This document shows, in pieces, positions 1 to 64,000 of a stretch of 64,000 bases of DNA. The notes below the pieces were generated by a model. It had not been told where the DNA came from and searched no databases. It saw nothing but the letters and a program-made list of their open reading frames with translations. A program made the position numbers and the translations under genes. Numbering within the stretch: the stretch's first letter is position 1; every line of letters begins with the position of its first letter. This DNA comes from Amycolatopsis sp. DSM 110486 (lineage in GTDB: Bacteria; Actinomycetota; Actinomycetes; Mycobacteriales; Pseudonocardiaceae), in the NCBI RefSeq assembly GCF_019468465.1, contig NZ_CP080519.1, positions 6,875,001 through 6,939,000 on the forward strand, written 5' to 3'.

Positions 1-1
1 G

Positions 2-793
2 CGACGGCCCGGCGACCCGAACTCCGGGGGCGCTCACCGCAAGAGCCTGTTCGCGTCGGTGGAGACCAGCCTGCGGCAGCTGAACACGGACTACATCGAT
101 CTGCTCTTCCTGCACGTGTGGGACTTCACGACACCGGTCGAGGAGATCCTGCGCGGCATGGACGACCTGGTCCGCCACGGCAAGGTCCTGTACGTGGCGA
201 TGTCCAACGCTCCGGCCTGGGAGATCTCGCGCATGCAGGCGATCGCCGACCTGCGCGGCTGGTCGCCGCTGGTCGCGCTGCAGATCGAATACAGCCTCAT
301 CAACCGGGGCGGAGAACGTGACCTGATCCCGATGGCACGCACGATGGGGCTGGGGGTGACCCCGTTCTCACCGCTGGGCGGCGGAGTGCTTTCCGGCAAG
401 TACAGTCGCACCGACCTGACCGCGACGAGCGCTGACTCCGATGAAAGCAACCGCAAGAGCTTCAACGCCGGCTTGGGCATGGTCACCGAACGCACCCTCG
501 CCATCGCCGACGTCGTGCGGGAGGTCGCCGCGGAGGTGGGACACACATCCGCCCAGGTTGCACTGGCGTGGACCCTGCAGAACCCGGGAGTGACGGCACC
601 CGTTGTCGGCGCTCGCACCCCCGAGCAGCTGGTGGGAAATCTGGGCGCCCTGGAGGTCGACTTCACCGCCGATCAGCTGGCCCGCCTCGACAAGGTCAGC
701 GCGATCGACCTCGGCTACCCGCACGACATGCTCGCCAGTGATCACATCCACGCTGCGACCGCAGGCGACCTGAAGATCCAAACCCACCGCTGA
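2..793 (+). CDS. Aldo/keto reductase, 5' end cut off by window
   Basis: The frame is open from base 2, so the gene begins left of the window and only its C-terminal 263 codons are seen. The protein has the TIM-barrel aldo/keto reductase pattern: DYIDLLFLH early on, then the GKVLYVAMSN strand, the LQIEYSL strand and the SPLGGGVLSGKY loop. The C-terminal GARTPEQLVGNLGAL segment is the usual NADPH-binding end. Such enzymes reduce aldehydes or ketones in the cytosol with NADPH. The catalytic Asp/Tyr part lies outside the window. The GTG at 59 is internal and is not the start. No partner gene is visible on this strand. Confidence 0.9.
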   Translation, partial: RRPGDPNSGGAHRKSLFASVETSLRQLNTDYIDLLFLHVWDFTTPVEEILRGMDDLVRHGKVLYVAMSNAPAWEISRMQAIADLRGWSPLVALQIEYSLINRGGERDLIPMARTMGLGVTPFSPLGGGVLSGKYSRTDLTATSADSDESNRKSFNAGLGMVTERTLAIADVVREVAAEVGHTSAQVALAWTLQNPGVTAPVVGARTPEQLVGNLGALEVDFTADQLARLDKVSAIDLGYPHDMLASDHIHAATAGDLKIQTHR

Positions 794-867
794 TACTCGA
801 CATAGCGGTGAGGCAGCACTACCGCCGTACTCTGATGGCGCTCTCTGAAGTGGGCCGGACGCGCTCG

Positions 868-1162
868 CTGAAATGCCCCAGCTGAGGGCTGCAGCGCGAC
901 TGGTGTCAGCGGCGGAGTGTGGCAGCGGCGCCGCGGGCGCCGGCGGGGTCGCCGCAGGCGCCCGTGTCCCGAAGGGCCTGGCGACGCTGGATGCGGGCGT
1001 GGTGCGCTCGACCTCCGGGCGGGCGCCGGTGGTGCGTTTGCACCGGGGTGAGCAGTAGAGCCGGGTCTTGGCTTGCCGGCCGGTGGCCACGAACGCTTCC
1101 CGGCAGATCGGGCAGGTCTTGCGGGTCGCGTTGCAGGTCGGGTCGCGTGGGTCAGGAGGCAT
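868..1162 (-). pseudogene. Possible fragment of a small zinc-ribbon protein
   Basis: Read leftward from an ATG at 1162, the first 45 or so residues contain TCPICREAF followed by LYCSPRCKR. This is the paired-cysteine pattern of the short CPxC...YCSxxC proteins common in actinomycetes. After that the sequence becomes Ala/Pro-rich and runs on antisense into the aldo/keto reductase gene, which is unlikely for a real protein. I read it as a remnant or a very short gene with an uncertain end. No function is proposed. Confidence 0.3.
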
Positions 1163-1329
1163 GCGCGTTCACCGCCTTCCGCGGCTTGTCCAATGTAGAC
1201 TGAAGCGGCCGGAGCCGATAAGATCGGTCCGTCCAGGCCGACGACTGTCGCGCGGTGCAGCAACCGCATCCCGCCAGACCGCAGCCCGGCGTGTCGGGCC
1301 GGAAACACCGATCTTGGAACAGTCCCATT

Positions 1330-1582
1330 TACTCTGTGGGCTGGGATGAATCTGAGCTGAGAGCAGGCGGTAGGCGACGTAGAGCTTCCTGGCGTCGTAG
1401 GCGATGTAGAGGCCGGCGAAGTTTTCGATCATTTCGAGGAGCCATGGGGATTCTGTGGTCTCGCCGGCTTCGCGAGCTCTTTGCGCCCGGTGGGAGCGGC
1501 CAGTCCGCTCGTTCGAGGTCTTCCCTTGGCTTGCGTGTGTGTTCTCCCCGCGCCACTCCGGAAGGAACGGATCGGCGTTCAT
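1330..1582 (-). pseudogene. Remnant of an unknown protein gene
   Basis: On the minus strand a stretch containing SPWLLEMIENFAGLYIAYD and YVAYRLLSAQIHPS reads like authentic protein, resembling the helical C-terminal half of DUF5677-like proteins. Both sides dissolve into basic low-complexity sequence. No intact frame covers a full domain, and 794-1597 otherwise shows no gene. I interpret it as a decayed gene. The family assignment is weak. Confidence 0.3.
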
Positions 1583-1597
1583 CGGGAGGAAGCCGGG

Positions 1598-2290
1598 TCA
1601 CACGCGATCCCTCCGCTCACCGTCCGGCTCGCCGAGCAGTTCCGGGGTGACGTTCTCGTCGTAGCGGTGCAGTGCCAGCGCCCGCGCGTAGCGTTGCGCG
1701 ATCCGGGTCATCACCGGTTCGCCTGGCGCCTCAGTCACGCCGAAGACGGTTCCCTGGTAGTCGAGCGGTTCCATCACCGCGGTGATGCGTTCCCACTGCT
1801 GCGGTGGGATCAGCCGAACCGGGTCACCGCCGGCGAACCAGCCTATCGGCACCGCCGTTCCCGGCGGAACCACGGTGTTCACGTGCACCACGGCCCCGAA
1901 CCCGACATCGGCGCCGGACCCGATGCGCGCGCCGTTGTACAGCATCGCGCCGGTCGCGACTCGCGCGTTGCCTTCCACGACGCAGCCACTGAGGTGAGCG
2001 TGCGGCCCGACCAGGACGTGGTCCCCGAGGCGAACCGGATGGCGCAGGGAGCCGCGCAGCACCGCGTGCTCCATGATCACGCAATGCGCGCCGATCTCGA
2101 CCGGCCCTCCCTCCGCGGTGAGCACGGCGCCGAAGAGGACCCGGCTGTGCGGCCCGACGGTGATATCTCCACACAGCACGGCTGTCGGGGCGATGTACGC
2201 CGACTTGTCGACCCGCGGGTGCCGGTGCTGGTGTTCGATGAAAACCGCGCCGCGGCCCACCGGATGCAGGTAGTCCTCGGGAAATGTCAT
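1598..2290 (-). CDS. Gamma-carbonic-anhydrase-like hexapeptide-repeat protein
   Basis: The protein has 230 residues. It starts at ATG 2290 with GGAGG five bases upstream. The frame continues further upstream but that part is antisense to glutamine synthetase. The body is a left-handed beta-helix of hexapeptide repeats (ITVGPHSRVLFGAVL, VEIGAHCVIMEHAVL, VRLGDHVLVGPHAHL, ARIGSGADVGFGAVV) with His residues spaced as in gamma-class carbonic anhydrase/PaaY/CaiE-type proteins, then a C-terminal helix. Trimeric zinc enzymes of this fold hydrate CO2 or act on CoA thioesters; which applies here is open. It lies 83 bases after glutamine synthetase on the same strand and may be co-transcribed. Confidence 0.85.
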   Translation of the reverse strand: MTFPEDYLHPVGRGAVFIEHQHRHPRVDKSAYIAPTAVLCGDITVGPHSRVLFGAVLTAEGGPVEIGAHCVIMEHAVLRGSLRHPVRLGDHVLVGPHAHLSGCVVEGNARVATGAMLYNGARIGSGADVGFGAVVHVNTVVPPGTAVPIGWFAGGDPVRLIPPQQWERITAVMEPLDYQGTVFGVTEAPGEPVMTRIAQRYARALALHRYDENVTPELLGEPDGERRDRV

Positions 2291-2373
2291 CGCGGCCTCC
2301 GATCGGTGGGGAAGATCGGTACCGGCGGCGGCGAAAGCCGGGTCCGATCCCGGTTGTTCAGCGTCGTAACCCC

Positions 2374-3798
2374 TCACACGTCGTAGTACAAAGCGAATTC
2401 GAACGGGTGCGGGCGCAGCCGCAGCGGGTCGATTTCGTGTTCCCGCTTGAAGTCGATCCAGGTCTCGATCACGTCCGGAGTGAACACGCCACCTCTGAGG
2501 AGGAACTCGTGGTCGGTTTCCAACCGGTCGATCACAGCCTCCAGAGACCCGGGTACCTGGGCGACGTCGCGGGCTTCGTCGGGTGGCAGTTCGTAGAGGT
2601 CCTTGTCGATCGGCGGCGCCGGTTCGGTCTTGTTGTGGATCCCGTCGAGGCCGGCCATCAGCATGGCGGCGAACGCGAGGTAGGGGTTGCCCGAGGAATC
2701 GGGGCAGCGGAATTCGATGCGCTTGGCCTTGGGGCTGGCGCCGGTGATCGGGATTCGGACGCAGGCGGAGCGGTTGCGCTGGGAGTACACGAGGTTGATC
2801 GGTGCCTCGTAGCCGGGGACGAGGCGGTGGTAGGAGTTCATCGTCGGGTTGGTGAAGGCCAGCAGGCTCGGCGCGTGGTGCAGGATGCCGCCGACGTAGT
2901 GGCGCCCGATGTCGGACAGGCCGCCGTAACCGGTCTCGTCGTAGAACAGGGGCCCGTTCTCGTCCCACAGGGATTGGTGGCAGTGCATGCCGGAGCCGTT
3001 GTCGCCGAAGAGCGGTTTGGGCATGAAAGTGACGGTCTTGCCGGCCGCCCAGGCGGTGTTCTTCACGATGTACTTGAACAGCTGCAGGTCGTCGGCGGCG
3101 TGCAGGAGGGTGTTGAACTTGTAGTTGACCTCGGCCTGGCCGCCGCTGCCGACCTCGTGGTGCGCCTTCTCCACGACGATCCCGACGCCGGCCAAGTTGC
3201 GCACCATCTCATCACGCAGGTCGGCGTAGTGATCCCGTGGTGGGACGGGGAAGTAGCCGCCCTTGTACGGCGTTTTGTAGCCCTGGTTCCCGCCGGCTTC
3301 GTCGGCGCCTGTGTTCCACCAGCCCTCGATCGAGTCGACCTCGTGGAAGGCGCCGTTCTCCGCGGAGTCGAACCGGACGGAGTCGAAGATGTAGAACTCC
3401 GCTTCCGGCCCGAAGAACGCCCGGTCCGCGATGCTGGATTCGGTGATGTACTGCTCGGCCTTGCGGGCGATGTTGCGCGGGTCGCGGCTGTACGCCTCGT
3501 GCGTGAACGGGTCGTGTACGAAGAAGTTCATCGCGAGCGTCTTCTGGGCTCGGAATGGGTCGACGCGGGCCGTGACCGGGTCGGGAAGCAGCAACATGTC
3601 CGACTCGTGGATCGACTGGAACCCGCGGACCGACGAGCCGTCGAAGGCGAGCCCGTCGGTGAAGGACTCCGCGTCAAAGGAGACGGCCGGGACGGTGAAG
3701 TGCTGCATGATGCCGGGCAGGTCGCAGAACTGGACGTCGATGAACTGGACGTCCTCATCGGCGATGAAGCGGAGGATCTCGTCGGCGTTGGTGAACAT
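2374..3798 (-). CDS. glnA: Type I glutamine synthetase
   Basis: The 474 residues match the usual length of bacterial GSI. It makes glutamine from glutamate, ammonia and ATP as a cytosolic dodecamer. Visible signatures are [10 protein letters not shown] near the N terminus, the metal-binding [22 protein letters not shown], the ammonia/ATP segment [18 protein letters not shown] and [26 protein letters not shown] carries the conserved adenylylation tyrosine (about Tyr402), so GlnE-type control is expected. The protein ends in the typical ALYYDV. The start ATG at 3798 follows AAGGAG and GGAGA. The gamma-CA-like gene lies just downstream. Confidence 0.97.
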
Positions 3799-4537
3799 GT
3801 TCTCCTGTCTCCTTCGCGGTATCGAGGACGGATTGCGGCGGGCTCAGGACACCAGGACGACGCCGCCGATCGCGATGGGCTGCCACCAGGCGGGTTTCGG
3901 CAGTCCGGTGGGCGCCGGCGGATCGACGCAGGCGCGGAGAGCCATCCCGGGTGGGCCGCCGAGCGGCATGGCCGGACTTGTCATGGGCGCGCACCCCAAC
4001 CTGTATTGCTGGGATCGTGGACCAGGTAGGGACCGTTGGCGGCCGAAGCCGCGGTTCGGGTCCGGCGAGCCCCACCGCCGGGCGCAGTTGCGCTGGGGAA
4101 TGAGTTTACTGCACATCGAGGACGCCTACGGTGAGCTTGGCGAACCTCTTCTTCCAACGCAGCACAGTATTGCTGTGCGGCCTGGAACTACCCACTGACA
4201 CCGACCCGGATAACCGTCCTCGCCCGGAAAATTGAGAATCTCCAACGGGACGTCGCACCACACCGGCGAATGTGCGCGACGTCCGGCGTCAGACTGCCGC
4301 TCCACCGCCGGCAGCGGGCGGGCATCCGCCCCGAGCCCGGTCAGGACCACGGCTCGGGACATCGGGAGTTCCTCTCGTAGTCGCGTGAGTTCACTGCCTG
4401 CACCACGTGTCATACCGGGGTCGGGATCGGGGTGCCGTCGTTGCAGTAGGTCGTCAGGCGGACCGTGCGGGTTCGGCTCGGCGGGTCGAGCACGCTCGTT
4501 TGCGGCTGCCGTTCGGGCCCGTCGCAAGGGAGGTCGG
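3799..4537. other. Gene-poor stretch upstream of glnA
   Basis: No intact gene is visible in about 740 bases. The part next to 3799 should hold the glnA promoter. The middle has an IS630-like HTH remnant (listed separately), including a short dyad GCACAG-N5-CTGTGC near 4160. A 79-codon minus frame beginning MSRAVVLTGLG at 4362 has a weak ribosome site but no recognisable continuation. Confidence 0.5.
4106..4200 (-). pseudogene. IS630-like transposase helix-turn-helix remnant
   Basis: One minus-strand frame reads SSRPHSNTVLRWKKRFAKL, then TVGVLDVQ and a stop. The pattern NTVLRWKKRFAKL...GVLD is typical of the recognition helix and linker in IS630-family transposases (commonly TVxxWRxRFxxxGxxGLxD). 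Nothing else of the transposase is intact and no terminal repeats are recognisable. It is probably a decayed insertion sequence. Confidence 0.4.
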
Positions 4538-5617
4538 TCACGGCCGAAGCCTGTTGTTCTCGGGCGGGGTCAGGCCCCGTCGGATCTGGCTGTCGGCGGT
4601 TGCCACGATCGTCTCGGTGACATCCCGGGGCTTCCAGTCCAGCATCGTGCGGGCCTTTTCATTGCTGATGACCGGGATCCGGCCTTGAAGGGCCGCGGCG
4701 TCCCGCAGGGCCGGCTGTGTCTTCGCGGCCTCGTGTACCTGCTCAAGGGTCAGTTCGACGGTAGGCAGCATGGCGGCTGCGGCGGGGAAGTGCTCACGCA
4801 GGATCTGTGCCATTTGGAAGAAGCTGATCGACGCTCCGCTCACGGCGATGAAGCGCTCGCCCGCCGCGTTCGGGTGCAGCATGGCCCGCAGATGCAGGTC
4901 CACGACGTCACGTACGTCGACGACGCCGAAGTACATGATCGGCACCGAGGGCATCTGCCCGGTCAGCATGCCTCTGACCAGGCCCACCGAGCCGGACGGG
5001 CGGGTGCCCAGTTGGGGGCCGAAAATGCCGGTGGGGTTGACGACGGTCAGCTCGATGTCTTCGTGGGTGTCGACGTAGTTCCAGGCCGCACGTTCGGCGA
5101 GGACCTTCGACTTGTGGTAGGCGGGCAGGCCCTCGGTGTCCGGGTCGGTCCAGTCCGCCTCCGAGTAGTGGTTGTCGGGCTTCACCGTGTATCCGACTGC
5201 GGCGTACGAGGACGTCATCACGATCCGCGTTACCCCGGCCTTTCGGGCCGCGGAGATGACCCGCAGCGCACCGTCACGGGCGGGGATGATGAGTTCGTCC
5301 TCGGTCTCGGGCGCAGTGGTGGGGAAGGGCGACGCGTGGTGCAGTACGTGACTGACGCCGCGCATGGGTTCCTCCCAGCCCTCGTCGGCGCTGAGGTTGG
5401 CGACAGCGAACTCCAGCCGATCCGCCGGATCCACCTCGGCTTGCTGGAGGGCTGCGAGTACCGCGGCCTCCTGTCCGGACTCCCGAACCGTCACGCGGGT
5501 CTGATACCCCTCGTGCAGCAGCCGGGCGATCGAGTGTCCGCCGACGAAACCGGTACCGCCGGTGACCAGTACTGTCCCGCGTTCGAGGTTGGAGACGGTG
5601 AGATCGTCTGTGCTCAT
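4538..5617 (-). CDS. NAD(P)-dependent extended SDR, dihydroflavonol-reductase type
   Basis: The protein has 359 residues. The Rossmann motif TGGTGFVGG lies at about residues 19-27. The catalytic YHKSK is near residue 170, after the MTSSYAAVGY serine strand. VNPTGIFGP is typical of the DFR/cinnamoyl-CoA/aldehyde reductase branch of extended SDRs. The likely role is NADPH reduction of an aldehyde or ketone in the cytosol; the substrate is unknown. It begins 14 bases after the MerR regulator on the same strand, so the two probably form one transcript, with the reductase as the regulated output. Confidence 0.88.
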   Translation of the reverse strand: MSTDDLTVSNLERGTVLVTGGTGFVGGHSIARLLHEGYQTRVTVRESGQEAAVLAALQQAEVDPADRLEFAVANLSADEGWEEPMRGVSHVLHHASPFPTTAPETEDELIIPARDGALRVISAARKAGVTRIVMTSSYAAVGYTVKPDNHYSEADWTDPDTEGLPAYHKSKVLAERAAWNYVDTHEDIELTVVNPTGIFGPQLGTRPSGSVGLVRGMLTGQMPSVPIMYFGVVDVRDVVDLHLRAMLHPNAAGERFIAVSGASISFFQMAQILREHFPAAAAMLPTVELTLEQVHEAAKTQPALRDAAALQGRIPVISNEKARTMLDWKPRDVTETIVATADSQIRRGLTPPENNRLRP

Positions 5618-5631
5618 TTTTGTTCGGTCCT

Positions 5632-6087
5632 TCAGTGTGTGAATTGTTCAAGTACGCGCATGATCGCTGCGCCCGCGCGCTTCTCGGCGGTGGCGTCCCC
5701 ACGGACCCGGGCGTCCCACAGATCCGCCTTTCGCCGCAGATACGTCAGGCGCAGCTGAAGCTGCTCAATGTCAGCGGCCAGCTTTTCCGCCTGCGAGGCG
5801 AACAGATCCCGCTGATCGGCCGCCGCGGAGTCTCCGCGGGCGAGCAGGTCCAGGTAGCGGCGCATCCCACTGACCGTCACTCCCGCCGAACGCAGGCAAG
5901 ACAGTGCCTCGACGCGGGCCGCAGTCGCCGGCTCGTACCGGCGATGACCACTGGACTCGTCCCGGGCGACCGCTCCGAGCAGGCCGATCTTCTCGTAGTA
6001 GCGAAGCGTGGGCTCACTGAAACCCGACCGTCGCGCCATCTCCTGAACGGTCAGACCCGCTGCTTGCTCTCCGGTCGCTGCTGCCAT
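5632..6087 (-). CDS. MerR-family transcriptional regulator
   Basis: The protein has 151 residues. It carries the MerR winged helix: LTVQEMARRSGFSEPTLRYYEKIGLL, then SGHRRYEPATAARV, with a C-terminal dimerisation coiled coil (about residues 75-125). No conserved cysteine metal site is present, so the effector is probably organic. The start ATG 6087 is preceded by GGAGG. The gene is first in a two-gene unit with the reductase downstream. A direct/inverted repeat between 6104 and 6125 just upstream is the likely autoregulatory site. Confidence 0.9.
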   Translation of the reverse strand: MAAATGEQAAGLTVQEMARRSGFSEPTLRYYEKIGLLGAVARDESSGHRRYEPATAARVEALSCLRSAGVTVSGMRRYLDLLARGDSAAADQRDLFASQAEKLAADIEQLQLRLTYLRRKADLWDARVRGDATAEKRAGAAIMRVLEQFTH

Positions 6088-6103
6088 GGGGGAAGCCTCC
6101 GAT

Positions 6104-6125
6104 ACTTGAAGCGCTTGAAGTCAAG
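6104..6125. promoter_or_regulatory. Probable MerR operator/promoter
   Basis: Just upstream of the MerR gene there are two direct copies of CTTGAAG two bases apart (6105-6111 and 6114-6120). They overlap the perfect dyad CTTGA-AG-TCAAG (6114-6125) and the palindrome AAGCGCTT. On the minus strand this includes a TTGACT -35-like element, as in MerR-controlled promoters. Binding is inferred. Confidence 0.55.
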
Positions 6126-6444
6126 CCCACACATAGATCAATGGGACGCATGTCACCGATCAACAACGTCCATGGTCACTACACCTAGCTCCGGCGCACT
6201 CGGGGGATGAGGGCGGAGATTCGCGGCTCAGGCATCCAACCACCGCTTGACCGGCGCCAGCTTCCGGCTAATCCGACATATCGGCTGGAGATGGCGGTGT
6301 GGAGAGTTGTACGCACTCCGTCGGAGTGTCTGCTCGACGAAGTCGGACGCTGGGGGATGAATCCCCGGAAATCTCGGCGTGGCGCTTGCTTTGTGCAGGG
6401 ATCCGATGATGCGTCCCGGATCGGCAGTTGCCGGAGACCGGTGG

Positions 6445-6473
6445 TTGACACCTTTTTAGATAACCGCTATCTA
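6445..6473 (+). promoter_or_regulatory. Promoter with overlapping operator for the PadR/ABC operon
   Basis: A consensus -35 TTGACA (6445-6450) is followed after exactly 17 bases by TATCTA (6468-6473). The -10 is also the right arm of the perfect dyad TAGATA-ACCGC-TATCTA (6457-6473). A repressor bound there would cover the -10 and spacer. It lies about 30 bases before the PadR start codon, which fits autorepression by PadR. Confidence 0.65.
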
Positions 6474-6500
6474 TTGCGGTACCGCAGGGGAGGACGGGTC

Positions 6501-7043
6501 GTGCAGGACGTGGTGCTGGCGTTGCTGGCCAAGGAGCCGTCGCACGGGTATGACCTGCGCCGCCGGCTGGTGGCGGCGCTGGGACCGCTGGGGGAGACGC
6601 TGAACGTGGGGCAGGTCTACGTGACGCTCGCGCGGCTCGAGAAGGCGGGCCTGGTCGTGCAGGACCGCGAGGACGCGCCGGTGCGCGGCCCGCGGCGCAA
6701 GGTGTACGCGCTGACGGCGGCCGGGCAGGAGCGGGTGACCGCGTGGATGGGCGAGAGTGCCGGGCCGAGAGCGGACGTGCCGGAGTTCCACCTGAAGCTC
6801 GTGGCCGCCGCCGAGTCGGGCCTGGCCGATCCGCTCGCGCTGGTGGATGCGCGGCGGCGCGAGCTGATGCGCAGCCTTGCCGAGGCCCAGCAGGCCAGCC
6901 TCGATCACGACCCGAACTCGGAGGCCGGACTGCTCCTGGAGGGCGTCGCCCTGCGGTTGCAGGCCGATCTGCGCTGGCTGGAGGCGTGTGAGCGGACCTG
7001 GGCCGCCCGCGCCACGCGGGGGAAAGACGGAGGAAACGGATGA
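6501..7043 (+). CDS. PadR-family transcriptional regulator
   Basis: The protein has 180 residues from GTG 6501, which has GGGGAGGA seven bases upstream. An in-frame ATG at 6207 is rejected because it would place the promoter and operator inside the coding region. The N-terminal winged helix reads VVLALLAKEPSHGYDLRRRL, then GQVYVTLARLEKAGLV and GPRRKVYALTAAGQE, the PadR/Vinculin_b signature. A C-terminal helical domain follows. It overlaps the ABC ATPase by four bases (ATGA), so it most likely represses its own operon and the exporter behind it, released by a compound that the exporter handles. Confidence 0.92.
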   Translation: MQDVVLALLAKEPSHGYDLRRRLVAALGPLGETLNVGQVYVTLARLEKAGLVVQDREDAPVRGPRRKVYALTAAGQERVTAWMGESAGPRADVPEFHLKLVAAAESGLADPLALVDARRRELMRSLAEAQQASLDHDPNSEAGLLLEGVALRLQADLRWLEACERTWAARATRGKDGGNG

Positions 7044-7819
7044 CGAGAGACGGTCGGCTGGTCAGCGGCCGCGCACCGCGGGAGAGCGGCCGGCCCGGGG
7101 TGGTGCGCGCGGTCGGTCTGTCGCGGGCGTATGGACAGGGCAAGAGCGTGGTGCGCGCCGTCGACGCGGTCGACCTCGACGTGCCCGGCGGGCAGATGCT
7201 CGCCGTGACCGGTCCCAGCGGCTGCGGCAAATCGACCCTTCTGCAGCTGCTCGGCGGTCTCGACCGGCCGACCGGCGGCGAGGTGTGGCTCGGCGGCCGG
7301 CGCATCGACCACCTCGGCGAGCGGGCGCTGGCCCGGCTGCGGCGCCGCGCCATCGGCTTCGTCTTCCAGTCCTTCCACCTGATGGACGAGCTGAGCGCGG
7401 TGGAGAACGTCGAGCTGGCGGCGCTGCTCGCCGGCGCCTCGCCTCGGGCGGCCCGCACCCGTGCCACCGGGCTCCTCGAGCGGGTCGGACTCGCCAACCG
7501 GGCCCGGCACCTGCCCTCGGAGCTGTCGGGCGGGCAGCGACAGCGGGTCGCGATCGCCCGTGCGCTGGTCAATGAGCCGCTGGTGGTCTTCGCAGACGAG
7601 CCCACCGGAAACCTCGACAGCACCGCGACCCGGGACATCCTGCGGCTCTTCGGCGAACTGCGCGCCGCCCGCCAGACCCTGGTCGTGGTCACCCACGACG
7701 AGCGCGTCGCCGCCACGGCGGACCGCGTCGTCGCCCTGCGCGACGGAACGCTGCTCGACGACACCCGCCTGGACGGCGGCACCCGACCGCTCGGCGCGCT
7801 CCTGAGCTGGGAGGGCTGA
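7040..7819 (+). CDS. ABC transporter ATPase, MacB/LolD type
   Basis: The protein has 259 residues. The Walker A GPSGCGKST is at about residues 58-66, with Q-loop FQSFHLMDELSAVENV, signature LSGGQRQRVAIARAL, Walker B LVVFADEPTGNLDS and the H-loop VVVTHDE. The DEPTGNLDS form is characteristic of the MacB/LolD/FtsE class that pairs with FtsX-type permeases. The ATG overlaps the PadR stop, and the permease follows three bases after the stop. It energises the membrane protein next door. Probable role: export or mechanotransmission of a peptide, lipid or drug. Confidence 0.93.
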   Translation: MTRDGRLVSGRAPRESGRPGVVRAVGLSRAYGQGKSVVRAVDAVDLDVPGGQMLAVTGPSGCGKSTLLQLLGGLDRPTGGEVWLGGRRIDHLGERALARLRRRAIGFVFQSFHLMDELSAVENVELAALLAGASPRAARTRATGLLERVGLANRARHLPSELSGGQRQRVAIARALVNEPLVVFADEPTGNLDSTATRDILRLFGELRAARQTLVVVTHDERVAATADRVVALRDGTLLDDTRLDGGTRPLGALLSWEG

Positions 7820-7822
7820 GCC

Positions 7823-9586
7823 GTGGGGCGCCTGCTGCTGATGTGGCGCTTGGCCGCGCGCGACCTGCGCCGCCGTCCGGCCGAGGCCGCGACCTTCCTG
7901 GTCGCCGTCACTCTCGCCAGCGTCAGCCTGACGGTCGGCATCGCGACCACCGGCGCGGTGTCCGACGGGTACGCGAAGACCCGGGAAGCCACCGCCGGCC
8001 CCGACGTGATGTCGGTGACCGCGGACCCCGACCCCGCCGCCTTCGCGTCGCGCCTGGCCCGGGTGCCCGGCGTGACCGCGGTCGGAGGCCCGTTCTTCGC
8101 GTTCGACACCACCATCCAGGCGCACGGCCGTTCCGCGCACTCCGCGGTGGAGGGGCGTGCCGCCGAAACGTCCTCTGTGGACCGTCCATTGGTGACTTCG
8201 GGGACCTGGGTGAGTGCCGGTGGAGCGGTGATCGAGCGCGGCTTCGCCCAGTCGCTCGGAGTGGGTGTCGGGGACCGGATCACCGTAAGTGGCCGTAGCG
8301 TTCCCGTCGTGGGGATCGCGATCAGCGCGGCGACCGCGGTGTATCCGTGGGGTGACCCGGCGCAGATCGGGCCGTCCGACCCCGGTGGGATGGTCTGGCT
8401 CACCACCGCCGACGCCCGCGCGGCGGCGGGCGGTGATTCCGGCGTCCATCTGATCTACTTGAAGCTGTCCGACCCCTATGCGGCCACCGGGTTCGGGAAG
8501 TCCGCGGCGGTCCGGGCCTTGCGTCCCGACGGCGACACGTTCTTCCACTACTGGCAGAACGTCCTGCAGACGGACAAGGCCATCATCGAGTTCACCCGGC
8601 CCACGCTGGTCATCGGCGGCTGGCTGCTCACCATCGCCGCGATGGTCACCCTCGCGGCGCTCGCCACCGCGCGCGCCGCCCGCGACAATCGGCGTGCGGC
8701 AGTGCTCAAGGCCGTCGGCGCGGGGCCCGGCACGGTCGCCGCAGTGCTGCTGGCGCAGTACCTGGTGCTCACTCTCGTGGCCACGGCATTCGGATTGACC
8801 GCCGCGACGGTGGCCGCACCCCACCTGGTCGATCCCAGCGCCGGATTGCTCGACACCGTCAGCCCTCCCGGTGCCGGCACCGTTTTGGCCGCGGTGCTGC
8901 TGGCTGTCGTGGTCGCCGTGACCGGTGCGCTCGGCCCCGCCGCGCGGGCGGCCCGCGGCAGCACCGTCCACGCCCTGGCCGACCCGGCGCATGCGCACCC
9001 GCGCCTGACCGCCCTGACGGCGTACCTGCCGACGTCGATGCTGCTCGGTGTCCGGCTGGTCGCCGGCCGGCCCGGCCGCGCCGCGCTGGCCTCCGCGGGC
9101 ACCGCCGCCACCACCCTCATGGTCACCGCGCTGCTCACGTGGCACGCCGATCTCGACGCGACTCCGGCCGTCGAGCGGTTCGGCCCCATCGAAGTGCGCA
9201 CCGGCCAAACCGGTCAGGTGCTGCTCGCGGTCACCGTCGCGCTGATCGCCCTGTCCACTTTGAACACTGTGCTGCTCGGCTGGAGCACCGCCGTGCAGGC
9301 CCGCCGCGCGCTGACCATCTCCCGCACCCTGGGCGCCACACCTGGCCAGGTCGTCGCGGCGTTGAGCGTCTCGCAGCTCCTGCCCGCCGTGCCCGGAGTG
9401 GTGACGGGTGTCCCGGTCGGGCTCGGGCTGTACTGGCTGTTCGGAACCCAGGTCACGCCCCCGGGCACGTGGCTGCTCACCGCGGTACTCGCCATCCTGC
9501 TCGCCGTCGCGGTGCTGACCGCGCTGCCCGCATGGGCCCACACTCGGAGCCCTGCGGGGAGCGCCCTCGACGGCAATCTCGGCTGA
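7823..9586 (+). CDS. FtsX-like ABC transporter permease
   Basis: The protein has 587 residues from GTG 7823. An N-terminal membrane helix (about 16-40) is followed by an extracytoplasmic MacB-like domain (about 45-250). Three helices in the first FtsX block (about 258-370, with RAARDNRRAAVLKAVGAGPG) come next, then a second block (about 405-580, with TISRTLGATPGQVV). The second extracellular loop is very short, typical of two-block actinobacterial permeases. It forms the membrane channel for the ATPase just upstream, and all three genes sit under the PadR promoter. A weak hairpin GCTGAG-N6-CTCAGC overlaps the stop codon (9582-9599). Confidence 0.9.
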   Translation: MGRLLLMWRLAARDLRRRPAEAATFLVAVTLASVSLTVGIATTGAVSDGYAKTREATAGPDVMSVTADPDPAAFASRLARVPGVTAVGGPFFAFDTTIQAHGRSAHSAVEGRAAETSSVDRPLVTSGTWVSAGGAVIERGFAQSLGVGVGDRITVSGRSVPVVGIAISAATAVYPWGDPAQIGPSDPGGMVWLTTADARAAAGGDSGVHLIYLKLSDPYAATGFGKSAAVRALRPDGDTFFHYWQNVLQTDKAIIEFTRPTLVIGGWLLTIAAMVTLAALATARAARDNRRAAVLKAVGAGPGTVAAVLLAQYLVLTLVATAFGLTAATVAAPHLVDPSAGLLDTVSPPGAGTVLAAVLLAVVVAVTGALGPAARAARGSTVHALADPAHAHPRLTALTAYLPTSMLLGVRLVAGRPGRAALASAGTAATTLMVTALLTWHADLDATPAVERFGPIEVRTGQTGQVLLAVTVALIALSTLNTVLLGWSTAVQARRALTISRTLGATPGQVVAALSVSQLLPAVPGVVTGVPVGLGLYWLFGTQVTPPGTWLLTAVLAILLAVAVLTALPAWAHTRSPAGSALDGNLG

Positions 9587-9709
9587 GTGCTTGCTCAGCG
9601 CGCGCCCGGCCTCGGCCCGTTCGCCGGGAGACACGTCACAGCGCCTAACGACGGCGACCTGGCCCCGTAAAGTGACCGGAATGGCCGGAAGCAGAGCGGG
9701 TGGAGCCAG

Positions 9710-10648
9710 GTGAGTCGCCGTACGACGCAGCTGGCCGGGCTCGACCTGAACCTGCTTGTCGTTCTCCGGGAGCTGCTGCGTGAGCGCAACGTGACCCGCG
9801 CGGCGGGGCGGGTCGGGGTCAGCCAGCCGGCGTTGAGCGCGGCGCTGGCGCGGCTGCGGCGGCACTTCGACGACGAGCTGCTGGTCCGCGAGGGCCGTGG
9901 CTACGTCCTGACCCCGCTGGCTCGCCAGCTCGGCCGCCAGGTCGAGGACGTGTGCGCGGCGGCCGAGCAGCTGTTCGCCACCGGGTCGAGCTTCGCGCCC
10001 GGCACGTCGGTGCGGGAGTTCACACTGCTGATGGCCGATTACACACTGTCGGTGATCGGGCAGCCGCTGGCCGAGTTGTTCGAGCGGGAGGCGCCGCGCG
10101 CGCGGCTGCGGATCCGGCTCGTGCGCGAGTCGCTGAGCGCGGATCTGCCGCGGGTCGTCCGGTTCGTCGACGGGGTCGTCGCGCCGCCGATCGAGCTGGA
10201 AAAACTGCCCCGGCTGCGCTCGGCCGAGCTGTTCCGCGACGAGTGGGTCTGCGTCGTGTGGGCCGGGCACGAACTCGGCGCCGCCGGGCTCACCCTGGCC
10301 GACCTGCAGCGGCTCGACTGGGTGGTGCCGTATCACCGCGAGCCGGGGGTGCCACTGCCGCCGGTGTCGCGCCGGCTCGCCGCGCTGGGGCTCGCGCCGC
10401 GGGTCGCGATGAGCGTGGAGAGCTACCAGGCCGTGCCCGCGCTCGTGGTCGGAACCCACCGGATCGCGCTGGTGCAACGCCGGCTGGCCGTCGAGTTCGC
10501 GAAGCGGTCCGACATCTCGGTCCTCGAGTGCCCCGGCGAGCCGGAGGGGATCGTCGAGACGCTGTGGTGGCACGACGACCTCGACCTCGATCCCGCGCAC
10601 GCCTGGCTGCGCGAGGCGCTGCGCGGCATCGGCGAGCGGCTGGACTGA
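9710..10648 (+). CDS. LysR-family transcriptional regulator
   Basis: The protein has 312 residues from GTG 9710. The N-terminal HTH reads LDLNLLVVLRELLRERNVTRAAGRVGVSQPALSAAL, then LRRHFDDELLVREGRGYVLT, the LysR/NodD pattern. The effector domain follows from about residue 95. It is transcribed in the same direction as the symporter-dehydratase-aconitase X operon that starts 139 bases downstream, and is probably its activator, responding to the imported acid or an intermediate. The same-strand arrangement is less common for LysR than a divergent one. Confidence 0.93.
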   Translation: MSRRTTQLAGLDLNLLVVLRELLRERNVTRAAGRVGVSQPALSAALARLRRHFDDELLVREGRGYVLTPLARQLGRQVEDVCAAAEQLFATGSSFAPGTSVREFTLLMADYTLSVIGQPLAELFEREAPRARLRIRLVRESLSADLPRVVRFVDGVVAPPIELEKLPRLRSAELFRDEWVCVVWAGHELGAAGLTLADLQRLDWVVPYHREPGVPLPPVSRRLAALGLAPRVAMSVESYQAVPALVVGTHRIALVQRRLAVEFAKRSDISVLECPGEPEGIVETLWWHDDLDLDPAHAWLREALRGIGERLD

Positions 10649-10659
10649 CGGCGCCAACC

Positions 10660-10677
10660 ATAACCCAGGCTGATTAT
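10660..10677. promoter_or_regulatory. Candidate LysR box
   Basis: ATAA-N10-TTAT is an interrupted dyad with the outer T-N11-A-like geometry typical of LysR boxes. It lies between the LysR gene and the symporter gene it may control. The assignment rests on position and shape only. Confidence 0.4.
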
Positions 10678-10737
10678 CGGGATCAGGATTTCTGACTTCC
10701 GGGCTACGGCGAGGATTCTTAGACTCCTTCGGTGTCA

Positions 10738-10749
10738 GCGATATATCGC
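10738..10749. promoter_or_regulatory. Perfect 12-bp palindrome before the catabolic operon
   Basis: GCGATATATCGC is a perfect palindrome about 40 bases before the symporter start. It is AT-rich against a very GC-rich background. It may overlap the core promoter or be a second operator for the operon. Confidence 0.4.
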
Positions 10750-10786
10750 AGCGGAGCGGTATTCGTGATCGGAAGGAATTCCCTGG

Positions 10787-12142
10787 ATGTCGACGACCGT
10801 ATCCACGACAGACGAGCGACTGACTCCGGAAGCACGACGATCGATCGTCGGCGGCATCCTCTCATTGTTCGTCGACAGCTTCGACATCTATCTGCCCGCG
10901 CTCGTGCTGCCGGCGGTGATGGACTACTTCGAACCGCCCTCCATGCCGGCGACGACGAAGGTCACCCTGGTGACCGTCATCTTCGTCGTCACCTTGCTCG
11001 GACGGCCGATCGGCGGCCCGATCTTCGGTAACCTGGCGGACAAGATCGGGCGCCGCCGCGTCACCCTCATCACCGGCGTCGGGTTCACGATCGTCACCCT
11101 GCTCATCGGCCTCATGCCGGGCTACGCAACCTGGGGTTATGGCTCGATCGTCGGCTTGATCCTGCTTCGCCTGATCGGCGGTGTCTTCCTGGGTGGCGGC
11201 TACGCGGGGCCGGTCCCGCTGGCTATCGAACGCTCGCCGATGAGCCGGCGTGGGCTGGTCGGCGGCGTGATGGCGGCCGGTGCTCCCGCGGCGATCACGC
11301 TCATCAGCATCATTCAGCTCGTGGTGCTGGAACGGTTTTCCGGTCCGGACCTGCAATCCTGGGGCTGGCGCATTCCGTTCTTCTTCGGGTTTCTGCTCGG
11401 AATCGCGTACGTCGCCTACTATTCGCGCGTCAAAGAGGTCGACCTCGAGGCACTCAAGAAATCGCGAAAGGGAAATCGCGCGCCGCTTTTCGAGCTGTTC
11501 AGCCGACGCAACATCCGTGGCTTCGGTCAGGTTTTCCTCCTGATGACCGGTATGTGGTTCGCCGCCCAGATCGTGCTCTCGTTCATGCCCGGGCTCCTGG
11601 TCGGCGTCCTGCACCAGAACCCGTCCAACGTGAGCACGCTGGAGATCATCGCCAACGTCGCGACGATTATCGGCATGATCCTCGCCGGGGTACTGGGCCA
11701 GCGGATCGGCCGCCGGAAACTGCTGCTCGGCTGCGCTGTCGCCATCACCGTCGGGGCGAGCCTCGCCTACGTGTTCCTCGTGCTGGTCGCGCGGTCCGGG
11801 GCGGGGTTCCTGCCGATCGGCATCCTCGCGTTCGTCGCCTTCGTACTGCCCAACGCCCCGCTCGGCTGCCTGGTCGTCTACCTCAACGAGCGCTTCGGCG
11901 CCGGTGTCCGCTCCTCGGGCTATGGCACGGTCTACACCCTCAGCCTCATCCTGCCCGCGCTCTACAGCGTCTGGATCACCGTGCTGCAGGCCGTGCTGCC
12001 GTACGAGTACACCGCGGTGGTGCTGATCGTCCTGGGTGGCGTGCTGTTCTTCATCGGCGCGTGGATCGGCCCGGAGACCAAGGGCACGGTGCTGCTCGGC
12101 ACGCCGGTCGAATCGGGCCGGGCCACGCAGACGGCCGAATGA
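10787..12142 (+). CDS. MFS transporter, metabolite:H+ symporter (MHS) type
   Basis: The protein has 451 residues and about 12 membrane helices. MHS/sugar-porter features include DSFDIYLPALVLP in helix 1, GRPIGGPIFGNLADKIGRRR in the loop after helix 2, and LRLIGGVFLGGGYAGPVPLAIER in helices 4-5. The second half has the repeat GQRIGRRK, and the end reads GPETKGT. Family members import organic acids such as shikimate, citrate, 2-oxoglutarate or aromatic acids with protons. Here it should bring in the substrate for the dehydratase and aconitase X enzymes encoded directly downstream; the next gene overlaps its stop (ATGA). Confidence 0.9.
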   Translation: MSTTVSTTDERLTPEARRSIVGGILSLFVDSFDIYLPALVLPAVMDYFEPPSMPATTKVTLVTVIFVVTLLGRPIGGPIFGNLADKIGRRRVTLITGVGFTIVTLLIGLMPGYATWGYGSIVGLILLRLIGGVFLGGGYAGPVPLAIERSPMSRRGLVGGVMAAGAPAAITLISIIQLVVLERFSGPDLQSWGWRIPFFFGFLLGIAYVAYYSRVKEVDLEALKKSRKGNRAPLFELFSRRNIRGFGQVFLLMTGMWFAAQIVLSFMPGLLVGVLHQNPSNVSTLEIIANVATIIGMILAGVLGQRIGRRKLLLGCAVAITVGASLAYVFLVLVARSGAGFLPIGILAFVAFVLPNAPLGCLVVYLNERFGAGVRSSGYGTVYTLSLILPALYSVWITVLQAVLPYEYTAVVLIVLGGVLFFIGAWIGPETKGTVLLGTPVESGRATQTAE

Positions 12143-13860
12143 TCCCGCCCCGACAAGAACGAGGAGCCACGATCAGCACACGCAGCAACCACCCGGTCGG
12201 CTCGCCCCGGTGGGCGACGACCCGGACGCAGTGGAAGTCGATGGGCTACACCGACGAGCAGATCCGGCGGCCCAAGATCGCCGTGGTCAACTCGTCGTCC
12301 GGGCTCGCGCCGTGTTTCGCCCACCTCGACGCGATCGCCACCGCGGTGAAGGAGTCGATCGACGCCGCCGGCGGGCTGGCTTTCGAGATCCGGACCGTGG
12401 CTCCGACCGACTTCATCATGGCCGCCGGCCGTGGTGGTGGCTACGTCCTGTCGGGCCGGGACCTGGTGTCCTACGACATCGAAGCCGTCGTCGACGGGGC
12501 ACAGCTCGACGGGATGGTCTGCCTGGCCTCGTGCGACAAGACGACGCCGGGCCAGCTGATGGCGGCCGCGCGCACCGACGTGCCGACGCTGGTCATCGCG
12601 TGCGGCTACCAGAGCTGCGGTGCCCTCGACGACGGCCGTCGCGTGGATATCGAGGACGTGTTCGTCGACGCCGGCAAGCTGGCGTCGGGCGCGATCAGCT
12701 TCGATGACCTCTGCGCCATGTCGGACCGGGCGATCACCGGCCCCGGTGTCTGCACGGGCATGGGCACGGCCAACACGATGCACGTCGTCGCCGAGGCCCT
12801 CGGCATGGCACTGCCCGGCACCGCGCCGACCCGCGCCAACAGCGACACCATGTGGGCGGCGGTCCGGGCTTCGGGCGCCGCGATTTTGGCCGCGGTCGAG
12901 GCCGACCGGCGACCCAGCACGGTGATGACACCGGGTGCGGTCCGCAACGCGGTGGCCGCGGTGATCGCCGTCAGCGGGTCGATCAACGCGGTCAAACACC
13001 TCGAGGCGATCGCCGCCGAACTCCCCGGCGACTTCGATGTGCACGGCCTGTTCGAGGAGCTCGGCCGCCACGTCGGCCCGCTCACGGCTGTGCGCCCCAA
13101 CGGGCCGTCGTCGATCGAGGAGTTCGACGACGCCGGTGGTGCTCGCGCGGTGCTGGCCCAGCTCGGCGACGTCGTCGACGGCTCGGTCGCGACGATGAGC
13201 GGCCGGACGATGGCCGAGAACCTCGCCGGTGTGACGGTGGACGCCGCCGTGATCCGAGCCGAACCGATCCGGCCGGAGTCGACGATCGTGCTGATGCGGG
13301 GCAGTCTGTGCCCCGGCACCGCGATCGTGAAGCTGTCGGTCACCGAGACGCGAGCGCGAACATTCCGCGGCCCGGCGCGGGTTTACGAGTCGGCGCCCGA
13401 GGCCACCGCGGCGATCGAGCGCGGTGAGGTGCGGCCCGGCGAGGTACTCGTGCTCCGCGGGCTCGGCGTCACCGGAACCCCGGGGATGGGCATGGCGTCG
13501 GCCGTGGTCTTCGCGCTCAACGGCGCCGGGCTGAGCGAGCAGGTCGCCTTCGTCACCGACGGGCAGCTCTCCGGGCTCGTGAACAAGGGCATCGTCGTCG
13601 GGGAGGTCACCCCCGAAGGCGGGGTCCCCGGCCCGCTCGGTGTGGTGCGCACCGGGGACGAGATCGCGATCGACGTCCCGGCTCGCACCGCCGACCTGCT
13701 CGTGGCACCGGCCGAGCTCGAGCACCGGCTCGCGGACTACCCCCGCACGCGGTCGCCGCAGACCTGGCCGGCTCGCCCGGGTTCGTGGCTCGGTGTGTAC
13801 GCCGACGCCGTGGAACCACTCGACCGGGGCGCGACCCTGCGCCGTTCTTCTTCGTCCTAA
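12139..13860 (+). CDS. IlvD/Edd-family dehydratase
   Basis: The protein has 573 residues from the ATG at 12139, which overlaps the symporter stop. Iron-sulfur/metal motifs of the family are present: VNSSSGLAPCFAH, CLASCDKTTPGQLM, GPGVCTGMGTANTM and MRGSLCPGTAIVKL. The FVTDGQLSGLVNKGIVVGEVTPE region is near the C terminus. Members dehydrate 2,3-dihydroxy acids or aldonic acids (IlvD, Edd, xylonate or arabinonate dehydratases). A catabolic sugar-acid role fits better than branched-chain biosynthesis, given the symporter and aconitase X neighbours. An odd point: GAGGAG lies six bases before an ATC at 12172, where a start would be expected about 11 codons in. Confidence 0.9.
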   Translation: MIPPRQERGATISTRSNHPVGSPRWATTRTQWKSMGYTDEQIRRPKIAVVNSSSGLAPCFAHLDAIATAVKESIDAAGGLAFEIRTVAPTDFIMAAGRGGGYVLSGRDLVSYDIEAVVDGAQLDGMVCLASCDKTTPGQLMAAARTDVPTLVIACGYQSCGALDDGRRVDIEDVFVDAGKLASGAISFDDLCAMSDRAITGPGVCTGMGTANTMHVVAEALGMALPGTAPTRANSDTMWAAVRASGAAILAAVEADRRPSTVMTPGAVRNAVAAVIAVSGSINAVKHLEAIAAELPGDFDVHGLFEELGRHVGPLTAVRPNGPSSIEEFDDAGGARAVLAQLGDVVDGSVATMSGRTMAENLAGVTVDAAVIRAEPIRPESTIVLMRGSLCPGTAIVKLSVTETRARTFRGPARVYESAPEATAAIERGEVRPGEVLVLRGLGVTGTPGMGMASAVVFALNGAGLSEQVAFVTDGQLSGLVNKGIVVGEVTPEGGVPGPLGVVRTGDEIAIDVPARTADLLVAPAELEHRLADYPRTRSPQTWPARPGSWLGVYADAVEPLDRGATLRRSSSS

Positions 13861-13870
13861 GGAGTTTTTG

Positions 13871-15160
13871 TTGCCTCACGCACTGACCGATCTGCGGGTG
13901 AACACCGTCACCCGGCCCGCCGACCGCTCCGTGGAGTCGCTCGAAGCCGACATCCTCGTCGTCGGCGCGGGGATCGCCGGACTGACCGCGGCGATCGACG
14001 CGAAACGACGCGGCCGCGACGTCGTGCTCGCCGACGCGCTTCCTGTCCTGGGTGGACAGTGCGTGAACTCCATGATCGGGCTGTTCTGCGGGATCTACGG
14101 AAACGCTCCCGAATACCACCAGCTCACGCACGGGATCTTCGACGAGATGTTCCCGGCGCTGGAGCGTTCCGGCGACATCGCGTACAACCGCACCCACACC
14201 CAGACCGTCCCCTACGACGAGGTCGCGTTGGGCCGGTGGTTCGAGAACCTCGTTTCCGAGCTCGGGATCAGGGTCGTGCTGGGCGCGTCGATCAACGGGG
14301 TCGCCATTGAGGGCGGGGTGATCGAGCAGGTGGACTTCGCGACCCGCTACGGTCCGGTTTCGGTGCGCGCCAAGGGATTCGTGGACGCGACCGGCGACGC
14401 CGCGCTGGCGTGGGAAGCCGGGCTGCCGTGCCGGGTGCCGGAGCGGACGGTGTGGGGCTCACAGCAGATCCGGCTCGCCGGTCTGGTCGAGTCGGCCAAA
14501 CCCGACCCGGCCGAATTGGTGGCCCGCATCGACGAGAAGGCCGACGAGTACGGCCTCCTCCGTCGCGACGGGCTCGCCTTCTTCTTCCCGGGACGCAACA
14601 CTGCCGTGATGAACATGACTCACGTGGAGGCGCCCCTGACCGCGGTCGAGGCGACCGAGGCGCAGCTGCGGGGGCGGGCGCAGGCCGACCGGGTCGTCGA
14701 GTTCCTGCGCATCGAGTTCCCGGCGGCGTTCAAGGACGCTTCCGTGCTGGCCTACGGTTTTCCCGGGCGCCGGCAGACGCGATGGCTGGCCGCCGATCAC
14801 CAGCTCACCCTCGACGAGGTCCGCAACGGCACCGGTTTCGCGGACGCGGTGGCGCGGACGGCGTGGCCGGTGGAGCTGCACGACCGGGCGTCGGGCTACG
14901 CGTGGGAGACTTTCGGGCCGGATCACGTGCACTACGTCCCGCTGCGCAGCCTGACCTCACCGGAGGCACGGAACCTGGTCGCGGCCGGCCGGTGCGTCGA
15001 CGGCGACGCGGCGGCTCTGTCGAGCGTGCGGGTGATGGGCCCGTGCTCGGCGATGGGCAGCGCCGCCGCGCACGCACTGGACCTGACGCTGGGTGGCGAT
15101 GTCCACGACGTCGATCTGACCGCGTTGCGTGACCGCATCCGTGACAACGTGGAGGGCTGA
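13871..15160 (+). CDS. FAD-dependent oxidoreductase (FAD_oxidored family)
   Basis: The protein has 429 residues from TTG 13871, with TAAGGAG eight bases upstream (overlapping the previous stop). The FAD-binding glycine motif ILVVGAGIAGLTAAIDAKRRG is at about 25-45, followed by DALPVLGGQCVN. A later GFVDATGDAALAWEAGLP and the C-terminal AAGRCVDGDAAALSSVRVMG place it in the PF12831-type FAD-dependent oxidoreductases. It probably oxidises a hydroxy or amino acid intermediate in the cytosol. It is encoded between the dehydratase and aconitase X, so it should act on the same pathway intermediate. A start at a downstream GTG (13899) is also possible. Confidence 0.85.
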   Translation: MPHALTDLRVNTVTRPADRSVESLEADILVVGAGIAGLTAAIDAKRRGRDVVLADALPVLGGQCVNSMIGLFCGIYGNAPEYHQLTHGIFDEMFPALERSGDIAYNRTHTQTVPYDEVALGRWFENLVSELGIRVVLGASINGVAIEGGVIEQVDFATRYGPVSVRAKGFVDATGDAALAWEAGLPCRVPERTVWGSQQIRLAGLVESAKPDPAELVARIDEKADEYGLLRRDGLAFFFPGRNTAVMNMTHVEAPLTAVEATEAQLRGRAQADRVVEFLRIEFPAAFKDASVLAYGFPGRRQTRWLAADHQLTLDEVRNGTGFADAVARTAWPVELHDRASGYAWETFGPDHVHYVPLRSLTSPEARNLVAAGRCVDGDAAALSSVRVMGPCSAMGSAAAHALDLTLGGDVHDVDLTALRDRIRDNVEG

Positions 15161-15163
15161 GCG

Positions 15164-16468
15164 ATGGTAGGGCTCACCGACGAAGAGAAGGGCATGCGCG
15201 ACGGCGCGGAAGGCGGCGCGGTCGCGGCGGCGATGGATCTGCTGATCCGCTACGCCGACGCGCTCGGCGCCGAGCGGCTGTGCGAGACCCGAAACGTCGC
15301 GGGCACGACCACACAACCTTCGCCGGCCAAGGAAAAGCTGGTCGCCGAGGGTGGCTGGGCCAAGGCGTTCTCGGTGATCAGCCTCGACTGCGACGACGAC
15401 CTCGAAATCCCGCCGATGCGGGTTCCGACCTGCCAGCTGCAGCACGGGTTCGGCGAAGACGCCCGCGGCATCATGCCGTACCCCGAGCACAAGATCGACC
15501 TGCAGGCCGAGGCCGAGTCGTTCGCCAGCAGCCGCGGTGTCAACGTGCTCGCCACTTGCACGCCCTACCAGGTCGGCAACCTCCCGACCTACGGCGAGCA
15601 CGTCGCCTGGATGGAGTCGTCGGCGGTCGTCTACGCCAACTCCGTCCTGGGCGCGCGCACCAACTGCGAGGGTGGTGCCTCGACCGGCGCCGCGAGCCTG
15701 ACCGGGCGGATCCCGTGCTGGGGCAACCACCACCGGGAAAACCGCTACGGCACGCACCTCATCGAGACGACGCTGGCGCTCAACGGATTCCAGGACTGGG
15801 GGCTGCTCGGCTACTTCGCCGGCGACGTCGTCCAGGAGGAGCGGCCGGTCGTCATCGGCGAGCTGGGCAGCCCGGATCTGGCGGACCTCAAGCATTTCGG
15901 TGCCGCCGCCGCGTCGTCCGGCGGCGTGGAGATGTATCACCTGCCGGGCCGGACCCCCGACGCGCCGACGCTCGAGGCCGCCTTCGGAGGCCGCTCGATC
16001 CCCGCGTCGATCCGGTACGGCGAAGCAGAGCGTCGTGCCGTCTACGAGTCGCTCAACTCGATCGGGGACAGCGAGGACGTCGATTTCGTGCTGCTGGGCT
16101 GCCCGCACGCTTCGCTGGACCAGATCGGCCGGGTTGCCCGCGCGCTCGAGGGCCGCACGATCTCGGCCGGCTGCGAACTGTGGTTGATGACCCCCCGCGC
16201 GCTGCGGACGGTCGCCGATCGCAACGGCTGGACCGAAACCATCCGGCGCGCCGGCGGGCGGATCCTCACCGACTCCTGCCCGGCGATGTCGCGTGTCGCT
16301 CCGGAAGGCACGAAGGTGTTCGCGACCGACTCCGCGAAGCAGGCCCACTACCTGCCCGCGATCCTCGGGATCGAGGCGTGGTTCGGCACGCTCGAGGAAT
16401 GCGTCGACGCCGCTGTCACCGGCCGGTGGCGCGGCTCGCTCGCGCCCGTCGGGAAGGCCCGCCGATGA
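15164..16468 (+). CDS. Aconitase X catalytic (large) subunit
   Basis: The protein has 434 residues and begins LTDEEKGMRDGAEGGAVAAAMDLLI, the hallmark start of AcnX. CTPYQVGNLPTYGEHVAWMESSAVVYANSVLGARTN contains the conserved Cys and substrate loop. TNCEGG, VLLGCPHASLDQI and ILTDSCPAMSR supply further cluster/catalytic cysteines. Characterised AcnX enzymes include cis-3-hydroxy-L-proline dehydratase in bacteria and phosphomevalonate dehydratase in archaea. The large and small subunits are separate genes here, overlapping by four bases. Neighbouring IlvD/Edd and FAD enzymes suggest a hydroxy-acid catabolic route that I cannot name. Confidence 0.9.
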   Translation: MVGLTDEEKGMRDGAEGGAVAAAMDLLIRYADALGAERLCETRNVAGTTTQPSPAKEKLVAEGGWAKAFSVISLDCDDDLEIPPMRVPTCQLQHGFGEDARGIMPYPEHKIDLQAEAESFASSRGVNVLATCTPYQVGNLPTYGEHVAWMESSAVVYANSVLGARTNCEGGASTGAASLTGRIPCWGNHHRENRYGTHLIETTLALNGFQDWGLLGYFAGDVVQEERPVVIGELGSPDLADLKHFGAAAASSGGVEMYHLPGRTPDAPTLEAAFGGRSIPASIRYGEAERRAVYESLNSIGDSEDVDFVLLGCPHASLDQIGRVARALEGRTISAGCELWLMTPRALRTVADRNGWTETIRRAGGRILTDSCPAMSRVAPEGTKVFATDSAKQAHYLPAILGIEAWFGTLEECVDAAVTGRWRGSLAPVGKARR

Positions 16469-16878
16469 CCGGCGTGCAGCTGCGCGGCCGGGGCATCGTT
16501 CCCGGCCGCGTCGTCGGCGAGGCGCTGGTCTCCCGAGAGACGATCTCGGGCTGGGGCGGCATCGACCCGGCGACGGGCACGATCATCGAACGCCGGCACG
16601 AGCTGTTCGGCGTCTGCTTCACCGGGAAGGTCCTGGTGTTCCCGGGCGCCAAGGGTTCCTCGGGGTGGTCGGGCTTCTTCCAGTCCACCCGGCTGCTGGG
16701 CACCGCGCCGCTCGCGATGGTCTTCACCCGCCTCACGACGAAGGCCGCGCTGGGCGCGATCGTGACCCGGGTTCCGGCGATCACCGACCTCGACGACGAC
16801 CCGGTCGCCCGCATCACCACCGGCGACCTCGTCGAGGTCGACGCCGATCGCGGGCTGGTGCGGGTGCTCCCGCGCTGA
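16465..16878 (+). CDS. Aconitase X swivel (small) subunit
   Basis: The protein has 137 residues and overlaps the large-subunit stop (ATGA at 16465). It is the beta-barrel swivel domain, with the motifs RGRGIVPGRVVGEALVS, GIDPATGTIIERRHELFG and FPGAKGSSGWSGFF, where the serine-rich loop is the conserved AcnX active-site element. VPAITDLDDDPVARITTGDLVEVDADRG is the usual end. It forms the holoenzyme with the preceding subunit. A strong hairpin terminator follows four bases after the stop and closes the operon. Confidence 0.9.
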   Translation: MTGVQLRGRGIVPGRVVGEALVSRETISGWGGIDPATGTIIERRHELFGVCFTGKVLVFPGAKGSSGWSGFFQSTRLLGTAPLAMVFTRLTTKAALGAIVTRVPAITDLDDDPVARITTGDLVEVDADRGLVRVLPR

Positions 16879-16881
16879 GGT

Positions 16882-16920
16882 CCGAGACGAAGGGGCGGTG
16901 CCTCCGGCCCCTCGTCTCGG
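16882..16920 (+). terminator. Terminator after the aconitase X operon
   Basis: CCGAGACGA plus GGGGC pairs with GCCCC plus TCGTCTCGG, a stem of about 14 bp with one bulged A and a 10-base loop, placed directly behind the last operon gene. Confidence 0.75.
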
Positions 16921-16977
16921 CCGGTCCACGGGCCGGTCCGGGTGCGCGTGTGCCCGACCTCACCGAGGTTCGCGTTG

Positions 16978-16999
16978 ACCTTGACATTCGTGTGAAGGT
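16978..16999 (+). promoter_or_regulatory. MerR-type operator in front of a truncated transporter
   Basis: ACCTTGACA-TTCG-TGTGAAGGT is a 9-bp dyad with one mismatch, with TTGACC overlapping its left edge as a -35-like element. It lies 15 bases before the start of the MFS remnant. The layout matches promoters activated by MerR-family proteins. The gene behind it is broken, so the site is probably orphaned. Confidence 0.5.
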
Positions 17000-17013
17000 T
17001 CGATCCTGGTGGC

Positions 17014-17116
17014 ATGCGATACGAAACCGCGGGGCCGGCCGAGACCCCGGACGCAAGCGCGCACCACAAGTTCCCGTGGGGGGCCTTGGCGGCGCTGGCC
17101 ACCGCCGCGTTCATCA
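17014..17116 (+). pseudogene. N-terminal remnant of an MFS-type transporter
   Basis: From ATG 17014 the protein reads MRYETAGPAETPDASAHHKF, then PWGALAALATAAFITAG. This is a plausible cytoplasmic tail and first membrane helix of a drug-type MFS carrier. At about 17116 the similarity stops and the frame runs into antisense histidine-phosphatase sequence. Only about 35 codons survive. The promoter dyad in front is intact. Confidence 0.5.
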
Positions 17117-17182
17117 CAGCCGGTCGTAGTCGGCGGCACCGAAGGACGCCTGTCCGTGTCGGACGAGCGGGAGGATGCCCAA
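17114..17182 (-). pseudogene. Histidine phosphatase (phosphoglycerate-mutase family) N-terminal remnant
   Basis: A minus-strand frame starting at TTG 17182 reads LGILPLVRHGQASFGAADY, then DRL and a stop. The VRHGQ motif is the catalytic RHG of the histidine phosphatase superfamily. The match ends where the MFS remnant from the other side begins, so both were cut at one junction. It follows the acyl-CoA dehydrogenase remnant by four bases, as in an operon. Confidence 0.7.
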
Positions 17183-17186
17183 GGTC

Positions 17187-17314
17187 TCAGCCCGTGACGC
17201 CGGAGCTGCGCCGGGCGGCCGCCCGCTTGAGCTCGCCGCGGGCGATGGTGCGCCGGTGGACGGCGTCGGGGCCGTCGACGATGCGGAGCACCCGCGCCCA
17301 GGCGTAGAAGTACG
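17187..17314 (-). pseudogene. Acyl-CoA dehydrogenase C-terminal remnant
   Basis: The minus-strand frame reads AYFYAWARVLRIVDGPDAVH, then RRTIARGELKRAAARRSSG and a stop. This is the C-terminal helix of the acyl-CoA dehydrogenase subfamily with the DGPDEVH motif, the same subfamily as the intact enzyme at 28926-30149. Upstream of 17314 the similarity ends, so about 90% of the gene is missing. Confidence 0.7.
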
Positions 17315-17414
17315 CCCGGGGGAGTGTCGTCGGAGACGCCGGCGCGCCCGGGCGCAGGCCGAGTGCTCCGGCACCGAGCGCGGCGACTCGACTCCCGGAA
17401 GACGGTAGCCTCCA

Positions 17415-17430
17415 CTGAGCGACCGCTTAG
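17415..17430. promoter_or_regulatory. Operator CTGAGC-N4-GCTTAG before the SDR pair
   Basis: A near-perfect dyad lies about 37 bases before the first SDR gene. Thirteen of its 16 bases match the site at 32603-32618 in front of the SDR/MaoC unit on the other strand, so one regulator probably binds both. Confidence 0.55.
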
Positions 17431-17466
17431 CCGCCGGGGTGCGCGGCAGAACAGGAGACCAGAGCT

Positions 17467-18219
17467 GTGAACTCGTTCAAGGACCGCGTGGCGATCGTGA
17501 CCGGCGCCAGCCGCGGGATCGGCCTCGCCATCGCGAAGGGCCTGGTCGAGCGGGGTGCGAAGGTGTGCATCACCGCGCGGAAGCCCGAGCCGCTCGCCGA
17601 GGCCGTCGCTGAGCTCGGGGGCGAAGACTTCGCGATCGCCGTGCCCGGCAAGGCCGACGACACCGGGCACCAGGACGAGGCGGTCGCCAAGACGATCGAG
17701 CGCTTCGGCAGGCTCGACATGCTCGTGAACAACACCGGCATCAACCCGGTCTACGGGTCCACGCTCGACATCGACCCGGCCGCCGCGGCGAAGATCTTCG
17801 CCGTGAACGTGCTGGCGCCGATCGCCTGGACCAGGCGCGCCCGCGACGCGTGGATGGGCGAGCACGGCGGCTCGGTCGTCAACGTCGCCTCGATCGCCGG
17901 CCTGCGCGCGTCGCCCGGTATCGGCATGTACGGCGTGAGCAAGGCCGCGCTGATCCGCCTCACGCAGGAGCTCGGCGCCGAGCTCGGGCCGAAGATCCGC
18001 GTGAACGCGGTCGCCCCGGCCGTGGTCAAGACCAAGTTCGCGACCGCCCTGTACGAGGGCAAGGAAGAGGAAGTGGCGGCGGCCTACCCGATGAAGCGCC
18101 TCGGTATGCCCGAGGACATCGCGGGCGCGGTGGCGTTCCTGCTCTCCGAGGACGCGGGCTGGATGACCGGCCAGACCGTGGTCCTCGACGGCGGCGTGAC
18201 TCTGGGCGGTGGCCTGTGA
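17467..18219 (+). CDS. SDR family oxidoreductase (FabG-like)
   Basis: The protein has 250 residues from GTG 17467 with GGAG upstream. It is a classical short-chain dehydrogenase: TGASRGIGLAIAKGL cofactor motif (about 13-27), NNTGI (usual NNAG), serine strand VVNVASIAGLRA and active YGVSKAAL, ending WMTGQTVVLDGGVTLGGGL. It is probably a 3-hydroxyacyl-CoA dehydrogenase or 3-oxoacyl reductase using NAD(P)H, given the surrounding acyl-CoA genes. The next SDR overlaps its stop. An operator-like dyad precedes it. Confidence 0.93.
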   Translation: MNSFKDRVAIVTGASRGIGLAIAKGLVERGAKVCITARKPEPLAEAVAELGGEDFAIAVPGKADDTGHQDEAVAKTIERFGRLDMLVNNTGINPVYGSTLDIDPAAAAKIFAVNVLAPIAWTRRARDAWMGEHGGSVVNVASIAGLRASPGIGMYGVSKAALIRLTQELGAELGPKIRVNAVAPAVVKTKFATALYEGKEEEVAAAYPMKRLGMPEDIAGAVAFLLSEDAGWMTGQTVVLDGGVTLGGGL

Positions 18220-18986
18220 GCGCCGGGGTCGTCATCACGGGTGGCGGCGGCGGGATCGGCCGGGCGCTGGCGCGGCGCTTCGCGGCCGACGGTGCGCGCG
18301 TGGTCGTGGCCGACCTCAACGGCGAAGCCGCGGCGGAGGTGGCCGCCGAGGTCGGTGGCACCTCGTTCACCGGTGACGTCGCGAGCGAAGACGGCGTCGC
18401 GAAGCTCCTCGCGGCCGCCCGCGAGACGCTGGGCGAGATCGACGTCTTCTGCGCCAACGCGGGCGTCGCGCCCTTCGGCGACGAGCAGGCCACCGAGGAC
18501 GACTGGGCCCGCACCTGGGACGTCAACGTGATGGCCCACGTCCGCGCGGCCAAGCAGCTGCTGCCCGCGTGGCTCGAACGCGGCAAGGGCCACTTCATCG
18601 CCACCGCGTCGGCCGCGGGCCTGCTCACGACGCTGGGCTCCGCGCCGTATTCGGTGACGAAGCACGGCGCGCTGGCCTTCGCCGAGTGGCTTTCGGCGAC
18701 CTACCGCCACCGCGGCATCACGGTGCAGGCCATCTGCCCGCAGGGCGTGCGCACGGCGATGCTGGAGAGCAGCGGCCCGCGCGGCCAGCTGCTGATGGGC
18801 GCGTCGGCGATCGGCCCCGAGCAGGTGGCCGACGCGTTGTTCACCGCCATCGACGAGGGCCGGTTCCTCGTGCTGCCTCACCCCGAGGTCGCCGAGTACT
18901 ACGCGCTGCGCGCCACGCAGACCGACCGCTGGCTCGGCGGCATGAACAAGCTGCAGCGCAAGATCGAGGCGCTGCCGGAGGATTGA
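18216..18986 (+). CDS. SDR family oxidoreductase
   Basis: The protein has 256 residues from GTG 18216, overlapping the preceding stop (GTGA). It has TGGGGGIGRALARRF, CANAGVAPFG, ATASAAGLLTTLG and the catalytic YSVTKHGAL. The C-terminal part (MNKLQRKIEALPED) is longer than in FabG and lacks the usual DGG end, as in actinobacterial SDRs of lipid or sterol catabolic operons. The pair of SDRs probably handles different steps of one pathway. A strong terminator follows. Confidence 0.92.
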   Translation: MSAGVVITGGGGGIGRALARRFAADGARVVVADLNGEAAAEVAAEVGGTSFTGDVASEDGVAKLLAAARETLGEIDVFCANAGVAPFGDEQATEDDWARTWDVNVMAHVRAAKQLLPAWLERGKGHFIATASAAGLLTTLGSAPYSVTKHGALAFAEWLSATYRHRGITVQAICPQGVRTAMLESSGPRGQLLMGASAIGPEQVADALFTAIDEGRFLVLPHPEVAEYYALRATQTDRWLGGMNKLQRKIEALPED

Positions 18987-18992
18987 TCGTCG

Positions 18993-19023
18993 CGGGCGGG
19001 CGCCCGGCTCGGGTGCCCGCCCG
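18993..19023 (+). terminator. Terminator after the SDR pair
   Basis: Fourteen-base arms CGGGCGGGCGCCCG and CGGGTGCCCGCCCG, one G-T wobble, three-base loop, seven bases after the stop codon. Confidence 0.75.
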
Positions 19024-19092
19024 TGCGTTCCGGCTTGCCCGTTCCGGGTACCCGGGGTTGACGCACGGCACGCGGGCTCTCTAGCGTCCCCA

Positions 19093-19108
19093 TACCGACT
19101 GGTCGGTG
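19093..19108. promoter_or_regulatory. TetR-type operator TACCGAC-TG-GTCGGTG
   Basis: The arms ACCGAC and GTCGGT are perfect inverted copies around a two-base centre, 18 bases before the acyl-CoA synthetase start. It is nearly identical (14 of 16) to the palindrome at 31208-31223 upstream of the opposing acyl-CoA dehydrogenase operon. The TetR encoded at 21824-22435 in this same unit is the obvious candidate repressor. Confidence 0.7.
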
Positions 19109-19126
19109 TCCGAGGGAGGCCGCGGG

Positions 19127-20782
19127 ATGAGCTGGTACGACGCGAAGCCCTGGCTCGCGAGCTACGACGAGCAGCGCGCCGCCGCGAGCGAGTTCACGCC
19201 GACCACGCCGCTGGCCACCTTCCGCCGCACCGTCGCGCAGGCACCGGAAACCACGGCGCTGGTGTACTTCGACGCCCGGATCACCTACCGCGAGCTGGAC
19301 GAGCTCTCCGACGCGTTCGCCCGCCACCTCACCGCCTCCGGGTTCGGTCGCGGCGACCGGCTCGCGCTGGTGCTGCAGAACATCCCCCAGTTCGTGATCT
19401 CCCTGCTCGGCGCGTGGAAAGCCGGCGGGATCGTGGTGCCGGTCAACCCGATGTACCGCGCGGGCGAGCTGAGCCACGTGCTGACCGACGCCGGCGTCAA
19501 GGCGCTCGTCTGCTCACAAACCGCGTGGCACGACTACGTCAGCGCCCTCGTGCCCGACAGCTCGGTGACGATCGCCGTGACCACGAGCGAGCTCGACCTG
19601 CAGACCCGCGACGACGAGCGCGTGCTCGGCAAGGTGCGCCGCGAGGCGACGCCGGGCGCGGCCGACCTGCTCGAGGTGCTGCGCTCGACGCCCGGTGATC
19701 CGCCGCCCGACCCCGGGCTCGGCCTCGACGACGTCGCGCTGATCAGCTACACGTCCGGTACGAGCGGGAAACCCAAGGGCGCCACCAACACCCACGGCAA
19801 CCTCGGCACCAACGCCGTGATCCTCGCCGGCGCCGGCCGCGTCGAACCGGGCGCCACGGTGTTCGCGCTCGCGCCCCTGTTCCACATCACCGGGATGGTG
19901 TGCGAGGTCGCCTACGCCATCGAGATCGCCGGCACGCTGGCGCTCGCGTACCGCTTCGAAGCTGGCGTGGTGCTCGGGGCGCTGCTGGAGCACAAGCCGG
20001 CGTACATGGTCGGCCCGTCGACGGCGTACATGGCGCTGATGGCGCACCCGGACGTCACTCCCGAGCACTTCGCGTCGTTCGACGCGCTGTACTCCGGCGG
20101 CGCGGCGCTGCCTCCGGCGGTGGTCGACACGTTCCGCGACCGGTTCGGCCAGTACATCCACAACGGCTACGGCCTCACCGAGACCACAGCCGGCTGCGTC
20201 GTGGTGCCCGCCGGTGTCGAGGCGCCCCTCGACCCGGCTTCGGGCACGCTGTCGATCGGGCTGCCGGTGCCCGGCGTGATCGTGCGGATCCTGGCTGACG
20301 ACGGCACGGAGCTGCCGTTCGGCGAGGCGGGCGAGATCGCCGTCGAAGGGCCCATGGTCGTGCCCGGCTACTGGAACCGGCCGGACGCCACGGCCGAGGC
20401 GTTGCCCGGCGGGCGGCTGCTGACCGGCGACGTCGGGTTCATGGACGAGCGTGGCTGGGTCTACGTCGTGGACCGCAAGAAGGACATGATCAACGCCTCC
20501 GGGTTCAAGGTGTGGCCGCGCGAGGTCGAGGACGTGCTGTACACGCACCCCGGCGTCCGCGAGGCCGCTGTGGTGGGCGTGCCGGACGAGTACCGCGGCG
20601 AGACGGTGAAGGCGTACGTGAGCGCGGCGCCGGGCGCGGCGCCCGATCCCGACGAGCTGGTGGCCTACTGCCGGGAGCGGCTGGCCGCCTACAAGTACCC
20701 CCGATCGGTCGAGGTGCTCGCCGAGCTGCCGAAGACCACGAGCGGGAAGATCCTGAGGCGCGAGCTGCGCGCCCGAGGCTAG
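19127..20782 (+). CDS. Acyl-CoA synthetase (FadD-like)
   Basis: The protein has 551 residues from ATG 19127 (GGGAGG eight bases upstream); an earlier in-frame GTG at 19106 lies in the operator and is less likely. AMP-binding motifs are YTSGTSGKPKGATNTHGNL, the YGLTETTAG segment, LTGDVGFMDERGWVYVVDRKKDMI and the catalytic KTTSGKILRRELR lysine. It activates a carboxylic acid to acyl-CoA with ATP in the cytosol. It is first in a unit with a phosphotriesterase-like lactonase and a TetR regulator; together with the opposing dehydrogenases it suggests degradation of a lactone or hydroxy-acid lipid. Confidence 0.94.
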   Translation: MSWYDAKPWLASYDEQRAAASEFTPTTPLATFRRTVAQAPETTALVYFDARITYRELDELSDAFARHLTASGFGRGDRLALVLQNIPQFVISLLGAWKAGGIVVPVNPMYRAGELSHVLTDAGVKALVCSQTAWHDYVSALVPDSSVTIAVTTSELDLQTRDDERVLGKVRREATPGAADLLEVLRSTPGDPPPDPGLGLDDVALISYTSGTSGKPKGATNTHGNLGTNAVILAGAGRVEPGATVFALAPLFHITGMVCEVAYAIEIAGTLALAYRFEAGVVLGALLEHKPAYMVGPSTAYMALMAHPDVTPEHFASFDALYSGGAALPPAVVDTFRDRFGQYIHNGYGLTETTAGCVVVPAGVEAPLDPASGTLSIGLPVPGVIVRILADDGTELPFGEAGEIAVEGPMVVPGYWNRPDATAEALPGGRLLTGDVGFMDERGWVYVVDRKKDMINASGFKVWPREVEDVLYTHPGVREAAVVGVPDEYRGETVKAYVSAAPGAAPDPDELVAYCRERLAAYKYPRSVEVLAELPKTTSGKILRRELRARG

Positions 20783-20794
20783 GAGGACGCGACG

Positions 20795-21769
20795 GTGGTC
20801 GAGACGGTCCGCGGCGCGGTCGAGCCGGCAGCGCTGGGCAAGGTGCTCATGCACGAGCACATTTTCGTGCTGAGCCCGGAGTTCGTGGCCAACTACCCGG
20901 AGCACGACGGGTTCGACGAGTCCGTGCACGTGCCGGAGGCGATCGCGAAGCTGCAGGCGCTCAAGGACGCCGGGATCGACACGATCGTGGACCCGACGGT
21001 GATCGGGCTGGGGCGCTACGTGCCGCGTGTGCAGAAGGTCGCCGCCGAGGTGGGCCTGCAGATCGTCGTGGCGACGGGTCTGTACACCTACCACGAGGTG
21101 CCGCACTACCTCTCGCTGCGCGGGCCGGGCACGCCGCTCGGCGGTGACGACCCGCTGGTCGCGATGTTCGTCGGCGACATCACCGAGGGCATCGCCGGCA
21201 CCGGCGTGAAGGCCGGGATCCTCAAGTGCGCCACCGACGAACCCGGGATGACGCCCGGCGTCGAGCGGGTGCTGCGCGCGGTCGCCAAGGCGCACCGGGC
21301 CACGGGGGCGCCGATCATGACCCACACGCACGCGGGCACGCGGCGCGGGCTGGAGCAGCAGGACGTGTTCGAGTCCGAGGGCGTGGACCTGAGCCGTGTG
21401 CTGATCGGGCACAGCGGCGACTCGGCCGACCTCGGCTACCTCACGGCCCTGGCCGACCGCGGCTCGCTGCTCGGCATGGACCGCTTCGGCCTGGACGTCT
21501 ACCTGCCGTTCGAACAGCGCGTGGCGACGGTCGCGGCGATGTGCGAGCGCGGCTACGCCCGCAGCATGGTGCTCTCGCACGACGCGTCGTGCTACTTCGA
21601 CTGGCTCGAGGCACCGGTGCGCGAGGCCGTGCTGCCCAACTGGCACTACCTCCACATCACCGACGACGTGCTCCCCGCGCTGCGCGAACGCGGCGTCAGC
21701 GAAACCGACCTCACCACGATGCTCGTCGACAACCCGCGCCGCCTGCTCGACCACGGGGGCGCGTACTGA
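20795..21769 (+). CDS. Phosphotriesterase-family protein (probable lactonase)
   Basis: The protein has 324 residues from GTG 20795. The binuclear metal site of the amidohydrolase fold is complete: HEHIF (residues about 20-24), the bridging lysine in GILKCATDE, MTHTHAGTRRGLEQ, IGHSGDSADLGYL and LSHDASCYF. This matches phosphotriesterase-like lactonases more than true organophosphate hydrolases. It probably opens a lactone, giving a hydroxy acid for the acyl-CoA synthetase encoded 12 bases upstream. It is cytosolic, without a signal peptide. Confidence 0.88.
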   Translation: MVETVRGAVEPAALGKVLMHEHIFVLSPEFVANYPEHDGFDESVHVPEAIAKLQALKDAGIDTIVDPTVIGLGRYVPRVQKVAAEVGLQIVVATGLYTYHEVPHYLSLRGPGTPLGGDDPLVAMFVGDITEGIAGTGVKAGILKCATDEPGMTPGVERVLRAVAKAHRATGAPIMTHTHAGTRRGLEQQDVFESEGVDLSRVLIGHSGDSADLGYLTALADRGSLLGMDRFGLDVYLPFEQRVATVAAMCERGYARSMVLSHDASCYFDWLEAPVREAVLPNWHYLHITDDVLPALRERGVSETDLTTMLVDNPRRLLDHGGAY

Positions 21770-21823
21770 CCGGCCTCGGCCGGTAGGCTGGCTGTTCTCT
21801 GAGTTCCCGGAGGGGGTGTGGCG

Positions 21824-22435
21824 ATGACCCGGGCCGGCACGCGCAAGGCCGTCGTCTCCGACGAGTCGCCCGCGGTGCCTCGCCGCCTGCTTCACCACGC
21901 GACGAAGCTCTTCGCGAAGAAGGGCTTCGACCGCACGTCGGTGCAGGAGATCGTCGAGGCCGCCGGCGTCACCAAAGGCGCCATGTACCACTACTTCGGC
22001 TCCAAGGACGACCTGCTCTACGAGATCTACGCCCGCGTGCTGCGCGAGCAGACCTCCCAGCTCGAACGCGTCGCCTCCAGCGCCGCGCCGCTGCGCGAAC
22101 GCCTGGCCGCCGCCGCGTCCGACGTGGTCGTCAGCAGCATCGACAACCTCGACGACAACACCATCTTCCTGCAGTCCATGCACCAGCTCAGCGCCGACAA
22201 GCGCAAGGCCGTGCGCGCCGAACGCCGCAAGTACCACGAACGGTTCCGCCGCCTGATCGAAGAAGGCCAGGCTTCCGGCGAGTTCCGCACGGACAAGCCC
22301 GCGGACCTGGTCGTGGACTTCTTCTTCGGCTCGGTCCACCACCTGGGCACGTGGTACCGCCGAGGTGGGCCGCTGTCGGCGCGCGAGGTGGGGGACCAAT
22401 TCGCGGACCTGCTGCTGTCGATGCTCCGGCCGTAA
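21824..22435 (+). CDS. TetR-family transcriptional regulator
   Basis: The protein has 203 residues from ATG 21824 with GGAGGGG upstream (a GTG at 21818 is an alternative). The N-terminal HTH reads ATKLFAKKGFDRTSVQEIVEAAGVTKGAMYHYFGSKDDLLYEIY, typical of TetR proteins controlling lipid catabolism. The C-terminal ligand domain (VVDFFFGSVHHLGTWYRRGG) resembles the KstR2/FadR-like group that senses acyl-CoA. It is the last gene of the synthetase-lactonase unit. It probably represses its own unit and the opposing operon through the matching palindromes at 19093 and 31208. Confidence 0.9.
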   Translation: MTRAGTRKAVVSDESPAVPRRLLHHATKLFAKKGFDRTSVQEIVEAAGVTKGAMYHYFGSKDDLLYEIYARVLREQTSQLERVASSAAPLRERLAAAASDVVVSSIDNLDDNTIFLQSMHQLSADKRKAVRAERRKYHERFRRLIEEGQASGEFRTDKPADLVVDFFFGSVHHLGTWYRRGGPLSAREVGDQFADLLLSMLRP

Positions 22436-22440
22436 TTCTG

Positions 22441-22583
22441 CCTCGGCTGTTTTTCTGCCTCGGCTCCGTCGAGGCGTGCGAGATCGCGTTTGAGCCGGCT
22501 TCCGAATTCAGCGGTCTGATCGGCCGGGGGCCGATCGCACCGCTGAATTCGGAAACCGGCGCGATCTCGCGCTGTGGTTGGGT
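22441..22583. repeat. Long hairpin element, copy 1
   Basis: About 140 bases between the convergent TetR and GrpB genes. The core (22478-22570) folds into one long hairpin: GCGAGATCGC, GCCGG, TTCCGAATTCAGCGGT and GATCGGCC each pair with a complementary arm. A second copy lies inverted at 25471-25617. The two copies keep the hairpin but differ in the stem by paired, compensating changes. It could act as a bidirectional terminator or be a REP/MITE-like mobile repeat. Confidence 0.85.
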
Positions 22584-22592
22584 TCGCGCACC

Positions 22593-23156
22593 TCATTCCA
22601 CGGGCGCGACCACCACCCCGTGGCGCGCGAGGACGCGGGTGACGAAGTCCGTTTTGCCCGCGGTGTAGGCCTCGCGGTCCGTGGTTTCCGTGGCGAGGCG
22701 GCGTTTCAGCGTGCCGTACTCCGCGGCCAGCGCCGGATCCGCCCGCAGGGCGTCGCGGAAAGTGAGCTGGGCCCGCCAACGCGGGTGGCCGGCCGGGATC
22801 AGGTGCAGGTGCGCCAGCCGATGCTCGTTGGTGGAGTCGGGTAGCACGAAGAACCGCCGCCATTGCGCGCTGACGTCGAGGGACGGCGGCACGTACGCCC
22901 AGCCATCGGCCGACAGGACAGCGCCGGCGGAAGCCACCACCGCATCAACGTCCGCCACCGAAGCCATCACGTCCACCACCGGCTTGGCCGCCAACCCCGG
23001 CACCGACGTGGACCCGACGTGCTCCACCCCGTCGACCAGCCATGGCCCGAGCACCTCGGCCAAGCGCGCGCACAAGGTCGCACCACGTGCCGCCCACATC
23101 GGGTCGGCGGCGGTGACGTGCGGCTTTTCGTACGCCCAAGCCGGGGGATCACTCAT
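22593..23156 (-). CDS. GrpB family protein
   Basis: The protein has 187 residues from ATG 23156. It matches the GrpB/UPF0157 family of nucleotidyltransferase-fold proteins, with VEHVGSTSVPGLAAKPVVDVMASV as the hallmark. This is followed by RRFFVLPDSTNEHRLAHLHLIP, then FRDALRADPALAAEYGTLKRRLA. The biochemical role of most members is unknown; some are fused to CoA-related kinases or listed as dephospho-CoA-kinase-associated. It sits between two inverted hairpin repeats together with a small ORF and an amidase on the same strand. Confidence 0.92.
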   Translation of the reverse strand: MSDPPAWAYEKPHVTAADPMWAARGATLCARLAEVLGPWLVDGVEHVGSTSVPGLAAKPVVDVMASVADVDAVVASAGAVLSADGWAYVPPSLDVSAQWRRFFVLPDSTNEHRLAHLHLIPAGHPRWRAQLTFRDALRADPALAAEYGTLKRRLATETTDREAYTAGKTDFVTRVLARHGVVVAPVE

Positions 23157-23206
23157 GGGCACGCACGCTACCGGCGGGCACCGACAGTTTCGGTGCCCGC
23201 CGGGGT

Positions 23207-23407
23207 TCACGGGCGAGGCGCCGTCGTACTGCCCGGCACTGTTTCGTCGGCCGGGTCGAACGGGAGATACGTCGTGCCCAGCCTGGGGGCCCAGCCGATG
23301 GTCAGCGGGGACACGGCGGGGGTCTCCGCGTGCTGGGGGAGGAACCCGATGTCCACCGGGGTCGAGAAGTCCACGGTCAGGAACCGGGTGGGTTCGGCGA
23401 CGCTCAC
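23207..23407 (-). CDS. Small hypothetical protein coupled to the amidase
   Basis: The protein has 66 residues from GTG 23407, overlapping the amidase stop by four bases (GTGA), which suggests translational coupling. The sequence (TRFLTVDFSTPVDIGFLP, then TYLPFDPADE) is not low-complexity and lacks a signal peptide or membrane helix. I do not recognise a family. It could be a separate small protein or a detached fragment. Confidence 0.5.
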   Translation of the reverse strand: MSVAEPTRFLTVDFSTPVDIGFLPQHAETPAVSPLTIGWAPRLGTTYLPFDPADETVPGSTTAPRP

Positions 23408-25269
23408 GAGAGAGCCCTCCTGATCGCTTCCTCGCCCAGGATCGGGTCGTTGGTCGGGTCCTCGACGGCCGGGGCGAGGGCGCGCGGCGCGATTTTCGGG
23501 GTGAGGGTCCCGAAGACCGGGTCCGGTGGGGCCGCGGTGTGGTACTCGGGGAAGTGGGCCTGGTAGTCCACCATCGACTGGACCAGTGCGGGCTCCGCGA
23601 AGCGCGGTCCCCAGAACTGGGCCGAGATCGGCAGGCCGGCGGTGGCGCCGACGGGGAAGCTCACCATGGGCCAGCCCAGCGCGTTCGGCACCTGGTAGTA
23701 CGCCCGGTACACCGGGAAGCCGGGGCCACCGCCGGCACGTTCGCCGATCACGTCGCCGAGGGCCAGCACGAGCATGAAGTCGACGCCGGCGTCCTCCAGC
23801 GCCCGGGTGTAGTTGGCGATGAGCCGGCGCCGCCGCTGTTCGCCCTCGTAGCGGACGGAGGCGGGGATGCCGCCGTTGAAGCGGTCGGCGCTCGCGAAGC
23901 TCGCCGCCGTCTCACCGGGCGCGCGCCGGCCGTACTGGCCGGTGAGGGTCGCGACAGCGTCGGCCGTCGGGATGCCGCTCGCGCAGAAGTCCGCCACCGC
24001 CGCGACGAACCGAACCTCGTAGCGGTTCGCGTTCACCACCGCGGCCGAGGGCGACACGGGCGATCCGTCCACCGTCGCCAGCACGTCCGCCGACGCGAAG
24101 TAGGGGTTCTGCGCGGGGTCGGTCATGTCCAGACCGGGGAACTCCTTCACCTGGGCGCCCAGGCTCTTCAGCTGTCCCACCAGCCGGTTGAACGCCTTCA
24201 GGTGCTCGGCGCCGTAGGTGTCCTGCGGGCTGACCCCGGTCTTGATGGTGCCGCCCACGTTCATCCAGTCCGTCTGCGGGACGCCGATCGTCAGGCCCTG
24301 CAACGGAGTCCGCCCTGGCCGCGGCGACGACGGGATCACCGGGAACGGCAGGGGCGCCGAGAGCGTCTGCGGGTCGTTCACCGGGTCCGGACCGAGGATC
24401 GTGCTCAGGATCAGCGCCGAGTCCCGTGCGCTGCGGGAGATCGGGCCGAGCACGTCGTAACCCGGTGAGAGCGGCATGAGCCCGGCGATCGACACCGTGC
24501 CCAGCGACGGCTTGATCGCGCTGGCGCCGTTCGCGGCCGACGGCATGATGATGCTGCCGCCCGTCTCCTCGCCGATGCAGGCAGCGGCCAGTCGCGCGAT
24601 GGGAGCGACCCCCGAGCCCTGGCTCGATCCGCCCGGCACGTGCGACGGGCTCCAGGCGTTGCCCGCGAACGTGCCGGTGATCGAGCCGGAGAAAGCCGAG
24701 CAGATGGTGTTGCCTAGCAGCACCACGCCGGCCGCGCGCAGCCGGGCGACGACCGTCGCGTCCTGGAGCGCCTTGTTGCCGGTGAACGCCGCGCTGCCGT
24801 CCTGCGCGTTCAGGCCCTTGATGCCCACGGAGTCCTTGATGCCCATGGGGATCCCACACAGCGGCGACAGGTCGCCGCCGTGCCGGCGCCAGGTCGAGAT
24901 CCGCTGGTCGGCGGCTCGCGCGGCGGCGAGCGCGCCGGCGGTGTCGACGCGTACGAACGCGTTGTACGCGCCGTTGTCGCCGTAGACCTCGAAGGGACCG
25001 TTGAACTTCGAGATCCGGCCGAGGTAGGCCTGGGTGATCTCGACGCTCGACGTGCGGCCCGCGCGCAGCAGCGCGGCGAGCTCGGTGATCTCGTAGTCCA
25101 CGAGCCGGCCGCGGTGGGGGATCTGGTTCACCGACGGCAGCGCCGGGCCGCCGGACGGCGCCGCGCTCGCCGGCGCCGCACCCAACGTGAGGGAAAGGGT
25201 GCCACCGGCGACCGCCGCACCGGCGCCGCCGAGCACGGATCTCCGCGTGAGTCTTCCTGGTTGTGCCAC
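23404..25269 (-). CDS. Tat-exported amidase-signature hydrolase
   Basis: The protein has 621 residues from GTG 25269. The N terminus has a twin-arginine signal, LTRRSVLGGAGAAVAGG, then a hydrophobic run ending PASAAPS, so it is exported folded. The amidase-signature triad region is visible: IPMGIKDSVGIKG (Lys), VPGGSSQGSGVAPIA (Ser), GEETGGSIIMPSA (nucleophile Ser loop). The enzyme hydrolyses amides, nitrile-derived amides or esters outside the membrane. The small ORF downstream overlaps its stop. A further in-frame extension upstream to 25407 is rejected because it breaks the signal peptide. Confidence 0.9.
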   Translation of the reverse strand: MAQPGRLTRRSVLGGAGAAVAGGTLSLTLGAAPASAAPSGGPALPSVNQIPHRGRLVDYEITELAALLRAGRTSSVEITQAYLGRISKFNGPFEVYGDNGAYNAFVRVDTAGALAAARAADQRISTWRRHGGDLSPLCGIPMGIKDSVGIKGLNAQDGSAAFTGNKALQDATVVARLRAAGVVLLGNTICSAFSGSITGTFAGNAWSPSHVPGGSSQGSGVAPIARLAAACIGEETGGSIIMPSAANGASAIKPSLGTVSIAGLMPLSPGYDVLGPISRSARDSALILSTILGPDPVNDPQTLSAPLPFPVIPSSPRPGRTPLQGLTIGVPQTDWMNVGGTIKTGVSPQDTYGAEHLKAFNRLVGQLKSLGAQVKEFPGLDMTDPAQNPYFASADVLATVDGSPVSPSAAVVNANRYEVRFVAAVADFCASGIPTADAVATLTGQYGRRAPGETAASFASADRFNGGIPASVRYEGEQRRRRLIANYTRALEDAGVDFMLVLALGDVIGERAGGGPGFPVYRAYYQVPNALGWPMVSFPVGATAGLPISAQFWGPRFAEPALVQSMVDYQAHFPEYHTAAPPDPVFGTLTPKIAPRALAPAVEDPTNDPILGEEAIRRALS

Positions 25270-25470
25270 GTACTGCCTCGCTTCTGAACAGGTGGGGAAG
25301 GGCAGGCGCGACGCTAGGACCCTGCGGTTGCGGGGGAGTTTTCGAGTATTACGAAGACATTTCGTGTTCAGACCTTTCGCCCTATGCCGGGAAGCCGTGC
25401 CCGGCAAGGAGGCCCTCAGTACCCCGGCCCCGCCACGATTCGGCGCACCCGCCCACCGCGGTTCGCGACC

Positions 25471-25617
25471 GCAACCCGACCCCGGCGCGAGATCGCGCCG
25501 GCTTCTGGATTGAGCGGTGCGATCGGCCCCCGGCCGATCAGACCGCTCAATCCAGAAGCCGGCTCAAAGGCGATCTCGCACGCCTCGGCGGAGCCGAGGC
25601 AGACAACACAGCCGAGA
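25471..25617. repeat. Long hairpin element, copy 2 (inverted)
   Basis: Reverse-complement copy of the element at 22441-22583, lying between the amidase start and the end of the epoxide-hydrolase gene. The core hairpin spans 25487-25579. The similarity includes flanks such as CTCGGCTGT and CTGCCTCGGCTCCG. Stem bases differ from copy 1 by paired substitutions (for example GAATTC paired with GAATTC in copy 1, GGATTG paired with CAATCC here). Confidence 0.85.
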
Positions 25618-25625
25618 CAGTTGAC

Positions 25626-26480
25626 TCAGTGCCGCTTCAGGTGATCCAAGATCCGCGGCAGGATGAACTCTCCGGCCTCTTCGGGCAGCCAGTGGCTGGC
25701 GCCCTCCACGACCTCGAACTCGTACTCGCCGTCGACATAAGAGCGGGTCAGCTCGGCAGCCGTGCGGCCCAGGTACGGGTCCTCGCCGCCCCACAGGTAC
25801 AGCGTCGGCACGGAGATGCGGCCGGCGGGGATGTCGAATTCGCTGGCGGCCGGGCCGCGGTACCAGTTCAACGTGGCGGTCAGCGCGCCCGGCTCGGTCA
25901 GGCGCGTGATGTTGCGTTCGACCAGCTCGGCGGGCACGCGGTCGCCGTACGCGGCGCGCAGTTCGGCGGCGTCGTCGGCGAGCAGGGAGGCCTCGGCGCG
26001 GCCGTCGAGGTGGCGGAAGAAGCGGACGTAGCCGAGGTCGCGGAACTGGCGGGTGTCGTCGGTGGCGGCGCGGTGCAGGGCGGCGGGGTGCGGGGTGGTG
26101 AGGATGGTCAGGGATCGCAACTGGTCGGGGTGCGCGCTGGCGAACGCCCAGCCGACCATGCCGCCCCAGTCGTGCGCGACGAGGTGGAAGCGATCCGACC
26201 CCAGCGCCGCGGCGAAGGCGATTACGTCGGTGATGAGGTGGCGCACCGAGTACTGGTCGACGTCCAGCGGTCGAGCGCCCGAGGCGTAGCCGCGCTGGTC
26301 GACCGCGACGGCGCGGTAGCCGGCCGCGCCCAGTACCGCGAGTTCCGTGGTCCACGAGTCGGCGAACTCCGCCCATCCGTGCAGCAACAGGACGAGCTCC
26401 CCGGACTCGGGGCCGGCGGCGAGCGCGCTGTGGTGGTGGGTGCCGACGGTGATCGTCAGCTGCTCGGTGCCCGGGACCAT
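25626..26480 (-). CDS. Alpha/beta hydrolase, epoxide-hydrolase type
   Basis: The protein has 284 residues from ATG 26480 (GTG at 26486 is an alternative). It has HGWAEFADSW (oxyanion loop), DQRGYASG, the nucleophile elbow VAHDWGGMVGW with Asp in place of Ser, GGEDPYLG and the catalytic GASHWLPEE His. The Asp nucleophile and HDWGG place it with soluble epoxide hydrolases/haloalkane dehalogenases. It would open epoxides of lipids or xenobiotics in the cytosol. It lies downstream of the acyl-CoA dehydrogenase operon on the same strand but 155 bases away, with a hairpin in between. Confidence 0.88.
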   Translation of the reverse strand: MVPGTEQLTITVGTHHHSALAAGPESGELVLLLHGWAEFADSWTTELAVLGAAGYRAVAVDQRGYASGARPLDVDQYSVRHLITDVIAFAAALGSDRFHLVAHDWGGMVGWAFASAHPDQLRSLTILTTPHPAALHRAATDDTRQFRDLGYVRFFRHLDGRAEASLLADDAAELRAAYGDRVPAELVERNITRLTEPGALTATLNWYRGPAASEFDIPAGRISVPTLYLWGGEDPYLGRTAAELTRSYVDGEYEFEVVEGASHWLPEEAGEFILPRILDHLKRH

Positions 26481-26493
26481 GATCACCAGGCTA

Positions 26494-26509
26494 GGAAGCC
26501 GAAGCTTCC
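26494..26509. promoter_or_regulatory. Short dyad GGAAGC-CGAA-GCTTCC
   Basis: A perfect 6-bp dyad with a four-base centre, 14 bases upstream of the epoxide-hydrolase start. It could be an operator for that gene or the weak terminator of the operon before it. Confidence 0.4.
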
Positions 26510-26635
26510 GGCCACCACAGGAAAAAGTGCACTCTTGCCGCCTGTTCGTACGTGCCGGGCACCACCGTCCACAGTGTCCACCACGTGCCCAGGCCCCGCC
26601 AGCCGAAACGGCGGGCGGGGCCCCGGAAAACGACC

Positions 26636-27754
26636 TCAGGCAGGCAGATCCACGAGATCCGCCAGCCGTGCGCGGTGCCGGCCCGGCGTGCCGAACGCGA
26701 GCTCGTCGCTCTTGGCGCGCTTGAGGAACAGGTGCGCGGGGTGCTCCCATGTCATGCCGATCCCGCCGTGCAGCTGGATCGCCTCCTCCACGGCGTGCAC
26801 CGCGATCGGCGCGACGCGCGCCTGCGCCACGGCCACCGCGATCGGCACGTCGAAGCCGCCGGCGAGCGCGTCGGCCGCGTACCGCGCCGTCGCGCGCGCG
26901 TTCACCAAGTCCGTGTACAGGTTCGCCAGCCGGTGCTTGAGCGACTGGAACCCGCCGACCGGGCGGCCGAACTGGTAGCGGGCCTTGAGGTAGGTGACGG
27001 TGGTCGTCAGCGCCCACTCCGTGAGCCCCGTCTGCTCCGACGCGAGCAGCCCCGCCGCCGTGGTCAGCGCGGTGTCCAGCGCCGCCTGCGCGGCCGCGCC
27101 GCTCACGACGAGGCGCGCCGCGGCGTGGTCCAGCTCGACGTCGGCCACCCGCCGCGTGAGATCCAGCGACACCAGCTCGGTCACCTGGGCCGCCGAAGCC
27201 TCCACCGCGTACAGCCCCGGCCCGTCCGGCCCGGTCGCGGGCACCACGAGCAGCTCGGCCACGGACGCGTCGACGACCGTGCCGGCCCGCCCGCTCAGCG
27301 TCCCGTCACCGTTCACGGACACCGTCGCCGGGAAAGCCGCACCCGGCGCGGTCGACAGCGGCACGGCCAGCGCACCCGTCAGCTCGCCCGCGGCGAGCCG
27401 GGGGAGCAGCTCGGCCGCGACCGAGCCGCCCGCCGCCAGCAGCGCCGACGTCGCCAGCACCGCACTGCCGAGGAACGGCACCGGCGCCACACTGCGGCCC
27501 AGCTCTTCGAGCACCACGGCCGTCTCGCGCGCCGAAGCGCCGTGCCCGCCGAGCTCCTCGGGCACCATCAGCCCGGCCGCGCCGAGGTCGGCGGCGAGCG
27601 TCTTCCACAGCTTCAGGTCGTACGGCTCGGCCGTCTCGACGCGCGCCAGCAGCGCGGCCGGCGAGGCCTGGTCGGTGAGCAGGTCCCGCACCGACGCGCG
27701 CAGGTCCTCCTCGACGTCGGAGTACAGCAGGTCCGGGGTGGGCAGCTCGCTCAT
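26636..27754 (-). CDS. Acyl-CoA dehydrogenase, probable non-catalytic subunit
   Basis: The protein has 372 residues. The acyl-CoA dehydrogenase fold is clear (GLMVPEELGGHGASARETAVV, RYQFGRPVGGFQSLKHRLAN, IQLHGGIGMTWEHPAHLFLKRAK). The C-terminal EG-T motif that carries the catalytic Glu is missing and the end reads GTPGRHRARLADLV. This is the pattern of the partner subunit in alpha2-beta2 FadE complexes of actinobacteria (ChsE type). The ATG overlaps the stop of the catalytic partner gene by four bases, supporting a heterotetramer. It is the last gene of the four-gene minus operon. Confidence 0.9.
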   Translation of the reverse strand: MSELPTPDLLYSDVEEDLRASVRDLLTDQASPAALLARVETAEPYDLKLWKTLAADLGAAGLMVPEELGGHGASARETAVVLEELGRSVAPVPFLGSAVLATSALLAAGGSVAAELLPRLAAGELTGALAVPLSTAPGAAFPATVSVNGDGTLSGRAGTVVDASVAELLVVPATGPDGPGLYAVEASAAQVTELVSLDLTRRVADVELDHAAARLVVSGAAAQAALDTALTTAAGLLASEQTGLTEWALTTTVTYLKARYQFGRPVGGFQSLKHRLANLYTDLVNARATARYAADALAGGFDVPIAVAVAQARVAPIAVHAVEEAIQLHGGIGMTWEHPAHLFLKRAKSDELAFGTPGRHRARLADLVDLPA

Positions 27755-28929
27755 CGCGGCAGGTCCTTCCAGGCGACGTCCTTGTCCACCCGCGGCTCGG
27801 ACGGCAGCCCCAGCACGCGTTCGGAGATGATGTTGCGCAGGACCTCCGAGGTCCCGCCCTCGATCGAGTTGCCCTTCGCGCGCAGGTAGCGGTAACCCGC
27901 CTCGCGCCCGAGGAAGTCGACCTTCTCCGGCCGCCGCAGCGTCCAGTCGTCGTAGCGCAGGCCTTCTTCGCCGAGCAGCTCGATCTCCAGCCCGGTGAGC
28001 TTCTGGTTCAGCTCGGAGAAGGCCACCTTCATCGCGGAGCCCTCCGGCCCCGGCGCACCGGCCGTGAGCTGCTGGCGCAGCCGGGAAGCGGCCAGCCGCA
28101 GCGACTCGGCCTCCACCCAGTGCTGCACGAGCCGGTCGCGCAGCTCCGGCGTGCGCAGCTCGGGCCGCTCGCGCCAGGTCTTCGAGACCATGCCGATCAG
28201 GCCGCCCTCACGCGGCAGAGCGTTGCCGCCGATGGCCACGCGCTCGTTCATCAGCGTGGTCTGCGCGACCTTCCAGCCCTCGCCGACGGCACCGAGCCGC
28301 TGCGAGTCCGGGATGCGCACGCCGGTGAGGAACACCTCGTTGAACTCGGCCTCGCCGGTGATCTGGCGCAACGGCCGGACCTCGACGCCCGGCGCGGTCA
28401 TGTCGCACATGAAGTACGTCATGCCCTGGTGCTTCGGCACGTCCGGGTCGGTGCGGGTGACGAGGATGGCCCACTGCGAGTTGTGCGCGCCCGAGGTCCA
28501 CACCTTCTGCCCGGTCACGACCCAGTCGTCGCCGTCGCGCACCGCGCGCGTGGCCAGCGCGGCGAGGTCGGAGCCCGCGCCGGGTTCGCTGAACAGCTGG
28601 CACCACACTTCCTCGCCCGTCCACAGTGGACGCAGGAAGCGCGTGCGCTGCTCCTCGGTGCCGAAGGCGAGGATCGTCGGCGCGGCCATGCCGAGGCCGA
28701 TGCCGATGCGGCGCGGGTCGTTGTCCGGCGCGCCGGCCGCGGCGAACGCGCGGTCGACCACCGGCTGCAGCGCGCGCGCCGCACCCTGGCCGCCCAGGCC
28801 CTCGGGGAAGTGCACCCATGCCAGACCCGCGTCGTAGCGGGCGCGCAGGAACTCCAGCCGTTCGGTGGTCTTCGGGTCGTGCGCGGCCAGGAACCCGGCC
28901 ACCTGGGCCCGGAGGTCGTCGGGGGTCAT
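27751..28929 (-). CDS. Acyl-CoA dehydrogenase, catalytic subunit of a pair
   Basis: The protein has 392 residues. FAD/acyl-binding motifs include [35 protein letters not shown] and [24 protein letters not shown]. The Glu of IEGGT is at the catalytic-base position. It introduces the alpha-beta double bond into an acyl-CoA, passing electrons to ETF. It overlaps both neighbours by four bases and probably assembles with the subunit encoded next. Heteromeric FadE pairs in actinobacteria usually act on bulky side-chain CoA esters such as steroids, but the substrate here is not known. Confidence 0.92.
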
Positions 28930-30149
28930 CGGCCGGCCTCCGCCCGGTACTTCTTGAGCTCACGACGCGCCAGCGAGCGCTTGTGCACCTCGTCCGGTCC
29001 GTCGGCCAGGCGCAGCGTGCGCACGCCCGCCCACAGCTCGGCCAGCGGGAAGTCCTGGCTCACGCCACCGGCGCCGTGGGCCTGCACGGCCTTGTCGAGG
29101 ATCCACTCCACCGTGATCGGGGTGGAGATCTTGATGGCCTGGATCTCGGTGTGCGCGCCCTGGTTGCCCACGGTGTCCATCAGCCACGCGGTCTTGAGCA
29201 CCAGCAGCCGCTGCTGCTCGATGCGCACGCGCGACTCGGCGATCCAGTCCTGCACCACGCCGGACTCGGCGATGGGCTTGCCGAACGTCTCGCGCGAGAG
29301 AGTGCGGCGGCACATGAGCTCCAGCGCTCGCTCGGCCATGCCGATCGCGCGCATGCAGTGGTGGATGCGGCCGGGGCCAAGGCGGGCCTGGGCGATCGCG
29401 AACCCGGCGCCCTCGTTGGCGATGAGGTTCTCGGCCGGCACGCGCACGTCCTCGAACAGCACCTCGGCGTGGCCGCCGTGGTCGCCGTCGGTGTAGCCGA
29501 ACACGTGCATGCCGCGCTTGATGGTCACGCCTGCGGCGTCGCGCGGCACCAGGATCATGCTCTGCTGCTGGTGCGCGGGTGCGTCCGGATCGGTCTTGCC
29601 CATCACGATCATGATCTTGCAGTTCGGGTTCATCGCACCCGAGATGAACCACTTGCGGCCGTTGACCACGTACTCGTCGCCGTCACGGCGGATGCTGGTG
29701 GCGATGTTGCGCGCGTCGGACGAGGCCACGTCGGGCTCGGTCATCGCGAACGCGGAGCGGATCTCGCCGTCGAGCAGCGGCTGCAGCCACTGCTTTTTCT
29801 GCTGCTCGCTGCCGAACATGTGCAGCACTTCCATGTTCCCGGTGTCCGGCGCGGCGCAGTTGACCGCGGTCGGCGCGAGCCGGGGGCTGCGGCCGGTGAT
29901 CTCGGCCAGCGGCGCGTACTGCAGGTTGGTCAGGCCCGCGCCGTCCTCACCGGGCAGGAAGAAGTTCCACAGGCCGCGCTTGCGCGCCTCGGCCTTGAGC
30001 TCCTCGACGACCGGCACCGACGACCAGGGGTTCTCGCGCTCGGCGAGTTGCTCTTCGAAGACCGGTTCGGCCGGGTAGACGTGCGAATCCATGAAGTCGA
30101 GCAGCTGCCCGCGCAGCTCCTCGGTGCGCGCGTCGAACGCGAAATCCAT
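28926..30149 (-). CDS. Acyl-CoA dehydrogenase (DGPDEVH subfamily)
   Basis: The protein has 407 residues from ATG 30149. It has [36 protein letters not shown] and [30 protein letters not shown], features of the ACAD10/11-like subfamily often encoded beside an APH-type kinase, exactly as here. The catalytic acidic residue lies in DGPDE. Those mammalian relatives handle 4-hydroxyacyl-CoAs after phosphorylation. A decayed relative of this gene remains at 17187-17314. Confidence 0.92.
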
Positions 30150-30151
30150 GA

Positions 30152-31177
30152 CTACTTCTCCTCTTTGAGCGTCTCGTAGCCGTGCGAGACGAGCGGGGCC
30201 ACGGCGTCGCCGATGCCCTCGAACCCGGACCCGACGGTCTGGCCCTTGCTGTAGCGGAAGTAGATGCCTTCCAGGATCACTGCGAGCTTGAAGAACGCGA
30301 AGCTCACGTACCAGTTGAGCGCCGACACATCGCGGCCGGAGCGCTCGGCGTAGCGGGCGATCACCTCGTCGGTGCTCGGGTAGCCGGGTGCGGAGCTGGC
30401 GTTGGACACCATCTGCAGCGACACCTTGTCGCGCTCGGCGTAGGCCACCAGCAGCGCGAGGTCGGTGAGCGGGTCGCCGAGGGTGGACATCTCCCAGTCG
30501 AGCACCGCGGTGATGCGGTCGTCGCCGTCCACGAGCACGTTGTCGAGCCGGTAGTCGCCGTGCACGATCGTGGCCGGACCGGAGGTCGGCAGCTTCGCGG
30601 CGAGGCTGTCGTGCAGCTCGTCGGCGCCGGGCAGGTCGCGGCTGCGGGAGCCGTCGAGCTGCTTCTTCCAGCGCCGCAGCTGGCGTTCGAGGAAGCCGTC
30701 GGGCCGGCCGAAGTCGCCGAGCCCCACCGCTTCCGGGTCCACGGCGTGCAGGTCGACGAGCGTGTCCACGAGCCGGAACCCGATCTCGCGCGTGCGCTCG
30801 GTGCCCAGCACGGCCAGCTCGGAGTCGCTGCGGTACGGCGTGCCGGCCACGAACTCCATCACGTAGAACTGCGCGCCGAGCACGTCGGCGTCCTGGCACA
30901 GCACGACGGTGCGCGGCACCGGGACCGCCGTGCCGGCCAGACCGGAGATCACCTTGAACTCGCGCGCCATGTCGTGCGCCGTCGGCAGCACGTGCCCGAG
31001 CGGCGGCCGCCGGACGACCCAGCGGTGCGTGCCGTCGCCCACGATGTAGGTGAGGTTCGAGCGGCCGCCCTGCACCACCTCGGCGGTCAGCTCACTCGTG
31101 ACCAGGCCGGGCCGCTGCTCGTCGAGGTAGGCGCGCAGGCGGGCCAGGTCGAGTCCTGGCGGGTCGGACGGGGTCAT
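30152..31177 (-). CDS. APH-type phosphotransferase of acyl-CoA catabolism
   Basis: The protein has 341 residues. The aminoglycoside-phosphotransferase/choline-kinase fold shows in [24 protein letters not shown], the catalytic loop [16 protein letters not shown] and the metal site [13 protein letters not shown]. The same fold is fused to the dehydrogenase in mammalian ACAD10/11, where it phosphorylates 4-hydroxyacyl-CoA; here the two are adjacent genes two bases apart. Drug resistance is therefore unlikely. It is the first gene of the operon, and a perfect TACCGAC palindrome lies about 30 bases upstream. Confidence 0.9.
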
Positions 31178-31207
31178 CGGGCCTCCTCGGGGGTCACCGG
31201 GCCACGC

Positions 31208-31223
31208 TACCGACTAGTCGGTA
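31208..31223. promoter_or_regulatory. Perfect TetR-type palindrome TACCGACTAGTCGGTA
   Basis: A 16-bp perfect palindrome about 30 bases before the APH-type kinase start. It matches the site at 19093-19108 in 14 of 16 positions and probably binds the TetR protein encoded at 21824-22435. Confidence 0.75.
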
Positions 31224-31331
31224 TGTCGTACAGCCGCCGGCCCGGGTGTCCCCGGGCCGGGTGCCTCTCGCGTGGTCAGGCGGGTTGTCGGGCAGTTCCG
31301 TCAGGCGACGGTGTCAGATGGGTCGGGCAGG

Positions 31332-31790
31332 TCAGGCGATCATGCGGGCGACGAACTCGGCGACGCAGGCCGGCTTGGCCTCGCCGTCGATCTCGACGGT
31401 CCACCGCACCACAGCCTGCTTGCCACCGGGCACGTCTGTCACCTCGAGCAGGTCCGCGCTGCCGCGCACCTTCGCCCCGACCTTCACCGGGTGCGGGAAC
31501 CGCACCTTGTTGAGGCCGTAGTTGATGCCCATCTTCAGGCCGTCGACGCGGTAGACCTGCGAGCCGAAGTGCGGCAGCAGTGACAGCGTGAGGAATCCGT
31601 GGGCGATGGTGGTGCCGAACGGTCCCGCCGCGGCCTTCTCGGTGTCGAGGTGGATCCACTGGTGGTCGTCGGTGGCGTCGGCGAACTGCTGCACCCGCTC
31701 CTGCGTGACGGTGAGCCACTCGCTCTCGCCGAGGCGCTCGCCCGCCGCGGCGGCGAACTCGTCGACGTTCGTGAACACGCGCATGGCCAT
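31332..31790 (-). CDS. MaoC-like (R)-specific enoyl-CoA hydratase
   Basis: The protein has 152 residues. Hot-dog fold with the hydratase-2 motif: FADATDDHQWIHLDTEKAAAGPFGTTIAHGFLTLSLLP. The Asp and His of D..QWIH and the IAHG loop are the catalytic elements. It hydrates trans-2-enoyl-CoA. The ATG at 31790 overlaps the last base of the SDR stop codon, so it is co-translated with the SDR, which would oxidise or reduce the product. Confidence 0.93.
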   Translation of the reverse strand: MAMRVFTNVDEFAAAAGERLGESEWLTVTQERVQQFADATDDHQWIHLDTEKAAAGPFGTTIAHGFLTLSLLPHFGSQVYRVDGLKMGINYGLNKVRFPHPVKVGAKVRGSADLLEVTDVPGGKQAVVRWTVEIDGEAKPACVAEFVARMIA

Positions 31791-32551
31791 CAGTCCTTCG
31801 GTCCGCCGGCGACGTAGATGACCTGACCCGAGACGAAGCCCGCGCCCTCGCTCACGAGGAACGAGGTCAGGTGGGCGATGTCGTCGGGCGTGCCCACCCG
31901 CTGCACCGGGATCTGAGAGGCGGCCGCCTTCTTGAAGTCCTCGAAGTCCATGCCGAGGCGCTCGGCGGTGGCCGCGGTCATGTCCGTGGCGATGAAGCCG
32001 GGCGCGATCGCGTTGGCGGTGACGCCGAACTTGCCCAGCTCGATGGCGAGGGTCTTCGTGAAGCCCTGCATGCCGGCCTTGGCGGCGGAGTAGTTGACCT
32101 GGCCGCGGTTGCCCAGCGCCGAAGTGCTGGACAGGTTCACGATCCGGCCCCACTTCTCCTGCGTCTGGTACTTCTGCACCGCGCGCGTCATGAGGAACGA
32201 GCCCTTGAGGTGCACGCCGAGCACCGAGTCCCAGTCGTTCTCGGTCATCTTGAACAGCAGGTTGTCGCGCGTGATGCCGGCGTTGTTGACCAGCACGGTG
32301 GGCGCGCCGAGCTCCTCGGCGACACGGGTGACGGCAGCCTCGACCTGGTCGGCGTCGCTGACGTCCAGCGAGACGCCGACGGCCCGGCCACCCTCGGCCA
32401 CGATCGCCTCGGCGCCCTGCTTCACCGCGGACTCGTCGAGGTCCAGCAGGCCGACGGCGAACCCGTCGGCGGCGAGGCGACGGGCGACGGCGGCACCGAT
32501 GCCGCGGCCGGCTCCCGTCACGATGGCAACCCGGGCGGGGGAATCGGTCAC
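31790..32551 (-). CDS. SDR family oxidoreductase, FabG-like
   Basis: The protein has 253 residues from GTG 32551 with AGGAGG six bases upstream; an ATG at 32590 is further out and lacks a ribosome site. It has TGAGRGIGAAVARRL, VNNAGITRDN, LSSTSALGNRGQVNYSAAKAGMQGFTKTLA and ends FVSGQVIYVAGGPKD, all FabG/3-hydroxyacyl-CoA dehydrogenase features. It forms a two-gene unit with the MaoC hydratase. Two palindromes upstream (32562 and 32603) suggest tight control. Confidence 0.93.
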   Translation of the reverse strand: MTDSPARVAIVTGAGRGIGAAVARRLAADGFAVGLLDLDESAVKQGAEAIVAEGGRAVGVSLDVSDADQVEAAVTRVAEELGAPTVLVNNAGITRDNLLFKMTENDWDSVLGVHLKGSFLMTRAVQKYQTQEKWGRIVNLSSTSALGNRGQVNYSAAKAGMQGFTKTLAIELGKFGVTANAIAPGFIATDMTAATAERLGMDFEDFKKAAASQIPVQRVGTPDDIAHLTSFLVSEGAGFVSGQVIYVAGGPKD

Positions 32552-32561
32552 GAGGACCCTC

Positions 32562-32573
32562 CTCAACGTTGAG
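32562..32573. promoter_or_regulatory. Palindrome CTCAACGTTGAG abutting a ribosome site
   Basis: A perfect 12-bp palindrome whose end is part of the GAGGAGG ribosome-binding site of the SDR gene. It might be an operator or an mRNA hairpin hiding the ribosome site. Confidence 0.4.
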
Positions 32574-32602
32574 AAACAGCGATCGGGCACGCAGTCTGCG
32601 CG

Positions 32603-32618
32603 CTAAGCATCCGCTTAG
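32603..32618. promoter_or_regulatory. Operator CTAAGC-N4-GCTTAG before the SDR/MaoC unit
   Basis: A perfect 6-bp dyad about 50 bases before the SDR start, matching the site at 17415-17430 in 13 of 16 positions. It is likely a shared operator for the two SDR-containing units. Confidence 0.6.
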
Positions 32619-32749
32619 GGAACATACCCGGGGGGCTCCCGGCGGGCCACTGTGACCGGCCTCATGTTCGCCCGGACGAGCGCAGGCTGGGCCGAGAAGG
32701 CGCCGCGAGCTGCTCGGTCGTCGCTGGATCGTCGGTGAGGAGGTGCGGG

Positions 32750-34084
32750 TCAGGACCGGAACCGGGTGATCTTCGCGAGGTGGCGTTCGCGGGTCTCGTG
32801 GTCCTCGACGCCCTGGTCGGTGCCCTGGGCGAGGCACAGCACGCCGACCTTGCCGTTGTGCTGGTTGGTGTGGACTTCCTGGACCGCCTGGCCGATCCGG
32901 TCGAGCGGGTACACCGTGGACAGCGTCGGGTGGATCATGCCCCGGGTGATGAGGCGGTTCGCTTCCCAGGCTTCGCGGTAGTTGGCGAAGTGGGTGCCGA
33001 CGATGCGCTTGAGACGCATCCAGAGGTGCCGGTTGTCGTAGACGTGTTCGTAGCCCGAGGTGGAAGCGCAGGTGACGATCGTGCCGCCGCGACGGGCGAC
33101 GTAGACGCTGGCACCGAAGGTTTCGCGACCGGGGTGCTCGAAGACGATGTCGGGGTCGGTGCCGCCGGTGAGGTCGCGGACCAGGGTGCCGAACCGCTTC
33201 CACTCGCGGGGGTCCTGCACGTTTTCCTCCGGCCAGAAGCGGAATCCTTCGGCCTTGCGGTCGATCACCAGCTCGCCTCCCATGGCGCGGACGAGCTCCG
33301 CCTTGCGGGGGCTGGACACGACGCACACCGGGATGCCGCCGCCGTTGAGCACGAGCTGGGTGGCGTAGGAGCCGAGGCCGCCGGCCGCGCCCCAGATCAG
33401 GACGACGTCGCCCTGTTTCATGGTGGCGCCGTTGCGGGAGACGAGCTGCCGGTAGGCCGTCGAGTGCACCAGGCCGGAGGCGGCGGCCTCCTCCCAGGTC
33501 AGGTGGCCGGGCTTCGGCATGAGCTGGTTCGCCTTCACCAGCGCGAGTTCGCCGAGGCCACCGTAGTTGGTCTCGAACCCCCAGATGCGCTGCTCCGGGT
33601 CGAGCATCGAGTCGTCGTGCCCGTCGGGGTCCGTGAGCTCGACGTTCAGGCAGTGCGCGACGACGCGGTCGCCGGGCTTGACCGAGCGGACCGCCGCCCC
33701 GATGCGCAGGACCACGCCGGACAGGTCGGAACCCACGACGTGGAACGGCTGGTCGTGCTTGCCGGCGCCGGGCACGGTCCTGGCGTAGCGCTGGAGGAAA
33801 CCGAACGTGGGCAACGGCTCGAACAGCGCGGTCCACACCGTGTTGTAGTTGACGCTGCTGGCCATCACCGCCACCAGGACTTCGTCGGGCCCGACCTCGG
33901 GGGTGGCGACCTGCTGGACGTGCAGCGCCTTGGCCGGATCCTTGTCCGCGGTGGCCATGCCCTCGAACATGTCCGACTCCGCGGCGAGAACCACGGCGGC
34001 GCGGTAGCTCTCCGGCACGGGCACCGAACCGATCTCGTCGGCGGAAATGTTCTCGGCCGTGACGGCCGCGACGATCTGTTTCAC
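32750..34084 (-). CDS. ccr: Crotonyl-CoA carboxylase/reductase
   Basis: The protein has 444 residues, the standard length. This medium-chain dehydrogenase carboxylates enoyl-CoAs: VVGSDLSGVVLRIG, ELALVKANQLMPKPGHLTWEEAAASGLVHSTAYRQL and the NADPH loop IWGAAGGLGSYATQL are visible, with FEHPGRETFGAS and GTHFANYREAWEANRLI of the CO2-binding region. It converts crotonyl-CoA (or longer enoyl-CoA) to ethylmalonyl-type extender units. It lies at the left edge of the NRPS/PKS cluster in one transcript with an FMN reductase and a type II thioesterase, so it probably supplies the PKS rather than the ethylmalonyl-CoA pathway. Confidence 0.95.
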   Translation of the reverse strand: MKQIVAAVTAENISADEIGSVPVPESYRAAVVLAAESDMFEGMATADKDPAKALHVQQVATPEVGPDEVLVAVMASSVNYNTVWTALFEPLPTFGFLQRYARTVPGAGKHDQPFHVVGSDLSGVVLRIGAAVRSVKPGDRVVAHCLNVELTDPDGHDDSMLDPEQRIWGFETNYGGLGELALVKANQLMPKPGHLTWEEAAASGLVHSTAYRQLVSRNGATMKQGDVVLIWGAAGGLGSYATQLVLNGGGIPVCVVSSPRKAELVRAMGGELVIDRKAEGFRFWPEENVQDPREWKRFGTLVRDLTGGTDPDIVFEHPGRETFGASVYVARRGGTIVTCASTSGYEHVYDNRHLWMRLKRIVGTHFANYREAWEANRLITRGMIHPTLSTVYPLDRIGQAVQEVHTNQHNGKVGVLCLAQGTDQGVEDHETRERHLAKITRFRS

Positions 34085-34677
34085 CGTGTTCCTCCGGGTC
34101 CTTCGCCGTGGACGATCTGCTCGCGCAGGGCAGCCAGCACCTCGCGCAGCCGCTGGGCGGCCTGGTGGTCGATGAGGTGCCCGGCGCGGTCGAAGCGGTC
34201 GTGCGCGGCCGACACGAGCAGTTCCGGCCCGCTCAGCACGCGGTGGCCGTACCCGGCCAGCAGCTGCCGCAGCGCAACCTGCCCTCGTACGGTGCCGAAA
34301 CCGCCGGGCGAGACGCCGATGACGGCGACGTCCTTGCGAAGCAGCGGAGTGCTCATCGCCGGACGGACGAGCCAGGCGAGCGCGGTGCGCACGACCTCGG
34401 GCACCGCGAACGTGAGTTCCCCGGTCGCGATCAGGAGCCCGTCGGCCTTCGCCACCGCCGCGCGCAGATCGCGCGCGGCCGGCGGAAGCCGGCTCTCGGT
34501 GTCCTCGTCGCGGTCGTAGCGCGGCACCTGCGCGAGTCCTTCGTGGATCTCGATCGTGACGCCGGCGGGCGCGAGCCCACGCGCCGCGTGCAGCAGCGCG
34601 GTGTTCGGCGAGCCCGCCCGCCCGCTGCCCGACATCGCGAGGATGCTGACGTCGTCCTCGGAACCCGTGGTGCTCAT
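34081..34677 (-). CDS. NADPH-dependent FMN reductase family protein
   Basis: The protein has 198 residues from ATG 34677, overlapping the thioesterase stop (ATGA). Flavodoxin-like fold: ILAMSGSGRAGSPNTALL at the N terminus and KADGLLIATGELTFAVPEVVRTALAWL; AVIGVSPGGFGTVRGQVALRQLL is the typical FMN-reductase segment. It may deliver reduced flavin to the luciferase-type monooxygenase encoded at 42400-43575 in this cluster. It overlaps crotonyl-CoA carboxylase/reductase by four bases. Confidence 0.88.
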   Translation of the reverse strand: MSTTGSEDDVSILAMSGSGRAGSPNTALLHAARGLAPAGVTIEIHEGLAQVPRYDRDEDTESRLPPAARDLRAAVAKADGLLIATGELTFAVPEVVRTALAWLVRPAMSTPLLRKDVAVIGVSPGGFGTVRGQVALRQLLAGYGHRVLSGPELLVSAAHDRFDRAGHLIDHQAAQRLREVLAALREQIVHGEGPGGTR

Positions 34678-35420
34678 CTCGGCAACGCGTCCGAGATCGC
34701 CCGGATCAGCTGGGGCGCCCGGTCGTTGAGGTAGAAGTGTCCGCCCGGGTGGGTGGTCACGGTCGTGCGGCCGGTGGTGTGGACCTGCCACGACTCGGCC
34801 TCCTCGAACGAGACCTTCGGGTCGGTTTCCCCGACGTGCACGTGGATCGGCGCCGCGATCGGCCCGGTTCCCGCCCAGCGGTAGGTTTCCGCGGCGCGGT
34901 AGTCGCTGCGGATGGCCGGGAGGATCATGCGCAGCATCTCCTCGTTGCCGAGGATCTGCGCGTCGGTGCCGCTGAGGCTGCGGATCTCCGCGAGCAGCCC
35001 GTCGTCGTCCCGCTGGTGGACGGTTTCGTCACGGCGGCGCGACGGCGCCCGTCTGCCGCTCGCGAACACCACGATCGGGACCACGTCGCGGGCTTCCAGC
35101 CGGCACGCGACCTCGAACGCCACCGACGCGCCCATGCTGTGCCCGAAGAAGGCCATGGGCCGGTCGCGGTAGCGCAGCAGCGGGGCCACGAGCGCGTCGG
35201 CGAGCTCACCCACGCTGTCCAGGCACGGTTCGGAGCGCCGGTCCTGGCGGCCCGGGTACTGCACGGCGATCACGTCGACGCCGGGCGAGAGCGCCTTCGA
35301 CACGGGGAAGTAGAAGCTCGCCGAACCGCCGGCGTGCGGGAAACAGACCAGTTGAACCGCGGCTTCCGGAGCGGGGTGGTACCTGCGCGTCCAGAGTTCG
35401 ATGTCCACGTCGGGAGACAC
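34674..35420 (-). CDS. Type II thioesterase
   Basis: The protein has 248 residues from GTG 35420 with AAGGAG six bases upstream. The alpha/beta hydrolase of the GrsT/TEII family shows VCFPHAGGSASFYFPVSKAL, the nucleophile AFFGHSMGASVAFEVA and the catalytic His HPGGHFYL. It removes wrong or stalled acyl groups from carrier domains of the PKS/NRPS. It is the first gene of the ccr unit. A TAGGGGT heptamer reading toward it lies at 35500-35506. Confidence 0.92.
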   Translation of the reverse strand: MSPDVDIELWTRRYHPAPEAAVQLVCFPHAGGSASFYFPVSKALSPGVDVIAVQYPGRQDRRSEPCLDSVGELADALVAPLLRYRDRPMAFFGHSMGASVAFEVACRLEARDVVPIVVFASGRRAPSRRRDETVHQRDDDGLLAEIRSLSGTDAQILGNEEMLRMILPAIRSDYRAAETYRWAGTGPIAAPIHVHVGETDPKVSFEEAESWQVHTTGRTTVTTHPGGHFYLNDRAPQLIRAISDALPR

Positions 35421-35499
35421 GACAGGCTCCTTCGATCCGGCCGGGGCGTCCGCCACCGGGTCCGGGGCCGATCGTCGGACGGCGCCGACAGCCTGGGCA

Positions 35500-35585
35500 A
35501 CCCCTATCCGCAGGACGGCCTTTCCGCCCGCCGAGCGGCGGAATCCGGCGCCGCGACTTGGTCAACTGCGGGGCGCGTTAGGGGT
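35500..35585. promoter_or_regulatory. Divergent TAGGGGT half-sites between TEII and XRE genes
   Basis: ACCCCTA at 35500-35506 (TAGGGGT on the minus strand, toward TEII) and TAGGGGT at 35579-35585 (toward the XRE gene). The same heptamer occurs before the P450, DUF1579 and PKS genes. Candidate binding sites of the cluster activator. Confidence 0.5.
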
Positions 35586-35887
35586 GTGCGCCGTGGTGGG
35601 CCGGGAGCACGCTGGACTCGGGTACCGGTCTGGATGTTCCGAGCGGGTTCGACGCGCGTCGGCGTGATCGACGGCGACCAGGCGACGCAGCCGGCAGGTC
35701 GCCTAGACGCGCCGGCGGGAAACCGTCGCGCGCGCCCGTTCGCGGTCGTCGGGTGGAGGGGATGACGCGTGAACGCGTTCGATGCGAATCCGGTGTTCGC
35801 CGCAGTGGCGCCTCGTGCGGGCCGGGGGTGGTCGGCACCGCGGTGCCGGGCCCGGCCGGAAGGGCGCGAGGGCCGGACAGGCCGGTC

Positions 35888-36424
35888 GTGCTGAACCTTC
35901 CGGAGTCGGCCTTCGTGTCGGATCCGCCGGTGCGGGCCACGGAGACCTTTCCCGAGGCGTTGCGCCGTCTGCGAAAACGGGCCGGCATGACCCAGCAGGA
36001 GCTGGCCGACTTCGCCACGTTGAGCGTGCGCGCCATTCGCAACCTCGAACAGGACCGGGTGCGTCGGCCGCGCGCGGAGACGGTGAAGCTCCTCGCGGAC
36101 GCGCTGCGGCTGCCGGCGGAGGACCGGCGGCTCCTGGAAACCCTGGCGCGGGGCGGCGATGTCGTGGCCGAGCCGCCGCCGTACCCGCCGTTGCGGCTGG
36201 CCGAGCCGCGCCCGCGCGACGGCGAGATCCACTTCCTGGCCCGGTTGCTCGTCGAGGCGCGGCGCCGCAAGCTCGTGTCGACCGAGTGCGGCGGTGCCGA
36301 ATCCCGCGGCGAGACCGTGATCGCCGCGACGCGGGGCGACGGGACCGACGGCGAGTGGCGGGTGCTGTGGGTGGTCTCCACCCCGGATCCCGGCGCGGAC
36401 GACGGCACCGGGACGTCACGATGA
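35888..36424 (+). CDS. XRE-type helix-turn-helix regulator
   Basis: About 178 residues if begun at GTG 35888. In-frame ATG 35762 (GGAGGGG directly before it) would add 42 arginine-rich residues; the start is unsettled. The HTH reads FPEALRRLRKRAGMTQQELADFATLSVRAIRNLEQDRVRRPRAETVKLLADAL, the form found at the N terminus of BTAD/NB-ARC regulators. The usual ATPase part is absent; a short C-terminal domain of about 80 residues follows. It is the first gene of the plus-strand unit leading to the SagB-like oxidase and is likely a pathway regulator. Confidence 0.85.
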   Translation: MLNLPESAFVSDPPVRATETFPEALRRLRKRAGMTQQELADFATLSVRAIRNLEQDRVRRPRAETVKLLADALRLPAEDRRLLETLARGGDVVAEPPPYPPLRLAEPRPRDGEIHFLARLLVEARRRKLVSTECGGAESRGETVIAATRGDGTDGEWRVLWVVSTPDPGADDGTGTSR

Positions 36425-36621
36425 CGAACGCCGGTGCGGCCGAACTTCCGCGCCTTGTGCCCGCTCAACTGCCGGTCCGGCCGAATCGCCGTCGCTACGT
36501 TGGAAACAGCGGCCGATCGCGGGCGGATCCCTCGGCGCGGCCGACGCGGCAGGAGCCTCGTGTGCCCGGCTGCCGACCAAAGTGGGTCCGCGGGGCCGGA
36601 TCGGCGCGCGGACGCGCCTGA
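36421..36621 (+). CDS. Possible small ORF overlapping the XRE stop
   Basis: Sixty-six codons from ATG 36421 (ATGA overlap with the XRE gene). The product is basic and proline/arginine-rich with no recognisable domain and no clear ribosome site of its own. It may be untranslated spacer before the oxidase gene. It is listed because of the overlap and because the next gene is a SagB-type enzyme, which sometimes has a peptide substrate. Confidence 0.2.
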   Translation: MTNAGAAELPRLVPAQLPVRPNRRRYVGNSGRSRADPSARPTRQEPRVPGCRPKWVRGAGSARGRA

Positions 36622-36645
36622 CCACTCGACCTCTGAGGTGTGATC

Positions 36646-38028
36646 ATGGTGGTGCCGACAGCCGGGCTGGCCGACGTCTCGCTCCGAGAGGTCTGGACCA
36701 GCATGGCGGTGGTCAGCGAAGCCCAGGAGTTCCGCCCGGTGCCGAAGGTGGGCGACGGCTTCGCCCGGGCGTTGCGGATCGTGCACGACGCACTGCTCGG
36801 GCCGAGCGGCGGGGCCGGCCGGCCGGTCCCCTCGGCCGGCGCGATCTTCCCGTACGACGTCCTGGTGCTGACTGACGAGCCGGGCTCCGCTCCGGGTCTT
36901 TTCCGCGTCGACGCGGTGCGCCGCGCCTGTGTGCGGCTGCTTCTGCCGGCTCCGGCCCTGCGCGCAGTGGTCCAGGCCATGCCGCGGGCGGCCGGTGTGA
37001 CCCGTGACGTGTGGGCGATCCTGCTGTCCCGGCCGTGGCTTTCGGTGCGCAAGTACGGGCCGCGCGGGTACCTCTACGCGCAGCTCGACACCGGGCACGC
37101 CGCGACCAGCCTGCTGGGTGGCGCACTGGCGACCGGCCCCGCGGAGCTGCACCTGAAACTCGCGCGCCGACAGATCCAGAAGGCGTTGTGGGGACTGCTG
37201 CCGTTTCGCGAGCCGCACTCGGTGCTGGCCATCGGCCCGGCGCCGGTCGAGGCCGGACCCGACCTGCTGCCGGTGGTCGAACCACTGCACGCGGTGCGGA
37301 CCGACTCCCACGGCGATCTCGAGCGCTTCGGCTGGGCGATGCTGCCGGACGGACTGGCCACCGGTGCCGACACCCCCGGCACCTCGGCGGCGGTCCCGAC
37401 GTCCGTGGTCCCGGGCGCCGGGCCGGGGATCCCGGCGGGGGACTGGCTGAGGTGGACCCGCGCGAGGCGGTCCTGCAACCAGTTCCGGGCCCGGCCCGTC
37501 GCCGGCTCCGCCCTGTCCGACGCGCTCGGGGCGCTCGGCACCAGGCTGGTCACGGACCTCGACGGCGCGCCGTCGGAGCTGCGCCTGACCCTCGTGGTCA
37601 CCACCGACGAGGTCGCCGCCGCGTGTCGCGCGGCCTGGCGCGGCACGGGCGTGGACGTCGTGGTGTCGGCGCCGGCCGACGACCCCGACCACATCCGCCG
37701 GCTGTGCATGGGGCAGCGCCACCTCGGTGGCGCCAAGGCGTTCCTGGTGTGCCATGTGGACGGACGGACCACCCTCGGCCGTGGCAGCACCCAGGTTTTC
37801 CGCGAAGCGCTCTTCCGCGCCGCCGCGGCGGCGCACCTCGTCTACCTCGGCGCCGCACGGGCCGGGGTGGCGGTGACCTCGGTCGGCGGCTACGACATCG
37901 ACGGCTGGCGGCTCCTGGCGGGCCTGGGACCGGACGACGAACCGGTGTACCTGATGGCACTCGGCGAGGACGGTGCCGGTCGCGTCAAGCAGGACCGCGC
38001 CGCGATCGCCTACGCCCACGGTGAATGA
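36646..38028 (+). CDS. SagB/nitroreductase-type FMN oxidoreductase
   Basis: The protein has 460 residues from ATG 36646 (GAGG seven bases upstream). Two nitroreductase-like halves: the first has RPVPSAGAIFPYDVLVLTDE as in SagB-type dehydrogenases; the second begins RARRSCNQFRARPVAG and ends AAAAHLVYLGAARAGVAVTSVGGYDIDGWRLLAGLG. Relatives oxidise azolines to azoles in RiPPs and in NRPS lines (McbC/BlmIII-like). No cyclisation domain is visible in the NRPS genes here, so the substrate is uncertain. It lies 20 bases before the AMP-ligase gene and starts the building-block operon. Confidence 0.75.
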   Translation: MVVPTAGLADVSLREVWTSMAVVSEAQEFRPVPKVGDGFARALRIVHDALLGPSGGAGRPVPSAGAIFPYDVLVLTDEPGSAPGLFRVDAVRRACVRLLLPAPALRAVVQAMPRAAGVTRDVWAILLSRPWLSVRKYGPRGYLYAQLDTGHAATSLLGGALATGPAELHLKLARRQIQKALWGLLPFREPHSVLAIGPAPVEAGPDLLPVVEPLHAVRTDSHGDLERFGWAMLPDGLATGADTPGTSAAVPTSVVPGAGPGIPAGDWLRWTRARRSCNQFRARPVAGSALSDALGALGTRLVTDLDGAPSELRLTLVVTTDEVAAACRAAWRGTGVDVVVSAPADDPDHIRRLCMGQRHLGGAKAFLVCHVDGRTTLGRGSTQVFREALFRAAAAAHLVYLGAARAGVAVTSVGGYDIDGWRLLAGLGPDDEPVYLMALGEDGAGRVKQDRAAIAYAHGE

Positions 38029-38047
38029 GACGAGAGGAGCCGAGGAC

Positions 38048-39502
38048 ATGACTGTGCTCGACCAGGTGCTCACCGAGCACTTCGCCCGCCACCGTGACGC
38101 CGCCCTGGTCGCGGACACGCGGGGCGTGCTCACCGGGGCCGAGCTGGCCGGCGCTGCCGGGCGCTTCGCGGCGGAAGCCGCCGCCTGGTGGAACGGCACC
38201 GGTGCCACCCGCCGTGACGGCAGGGTCCGGGTGCTCGTGTCGGCCGCGAACTCCGCGGCCTACGTCGCCGCCTACGCCGGGATCCTGCACGCCGGCGCGG
38301 TTCCGTTCCTGATCGACCCGGCGCTGGGCGGCGACGAGTTCACCAGCGTGGTCGAAAGCTGCGGGATCGACGTCGTGCTGCACGACCGCGATCTGCCCGC
38401 GACAGCGCGACCGGGCGCCCGCACGGAGCTCGGCGGCTTCCGGCTCACCGAGGTCGCCGGCGGTCCGCGGCCGGAGCTGCTCGCCGGCACCGAGGTCTGC
38501 CGGTTCACCTCCGGCACCAGCGGGACACCGAACTGCATCGAGTTCTCCGGCACCGCGGTCCACAACGCCGCCGTCGCCTGGAAGGAGGCGACGGCACTGG
38601 CACCCGCCGACCGGGTGCTGTGCTTCGCCGGTCTGTTCAACGGGTTGGCCTACAACACTTCCCTGCTCGCCTCGATCCTCGCCGGCGCGTGTCTGTGGCT
38701 GCCGTCGGGGCTGCCCAGCGCCGGGCACGTGACCAGGTTCCTCCGTGAGCTCGCCCCGACCCGGCTGGTGGGGTTCCCTGCGCTGTACGAAGCGTTGCTG
38801 CGCAAGGAAGGCGAGGTGCCCGAGCTCGCCGGGGTCCGGGTGGCGCTGTCCTCGGCCGCGCCACTGAGCGAGCAGACCGCCCAGGACCTGCTGCGGCGCC
38901 ACGGCCTGGCCGTCTCGAACTACTACGGGATCGCCGAGGCCGGGCCGCTGACCTTCGACCCGGTACCCACCCCGGAGGGTGGGCTCGGCCTGCCTCTGCC
39001 CGGCGTGCGGTTCCGGCTCGACGACGGCGAGATCAAGGTGCGCAGTGAGTCGATGGGGTCGCGGTACCTCAACGTGCCCGGCGCGTTCGAACGCAAGGTG
39101 GGCGCCGACGGGTTCTACGCCACCGCGGACGAGGGCTTCTTCGACGACCGGGGCAGCTTGCACCTGCGCGGCCGGGTCGGCAAGGCGCTGAACATCGCCG
39201 GGCGCAAGCTCGACGGCGAGGAGATCCGCCGGGTGGTCCTCGACGCGGGGTGCGCCGACGCCGTCGTCTTCGCCGACCGCAAGAACAACGGCGACCCCGT
39301 TCTCGTGGCGGTGGTCGCCGGTGCCGGGGCGCCGGACGAGCGCGCGCTGCGCTCGTGGTGCCACGCGCGGCTGGCCGCGCACAAGGTGCCCGAGCGGTTC
39401 GTGCGCGTCGAGGCGATTCCCCGCACCAGCCTCGGGAAGCTGCGGATGGCCGCGGTCCAGGAGTTGTTCCACGAGGCCATCGCGACCTCGCCAGCACGGT
39501 GA
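38048..39502 (+). CDS. Stand-alone AMP-dependent acyl/aminoacyl ligase
   Basis: The protein has 484 residues from ATG 38048. The ANL fold shows CRFTSGTSGTPNCIEFSG (P-loop; the usual PK is PN here), SNYYGIAEAGPLTF, FYATADEGFFDDRGSLHLRGRVGKALNIAGRKL and the lysine of RTSLGKLRMA. It should adenylate a carboxylic acid and load it on the free ACP encoded 16 bases downstream. The asparagine replacing the P-loop lysine is unusual but seen in some ligases. The substrate cannot be predicted with confidence. Confidence 0.88.
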   Translation: MTVLDQVLTEHFARHRDAALVADTRGVLTGAELAGAAGRFAAEAAAWWNGTGATRRDGRVRVLVSAANSAAYVAAYAGILHAGAVPFLIDPALGGDEFTSVVESCGIDVVLHDRDLPATARPGARTELGGFRLTEVAGGPRPELLAGTEVCRFTSGTSGTPNCIEFSGTAVHNAAVAWKEATALAPADRVLCFAGLFNGLAYNTSLLASILAGACLWLPSGLPSAGHVTRFLRELAPTRLVGFPALYEALLRKEGEVPELAGVRVALSSAAPLSEQTAQDLLRRHGLAVSNYYGIAEAGPLTFDPVPTPEGGLGLPLPGVRFRLDDGEIKVRSESMGSRYLNVPGAFERKVGADGFYATADEGFFDDRGSLHLRGRVGKALNIAGRKLDGEEIRRVVLDAGCADAVVFADRKNNGDPVLVAVVAGAGAPDERALRSWCHARLAAHKVPERFVRVEAIPRTSLGKLRMAAVQELFHEAIATSPAR

Positions 39503-39518
39503 CAAGGAGAAAGACACG

Positions 39519-39785
39519 ATGCCGGACGCCCAGGAGATGTACACCAGCGTCGCGAACCTCGTCGCGGAGTCGAGCGACGGCGTGATGACGGCGGCCGACG
39601 CCACGCGCCCGGGCCACACCCTGGTCGAGCTCGGTCTCAGCTCGCTCGCGTACCTGCGCCTGATCGACGCGATCGAAAACCGCTACGGGGTCTACATCGA
39701 CCTCGAGGAGGCGGCCGGGAAACTGGGCACCGTCGAGCAGATCGTCGACTACATGGTGAGTCAGGGCGCGGTCAGTGGCGCTTGA
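39519..39785 (+). CDS. Free-standing acyl/peptidyl carrier protein
   Basis: The protein has 88 residues, from ATG 39519 with AAGGAG. A small four-helix carrier with LVELGLSSLAYLRLIDAIEN; the second Ser of GLSSL (Ser42) should carry phosphopantetheine, although the usual Asp before it is Ser. It is probably the tether on which the acid activated by the preceding ligase is oxidised by the dehydrogenase and monooxygenase encoded behind it. The downstream gene overlaps its 3' end by 11 bases. Confidence 0.9.
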   Translation: MPDAQEMYTSVANLVAESSDGVMTAADATRPGHTLVELGLSSLAYLRLIDAIENRYGVYIDLEEAAGKLGTVEQIVDYMVSQGAVSGA

Positions 39786-40491
39786 TCCGGCCGGCGACCT
39801 GACGGTCGGCATCGTCGGCGTGACGGGCCGGCTCGGTTCGCGGATCGCGAGCGAGTGCGCCGCGCAAGGCATCCCGGTGGTGCTGCGGGCCACCCGCGGC
39901 GGCTGGAGCCAGGACGCCGTGCCGTCGGTGGTGATCGACGCCGGTACCGCCGAGGCGCTGCCCGAGACCACGCGGTTCTGCGCGCGCCACGGTGCCGCGC
40001 TGGTCGAATGCGTGTCGGCACTGGGCCAGGACGGCCCGGCGCTGCTCGACCGGCTGGCCGAGCGGGTCGCCGTGGTGCGCGCCGTGAACCTCTCCGTGGG
40101 GCACTGGCTCCAGCGCCACCTCGTCGCCACCGTCGCGCGGATCGCCGGCGCGCTGCCCGCGACGCCGCGCGCGGCCGTGCTGGAACGGCACACGCCAACC
40201 AAACGCGACCGGCCGAGCGCGTCCGCGCTCGCCCTGGCCGGGGTCTGGCGCGACGGCGGGCAGCCGCCGGTCGACGAAGTCGTGTCGCTGAGGGCCGGCC
40301 ACCCCGTCAGCGAGCACACCGTCCGCCTCGACCTGGAGGACGAGTCACTCGAGCTGCGTCACGACGTTCGCGATCTGCGCGCGGCCGCGTTCGGCGCCGT
40401 GACCGCGGCCCGCTGGGCGCACACCGCGGAACCGGGACTGGTTCCGCTGCAGCACCTGTTCGATCGGCTGTTCCTCGAGGAGACAACGTGA
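39775..40491 (+). CDS. DapB-like (dihydrodipicolinate-reductase family) protein
   Basis: The protein has 238 residues from GTG 39775, overlapping the ACP gene. The N terminus has the nucleotide loop VGIVGVTGRLGSRIASEC. The middle has VNLSVGHWLQRHLV, and VLERHTPTKRDRPSASALALA matches the DapB catalytic stretch, keeping the first His, the Lys and the Asp-x-Pro-Ser but not the second His or the Gly-Thr. True DapB makes tetrahydrodipicolinate for lysine/peptidoglycan; here it is probably a recruited imine or enone reductase in secondary metabolism. Its presence inside this operon is unusual. Confidence 0.75.
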   Translation: MALDPAGDLTVGIVGVTGRLGSRIASECAAQGIPVVLRATRGGWSQDAVPSVVIDAGTAEALPETTRFCARHGAALVECVSALGQDGPALLDRLAERVAVVRAVNLSVGHWLQRHLVATVARIAGALPATPRAAVLERHTPTKRDRPSASALALAGVWRDGGQPPVDEVVSLRAGHPVSEHTVRLDLEDESLELRHDVRDLRAAAFGAVTAARWAHTAEPGLVPLQHLFDRLFLEETT

Positions 40492-41243
40492 CCACCACCG
40501 ACAAACCCGCACTCTCGCGTGAGCTCCGCCCGGTCGACCTGCGGATGCGCGTCCTGGTGTCCCTGGCGGCGCGGTCGCTGTCGCTCGGCGGTCACGACGA
40601 CTTCAACCAGGGGCAGGTTTCGGCGCGCCTGCCCGGCGCGGACTACATGCTGATCAAGGGCGCCGTGCGCGGTTTCGACGAGTGCTGCCCCGACGACGTC
40701 ATCGTCGCCCCGATCGACCACCGGATCGCCGCGCACCCGATGGCGCCGCCGGAGCTGCCGCTGCATCAGGCCGTGTACTCGGCCCGGCCGGACGTCAACG
40801 CGGTCGTGCACAGCCACGCGCCGCACACGCTGGTGTTCGGGGCCACGGACCTCGAGATGCGCCCGGTTTCCCACGACGGCGCCTACTTCGAGCACCGGTT
40901 GCCGAGGTTCACGATGGTCACCAACACCATCCTCGACATCGAAACCGGGCTCGGTGTCGCCGAGGCACTGGGCGACGCCCCGGCGGTGTTGCTACGCAAC
41001 CACGGTGGTGTCGTCGTGGGCGAGTCGATCAAACACGCGACGGTGCACGCGCACACGCTGGAGCGCGCGTGCGGGCTCCAGCTGATCGCCGAGCAGCAGC
41101 CGGGCGGTTACCACTGGTCCCCGCCGAAGGACGTCGAGGCGAAGCGCGAGTACATCTACGCGGACCTGTCCGTGCGGTCGTACTGGGACTACTGCGTCAG
41201 CAAGGTGAAGCGCACCTGGCCGGAGGCCCGGACATGGTCGTGA
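40488..41243 (+). CDS. Class II aldolase/adducin family protein
   Basis: The protein has 251 residues from GTG 40488, overlapping the DapB-like stop (GTGA). The zinc site of the family is visible: [13 protein letters not shown] (HSHxxH) and [25 protein letters not shown] is the conserved HG loop, and ELPLHQAVY carries the Glu. Members such as fuculose-phosphate aldolase cleave or form C-C bonds by retro-aldol chemistry or act as decarboxylases/epimerases. In this operon it could make or trim the acid that the ligase activates. It overlaps the dehydrogenase gene by 10 bases. Confidence 0.88.
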
Positions 41244-42373
41244 CCCCCTGCTTCGCGACCGAGGAGCAGGCCGAGCTCCACACGGTGGTGGCGAAGTTCG
41301 CCCGCGACGAGCTGCCGGCGCGGGCCGGCGAGGCGGAGGAAGCGGCGCGCTTCCCGCGAGAGCTCGTCCGGCACGCGCTCGGCCTCGGCGTCGCGGCTGT
41401 GCCGTTCGACGCGCGGTGGGGCGGCGGCGGGCAGCCGTACGTCTTTTTCCTCCAGCTGCTGGAAGAACTGGCCCACGGCTGGTTCGCCGTGGCCGAATCC
41501 GTGCACCTGCAGGTCCTCGCCTCCCACGGCCTCGCCGCGTTCGGCACCGAGGAGCAACGCGAGAGCGTGCTCACCCGGTTGCTGACCGGCGAGCTGCTGG
41601 GCGCCACCTGCATGTCCGAGGCTGCGGCCGGCTCGGACCTCGGCGCCGTCGCCACCCGCGCCGAGCTCGCCGGCGAGGCGTACACCTTGTCGGGCACCAA
41701 GTCCTGGGTGAGCCACGGCGGGGTCGCCGACGTCTACAACGTCTACTGCCGCACCGGCTCGGGAACCGGGCTGGCCGGGCTTTCGTGCCTGCTGGTGGAC
41801 GCGACGGCCGACGGGGTGCACCCCCAGCGGCACGAACGCAAGATGGCGGTGAACACCGTGCCCACGGCGCAGATCGTGTTCGACGACGTCCGGGTGCCGG
41901 CGGGCCGGCTCGTCGGGCGGCGCGGCCGCGGCATGCTGGTCGCGGCCCACGTGTTCGACCACGGCCGGCTCGGCATCTCGGCGTGCGCGGTCGGCCTCGC
42001 GCAGGCCGCGCTCGACGAGGCCGTGGCGTACGCGAAGCAGCGCACCGAGTCCGGCCGGCCCTTGATCGCCGCCCAGGGCACCGCGTTCCTGCTGGCCGAC
42101 CTGGCCACGCAGGTCGCCGCCGCGCGGGCCCTGCTGCACGCCACCGCCCGCCTCAAGGACACCGGACGTCCGTTCTCCACCGAGGCGGCCAAGTCCAAGC
42201 TCTTCGCCACCGACACCGCCGTGCGGGTGACCACCGACGCGATGCAGGTCCTCGGCGACGACGGCTACACGCGCGACTTCCCGCTCGAGCGGTACCTGCG
42301 GGAGGCCAAGCTGCTCCAGATCATCGAAGGCACCAACCAGATCCAGCGCAACGCCGTCGCGGCGAGCCTGTGA
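41234..42373 (+). CDS. Acyl-CoA/acyl-ACP dehydrogenase of the cluster
   Basis: The protein has 379 residues from ATG 41234. Complete acyl-CoA dehydrogenase: [69 protein letters not shown], with the catalytic Glu in IIEGTNQ. Beside an AMP ligase and a free ACP, such enzymes usually desaturate the ACP-bound acyl or aminoacyl group (as in pyrrole or enoyl starter formation). It overlaps the aldolase gene and is followed after 26 bases by the monooxygenase. Confidence 0.92.
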
Positions 42374-42399
42374 CCCGCCCGTACCCCGAGAGGAAAGCC

Positions 42400-43575
42400 A
42401 TGTCTTCGTTGCGTTTCGGTGCCTTCATGTCGCCCCTGCACCCCGTCGGGGAGGATCCCACTCTGCTGCTGCAGAGAGATCTCGAGATCGTCCAGCGGCT
42501 GGACGAGCTGAACTACGACGAGGTCTGGATCGGTGAGCACCACTCGTCCGGCTGGGGATCCATTTCCTCCCCGGAGGTCGTCCTCGCCGCCGCCGCCGAG
42601 CGCACCCGCCGGATCCGCGTGGCCACCGGGGTCACGGCGCTGCCCTACCACCACCCGTTCATGGTGGCCGAGCGGGCGGTGCAGCTGGACCACCTGACAC
42701 GGGGCCGGTTCATGCTCGGGGTGGGAGCCGGCTCGGTCATCGGTGACATGCACATGATGGGCGTCGCGCCCGCCGACACCCGCCGCCGCACGGAACAGTC
42801 CCTCGAAGTGATCGTGCGGCTGCTGCGCGGGCACGTCGTCACCCACTCCACCGACTGGTTCGCCCTGGCGGACGGCCGGCTGCAGCTGCAGCCGTTCACG
42901 CCGGGCGGGTTCGAGATCGCCGTGGCGAGCGCCGCGTCGCCGTTCGGCATGCGCCTGGCCGGGCGGCTGGGTGTCTCGGCCCTCTCGCACGCGGCGCCGC
43001 CGTGGGGCGCGATGCGCGCGGGGCACGGGATCGGTGTGGAGAAGCTGGCGGGACAGTGGCAGCACCTCGCCGAAGCGGCGGACGCGGCGGGCCACGAGGC
43101 GTCGCGCTCGAGGTGGCGGCTCGCCGTCCCGGTCCACGTCGCGCACTCCCGCGACGAAGCCGTCGAGCAGGTGTACGGCGGCTGGCTGCGCCAGCGCGTG
43201 GAGCTGTGGACGGAAACGATGGGCATGCCCATGGGGCGCGGGGATGCTGCGGCCCGCAAGGCATTCGAGTCCACGGTCGACGCCGGCGGTATCATTCTCG
43301 GCGACGTGGACGACTGTGTCGCAGGTGTTCAGAAGCTGCAGGAAGCCAGTGGGGGATTCGGAACTTTGCTGCTGTCGATCCAGCATTGGGCCCGCCACGA
43401 GCACACCGTGGAAAGCCTCGACCTCTTCGCCCGCCACGTCGCTCCCCGCTTCACCGGTTCCGCCGAGGGCCTGCGCGCCTCGCAGAGCTGGGCGGCGGCC
43501 AGCAAGGCGATTTTCCAGCGGGAGAACCACGAAGCCCGCACCCAGGTGACCAGCGGACAGGAGACCGCCCGATGA
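42400..43575 (+). CDS. Luciferase-like flavin-dependent monooxygenase
   Basis: The protein has 391 residues from ATG 42400 (GAGAGGA upstream). TIM-barrel LLM features are LRFGAFMSPLHPVGEDP, YDEVWIGEHHSSGWGSISSPEVVLAAAAERT, RIRVATGVTALPYHHP and GRFMLGVGAGSVIGD, close to the alkanal-monooxygenase/LadA branch. It uses reduced flavin and oxygen, possibly supplied by the FMN reductase at 34081-34677. Likely chemistry: hydroxylation, Baeyer-Villiger or N-oxidation of the ACP-bound unit or final product. The transporter gene overlaps its stop (ATGA). Confidence 0.9.
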   Translation: MSSLRFGAFMSPLHPVGEDPTLLLQRDLEIVQRLDELNYDEVWIGEHHSSGWGSISSPEVVLAAAAERTRRIRVATGVTALPYHHPFMVAERAVQLDHLTRGRFMLGVGAGSVIGDMHMMGVAPADTRRRTEQSLEVIVRLLRGHVVTHSTDWFALADGRLQLQPFTPGGFEIAVASAASPFGMRLAGRLGVSALSHAAPPWGAMRAGHGIGVEKLAGQWQHLAEAADAAGHEASRSRWRLAVPVHVAHSRDEAVEQVYGGWLRQRVELWTETMGMPMGRGDAAARKAFESTVDAGGIILGDVDDCVAGVQKLQEASGGFGTLLLSIQHWARHEHTVESLDLFARHVAPRFTGSAEGLRASQSWAAASKAIFQRENHEARTQVTSGQETAR

Positions 43576-44825
43576 CGCAGGTCGAACCGAAGGCCCCAGG
43601 CCGTACCCGCATCGGGCGGGACCTCTGGATCCTCACGTTCTGCCAGTTCCTCTACTACGGCGGCACGAGCGTCGACCTGACCCTCACGGCCGTCGTGGGC
43701 CTGCACCTGGCCCCCACCCCGGCACTGGCGACGGCGCCGCTGACCGCGATGACGACGGTCGCGGTGATCGCCTCGTACGGGACCGGTGTGCTGGCCGCCC
43801 GGTTCGGCCACCGGCAGGTGCTCGCCGTCGGCGCGTTCCTCGCTGTGGTCGGCGGGCTCGTCTCGGTCTACGCCACCATCACCGGGTCCTTCTGGGTGCT
43901 CTGCGCCGGCACCGCGATCGTCGGCCTGTACAAGGCGACGGGCGGCTACTTCCGGTACCTGGCCACGGATCTCGCACCCGAGCACCAGCGGGAGCGGGCA
44001 CTGAGCATCGTGCTGACCGGCGGCGTGCTGGCGGCGATCATCGGCCCGCTCGCGGCCACCTGGGCCAGCGACCTGTTCCGGGCCGAGTTCGCGGGGTCCT
44101 ACCTCCTGGTGGCCATCCTCGGTGCCGTGACGGTGCCACTGGTGATGGCGGTCCGCAGCCCCGCGCGGCGGCGCGCGGCCACCGCCGTGGCCGCTGCCGC
44201 CACCACGGCCGCGGCCGTGGTGCAGGTTCGCGTGCGCGAGGTGGTCCGCACCAGCAACTTCATCGTCGCGTTCGCGCTGCTGGCGGTGTCGGGCGGGGTG
44301 ATGACGCTGTTGATGGCCGTCGGGCCGATCGGCAGCGAGCACGCCGGGCACACCCTCGGCGAGGGCGCCATGGTGATCCAGTGGCACCTGATCGGCATGT
44401 TCGCGCCGTCACTGATCAGCGGCAAGCTCGTGTCCCGCTGGGGCGCCGACCGCACCGGCCTCATCGGCGCCGCGGTGCTGCTCGCGGGTGCGGTCGTCGG
44501 CGCGTCCGGCCTCGGCCTGACCGCCTTCACGGTGTCGCTCGGCCTCGTCGGCGTGGGCTGGAACCTGCTCTACGTCGCGGGAACCGCGTTCGTGATCCGC
44601 ACCTACCCGGCCGGCGGCGGCGGGCGGGTGCAGGGGGTCATGGAGGCGACGACCGCCGTCGTGTCGGGTGCGGCTTCCTTCTCCGCCAGCCCGATCTTCC
44701 TGTCGCTGGGCTGGCAGGGCACCAACGTCGCCGCGGGTCTGTTCCCACTGGTGCTCGTGATCGCCATGGTTTTCGTGTACCGCAACGGTCGCCGGCAGAA
44801 GGCGCTCGAACCGCAACTCGGCTGA
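43572..44825 (+). CDS. MFS exporter of the cluster
   Basis: The protein has 417 residues, 12 predicted membrane helices. It begins WILTFCQFLYYGGTSVDLTLTAVVGLHL, with GTGVLAARFGHRQVLAVGAF as the loop 2-3 motif and a second half from about residue 225 (NFIVAFALLAVSGGVMTLLM). It resembles drug/proton antiporters. It is the last gene of the building-block operon, probably exporting the product or giving self-resistance. A strong terminator follows within 13 bases. Confidence 0.9.
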   Translation: MTQVEPKAPGRTRIGRDLWILTFCQFLYYGGTSVDLTLTAVVGLHLAPTPALATAPLTAMTTVAVIASYGTGVLAARFGHRQVLAVGAFLAVVGGLVSVYATITGSFWVLCAGTAIVGLYKATGGYFRYLATDLAPEHQRERALSIVLTGGVLAAIIGPLAATWASDLFRAEFAGSYLLVAILGAVTVPLVMAVRSPARRRAATAVAAAATTAAAVVQVRVREVVRTSNFIVAFALLAVSGGVMTLLMAVGPIGSEHAGHTLGEGAMVIQWHLIGMFAPSLISGKLVSRWGADRTGLIGAAVLLAGAVVGASGLGLTAFTVSLGLVGVGWNLLYVAGTAFVIRTYPAGGGGRVQGVMEATTAVVSGAASFSASPIFLSLGWQGTNVAAGLFPLVLVIAMVFVYRNGRRQKALEPQLG

Positions 44826-44837
44826 CGGGAAGCGAAA

Positions 44838-44866
44838 GGGGGCTCGCGGAGGTTCCGCGAGCCCCG
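44838..44866. terminator. Bidirectional terminator between MFS and C-domain genes
   Basis: GGGGCTCGCGGA and TCCGCGAGCCCC form a 12-bp perfect stem with a three-base loop, between convergent stop codons at 44825 and 44882. Confidence 0.85.
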
Positions 44867-44881
44867 TTCGCCGTTCGGCCG

Positions 44882-46168
44882 TCAGGCCGGGAAACGCCGG
44901 CCGTGCAGGAGCGCGTGCATGCCGAGCAGCACACCGCGGACGTGCTCGGCCGTGGTGTCCCTGGCTCGCAGGCGGAACGTGACACCCGCCTTGCCGTGGT
45001 CGATGGCGCGCAGGTAGAAACGCGGGCCGATGGCGTGGAACGGCTCGGCCCAGGTGATCCGCGGCTCCGTGTCGTCGAGCGGGTCGATGGCTGCGTCGGT
45101 GGTGAAGAAGTTGAACGACCACACGGATTCCGGTTCCGAGCCGGCCGCGGTGACGCGCGTCCGCAGCTCGGCGACGCGGTCGAGGTCGTAGACGCCGAGG
45201 CGGTAGGCCTGGAGGCCGAGCTGGTTGACGCGGACGATCACGTCGTCGAACGGTTCGCCCGGCTCTGCGTCGACCTGGGTCGGCGCCCAGGAGTTCAGCG
45301 ATGTGACGTACTGCTGCAGGCGCGCGGAAAACCGGTTGGAGGAGATCAGCCGGACCGGCAGCGACCACGTGTCGTGGACGTGGCCGGCAGCGACCAGGTA
45401 CGCGCTCAGCAGCACCGAAGAGAGCGACACGCCCAACCGGTCGGCCGTCTCCTGTGCGGCCACTCGGGCGGTCTCCGAGCTGAGCGCGGCGAGCAGCACG
45501 GGGGAGTCGTGCTCGGCGAACGGCCCGCCGCCGGCGCCGGCCGGCGCGGGGGTGGCGTAGGTGGCCGTGAGCATGCGTTCCCAGTGCCGCAGGGCGGCGT
45601 CGTGCTTGGCGCGGAACTTCTCGGAGCGCTGCTCGTTCGCGAGGTCCACGAGGTGGTAGGCGGCCTCGGCCGGCGCGGGTGCTCCCGGGCCGGTGAGCTC
45701 GGCCAGCACCTCCTCGCACAGCAGCCGGCGGCTGAACGCGTCGGCGGTGATGTGATGGTTGGCGAAGACGATGTGGCCGGCACGGAACCCGTCGGTCACG
45801 ATTCGCGCCCGCCAGCTGAAGTCGCTGCGCAGGTCGAACGGTTCGCGCGCCGCCTCGTCGGCCACCTCGCCCAGCTCGGCCCGTTCGGCGGTGACGACCT
45901 CGACGTCGAGCGGCCCGCCCGGTGCGTTCACGGTCTGCGTGGGGTTCTTCTTGTCGGTGAGGTCGTAGGTGGTCCGCAACGAGTCGTGCCGGGCGGCGAC
46001 GACGTCGAACGCGGCGCGGACCCGGTCGGTGCTCACCGGGACCGGAACCGGCCACAGCTCGGCGCCGTTCGGCTCGTGCCACCGGTGTCTCGGGTGGAAC
46101 TCGACGTCACGCCAGCAGGAAAGCTGTCCGAACGTCAAGGGCCCGGTCAGGGTTCCGGATGGTTTCAT
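44882..46168 (-). CDS. Free-standing NRPS condensation-domain protein
   Basis: The protein has 428 residues from ATG 46168 (GAGG upstream). One condensation domain: LTFGQLSCWRDVEFH at the start, the active site VFANHHITADAFS (HHxxxD kept, the following Gly replaced by Ala), RLISSNRFSARLQQYVTSLNSW and VWSFNFFTTD. No carrier or adenylation domain. It could join chains held on separate carriers or release the product by amide/ester formation. It is divergent from the large NRPS gene with a shared 150-base promoter region. Confidence 0.9.
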   Translation of the reverse strand: MKPSGTLTGPLTFGQLSCWRDVEFHPRHRWHEPNGAELWPVPVPVSTDRVRAAFDVVAARHDSLRTTYDLTDKKNPTQTVNAPGGPLDVEVVTAERAELGEVADEAAREPFDLRSDFSWRARIVTDGFRAGHIVFANHHITADAFSRRLLCEEVLAELTGPGAPAPAEAAYHLVDLANEQRSEKFRAKHDAALRHWERMLTATYATPAPAGAGGGPFAEHDSPVLLAALSSETARVAAQETADRLGVSLSSVLLSAYLVAAGHVHDTWSLPVRLISSNRFSARLQQYVTSLNSWAPTQVDAEPGEPFDDVIVRVNQLGLQAYRLGVYDLDRVAELRTRVTAAGSEPESVWSFNFFTTDAAIDPLDDTEPRITWAEPFHAIGPRFYLRAIDHGKAGVTFRLRARDTTAEHVRGVLLGMHALLHGRRFPA

Positions 46169-46231
46169 GGTGTCCTCGTGGTCGTCGAATCTCCCTCGCC
46201 TGTTCATTGATAGCGCGGCAGCCGGGTCCCG

Positions 46232-46263
46232 GGCGGCAGCTTGGCGCACGGATAACTGCCGCC
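46232..46263. promoter_or_regulatory. Dyad GGCGGCAG-N16-CTGCCGCC in a divergent promoter
   Basis: A perfect 8-bp dyad between the condensation-protein and NRPS genes. Similar CGGCAG/CTGCCG dyads occur at 55292-55312 and 57427-57445 within the cluster. Confidence 0.4.
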
Positions 46264-46319
46264 GGAGTGCCCGCCTTGCTGCCGGATGGTGCGGCGGCGC
46301 CGAACCTAGATTTTTCAGG

Positions 46320-49300
46320 GTGCGTAGCTCATCCGGTGCCGACGAGTTCGAGCCCGCTCTAGTCGGCGAAGGCGCCCCGGGCGCCGAATGGCAGTCGATC
46401 GCGCTGGCCACCCGGCTCCCGTGTGGGGTGCCGGGCGAAAGAGCGTGGCTGGGCGCTTGGGCGATCGCACTGGGCGCCACCCTGGGCCGCACCGAGGTCT
46501 GCTTCGGCGCAGGCGAGGACACCGTGTTCGCCCACCTCGATCCCGACCGCACGGTGGCCGAGCTGCTCACCGGTCTGGACCACCGCAGTGGACACAGGAA
46601 AGGGCGCTACGACACGGCTTTCGGGGAGAGCGGCGACAAGGACGTGGTCGTGGTCGTCGACCGGGGTGTGCTGCGCCACCGCACGGACGCCGCCCGGGCC
46701 CGGTCGCTGGCCGTGCGTCTCGAACTCGCACTGGCGGCCGTCGTCACCACCCCCGGCGCCCGCCTGCGGGAGCTCGACCTGCTCACCCGGCAGGAACGCG
46801 AAGATGCGCTCGTGGGCTGGCAGGGCGAGGTCGTCGAGCTGCCGGCCACGACGCTGCCGGACCTGATCACCGAGACCGTCCGGCGTGTGCCCGCCGCGAC
46901 CGCGCTGCGTTTCGAGGGTGCCTCGGTCACCTACGCCGAGCTGGCGGCGCGCGCCAACCGGCTGGCTCACCACCTGAGCGCGCTCGGGGCCGGGCCGCGA
47001 AGCGTGGTGGCGGTGGCCGTCCCGCGGTCGGTGGAGCTGGTCGTCGCCCTGCTGGCGGTGCACAAACTGGCCGCCGCCTACCTGCCGCTCGACCGCGACC
47101 ACCCGCGCGAGCGGCTGGCGACGGTGCTCGAGGAGGCGCGGCCCGCAGTGGTCCTGACCACCGGCCCGGAGGCCGATCTGCCGGACGGTCACCCGGTGCT
47201 GGCGCTGGACGACCCCGCCGTGGTGGCTGCGCTCGAGGCCGAACCTGAGACACCTCCGTCGATCCGCGTGGCCGGGGACGACCCGGCCTACGTCATCTAC
47301 ACCTCCGGGTCGACCGGGCGGCCCAAGGGTGTCGTGGTCACCCACGCGGCGATCGTGAACCGGTTGCTGTGGATGCAGTCGCGCTACCCGCTCACCGAGT
47401 CGGACCGGGTCGTGCAGAAGACCCCGATCACCTTCGACGTGTCGGTGCCGGAACTGTTCGGCCCGCTGATCGCCGGCGCGGTGCTCGTGCTCGCGCGCCC
47501 GGGCGGGCACCGGGATCCGGCCTACCTCGCCGGGCTTTTCACCGGTGAAGGTGTGACGTGCGCACATTTCGTGCCGTCGATGCTCCAGGTCTTCCTGCAG
47601 GACCCGGCAGCCGCGCGCTGCGCCTCGCTGCGCCGGATCTCCTGCAGCGGCGAAGCGCTGTCTCCGCAGACCCGGGACCGGTGCCTGGCGCTGCTCGACG
47701 TGCAATTGCTGAACCTTTACGGGCCGACGGAGGCCGCGGTCGAGGTGACCTACTGGGACTGCGGCGGCGACGAGCCCGGCGCACCGGTGCCGATCGGGCT
47801 GCCGGTCTGGAACACGAGGCTGTACGTGCTGGACGCGGTGTCCCGGCCCGTCCCGGTGGGAGTTCCCGGCGAGCTGTACCTCGCGGGCGCCCAGCTCGCC
47901 ATCGGGTACCTCAACCGTCCGGACCTGACCGAGGAACGGTTCGGCTCCGATCCGTTCGGTCCGCCGGGCAGCCGCATGTACCGGACCGGTGACGTGGTCC
48001 GCCGGCGCGCCGACGGAGTGGTCGAGTACCTCGGGAGGGCCGACGACCAGGTGAAGATCCGCGGCTTCCGCGTGGAGCTCGGCGAGGTCGAGTCCGTGGT
48101 GCGGCGGGCGCCGGGGGTGGTTCACGCCGCCGTCGTCGTGCGCCCGGACCGGTTCGGTGAGCCGCGGATCGTGGCCTACCCGGTGTCCGCCGGTGGTGTC
48201 CTCGACGTGGCGGCGCTGCGCGCGTTCGTCGCGGGCGTGGTGCCCGACTACATGGTGCCCGCTGCGTTCGTCCGGCTCGACGAATTGCCGGTGACCGCCA
48301 ACGGCAAGCTGGACCGCAAGCGGCTGCCCGAACCGGCCGCCGTGGCGACGGGCGCCGGCGGCAGTGCGCGGACCGAACGCGAGGCACAGCTGTGCCGGCT
48401 GTTCTCCGACGTGCTCGAACTGCCGGGGATCGGTGTGGGGGACGACTTTTTCGCGCTCGGCGGGCAGTCCCTGCTTGCCGTGCGGCTGCTGAGCCGGATC
48501 CGGACCGTGCTGGGCGCCGACCTCGACCTGGCCACGGTGTTCGACGCGCCGACCCCGGCGGAGCTCGCACGTGCCCTCGATGCCGCGGCCCCCCGGCCGG
48601 AGCGCCGTGCGTTGCGGCCGGCCTCCCGACCGGAGCGTGTTCCCCTTTCCGCGGCCCAGCGGGGGATGTGGTTGCTGAACCGGTTGGAGGGCCCCAGCGC
48701 CACCTACAACATCCCGCTGTCGTTGACCCTGCGCGGCCCGCTCGACGTGACGGCGCTCGGGGCGGCACTGCGGGAACTGGTGACCCGGCACGAGATCCTG
48801 CGCACCGGCTACCGCGAGATCGACGGCGCGCCGGTCCAGGTCGTGCGGGAGCCCCGGATTCCGCTCGACGTTGTGCGCGCCGAGCCGGCGGGGCTGGCCG
48901 ACCGGGTGCGCGTCGAAGCGCGGCGGCCGTTCGACCTCACACGCGACCCGGTCGTCCGGGCGACCTTGTTCGCGGTCACCGAGGAGCACCACGTGCTGCT
49001 GCTCGTCGTGCACCACATCGCCGGCGACGGCTGGTCGATCCGCCCGATCGCCGACGATCTCGCCGCCGCGTACCTTTCCGAAGTGGACGGAGTACCCGCG
49101 TCGCGGCCACCGCTTCCGATTCAATACGCGGATTACGCGCGCTGGCAGGCGGAAACGCTCGAACCGGTGCTGGCGGAGCAGCTGTCCTATTGGGAACGCC
49201 GGCTTGCCGGAGCGCCGGCCGAACTCGCCTTGCCTGCCGACCGGCCGCGGCCGGCAGGCGGGGAGAGTTCGGCCCACCGGGCTGGCCTGGTCGAGTTCAC

Positions 49301-52300
49301 CGTGGACGCCACCGTCACCGGCCGGCTGCGCGAGCTCGCAACCCGGCATCGGGTCACGCTGTTCATGGTCCTGCACGCGGGCCTCGCCGCGCTGCTCACC
49401 CGGCTCGGCGCGGGCGAAGACCTGCCGATCGGCTCGGTGGTCGCGGGCCGGCCGGACGAGGCGCTGGAGGAGCTGGTCGGCTTCTTCGTCAACACCCTCG
49501 TCCTGCGGACCGACACCAGCGGGAACCCGGGGTTCGGCGAGCTGCTCGACCGGGTCCGGGAGGCGGACCTGGCCGCGTTCCGATACCAGGACGCGCCGTT
49601 CGACCTCGTCGTCGAACGGCTCAACCCCCCTCGCCCGCCGGGCCGGCACCCGCTGTTCCAGACGATGCTCGTGCTCCAGAACACCGCGACGGCCGGGTTC
49701 GGCGCGGGCGCGCTGACCGGCGAGGTCGAGGAACTCCCGGTCGGCGAAGCGAAGTTCGACCTGTGCGTCACCTTCACCGAGCACCCGACCGGGCTGGCGG
49801 CGGTGCTCGAATACGCCACAGACCTGTTCGACGAGGAGACCGCGGACCTGCTCGCGACCGCCCTGCGGGACGTGCTGGCCGAGCTGGCCACCGCTCCGGA
49901 CACTCGGGTCGGTGAACTGGCCGTGCCCGAGGAACTCGTCGGCCGCGGCACACCGCCGGTCGCGGAACCGGCCGGCACGGCGGCGGTCGTCACGGGACCG
50001 CCACGCACCGCGCAGGAGGAGCTCCTGCTGGCCGCGTTCCGGGACCTGCTCGGCCGGCCCGACATCGACCTGGGCGGCAACTTCTTCGAGTTCGGCGGGT
50101 ACTCGCTGCTCGCCGTCCGCCTGGTCAGCCGGGTGCGCGCCGTGCTCGGCGTCGACCTGACGGTGCGGCAGCTGTTCGAGACTCCGACTGTCGCGGGCCT
50201 CGCGGGCTACCTGCGGGGCGCGTCCGGGCCCAGCCGGCCCGCGCTCACCCGGCAGCCGGCCGAGCCGGACCAGATCCCGCTTTCCCACGCACAGCAACGG
50301 CTTTGGTTCCTCAACCACGTGAGCGGGCCGACCGGCACGTACAACGTGCCCTGGGCGTTCCGCGCCCGCGGCCCGCTCGACCTGGCCGCCCTGCGCGCCG
50401 CGGTCCGCGACGTGGTCACGAGGCACGAGCCGCTGCGCACGGTCTTTCCCGACGTGGCCGGTGTGCCCGCGCAGCGGCTGCTCGATCCCGGTGAGGTCAC
50501 CGTGGCCGTGGTCGACGGGGACGCCGACCTGGTCTTCCGGCAGCACGCCGGGCGCGGGTTCGACCTCGCGGTGGACGCACCCCTGCGGGTGACGGTGATC
50601 GTGGTGGCACCGGATGAGCACGTCGTGCTGTTCGTGATGCACCACATCGCGGTCGACGGCTGGTCGTTGAACGTGCTCGCGCGTGACTTCGCCACCGCGT
50701 ACCGGGCGCGGCTCGGCGGCAACGCGCCCGGCTGGTCCGAGCTGCCCGTCCGATACGTCGACTACACCGCCTGGCAGGACCGGCTGGACACCACCGAGGG
50801 GCTCGCCTACTGGCGGCGCGCGCTGGCCGGGTCGCCGGACACGATCGCGCTGCCCACGTCCGGGGACCGGCCGGACGCGCCGGCCGGGGAGGTCCGCCTC
50901 GCGCTCGGCACCGGTGCCCACGCCGGTCTGCAGGAGCTGGCCCGGGCGCACGGCGTGACGCTGTTCATGGTGCTGCAGGCCGCGGTCGCCGTGGTGCTCA
51001 CCCGGACCGGGTCGGGCACGGACCTCCCGATCGGCACCGCCGTCGCGGGCCGTGCCGACGACGCGCTGGCCGACCTCGTCGGCTTCTTCGTCAACACCCT
51101 CGTGCTGCGCGTGGACACCTCCGGCGAGCCGTCGTTCGCCGGGTTGCTCGAGCGGGTGCGCGAGGTCGACCTCGCCGCCTACGTCCACGAGGATCTTCCG
51201 TTCGACCGGCTCGTCGAGGCGCTCAACCCGCACCGGTCGGGCACGAACCAGGCGTTGTTCCAGGTCAGCGTGGTGCTCAACGAGGGCGATCCGCTGCCCC
51301 CGCGGCTGCCCGGACTCGTCGTGACGCCCGGGCCCGAGGCGGGCCCGACGGCGAAGTTCGACCTGGCCTTCACCTTCACCGAGCGGGACGGCTTGGCGGG
51401 CCTCGTGGAATACAGCACGGGCCGCTTCGACGCCGCGACCGTCACGGTGCTGGCCGAGTGCGTGAGCGCCGTGCTCGAAGCGGTGCTGCGCGCACCGGAC
51501 GTGCCGATCGGCGAGATCGACCTGCCGAGGCTGCCTGCGCGGGCTGCCGGGCCGGTGACGCGGCAGCGGACGGCCGGCCCCGAGGTGATCGCCGACCCGG
51601 AGGTGACCGAGGCGCTGCGCCGCCTGTTCGCCGACGTGCTGGAACGCGCGGACGTGGACCCGCACGACAACTTCTTCGAGCTGGGCGGCTATTCGCTCAC
51701 CGCCGCCCGGCTGGTGGGCACGATCCGCCGGTCGCTGGGCACGGACGTCGCCGTACGGACCCTCTTCGAGGCGCCGACCCCGGTCGCGCTGGCCGCGCGG
51801 CTGGGTGCCGACCGCCGGACCGAACGGGCGAGCTCGCTCGAGCCCGTGTTCGCCTTGCGTGCCACCGGATCCGGAACCCCGCTGTTCTGCGTGGCCCCGG
51901 CGGCGGGCATCGGCTGGGTCTACTCCGGACTGCTGGGGTGGCTCGGGGCAGGCAACCCGGTGTTCGCGCTGCAGTCGCGAGCGCTCGGGGAACCCGCGGC
52001 GCTGGGCGAGAGCGCCGAGGAGATCGTGGCCGGTCACCTGGCGCGGATCCGGGCGGTGCGGCCGCACGGGCCGTACGCCTTGCTCGGCTGGTCGTTCGGC
52101 GGCGCGGTCGCGCACCGGCTGGCGGCCCGGCTGCAGGCCGAGGGCGAGGTGGTCGAACTCGTGTCCATTATGGATGGTTACCCGGCGCGTACCGGCCGGC
52201 CCCGGGATCCGCAAGACCCTGAGCTGATCGGCGAGCTGCTGGCCTCATTGGGGCTCGACGAGGGCTTGCCGGGACAGGATTTCGTGAAGATCGTGTCCCA

Positions 52301-52595
52301 TGAGGACAGTCCGCTCGCCGGGCTGCCCGAGGACGTCGCGCGCCGCCTGCCGGCCGTCTTCGCCGGCAACGTCGCGGTGGCGGGCCTGCCCGACGACGCG
52401 CCGGTCTACACCGGCCCGGTGCTGTTCTTCCTGGCCACCGAGGGCCGCGACGAGACGTTCCCCGAACCGGCCGACTGGGCGCCGTACGTGGCCGGGGAGT
52501 TCGAGGTGTGCGAGGTACCGGTGGCCCACGGTGAGCTGACGTCGCCCGCCGCGCTCGCCGTGGTCGGCCCGGAACTCGCGCGGCGGCTGCGCTGA
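46320..52595 (+). CDS. NRPS: partial C, A-PCP-C-PCP-C-PCP-TE
   Basis: The protein has 2091 residues from GTG 46320; no better start is visible. Domains: about 130 residues resembling the end of a condensation domain without HHxxxDG; A domain (about 180-670; YTSGSTGRPKGVVVTH, NLYGPTEAAVEV, NGKLDRKRLPEP); PCP1 (Ser717, GGQSLLAV); C domain with VVHHIAGDGWS; PCP2 (Ser1262); C domain with VMHHIAVDGWS; PCP3 (Ser1792); type I thioesterase (GWSFGG, Ser1925). The pocket residues read about D-V-P-H-S-S-L-V-E, with Pro at position 239, matching no substrate I know. The two C-PCP units lack adenylation domains and must be loaded in trans. Confidence 0.95.
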   Translation: MRSSSGADEFEPALVGEGAPGAEWQSIALATRLPCGVPGERAWLGAWAIALGATLGRTEVCFGAGEDTVFAHLDPDRTVAELLTGLDHRSGHRKGRYDTAFGESGDKDVVVVVDRGVLRHRTDAARARSLAVRLELALAAVVTTPGARLRELDLLTRQEREDALVGWQGEVVELPATTLPDLITETVRRVPAATALRFEGASVTYAELAARANRLAHHLSALGAGPRSVVAVAVPRSVELVVALLAVHKLAAAYLPLDRDHPRERLATVLEEARPAVVLTTGPEADLPDGHPVLALDDPAVVAALEAEPETPPSIRVAGDDPAYVIYTSGSTGRPKGVVVTHAAIVNRLLWMQSRYPLTESDRVVQKTPITFDVSVPELFGPLIAGAVLVLARPGGHRDPAYLAGLFTGEGVTCAHFVPSMLQVFLQDPAAARCASLRRISCSGEALSPQTRDRCLALLDVQLLNLYGPTEAAVEVTYWDCGGDEPGAPVPIGLPVWNTRLYVLDAVSRPVPVGVPGELYLAGAQLAIGYLNRPDLTEERFGSDPFGPPGSRMYRTGDVVRRRADGVVEYLGRADDQVKIRGFRVELGEVESVVRRAPGVVHAAVVVRPDRFGEPRIVAYPVSAGGVLDVAALRAFVAGVVPDYMVPAAFVRLDELPVTANGKLDRKRLPEPAAVATGAGGSARTEREAQLCRLFSDVLELPGIGVGDDFFALGGQSLLAVRLLSRIRTVLGADLDLATVFDAPTPAELARALDAAAPRPERRALRPASRPERVPLSAAQRGMWLLNRLEGPSATYNIPLSLTLRGPLDVTALGAALRELVTRHEILRTGYREIDGAPVQVVREPRIPLDVVRAEPAGLADRVRVEARRPFDLTRDPVVRATLFAVTEEHHVLLLVVHHIAGDGWSIRPIADDLAAAYLSEVDGVPASRPPLPIQYADYARWQAETLEPVLAEQLSYWERRLAGAPAELALPADRPRPAGGESSAHRAGLVEFTVDATVTGRLRELATRHRVTLFMVLHAGLAALLTRLGAGEDLPIGSVVAGRPDEALEELVGFFVNTLVLRTDTSGNPGFGELLDRVREADLAAFRYQDAPFDLVVERLNPPRPPGRHPLFQTMLVLQNTATAGFGAGALTGEVEELPVGEAKFDLCVTFTEHPTGLAAVLEYATDLFDEETADLLATALRDVLAELATAPDTRVGELAVPEELVGRGTPPVAEPAGTAAVVTGPPRTAQEELLLAAFRDLLGRPDIDLGGNFFEFGGYSLLAVRLVSRVRAVLGVDLTVRQLFETPTVAGLAGYLRGASGPSRPALTRQPAEPDQIPLSHAQQRLWFLNHVSGPTGTYNVPWAFRARGPLDLAALRAAVRDVVTRHEPLRTVFPDVAGVPAQRLLDPGEVTVAVVDGDADLVFRQHAGRGFDLAVDAPLRVTVIVVAPDEHVVLFVMHHIAVDGWSLNVLARDFATAYRARLGGNAPGWSELPVRYVDYTAWQDRLDTTEGLAYWRRALAGSPDTIALPTSGDRPDAPAGEVRLALGTGAHAGLQELARAHGVTLFMVLQAAVAVVLTRTGSGTDLPIGTAVAGRADDALADLVGFFVNTLVLRVDTSGEPSFAGLLERVREVDLAAYVHEDLPFDRLVEALNPHRSGTNQALFQVSVVLNEGDPLPPRLPGLVVTPGPEAGPTAKFDLAFTFTERDGLAGLVEYSTGRFDAATVTVLAECVSAVLEAVLRAPDVPIGEIDLPRLPARAAGPVTRQRTAGPEVIADPEVTEALRRLFADVLERADVDPHDNFFELGGYSLTAARLVGTIRRSLGTDVAVRTLFEAPTPVALAARLGADRRTERASSLEPVFALRATGSGTPLFCVAPAAGIGWVYSGLLGWLGAGNPVFALQSRALGEPAALGESAEEIVAGHLARIRAVRPHGPYALLGWSFGGAVAHRLAARLQAEGEVVELVSIMDGYPARTGRPRDPQDPELIGELLASLGLDEGLPGQDFVKIVSHEDSPLAGLPEDVARRLPAVFAGNVAVAGLPDDAPVYTGPVLFFLATEGRDETFPEPADWAPYVAGEFEVCEVPVAHGELTSPAALAVVGPELARRLR

Positions 52596-52602
52596 CGGCG
52601 AA

Positions 52603-52634
52603 GGGCGCGGGGGCGGCTCGCCGTCCCCGCGCCC
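52603..52634. terminator. Bidirectional terminator after the NRPS gene
   Basis: GGGCGCGGGG pairs with CCCCGCGCCC across a 12-base loop, between convergent stops of the NRPS (52595) and thioesterase (52645) genes. Confidence 0.8.
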
Positions 52635-52644
52635 TCGAGAAGGG

Positions 52645-53361
52645 TCAGGACACGTCCATCGGCGCGCGGACGCACCGGTCCAGCTCGGCGATGAGGTTCC
52701 CGGGATTCTCGGTGAAGTACATGTGCGCACCCGGCAGCGCCACGAAGTCCACCCCGGACCCGCCGACCTCGGCCCAGCCCGCGGCGTCGGCTTCGGACAC
52801 CAGCTCGTCGTGCTCACCGCGCAGCACTGTGATCGGCACGGGCAGCGGGAGCCGGGAGCTCGGCTCGTACTCGTCGGCGATGGTCATGTCCGCCCGCAGG
52901 GCGGGCAGGACGACCTCGCGCAGGTCCGGGTCGGCGAGGGCGGCGTGGCGGTAGCCGACGAGGTCGGCGAGCCGCGACACGAACTCGTCGTCGGACAGGG
53001 CGGCGGTGCCCAGCCGCACCCGGGGTGCCCAGGGCGAGGCGATGCCGCTCACCACGAGCCGCCGCGGGAGCGGCAGCGCCCGGGTGACGAGCGCCTGCGC
53101 CGTCTCGTAGGCCGCCAGTGCGCCGAAGCTGTGTCCGAAGAGGACGAACGGGCCGCCGGCCGCGGCCTCGGCGGCCTTCGCGGCCACCACGTCGACCACC
53201 TCGGCCATGGTGGTCAGCGGCTGGTCGAGGAACTGTTCCTCGCGCCCGGGCAGCTGCACCGGCACGAGCGACAGGCGATCGCCGGCGTGCTCGCGCCACT
53301 GCCGGAACAGGCTCGCACCGGCGCCGGCGAACGGCACGCACACCAGGCTGGTCGTCGTCAT
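52645..53361 (-). CDS. Type II thioesterase (second copy)
   Basis: The protein has 238 residues from ATG 53361, overlapping the A-PCP gene stop (ATGA). It has VCVPFAGAGASLFRQWREHAG, the nucleophile FVLFGHSFGALAAYETA, TVLRGEHDELVS and the catalytic His in LPGAHMYFTENP. It edits misprimed carrier domains. Its coupling to the A-PCP gene suggests it serves the NRPS part of the line, while the thioesterase at 34674 is coupled to the PKS extender gene. Confidence 0.92.
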   Translation of the reverse strand: MTTTSLVCVPFAGAGASLFRQWREHAGDRLSLVPVQLPGREEQFLDQPLTTMAEVVDVVAAKAAEAAAGGPFVLFGHSFGALAAYETAQALVTRALPLPRRLVVSGIASPWAPRVRLGTAALSDDEFVSRLADLVGYRHAALADPDLREVVLPALRADMTIADEYEPSSRLPLPVPITVLRGEHDELVSEADAAGWAEVGGSGVDFVALPGAHMYFTENPGNLIAELDRCVRAPMDVS

Positions 53362-55115
53362 GGGGTCGCCTCCTGCTTGGTTCGGACGAGTTCGGTCATC
53401 GCGGTCAGGGAGGAATGGGCGTACAGCTCCCGCATCGAGACGGCCGGCAGGCCGGCGCCCGCGAGCTCGTTGCCCAGCCGGGCGGCCAGCAGCGAGTTCC
53501 CGCCGAGCTCGAAGAAGTTGTCCCCGGCCGCGACCGGGCCGCCGAGCAGTCCTTCCCACAGCCGGGCGATCCGCTTGGTCAGCGGGTCGTCGTGCGGGCC
53601 CGGTCCCGACGCGCCGGACGGGGGAGCGGGCGCGGGCAAGCGCGTGGTGTCGACCTTGCCGTTGGCGTTGAGCGGAAGCGCGGGAACGGCGGTCAGCGTG
53701 TCGGGGACCAGGTGCGCGGGCATTCGCGTGGCCAGCCGCCGGCGCAGCTCCGCCAGCCTGTCGGGCGCGGTGGTCACCACGTACGCGTCGAGGCCTGTGG
53801 AACTCCGGGGGACGACCGCCGCCGCGGTGACCGCGGGATCGTCGGTCAGGGCCTGGCGGACCTCGCCGAGCTCGATCCGGTGACCGCGGATCTTGACCTG
53901 GTCGTCGAGGCGCCCGAGGTGCTCCAGCTCGCCGTCGGGCAGCTCCCGCCCGCGATCGCCGCTGCGGTACAGCGTGCCGGGGCCTTCCGGGTCGGGGAGG
54001 AACCGCTCGGCGGTCAGCTCGGGCCGGTCGAGGTAGCCCAGGGCCACGCCGGCGCCCCCGACGTGGATCTCGCCGGGCTGCCCGGCCGGCACCCGGGTGC
54101 CGTGCTCGTCGAGCAGCCGCACGGTCCAGCCTGGCAGCGGGCGGCCGACCGAGCGGGAGCCGAGCGCGACGTCGGCGGCGGTCAGCGTGCGCGCCGTGAC
54201 GTGCACCGTGGTTTCGGTGATGCCGTACATGTTCTCCACGCGTGCGTGCGGGTACCGGTCGAACCACGGGCCGAGCGTGCGGACGTCGAGCGGTTCACCG
54301 CCGAACACCAGCAGGCGGACGGAAAGCCCGCCGCCGGCGAACGCCGGGGTGGCGAGCAGCGGGGCGAACGCCGACGGCGTCTGGTTCAGCACCGTCACGT
54401 GTTCGCGCTCCAGCAGGGCGTGGAACTCGGCGGGATCACGGGCGGTCCAATGGGGGACGACCACCAGCCGGCCGCCGGTCATCAGGCACACCCACATCTC
54501 CCACACCGAGAAGTCGAAGGCGAAGGAGTGGAACAGGGTCCACACATCGCTCCCGGACAACTCGAACTCCGCCGCGGTGGCGTCGAGCAGTGCGACGACC
54601 GTCCGATGGGCAACGAGCACGCCCTTGGGTCGCCCGGTGGAGCCGGAGGTGTGGATGACATACGCGACATCGCCCGCGGCCGGTCCGGCCGGGGCGGGCC
54701 GGTCATCCGCGGCAGGCGACGCCACGTCCACGACCCGTGCGCCTTCGACGGCGGTGGCGGAATTCCCGACCACCACGTCGATTCCGGTGTCCGCGGCGAT
54801 GAACGCGAGCCGCTCGGCGGGGTAGTCCGGATCGAGCGGCACGTACGCGGCGCCGGCCTTCAGCACGGCGAGCAGCGCGACGACCAGCTCCGTGCCGCGG
54901 GGCAGCCCGACCCCGACCCGGTCGCCGGGCGACACTCCGGCCGCGGCCAGGGTCCGGGCGAGGTCCGAGGAGCGCCGGTGCAGCTGCGCGTAGGTGAGCG
55001 TGGTGCCGTCGGACGTCACGGCCGGGCGGTCCGGTGCGGCCGCGGCCTGACGGGCGAACAGGGACACGATCGTGCGCTCGGGGAGGGCGCCGGACTTCGC
55101 GGGTGACGACTTCAC
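53358..55115 (-). CDS. Stand-alone NRPS A-PCP didomain, threonine-like code
   Basis: The protein has 585 residues from GTG 55115 (start uncertain, weak ribosome site). Adenylation domain with LTYAQLHRRSSDLARTL, VIHTSGSTGRPKGVLVAH, SFAFDFSVWEMWVCL, VLNQTPSAFAPLL, VFGGEPLDV, NMYGITETTVHV and NGKVDTTRLP, then a PCP with FFELGGNSLLAARL. Aligned to GrsA, the pocket reads D-F-W-N-V-G-M-V-H-K, one conservative change from the classic threonine code. Probably activates L-threonine (or a close analogue) and hands it to one of the A-less C-PCP units of the large NRPS. The type II thioesterase gene is coupled downstream. Confidence 0.93.
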   Translation of the reverse strand: MKSSPAKSGALPERTIVSLFARQAAAAPDRPAVTSDGTTLTYAQLHRRSSDLARTLAAAGVSPGDRVGVGLPRGTELVVALLAVLKAGAAYVPLDPDYPAERLAFIAADTGIDVVVGNSATAVEGARVVDVASPAADDRPAPAGPAAGDVAYVIHTSGSTGRPKGVLVAHRTVVALLDATAAEFELSGSDVWTLFHSFAFDFSVWEMWVCLMTGGRLVVVPHWTARDPAEFHALLEREHVTVLNQTPSAFAPLLATPAFAGGGLSVRLLVFGGEPLDVRTLGPWFDRYPHARVENMYGITETTVHVTARTLTAADVALGSRSVGRPLPGWTVRLLDEHGTRVPAGQPGEIHVGGAGVALGYLDRPELTAERFLPDPEGPGTLYRSGDRGRELPDGELEHLGRLDDQVKIRGHRIELGEVRQALTDDPAVTAAAVVPRSSTGLDAYVVTTAPDRLAELRRRLATRMPAHLVPDTLTAVPALPLNANGKVDTTRLPAPAPPSGASGPGPHDDPLTKRIARLWEGLLGGPVAAGDNFFELGGNSLLAARLGNELAGAGLPAVSMRELYAHSSLTAMTELVRTKQEATP

Positions 55116-55291
55116 GGTGGGTCTGGTCCATTCGTCCGAAGTGGATCGTGCGGCGCAGCCGCGCCGCGAGATCAACGGTATCCGTGCGGGCTCGGACTTC
55201 CGGGGAAGAACAACGGCATTTGGGCCGGGCCGCGCCGCGCGCGCAACTGCCGGTCGGGTTGCCGGGCGCGGGCGGGTGGTGCTGGTAGAAA

Positions 55292-55312
55292 CCGCGGCAG
55301 CGCCTGCCGCGG
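55292..55312. promoter_or_regulatory. Perfect palindrome upstream of the A-PCP gene
   Basis: CCGCGGCAG-CGC-CTGCCGCGG, a 9-bp perfect dyad 180 bases upstream of the A-PCP start. It contains the CGGCAG/CTGCCG pair also seen at 46232 and 57427. It may be an operator or part of the transcript leader. Confidence 0.4.
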
Positions 55313-55334
55313 CACGGAAATCCGGGCGGGGGCA

Positions 55335-55379
55335 CGCGTTCGACCACGAGGTCCGGATCGGGCCTCGTGGTCGAACGCG
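55335..55379 (-). terminator. Terminator after the P450 gene
   Basis: CGCGTTCGACCACGAGG and its exact reverse complement form a 17-bp perfect stem around an 11-base loop, 21 bases beyond the P450 stop. It separates the P450 transcript from the A-PCP gene. Confidence 0.85.
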
Positions 55380-55399
55380 GGCGGCGCGGCGCCGGAAAC

Positions 55400-56620
55400 T
55401 CAGGAGGGGGTGACGTCCAGCGGCAGCCGCCGCACGCCGATGAGGCTCTTCGGGTGGTGGAACAGGGTCGGCTCGTCGGTGGCGACGGCGAACGACTGGT
55501 ACCGCTCCAGCAGGTGCTCGAGCGCGATGCGCGTTTCCAGCCGCGCCAGCGGGGCACCGAGGCAGAAGTGCATGCCCTGCCCGAAACCGAGGTGCCGGTT
55601 CGGGCTGCGGTGCGGGTCGAACCGGTCCGGGTCGGGGTAGGCCGCTTCGTCCCGGTTGGCCGAAGCCACCCAGAGCGTGAGCATCTGGCCCGCCGGAATG
55701 GTCCGGCCGCCCACCTCGGACTCGCGCTTGGTGATCCGGGCGAGGCGGGAGAACGCCGGGCGCATCCGGACGACCTCTTCGACGGCGTCGGGGATCAGGC
55801 CGGGGTTCGCGCGCAGTTCCGCCACGGCGCCGGGGTTCTCGTCGAGAGCCAGCACGGTGTTGCCCAGGACGGCGGTCGTGGTGATGTGGCCGGCGAGCAG
55901 CAGCAGGGCGACGAACCCGCACACCTCGTCGTCCGACAGCCGTTCCCCGTCCAGCTCGACCTGTACCAGCTGGCTCAGCAGATCGTCGCCGGGCGCGGAG
56001 CGGATCTTCGCGACGTGGTCGGTCAGGTAGGCGTGCATCTCGGCCGCGGTCGTGGCGAACCCGATCACCTCGGCCTCGGTCGGCAGCGCGTTCTCCGACC
56101 CGCCGTTGGCGAGGATGAACGCGTCGGCCCAGCGCTGGAAATGCGGCCGGTCCTCGCTCGGCACCCCGACCACCTCGGCGATCACGGTCACCGGCAGCGG
56201 GTGGCTGAGGTGCCCGACCAAGTCGATCCGCTCCTGCCCGGCGACCTCGTCGAGCAGGGCGCGGGTCAGCTCGTGGATGCGGGGCGCGAGCTCGTTGACG
56301 AACCGGGGCGTGAACGCCTTGCTGACCAGGCTGCGCAGCTTGCGGTGCAGCGGCGCGTCCATGCCGACGATGTTGCTCCGGTTGATCCACTCCATGCCCG
56401 GGAACGACGGGATGAGCGCGCTCATGTCACTCGAGTACGTCTCGGGGTCGGCGAGCACGCGGGTGATGTCGGCGTGCCGGAACACGTGCCAGACGCCGGG
56501 GGTTTCGTCCTGGCTCACCGGTTCCGTCGCGCGCATCTCGGTGAACCAGGCCAACAGCGAACTCAAGGACTCCGGGGTGATCTGCTCGGCATCCGCTCCG
56601 GCGGTGGTCATCTGCTGCAC
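55400..56620 (-). CDS. Cytochrome P450
   Basis: The protein has 406 residues from ATG 56620. I-helix LLLLAGHITTTAVL (oxygen activation), K-helix EEVVRMRP with ExxR, and the heme loop FGQGMHFCLGAPLARLE are complete. It is a soluble bacterial class I P450 needing a ferredoxin not encoded here. It probably hydroxylates or epoxidises the polyketide-peptide late in the pathway. A 14-bp inverted repeat with TAGGGGT/ACCCCTA lies 101 bases upstream, shared with the divergent DUF1579 gene. Confidence 0.95.
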   Translation of the reverse strand: MQQMTTAGADAEQITPESLSSLLAWFTEMRATEPVSQDETPGVWHVFRHADITRVLADPETYSSDMSALIPSFPGMEWINRSNIVGMDAPLHRKLRSLVSKAFTPRFVNELAPRIHELTRALLDEVAGQERIDLVGHLSHPLPVTVIAEVVGVPSEDRPHFQRWADAFILANGGSENALPTEAEVIGFATTAAEMHAYLTDHVAKIRSAPGDDLLSQLVQVELDGERLSDDEVCGFVALLLLAGHITTTAVLGNTVLALDENPGAVAELRANPGLIPDAVEEVVRMRPAFSRLARITKRESEVGGRTIPAGQMLTLWVASANRDEAAYPDPDRFDPHRSPNRHLGFGQGMHFCLGAPLARLETRIALEHLLERYQSFAVATDEPTLFHHPKSLIGVRRLPLDVTPS

Positions 56621-56720
56621 TCCTGTCGTACGGGACGGTTGCGCGGCGAACTCGACGCCTGGACCTTATGCGGCCGGCGGCGCCGTTTTGCCTGGTCAGG
56701 GTGGTCAACGGGGTGAACGG

Positions 56721-56752
56721 TAGGGGTAGGCGCGCTCCCGCGCCTACCCCTA
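56721..56752. promoter_or_regulatory. 14-bp inverted repeat between P450 and DUF1579 genes
   Basis: TAGGGGTAGGCGCG-CTCC-CGCGCCTACCCCTA, perfect arms, in the divergent region. Each arm presents TAGGGGT toward one of the two genes, so it is a good candidate for the activator's double site. Confidence 0.65.
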
Positions 56753-56910
56753 GCGGACCCCATGCCCGCCCGTGCGCCGCGCCGATCCCCTAACCTCCGC
56801 GCCGCGTGGTTGTCGGTGCTGGTTCGTGATCCTTAGGTTCGGTGCCGAGGCCTGGCGGTGGTGTGCGCACCGAAGACGCCGCGTGGTCCGCGAACCCGAG
56901 GAGACGACTC

Positions 56911-57426
56911 ATGAGCACGCAAGATGTGGCCGCGCCCGACTCCGCCGAAAGCACGAACGGCAAGGTGGAGTTCCCGGCTCGCCCGCCGGCGCCCGTGCAG
57001 ATGCACGAACTGGACTTCCTGCTCGGCGAGTTCCGGTGCGAATACACCAATCTCACCACGGACCCGGTGAGTTCGGGCGTGGCCACCTGGACAACGGTGC
57101 CGATTCTGGGCGGGCATTACTACGAGATGACGCAGACGGTGCCGGTTCCGGGCGTCAGCAGCCGCTGGGTGTTCGGCTGGAATCAAGCGGACTCCACATT
57201 CTTCACAAGTTATTACGACGATTGGGGTAACCACGGGGCAACCAAATGCGAGGGGTGGCAAGACGGCGAGCTCAAATGCACCGGTGACTACTTCGCGTTC
57301 GGGCAGCCCTTCGTGTTCCAGGAGGTCTTCGCCCAGGTCGACGACGACCACTACACCAAGCACGGCTTCGTGCGCCAGGCGGACGCCTGGGTGCCGGTCG
57401 ACGTGATCCACTGCCACCGCGTCTGA
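56911..57426 (+). CDS. DUF1579-like protein
   Basis: The protein has 171 residues from ATG 56911 with GAGGAGA upstream. Resembles DUF1579 lipocalin-like beta-barrel proteins: HELDFLLGEFRCEYTNL near residue 34, GGHYYEMTQT, WVFGWNQADSTFFTSYYDDWGNHG and KHGFVRQADAWVPVDVIHC. No catalytic motif is known for the family; related small barrels bind hydrophobic ligands. It lies in the cluster between the P450 and the LAL activator, divergent from the P450, and may bind an intermediate or act as a cyclase/isomerase. Confidence 0.75.
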   Translation: MSTQDVAAPDSAESTNGKVEFPARPPAPVQMHELDFLLGEFRCEYTNLTTDPVSSGVATWTTVPILGGHYYEMTQTVPVPGVSSRWVFGWNQADSTFFTSYYDDWGNHGATKCEGWQDGELKCTGDYFAFGQPFVFQEVFAQVDDDHYTKHGFVRQADAWVPVDVIHCHRV

Positions 57427-57445
57427 CTGCCGACGGGTCCGGCAG
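57427..57445 (+). terminator. Hairpin directly after the DUF1579 gene
   Basis: CTGCCG-ACGGGTC-CGGCAG starts at the first base after the stop codon. The stem is short for a terminator and a regulatory role is possible. Confidence 0.4.
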
Positions 57446-58094
57446 ACCGGCTCCCCCGGGCGACGTCCCGGTGTCCGGGGACCGGTTTGCCTGATCGGGC
57501 AGTGGCGGCCAGGAGTTCGGGCAGACTTCGGCCTCCGTGGGACTGCCCGGTTCGTCGTGTACGCCTCGCCTGCTCCGGTGCGCGGCCGGGTGCGCCGGGG
57601 GATCGGGTCACCTGCGCTGGTAGCCATCGCGCGGGAGCACGATCACCGGCGGATCACGGCACGTGGGCGAACGAACACGCCGTCGTGGAGCCCGGGGCAA
57701 CGGTTCGCCGGGCGCCTTGACAGGAGCGACGGTGATCGTATCCTCAGAGTTATGAGCGTCATCGAGGGAATCGATATCGAATCGGCGACGGCGCTGCGCA
57801 CTATGGTCTTCTGGTGAAATTCGATTGAACCAATCGAGTGTTCACGCATTTTTTGTGTGACTTCGAAGCGGGACGAGAAGTACTGTCCGGTGTGCTCAAT
57901 GACGAGTTCCGGAATTCCCGGATGATTTCCGGATGCGTCTCGGAAAGCGAACTGCTTTCGCCCGCCGTCGGCGCGGCCGTGCCACTTCGACCGCCGATGG
58001 CTCGACGGGAATCGACGCAGGACGGGCTTGACGCCGCTTGTCTTGAGCAACCCTGGCCGGCGGCCGGATTTTCGCACACGGCGGGGAGACACCG
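57446..58094. other. Long intergenic region before the LAL activator
   Basis: No gene supported in about 650 bases. The middle is less GC-rich than its surroundings and holds TCGATATCGA (57771-57780) and the dyad at 57821-57837. It is likely the promoter and leader of the activator gene. Confidence 0.5.
57821..57837. promoter_or_regulatory. Dyad TCGATTG-AAC-CAATCGA upstream of the LAL gene
   Basis: A perfect 7-bp dyad with a three-base centre in an AT-richer patch, 258 bases before the activator start. Probably binds an unlinked regulator that controls entry into production. Confidence 0.5.
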
Positions 58095-60908
58095 GTGGAC
58101 TTGGTTGAGCGTGAGCAAGCGCTTGCGTTGCTCGAAGCCCTCTTCGAAGAGGTCGCGGCGGGCGAGGGACGTTCGGCACTGATCAGCGGTCCGGTCGGGA
58201 CCGGCAAGACCGCCTTGCTCGGCCGGGCGGTGACTGCCGTGGCCGGGCCGGCGCTGGTGCTCTCCGCGCGGTGCTCCCGCGCGGAGCAGTCGCTGGCGAT
58301 GGGCGTGATCGACCAGCTGCTGCAGTCCCCGGCGTGGCCGGCGGAGGTGCGAGCGCCGCTGCTGCAGCAGTTCGGCCAGGCCGGTCTGCCCTGCGCGGCG
58401 GCGGATCTGTCGCACTCCAGCGTGACGTCGACGGCGGTCACCGTGTCCAACGCGATGCTGTCGCTGGCTCTGCGGCGTCCGCTGGTGGTGGTCGTAGACG
58501 ACATCCAATGGGCCGACCGGACCTCGCTGGCGGTGCTCGCGATCTTCCTCCGCCGTATCAGTTCGTCGCGGATCCTGGTGCTGCTCACGGAATCGACCTC
58601 GCGGTTCGGCGTCGACTGGGAGTTCCGGGCGGAGCTGCACGCGCAGCCGGGGTTCCTGTGGTTGCGGCTGCGCCGGCTCTCCGCGACCGGGACCGGCGAG
58701 CTGGTCCGGCGGCGGGCCGGGGCCGAGGTCGCCGCGAGATCGGCGACCGCGTACCACGACGCGTCCGGCGGAAACCCGTTGCTGCTGAACGCGTTGCTGC
58801 GTGATCACCTGTCCGGCGGAACCGGTGCGGCCGGTGCGACCAGTGCGGCCGAAGCGGACGAGCCGATCGTGGCGGGGGAGTCGTTCGCCAGGGCGGTGCA
58901 GGCCTGTCTGCACCGGTGCGAGCCGGCCGTGCGCGAGATCGCCCAGGCGCTGGCAGTGCTGCCCGACGACAACGTTGTCGGCAGATCGAGGCGCCTTCTC
59001 GACCTGAACACGCACGACGTCGTCAGCGGTGTGTCGACGCTTGCGGAGATCGGGTTGGTCGAGAACGGCGCTTTCCGGCACCCCGCGGCGCGCCGCGCCG
59101 TGCTCGATTCGCTCTCGCTCGAGGAGTGGGCGCGCCACCACGCGCGCGCCGCGCGGCTGATGTACCTGGAGTCCGCGCCGGCGCCGCTGGTCGCGTCGCT
59201 GCTGTTGCTCGCGGGTGAAACCGAGGAACCGTGGGCTCCGGGGGTCTTGCTCGAAGCGGCACTGGAGGAGGACGAGCCCGCCCGCGCGCTGGAGATGATC
59301 GACCTCGCCGCTCGGAGCACGTCGGACGAGCGCGAGCGCGCGCTTGTCGTCAGCGCCCGGGTCCGGATCGAATGGCGGGCCAACCCGGCGGCCGCGCAGC
59401 GCGGCCTGCCCGCGCTGCAGGACGCGATGCGCCAGGGCCACCTCACGGACTGGAGCGCCAGCGCGCTGATCCTGTACTTGCTCTGGCACGGCAAGGCCGA
59501 CGAGGTCAGCACGACCTGGAACCTGCTGAAGGAGCTGCCGCCGAGTGCCGAGCCTCCGGAAGACTCGGAACTGCGCGCGATGCACCTGTGGACGCAGTAC
59601 CTGCACCCGGAATCGCACTCGCAGCTGGACACCCTTGCGCCGCCGGTGCCGGCGGACGCGGGGCCGGCCCAGGAGATGAGCGTTCTCGCGGCGAGCGCGC
59701 TCACCGCCGTGCTGACCGAGGGGCCGGACGAAGAGCGGGTGGTGGACGCCGAGTACGTGCTGAGCACCTGCCGGCTCGGCGACACGACCGTCGAATGGCT
59801 GCTCGTCGCCGTGCTCACGCTCATCTACGCCGGCCGGCTGGACCGCGCGTCGACGTGGTGCGACTCGTTGCTGGCCGAGGCGAACGTGCGTGGGGTGGTG
59901 ACCTGGCAGGCGATCCTGTCGGCTGCGTCGGCCGACATCGCCCTGCGGACGGGGGAGACCGAGACCGCGCTGGAGCTGGCGACGGCCGCGCTCGACCTCG
60001 TGCCACTGGAGGGCTGGGGCGTGGTCGTCGGCTATCCGCTGGGGTGCCTGCTCACGGCGGCGCTCGTCACCGGCCGGCTCGACGACATCGGCGACGAGGT
60101 CTGGGATGCCGTGCCGGACAAGATGTTCGCGAGCGGCTTCGGGGTGCAGTACCTCCACGCCCGCGCCTACCACCTGCTCATCACCTCCCGGCCGAGGGCG
60201 GCGGTCGACGAGTTCCGCCGCTGCGGTGAGGTCATGCGCGACTGGGGTCTGGACAACCCGCTGCTGGCCGCGTGGCGCCACGGTGCCGCGGAGGCGTACC
60301 TGGTCCTCGGTGAGGTCGACGAGGCGCGGGAACTGCTCGCGGAGGAGGCCGGTCTGCCCGGCGCCGGCGACGCGGTCGTGCGCGGTGGCTGGCTGCGGTT
60401 GCGCGCGGCCACGGAGGAGCAGGCGCCGGCGCGGGTTTCCCTGCTGCGCCAGTCGGTCGAGCTCCTGGAGGCCGGCGCGAACCGGATCGAGCTGATGCTC
60501 GCACTGGCGAGCCTGGCGAACGCCCACAGCGAGCTGGGCGAGTTCGGGCGCGCCAAACTGGTCGCGCGACGGGCCAGGCAGATGGCGAAGCTGTCCGGGG
60601 CCGCCGCGCTGTGCGACGAAATCCTTTCCGTCGCCCTGACGCGCCGCCGCCAGACCTCGCCCCAGGACACTGTCGAGCAGGTTGCCCGGGCCGCGCTGTC
60701 CGACGCCGAGTTCCGGGTCGCCAACCTGGTTTCCCGCGGGATGACCAACCGGGAGATCAGCGCGGAGCTGTTCCTCACCGTGAGCACGATCGAACAGCAC
60801 CTCACGCGGATCTACCGGAAGCTGGACGTCAAGGGTCGTCCGGAGATGGTTTCGTTGCTGCAGTGGGGAATCGGGGCTTCGCGCTCGCGCGATACAGGGG
60901 TCTCCTAG
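58095..60908 (+). CDS. LAL-type LuxR transcriptional activator
   Basis: The protein has 937 residues from GTG 58095 (GGGGAG upstream). N-terminal ATPase: Walker A GPVGTGKTALL (about 36-46) and Walker B RPLVVVVDDIQWADRTSL. A long helical sensor region (TPR/MalT-like) follows. The C-terminal LuxR HTH reads LSDAEFRVANLVSRGMTNREISAELFLTVSTIEQHLTRIYRKLDVKGR. Large ATP-binding LuxR proteins are the usual pathway-specific activators of modular PKS clusters (PikD type). It sits just before the PKS and probably activates the cluster through the TAGGGGT sites. Confidence 0.93.
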   Translation: MDLVEREQALALLEALFEEVAAGEGRSALISGPVGTGKTALLGRAVTAVAGPALVLSARCSRAEQSLAMGVIDQLLQSPAWPAEVRAPLLQQFGQAGLPCAAADLSHSSVTSTAVTVSNAMLSLALRRPLVVVVDDIQWADRTSLAVLAIFLRRISSSRILVLLTESTSRFGVDWEFRAELHAQPGFLWLRLRRLSATGTGELVRRRAGAEVAARSATAYHDASGGNPLLLNALLRDHLSGGTGAAGATSAAEADEPIVAGESFARAVQACLHRCEPAVREIAQALAVLPDDNVVGRSRRLLDLNTHDVVSGVSTLAEIGLVENGAFRHPAARRAVLDSLSLEEWARHHARAARLMYLESAPAPLVASLLLLAGETEEPWAPGVLLEAALEEDEPARALEMIDLAARSTSDERERALVVSARVRIEWRANPAAAQRGLPALQDAMRQGHLTDWSASALILYLLWHGKADEVSTTWNLLKELPPSAEPPEDSELRAMHLWTQYLHPESHSQLDTLAPPVPADAGPAQEMSVLAASALTAVLTEGPDEERVVDAEYVLSTCRLGDTTVEWLLVAVLTLIYAGRLDRASTWCDSLLAEANVRGVVTWQAILSAASADIALRTGETETALELATAALDLVPLEGWGVVVGYPLGCLLTAALVTGRLDDIGDEVWDAVPDKMFASGFGVQYLHARAYHLLITSRPRAAVDEFRRCGEVMRDWGLDNPLLAAWRHGAAEAYLVLGEVDEARELLAEEAGLPGAGDAVVRGGWLRLRAATEEQAPARVSLLRQSVELLEAGANRIELMLALASLANAHSELGEFGRAKLVARRARQMAKLSGAAALCDEILSVALTRRRQTSPQDTVEQVARAALSDAEFRVANLVSRGMTNREISAELFLTVSTIEQHLTRIYRKLDVKGRPEMVSLLQWGIGASRSRDTGVS

Positions 60909-60919
60909 GGGTAGGGGGT
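60895..60919 (+). promoter_or_regulatory. Tandem AGGGGT heptamers before the PKS gene
   Basis: CAGGGGT (60895), TAGGGGT (60906) and TAGGGGGT (60912) lie in tandem; the first two are 11 bases apart, one helical turn. They overlap the 3' end of the LAL gene and point toward the PKS start 190 bases away. Confidence 0.55.
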
Positions 60920-61099
60920 GCGATTCCCGACGGCGAAGATCGGTAGCGGGCCACCGGCCGCCGTCGGCCGTAAGCACCGTTCGGGAGTTGATCCCGAGCG
61001 CGTTGCCGACCGGTGATCATCCCGGCTTGAGCCCACGTCGTCACCGTCGGCGGATGTGCGGCCGTCGCGCTGACTCCCCACTGCGAAGAGGTAGGCGCC

Positions 61100-64000
61100 A
61101 TGCCGGAATCCCTGCCGGGTCACTCCTCGACCGAGTCCGAGGAACCGGCCGAGCCGATCGCCGTGGTCGGGATTTCGTGCCGGTTGCCCGGTGCGCCGGA
61201 CCCCGCGCGGTTCGCCGCATTGCTGAGCACCGGACGCGACCACGTCACCGAGGTACCGCCGGGCCGCGCCGCTGCCGACGCGTTCGCGATGTTCCCGGAA
61301 CTGGCGGCCCGGGGCGGGTTCCTCGACGACGTCGCCGGCTTCGACGCCGCGTTTTTCGGGATCTCGCCACGGGAAGCGGCGTCGATGGACCCGCAGCAAC
61401 GGCTGATGCTCGAGCTGGCGTGGGAGGCGTTCGAGGACGCCGCGATCGTGCCCGAGCGGCTGCGGAAGACGGCGACGGGTGTGTTCGTCGGCGCCATCGC
61501 CGACGACTACGCGGCGCTGGTGCACGAGCGGGGTGCGGTGGGCGTGTCCGCGCACACGCTCACCGGGCTCAACCGGGCGATGATCCCCAACCGGATCTCC
61601 TACACGCTGGGGCTGCGGGGGCCGAGCCTCGCGGTGGACACCGGTCAGTCCTCGTCGCTCGTCGCGGTGCACCTCGCCGCGGAGAGCGTGCGCCGAGGCG
61701 AATGCTCGATCGCCGTCGCGGGCGGGGTGAACCTGAACCTCGCGGCGGCGAGCACGGTCGCGGTCGCGCGGATGGGCGCGTTGTCCCGCAGCGGCCGGTG
61801 CCACACCTTCGACGCCCGCGCCGACGGCTACGTTCGCGGCGAGGGCGGCGGGGCCGTTGTCCTCAAACGACTCTCGGCCGCGGTGGCCGACGGCGATCGG
61901 ATCTACTGCGTGCTGCGCGGCGGCGCCGTCAACAACGACGGCGGCGGCGCGGGGTTCACCGTGCCCGAGCAGCAGGCACAGGAGGAGCTCCTGCGTGCCG
62001 CGTACCGGCGGGCCGGGGTCGCCCTCGCCGAGGTCGGCTACGTGGAGCTGCACGGGACCGGGACCCCGGTCGGTGACCGGGTGGAGGCCGCGGCACTCGG
62101 CGCCGTCCTGGGTGCGGCCCGCGCGGTGGGCGCACCGCTTCCCGTGGGCTCGGTCAAGACGAACGTCGGTCATCTCGAAGGCGCCGCGGGGATCGCCGGC
62201 CTGCTCAAGGTCGCACTCGGACTGGCACACGGCACGCTGTACCCGACGCTCGGGTTCCGTTCCGCGCCACCGGAGATCCCGCTCGAGACGTTGCGGCTGA
62301 GGATGACCACCGAGTCCGCGCCCTGGCGGGGCACCGCGGCGGTCGCCGGCGTGAGCTCGTTCGGGATCGGCGGCACCAACTGCCACCTCGTCCTTTCCGG
62401 ACCCCCGGTGACCGAAGCCGAGTCCGAAGTAGACTCACCGGTGGCGGGTTCGTGGGTTCCGCTGGCGGTGAGCGGACGTGACGTCGCCGCCGTGCGGGCG
62501 CAGGCCGGCGCCGTGCTCGCGCACTGGGACGACCGCCCCGCCACGACCCCGGCCGAGCTGGGCCACGCCCTCGTCGCGACGCGATCGCACTTCGCCGCTC
62601 GCGCCGTGGTGCTCGGCCGTGATCGAGCCGAGCTGCGCGCGGGCCTGACCGCGCTCGCCGCGGGAGAAGCCGCTCCGCAGGTGGTGCGTGGTTCGGTGGT
62701 GCCCGCGCAGTCCGCGGCGTTCGTGTTCCCGGGCCAGGGCTCGCAGTGGCCCGGCATGGCGACCGAGCTGGCGGCGGCGTACCCGGTGTTCGCGCGGAAC
62801 CTGGCCGAGTGCGCCGGGCACCTCGCCGACTTGGTGGGCTGGAACCTCCTGGACGTGCTGGCCGACCCCGACCCGGCGGCGCTGGACCAGGTCGACGTGG
62901 TGCAGCCGGCGCTGTTCTCGGTGATGGTGAGCCTGGCCGAGCTGTGGCGCTCGTTCGGAGTCCGGCCGGCGGCCGTCGCCGGGCACAGCCAGGGCGAGAT
63001 CGCCGCCGCGGTGGTGGCCGGTGGGCTGAGCCTGGCCGACGGCGTGCGAGTGGTGGCGCTGCGCAGCCGCGCGTTGCGGGCGCTGGCGGGCGCGGGCGGC
63101 ATGCTTTCCGTGGCGCTGCCGGCGCACGAGGTCGAGCGGATGCTGGAGCGCCGGGGCGCCGGGTTGTCGCTCGCCGCGGTCAACGGGCCGCGGGCGACGG
63201 TCGTCTCGGGCGAACCGGGCCTGCTCGACGAGCTCGCCGCGGAAGTGGCCGAGGCCGGCGCGCGGGCCCGGCGGGTGGCCGTGGACTACGCGTCCCACTC
63301 GGCTCAGGTGGAGCAGATCGAAGACCGCCTGCTGCGTGATCTCGCCGGGCTCGAGCCGCGCTCGTCGGAAGTGCCCTTCTACTCGGCGGTGACCGGCGAG
63401 CCGATCGACACCGCGGGCCTGGACGCAACCTACTGGTACCGCAACCTCCGTCGCCCGGTGCAGTTCGAGCGCACGGTGCGCGCCCTGCTGCGGGACGGGC
63501 ACGGGGTCGCCCTCGAGTGCAGCCCGCACCCCGTGCTCACGGTGGGTGTCGCCGAGACGGCGGAGGCGGCCGGGCACGACGTCGCCGTGGTCGGTTCCCT
63601 GCGTCGCGGTGAAGGCGGCCCTCGCCGGATGCTCGCGGCCGTGGCCGAGGCGCACACCCGCGGGCTCGAGGTCGACTGGCGGCCGGTGTTCGGCGAACCC
63701 GCACCTCGCCGGGTTTCCCTTCCGACGTACGCGTTCCAGCGTCGAGCGCACTGGCTTCCGGCCACTGGTGAGTCCACAGTGGAATCTCGCTCGCCCGCGG
63801 TGAAGATCGGACCCGTGGAGATCGAACCCGCGCGCCGGGCCTCTGCCGGCGACGTCCGCGATCTGGTCCGGCTGGTGCGGGGCGAGACCGCGGCGGTCCT
63901 GGCGCACGACGACATCGCCGAGGTCGCGGCCGAGGTGCCGTTCCGGGAACTCGGCGTCGACTCCGTGCTCGGGGTCGAGCTGCGGGGCCGGCTGGCCGCG
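61100..64000 (+). CDS. Type I modular PKS, KSQ-AT-ACP loading module (runs off window)
   Basis: The frame stays open from ATG 61100 to the window end (967 codons seen). KS domain: PIAVVGISCRLPGAPDP, MDPQQRLMLELAWEAFEDA, then VDTGQSSSLVAVHLA, where the catalytic Cys is Gln183. GTGTPVGDRVE and SVKTNVGHLEGAAG carry the two His. This is a KSQ decarboxylating loading domain. AT domain: FVFPGQGSQWPGMA, GHSQGEIAAAV (Ser630) and YASHS (Tyr730), the methylmalonyl-type motif, so a propionyl starter is predicted. ACP with LGVDSVLGVEL (Ser955). Elongation modules lie beyond the window. Confidence 0.96.
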   Translation, partial: MPESLPGHSSTESEEPAEPIAVVGISCRLPGAPDPARFAALLSTGRDHVTEVPPGRAAADAFAMFPELAARGGFLDDVAGFDAAFFGISPREAASMDPQQRLMLELAWEAFEDAAIVPERLRKTATGVFVGAIADDYAALVHERGAVGVSAHTLTGLNRAMIPNRISYTLGLRGPSLAVDTGQSSSLVAVHLAAESVRRGECSIAVAGGVNLNLAAASTVAVARMGALSRSGRCHTFDARADGYVRGEGGGAVVLKRLSAAVADGDRIYCVLRGGAVNNDGGGAGFTVPEQQAQEELLRAAYRRAGVALAEVGYVELHGTGTPVGDRVEAAALGAVLGAARAVGAPLPVGSVKTNVGHLEGAAGIAGLLKVALGLAHGTLYPTLGFRSAPPEIPLETLRLRMTTESAPWRGTAAVAGVSSFGIGGTNCHLVLSGPPVTEAESEVDSPVAGSWVPLAVSGRDVAAVRAQAGAVLAHWDDRPATTPAELGHALVATRSHFAARAVVLGRDRAELRAGLTALAAGEAAPQVVRGSVVPAQSAAFVFPGQGSQWPGMATELAAAYPVFARNLAECAGHLADLVGWNLLDVLADPDPAALDQVDVVQPALFSVMVSLAELWRSFGVRPAAVAGHSQGEIAAAVVAGGLSLADGVRVVALRSRALRALAGAGGMLSVALPAHEVERMLERRGAGLSLAAVNGPRATVVSGEPGLLDELAAEVAEAGARARRVAVDYASHSAQVEQIEDRLLRDLAGLEPRSSEVPFYSAVTGEPIDTAGLDATYWYRNLRRPVQFERTVRALLRDGHGVALECSPHPVLTVGVAETAEAAGHDVAVVGSLRRGEGGPRRMLAAVAEAHTRGLEVDWRPVFGEPAPRRVSLPTYAFQRRAHWLPATGESTVESRSPAVKIGPVEIEPARRASAGDVRDLVRLVRGETAAVLAHDDIAEVAAEVPFRELGVDSVLGVELRGRLAA

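What the first reader, a model, noticed from the sequence alone, without database searches (positions are those of the whole stretch)
38048..43575. Building-block operon combining AMP ligase, free ACP, DapB-like reductase, class II aldolase, dehydrogenase and flavin monooxygenase
Seen: six genes in a row, most overlapping by 4-11 bases, placed inside an NRPS/PKS cluster. Known: ligase + ACP + acyl-CoA dehydrogenase sets make ACP-bound desaturated starter or extender units. A DapB-like imine reductase and a class II aldolase in the same unit is a combination I do not recognise from any described pathway. Inference: a new carrier-bound unit, possibly a cyclic imine or short hydroxy-acid derivative, is made here and used by the A-less NRPS units or the PKS.
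Basis: partly seen in the sequence, partly recalled or inferred. Interest (0 to 1): 0.75.

Follow-up and report, generated by a model that had tools for sequence, protein, structure and literature searches.

The report
Paulomycin-type carrier-bound acyl-unit cassette
This is a real set of genes that most likely makes one unusual acid building block on a carrier protein; the same core set occurs in dozens of other bacteria, including the published gene cluster for the antibiotic paulomycin, and the papers I could search do not say what chemistry its enzymes do.

Summary
The six genes are present and correctly named. The unit is larger: a SagB-like FMN dehydrogenase gene lies directly upstream (36640-38028) and a transporter gene downstream. 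The combination is not new. The core (SagB-like, AMP ligase, ACP, DapB-like, class II aldolase) lies together in 58 of 63 de-duplicated loci. Streptomyces milbemycinicus has the window's exact order, luciferase-like gene included. Paulomycin's pau33-pau39 is the same series apart from an inserted PPTase gene. There some members were proposed for paulic acid, two were unassigned, and the aldolase-fold gene was given to allose synthesis. Its constant company here argues that it belongs to the cassette instead. I read the window's set as a carrier-bound acyl-unit cassette serving a free condensation domain and an NRPS with two A-less modules. The ligase seems to lack the Asp that binds an alpha-amine. 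The DapB-like protein keeps the catalytic His/Lys but is not the lysine enzyme; a canonical copy sits elsewhere. Paulomycin's KASIII and sulfur genes were not found at window 30-57 kb. The acyl unit is unproven; the boldest open reading is a new route to isonitriles.

The parts
34081..34677 (-). NADPH-dependent FMN reductase; possible FMNH2 supplier for the LLM monooxygenase (inferred)
   Evidence: PF03358, 76 bits (stretch 34081-34689); gene call
35828..36424 (+). helix-turn-helix regulator; a family member also lies beside the cassette of L034
   Evidence: PF01381 and PF13560; family f68
36640..38028 (+).
   Evidence: PF00881 44.5 bits, above its cut-off; TIGR03605 30.8 bits, below its cut-off of 78.4; profile matches 3eo7 and BmdC oxidase in the PDB; SagB-like in 62 of 63 loci
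38048..39502 (+). AMP-forming acid:ACP ligase
   Evidence: PF00501 and PF13193; 62 of 63 loci; G463 and K464 invariant in 62 ligases; invariant N203 aligns with the Asp of NRPS A domains taken to bind the amino group (role of that Asp recalled)
39519..39785 (+). free acyl carrier protein (SSL motif)
   Evidence: PF00550; 60 of 63 loci by score, two more (L048, L071) by eye
39775..40491 (+). DapB-like reductase, not the lysine enzyme
   Evidence: PF05173 and PF01113 above cut-offs; TIGR00036 63.7 bits, cut-off 122; canonical copy at G000:C1:42975; R138, H139, K143, S148 invariant in the 58 sequences aligned; model pLDDT 94.1
40488..41243 (+). class II aldolase-fold metalloenzyme
   Evidence: PF00596 114.5 bits; E89, H108, H110, H172 invariant in all rows with a residue there, of 63; solved relatives 8il8, 8iqa, 3ocr, 8ix6, 2z7b and NovR 9ryg; model pLDDT 88.6
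41240..42373 (+). acyl-CoA dehydrogenase fold, presumed acyl-ACP desaturase
   Evidence: PF00441, PF02770, PF02771; below the cut-offs of all 21 NCBIfam models that it matches; 53 of 63 loci
42400..43575 (+). luciferase-like (LLM) flavin monooxygenase
   Evidence: PF00296 141.6 bits; 16 of 63 loci
43572..44825 (+). MFS exporter
   Evidence: PF07690 95.4 bits; MFS genes of two families near the cassette in 28 of 63 loci
44882..46168 (-). free-standing condensation domain, presumed acceptor enzyme for the acyl-ACP
   Evidence: PF00668 78.1 bits; family in 26 of 63 loci
46320..52595 (+). NRPS, read as A-T-C-T-C-T-TE, with two A-less modules
   Evidence: one AMP-binding, two Condensation, three PP-binding, one Thioesterase stretch; the order of the repeated domains is read from the translation
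53358..55115 (-). stand-alone A-T protein
   Evidence: PF00501, PF13193, PF00550

Best explanation
The operon is a member of a widespread cassette that builds one small, unusual acyl unit on a dedicated carrier protein; the pau33-pau39 series of paulomycin is its best-known relative. Likely working: the ligase adenylates a small carboxylic acid without a free alpha-amine and loads the ACP. On the ACP the SagB-like enzyme does an FMN-dependent oxidation and the DapB-like enzyme an NAD(P)H-dependent reduction at a C-N or C=C bond, and the class II aldolase-fold metalloenzyme makes or breaks a C-C bond (aldol, retro-aldol or decarboxylation). The dehydrogenase then desaturates the alpha,beta bond, and the LLM monooxygenase, fed by a flavin reductase, oxidises the unit further. 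The acyl group is finally handed to the free C domain or the NRPS. Shown: gene set, conservation, synteny, retention of catalytic residues. Inferred: substrate, order of steps, chemistry on the carrier, transfer. My best guess for the acyl unit is a C4 alpha-nitrogen-substituted 2-enoyl group of the paulic acid type, at about one in three. A corollary is that Pau37 belongs to this unit and not to allose synthesis, as its authors proposed.
For: All five core genes in 58 of 63 loci. All ten other loci of the same family that were picked by the DapB-like protein hold SagB-like, ligase, ACP and aldolase matches. Same order with LLM in L031 at 43/59/49/55/74/66/65 % identity. [quoted passage not shown] Release genes vary while the core stays: free C domain in 26 loci, KASIII in 10, never both. 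Catalytic residues invariant. Asn in place of the amine-binding Asp.
Against: No enzyme of the set was assayed. In paulomycin the link to paulic acid is bioinformatic for Pau34, 35, 38 and 39; knock-outs seen concern only the sulfur genes plm28 and plm29; Pau33 and Pau36 were unassigned, and Pau37 was assigned to D-allose synthesis. The same paper also says that an acyl-CoA ligase gene is lacking. KASIII, cysteine desulfurase and MoeZ-like genes were not found at window 30-57 kb, so its acyl unit may differ. 52 of the 62 de-duplicated relatives were found by their aldolase, so its presence there is by construction. The residue equivalence in the ligase rests on a gapped alignment.
Confidence: 0.7

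Rival explanations
1. The cassette makes a carrier-bound isonitrile (isocyano-acyl) unit by a new route; in paulomycin clusters a MoeZ-like protein with a rhodanese domain and a cysteine desulfurase then add sulfur to give the isothiocyanate.
For: The sulfur genes accompany only some cassettes: cysteine desulfurase 10 of 63, MoeZ-like 9 of 63. The MoeZ-like protein of L045 has ThiF and rhodanese domains. Stand-alone DJ-1 proteins lie in the neighbourhood in Nocardia (L063-L066) and Dactylosporangium (L084); those of L066 and L084 have isonitrile hydratase InhA as best solved match. L033 holds a related fragment cut by the locus end.
Against: DJ-1-type genes are common, 7 to 13 matches in each of five genomes searched. 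Of the nine loci counted with this family three (L025, L069, L086) encode regulators with an extra C-terminal part, not enzymes of the InhA size. The Poisson figure for three lineages uses a rate I chose after the fact. MoeZ-like genes also occur in L059 and L080 without a cysteine desulfurase found, and L026, L027 and L029 have the desulfurase without a MoeZ-like gene found. No known isonitrile synthase was noticed; none was searched for. No such gene was found in the window.
Confidence: 0.15
2. It makes a hydroxylated or cyclic-imine acid: the aldolase joins a keto acid to an amino-aldehyde and the DapB-like enzyme reduces the ring imine, as in lysine biosynthesis.
For: DapB fold and catalytic His/Lys retained.
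Against: The second His and the Gly of the canonical substrate motif are replaced. The only linked product, paulic acid, has no ring. No DapA-like gene was noticed among the neighbours, though none was searched for.
Confidence: 0.1
3. In paulomycin the aldolase-fold protein (Pau37) makes TDP-allose, as its authors proposed, and its neighbourhood with the ligase and ACP is incidental.
For: Proposal of the paulomycin authors from similarity to AraD.
Against: Homologues accompany the ligase, SagB-like, DapB-like and ACP genes in 58 of 63 loci, among them small clusters such as L028 with no sugar genes noticed beside them; in all ten loci picked by DapB the aldolase is there.
Confidence: 0.05
4. 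Proline-type pathway: ligase, carrier and dehydrogenase make pyrrole-2-carboxyl-ACP and the other genes are unrelated tailoring.
For: Ligase, ACP and ACAD occur together; the RedW and PigA models match the dehydrogenase weakly.
Against: RedW 189.7 of 650 bits and PigA 194 of 500; the amine-binding Asp seems to be missing in the ligase; ACAD is not found in 10 of 63 loci, in part because a contig ends, while DapB and aldolase stay in most of these.
Confidence: 0.03

Closest known systems
Paulomycin cluster pau33-pau39 / plm31-plm37 (Streptomyces paulus, S. albus J1074)
   Same: Same genes in the same order (oxidoreductase, ligase, ACP, DapB-like, aldolase-fold, ACAD); in L045, whose neighbours match the published order except that pau40 was not called, the homologues are 33-64 % identical to the window's
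   Different: Paulomycin adds a PPTase inside the series and KASIII, MoeZ-like and cysteine desulfurase genes upstream, and names no luciferase-like gene; the window has LLM, MFS, free C domain and NRPS instead
Kedarcidin cluster KedU31, AFV52195, KedU34
   Same: Listed by the paulomycin authors as homologues of Pau33, Pau34 and Pau35
   Different: Sequences not examined here; role in kedarcidin not seen
Streptomyces milbemycinicus locus L031 and Streptomyces sp. NRRL S-455 locus L032 (products not known to me)
   Same: SagB-like, ligase, ACP, DapB-like, aldolase, ACAD and LLM genes, 43-75 % identical; exact order in L031
   Different: L031 adds a GAPDH copy, a TauD-like oxygenase, an asparagine synthetase A-like and a glutamate-synthase-like gene; L032 is split into two opposed groups
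DapB (4-hydroxy-tetrahydrodipicolinate reductase)
   Same: Fold family, nucleotide motif, catalytic His and Lys (roles recalled)
   Different: Below the dapB equivalog cut-off; Arg before the His, second His lost, Gly to Ala in the motif

Membership tests
Pau33-39-type acyl cassette | SagB-like, ligase, ACP, DapB-like and class II aldolase genes adjacent | tested here: met
   Window 36640-41243; published order
Pau33-39-type acyl cassette | acyl-CoA dehydrogenase gene closing the series | tested here: met
   41240-42373; no PPTase gene in between, unlike pau38
Pau33-39-type acyl cassette | ligase loads the neighbouring ACP | not testable with these tools
   Needs a protein assay
Paulomycin biosynthetic cluster | KASIII-like transferase, cysteine desulfurase and MoeZ-like sulfur genes | tested here: not met
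   No member of families f15, f10, f18 at window 30-57 kb
Lysine-pathway DapB | score above the TIGR00036 equivalog cut-off | tested here: not met
   63.7 of 122 bits; a copy with the canonical motif elsewhere in the genome
SagB azoline dehydrogenase | score above the TIGR03605 cut-off | tested here: not met
   30.8 of 78.4 bits
Class II aldolase fold (PF00596) | Pfam cut-off and metal-binding His residues | tested here: met
   114.5 bits; E89, H108, H110, H172 invariant; their equivalence to the fuculose aldolase ligands is by spacing and recalled
Prolyl-carrier pyrrole pathway | dehydrogenase above the RedW or PigA cut-off | tested here: not met
   189.7 of 650 and 194 of 500 bits

The most novel reading that the evidence does not exclude
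The five-gene core is an undescribed isonitrile-forming pathway that works on a carrier protein. It is spread over many actinobacterial families and beyond, and supplies the precursor that a rhodanese domain turns into the isothiocyanate of paulomycin; the window would then make an isocyano-acyl peptide.
Probability: 0.13. Interest if true: 0.85.

Novelty: new variant of a known kind. Interest (0 to 1): 0.5.

Why it matters
[quoted passage not shown] The same core is now seen in 58 of 63 loci with different release genes, which regroups these genes into one unit and lets its chemistry be tested in many hosts. Some clusters look small enough for heterologous expression, for example L028 with the five core genes, a transporter and a condensation-domain gene. 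The window's version adds a monooxygenase and an NRPS, so its product is probably unlike paulomycin.

Tried and rejected
A single-sequence scan of genome contigs with the DapB-like protein found nothing; the aldolase alignment succeeded. Ten paper searches: searches returned no paper; 34 (91 papers, 25 listed), 42 (362, 30 listed), 50 (1), 56 (4) and 60 (2) listed nothing on this gene set that I recognised from titles and abstract starts; one gave two papers, both on paulomycin; one gave 17, of which those on paulomycin were the useful ones; 47 gave one, again the 2015 paulomycin paper. In the passages read I saw no assignment of the core's chemistry beyond the proposals cited. Most subscription journals are not in the library, so later work may exist. 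Considered and set aside: primary metabolism (a second DapB-family gene with the canonical motif sits elsewhere; the genome has eight matches to the aldolase, the other seven at 28-34 % identity); the pyrrole pathway; a GAPDH self-resistance copy in the window (the genome has two GAPDH matches, both outside it). A substrate could not be read from the ligase pocket beyond the missing Asp.
Full report
Observation. Three of five junctions overlap (11, 4, 4 or 10 bases), two are gaps of 16 and 26 bases. A SagB-like gene (36640-38028) precedes them by 19 bases and an MFS gene (43572-44825) overlaps the last one, so the transcription unit is probably eight genes. Around it lie an FMN reductase, a helix-turn-helix regulator, a free condensation domain, an NRPS with one A, two C, three T and one TE domain, a separate A-T protein, a P450 and a PKS gene that runs beyond the window.

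Relatives. The DapB-like protein occurs in 11 of 297 genomes of the same family at E 1e-20 or better, the window's own included. All ten other loci also give matches to the SagB-like, ligase, ACP and aldolase proteins (the SagB-like ones in part only fragmentary); the dehydrogenase is in eight of the ten and the LLM gene in four. A scan of the named genome collection with the aldolase alignment gave 57 loci. After removal of five duplicates there are 63 loci with the window: aldolase 63 (the query for 52 of them), ligase 62, SagB-like 62, DapB-like 61, ACP 60 (two more by eye), ACAD 53, free C domain 26 plus 4 of a second C-like family, MFS 28, LLM 16, KASIII 10; all five core genes in 58. Five of these rows were filled in by hand. 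The exceptions are L048 and L071 (ACP seen by eye), L061 and L079 (no DapB-like gene found) and L082 (only aldolase and DapB-like found). In L057 the LLM gene lies beyond the compact cluster, and in L066 and L084 the DapB-like gene lies apart from the rest. Hosts include Streptomyces, Kitasatospora, Nocardia, Gordonia, Micromonospora, Actinoplanes, Nocardiopsis, Arthrobacter, Kutzneria and Bradyrhizobium. In a ligase tree the window sits near L031, L035, L032, L030 and L034 with weak local support (86/27); neither the LLM-bearing nor the KASIII-bearing loci form one clade (at least two changes each), and several long branches make their own places unsure.

Known counterpart. I read passages, not whole texts, of PMC4425429, PMC4802897, PMC4753412 and PMC6151807. 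[quoted passage not shown] L045 has this order: SDR, KASIII, ThiF-rhodanese, cysteine desulfurase (opposite strand), regulator, core, PPTase, ACAD, GMC oxidoreductase, aldo-keto reductase; no pau40 was called, and the regulator and methyltransferase were not scanned. L043, L044 and L046 show the same families. [quoted passage not shown] The later paper knocked out plm28 and plm29 and lost paulomycin, and disagrees with the first on which transferase attaches paulic acid. The constant company of the aldolase-fold gene in clusters without other paulomycin genes argues against its sugar role.

Enzyme features. Ligase: the C-terminal Gly-Lys is invariant in 62 sequences, and invariant Asn203 aligns with the amine-binding Asp of NRPS A domains, so a free alpha-amino acid is an unlikely substrate; the alignment there is gapped. 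DapB-like: the His and Lys that are catalytic in DapB (recalled) are invariant, but the substrate motif differs from the canonical copy at G000:C1:42975. Aldolase fold: Glu89 and three His are invariant; solved relatives include entries called aldolase, the Mlr6791 protein and the decarboxylase NovR, so decarboxylation is as possible as aldol chemistry. SagB-like: two nitroreductase-type lobes, related to 3eo7 and, in the first lobe, to the NRPS oxidase BmdC. Models of the aldolase-fold and DapB-like proteins are confident (pLDDT 88.6 and 94.1); no fold search could be run.

Release and context. Free C domains (26 loci) and KASIII (10 loci) were not found in the same locus, as expected if one acyl-ACP is passed either to an amine or to a hydroxyl acceptor. 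The window is of the C-domain kind, and its A-less modules fit a unit supplied in trans; this last point is inference.

Hints about the product. GAPDH genes lie near the cassette in four loci (L020, L031, L035, L069), all with LLM: 4 of 16 against 0 of 47, Fisher p 0.003, chosen after the fact, with L031 and L035 close kin. Their genomes hold 2, 4, 5 and 2 GAPDH matches, so each has at least one further copy; but two copies are nothing special, as G132 (cassette, none nearby) and the window's genome also have two, while G043 and G065 have one. Some products may hit GAPDH; for the window there is no such sign. DJ-1 proteins like isonitrile hydratase and rhodanese-bearing sulfur genes fit an isonitrile precursor but are indirect.

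Verdict. A real, well-conserved building-block cassette, a variant of the one in paulomycin, whose core chemistry I could not find determined. The combination is not new, the LLM/NRPS setting makes it a variant, and the unresolved chemistry is the interesting part.

Noticed in passing
L020:2790-3761, L031:12546-13553, L035:13218-14225, L069:19332-20360: GAPDH genes beside LLM-bearing cassettes, possibly self-resistance copies
   Followed up: partly
L063-L066 (about 4300-5000), L084:8007-8645, L033:1-525: Stand-alone DJ-1 proteins in the cassette neighbourhood; the two that were searched (L066, L084) match isonitrile hydratase InhA best among solved structures
   Followed up: partly
L037:14528-15967 and L079:12096-13355: Serine hydroxymethyltransferase genes in the cassette neighbourhood (L037 by model; L079 by its sequence); they could supply glycine or one-carbon units
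   Followed up: no
window 38507-38536: The ligase P-loop reads TSGTSGTPNC where A domains of the same cluster end in PKG; Cys163 is conserved in 61 of 62 ligases
   Followed up: no
L067 (Actinomyces sp. oral taxon 170): A paulomycin-like arrangement (KASIII-like, MoeZ-like, core cassette, glycosyltransferase-like gene, by similarity) in an oral actinomycete
   Followed up: no
window 32750-34084: Zinc-binding dehydrogenase that looks like a crotonyl-CoA carboxylase/reductase (name from recall; Pfam shows only ADH domains), perhaps supplying an extender unit to the PKS
   Followed up: no
L072, L074-L077, L081 (Nocardia species): The cassette sits beside MmpL-family transporter genes (one scanned, L081) instead of MFS genes, so the product may be exported differently there
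   Followed up: no
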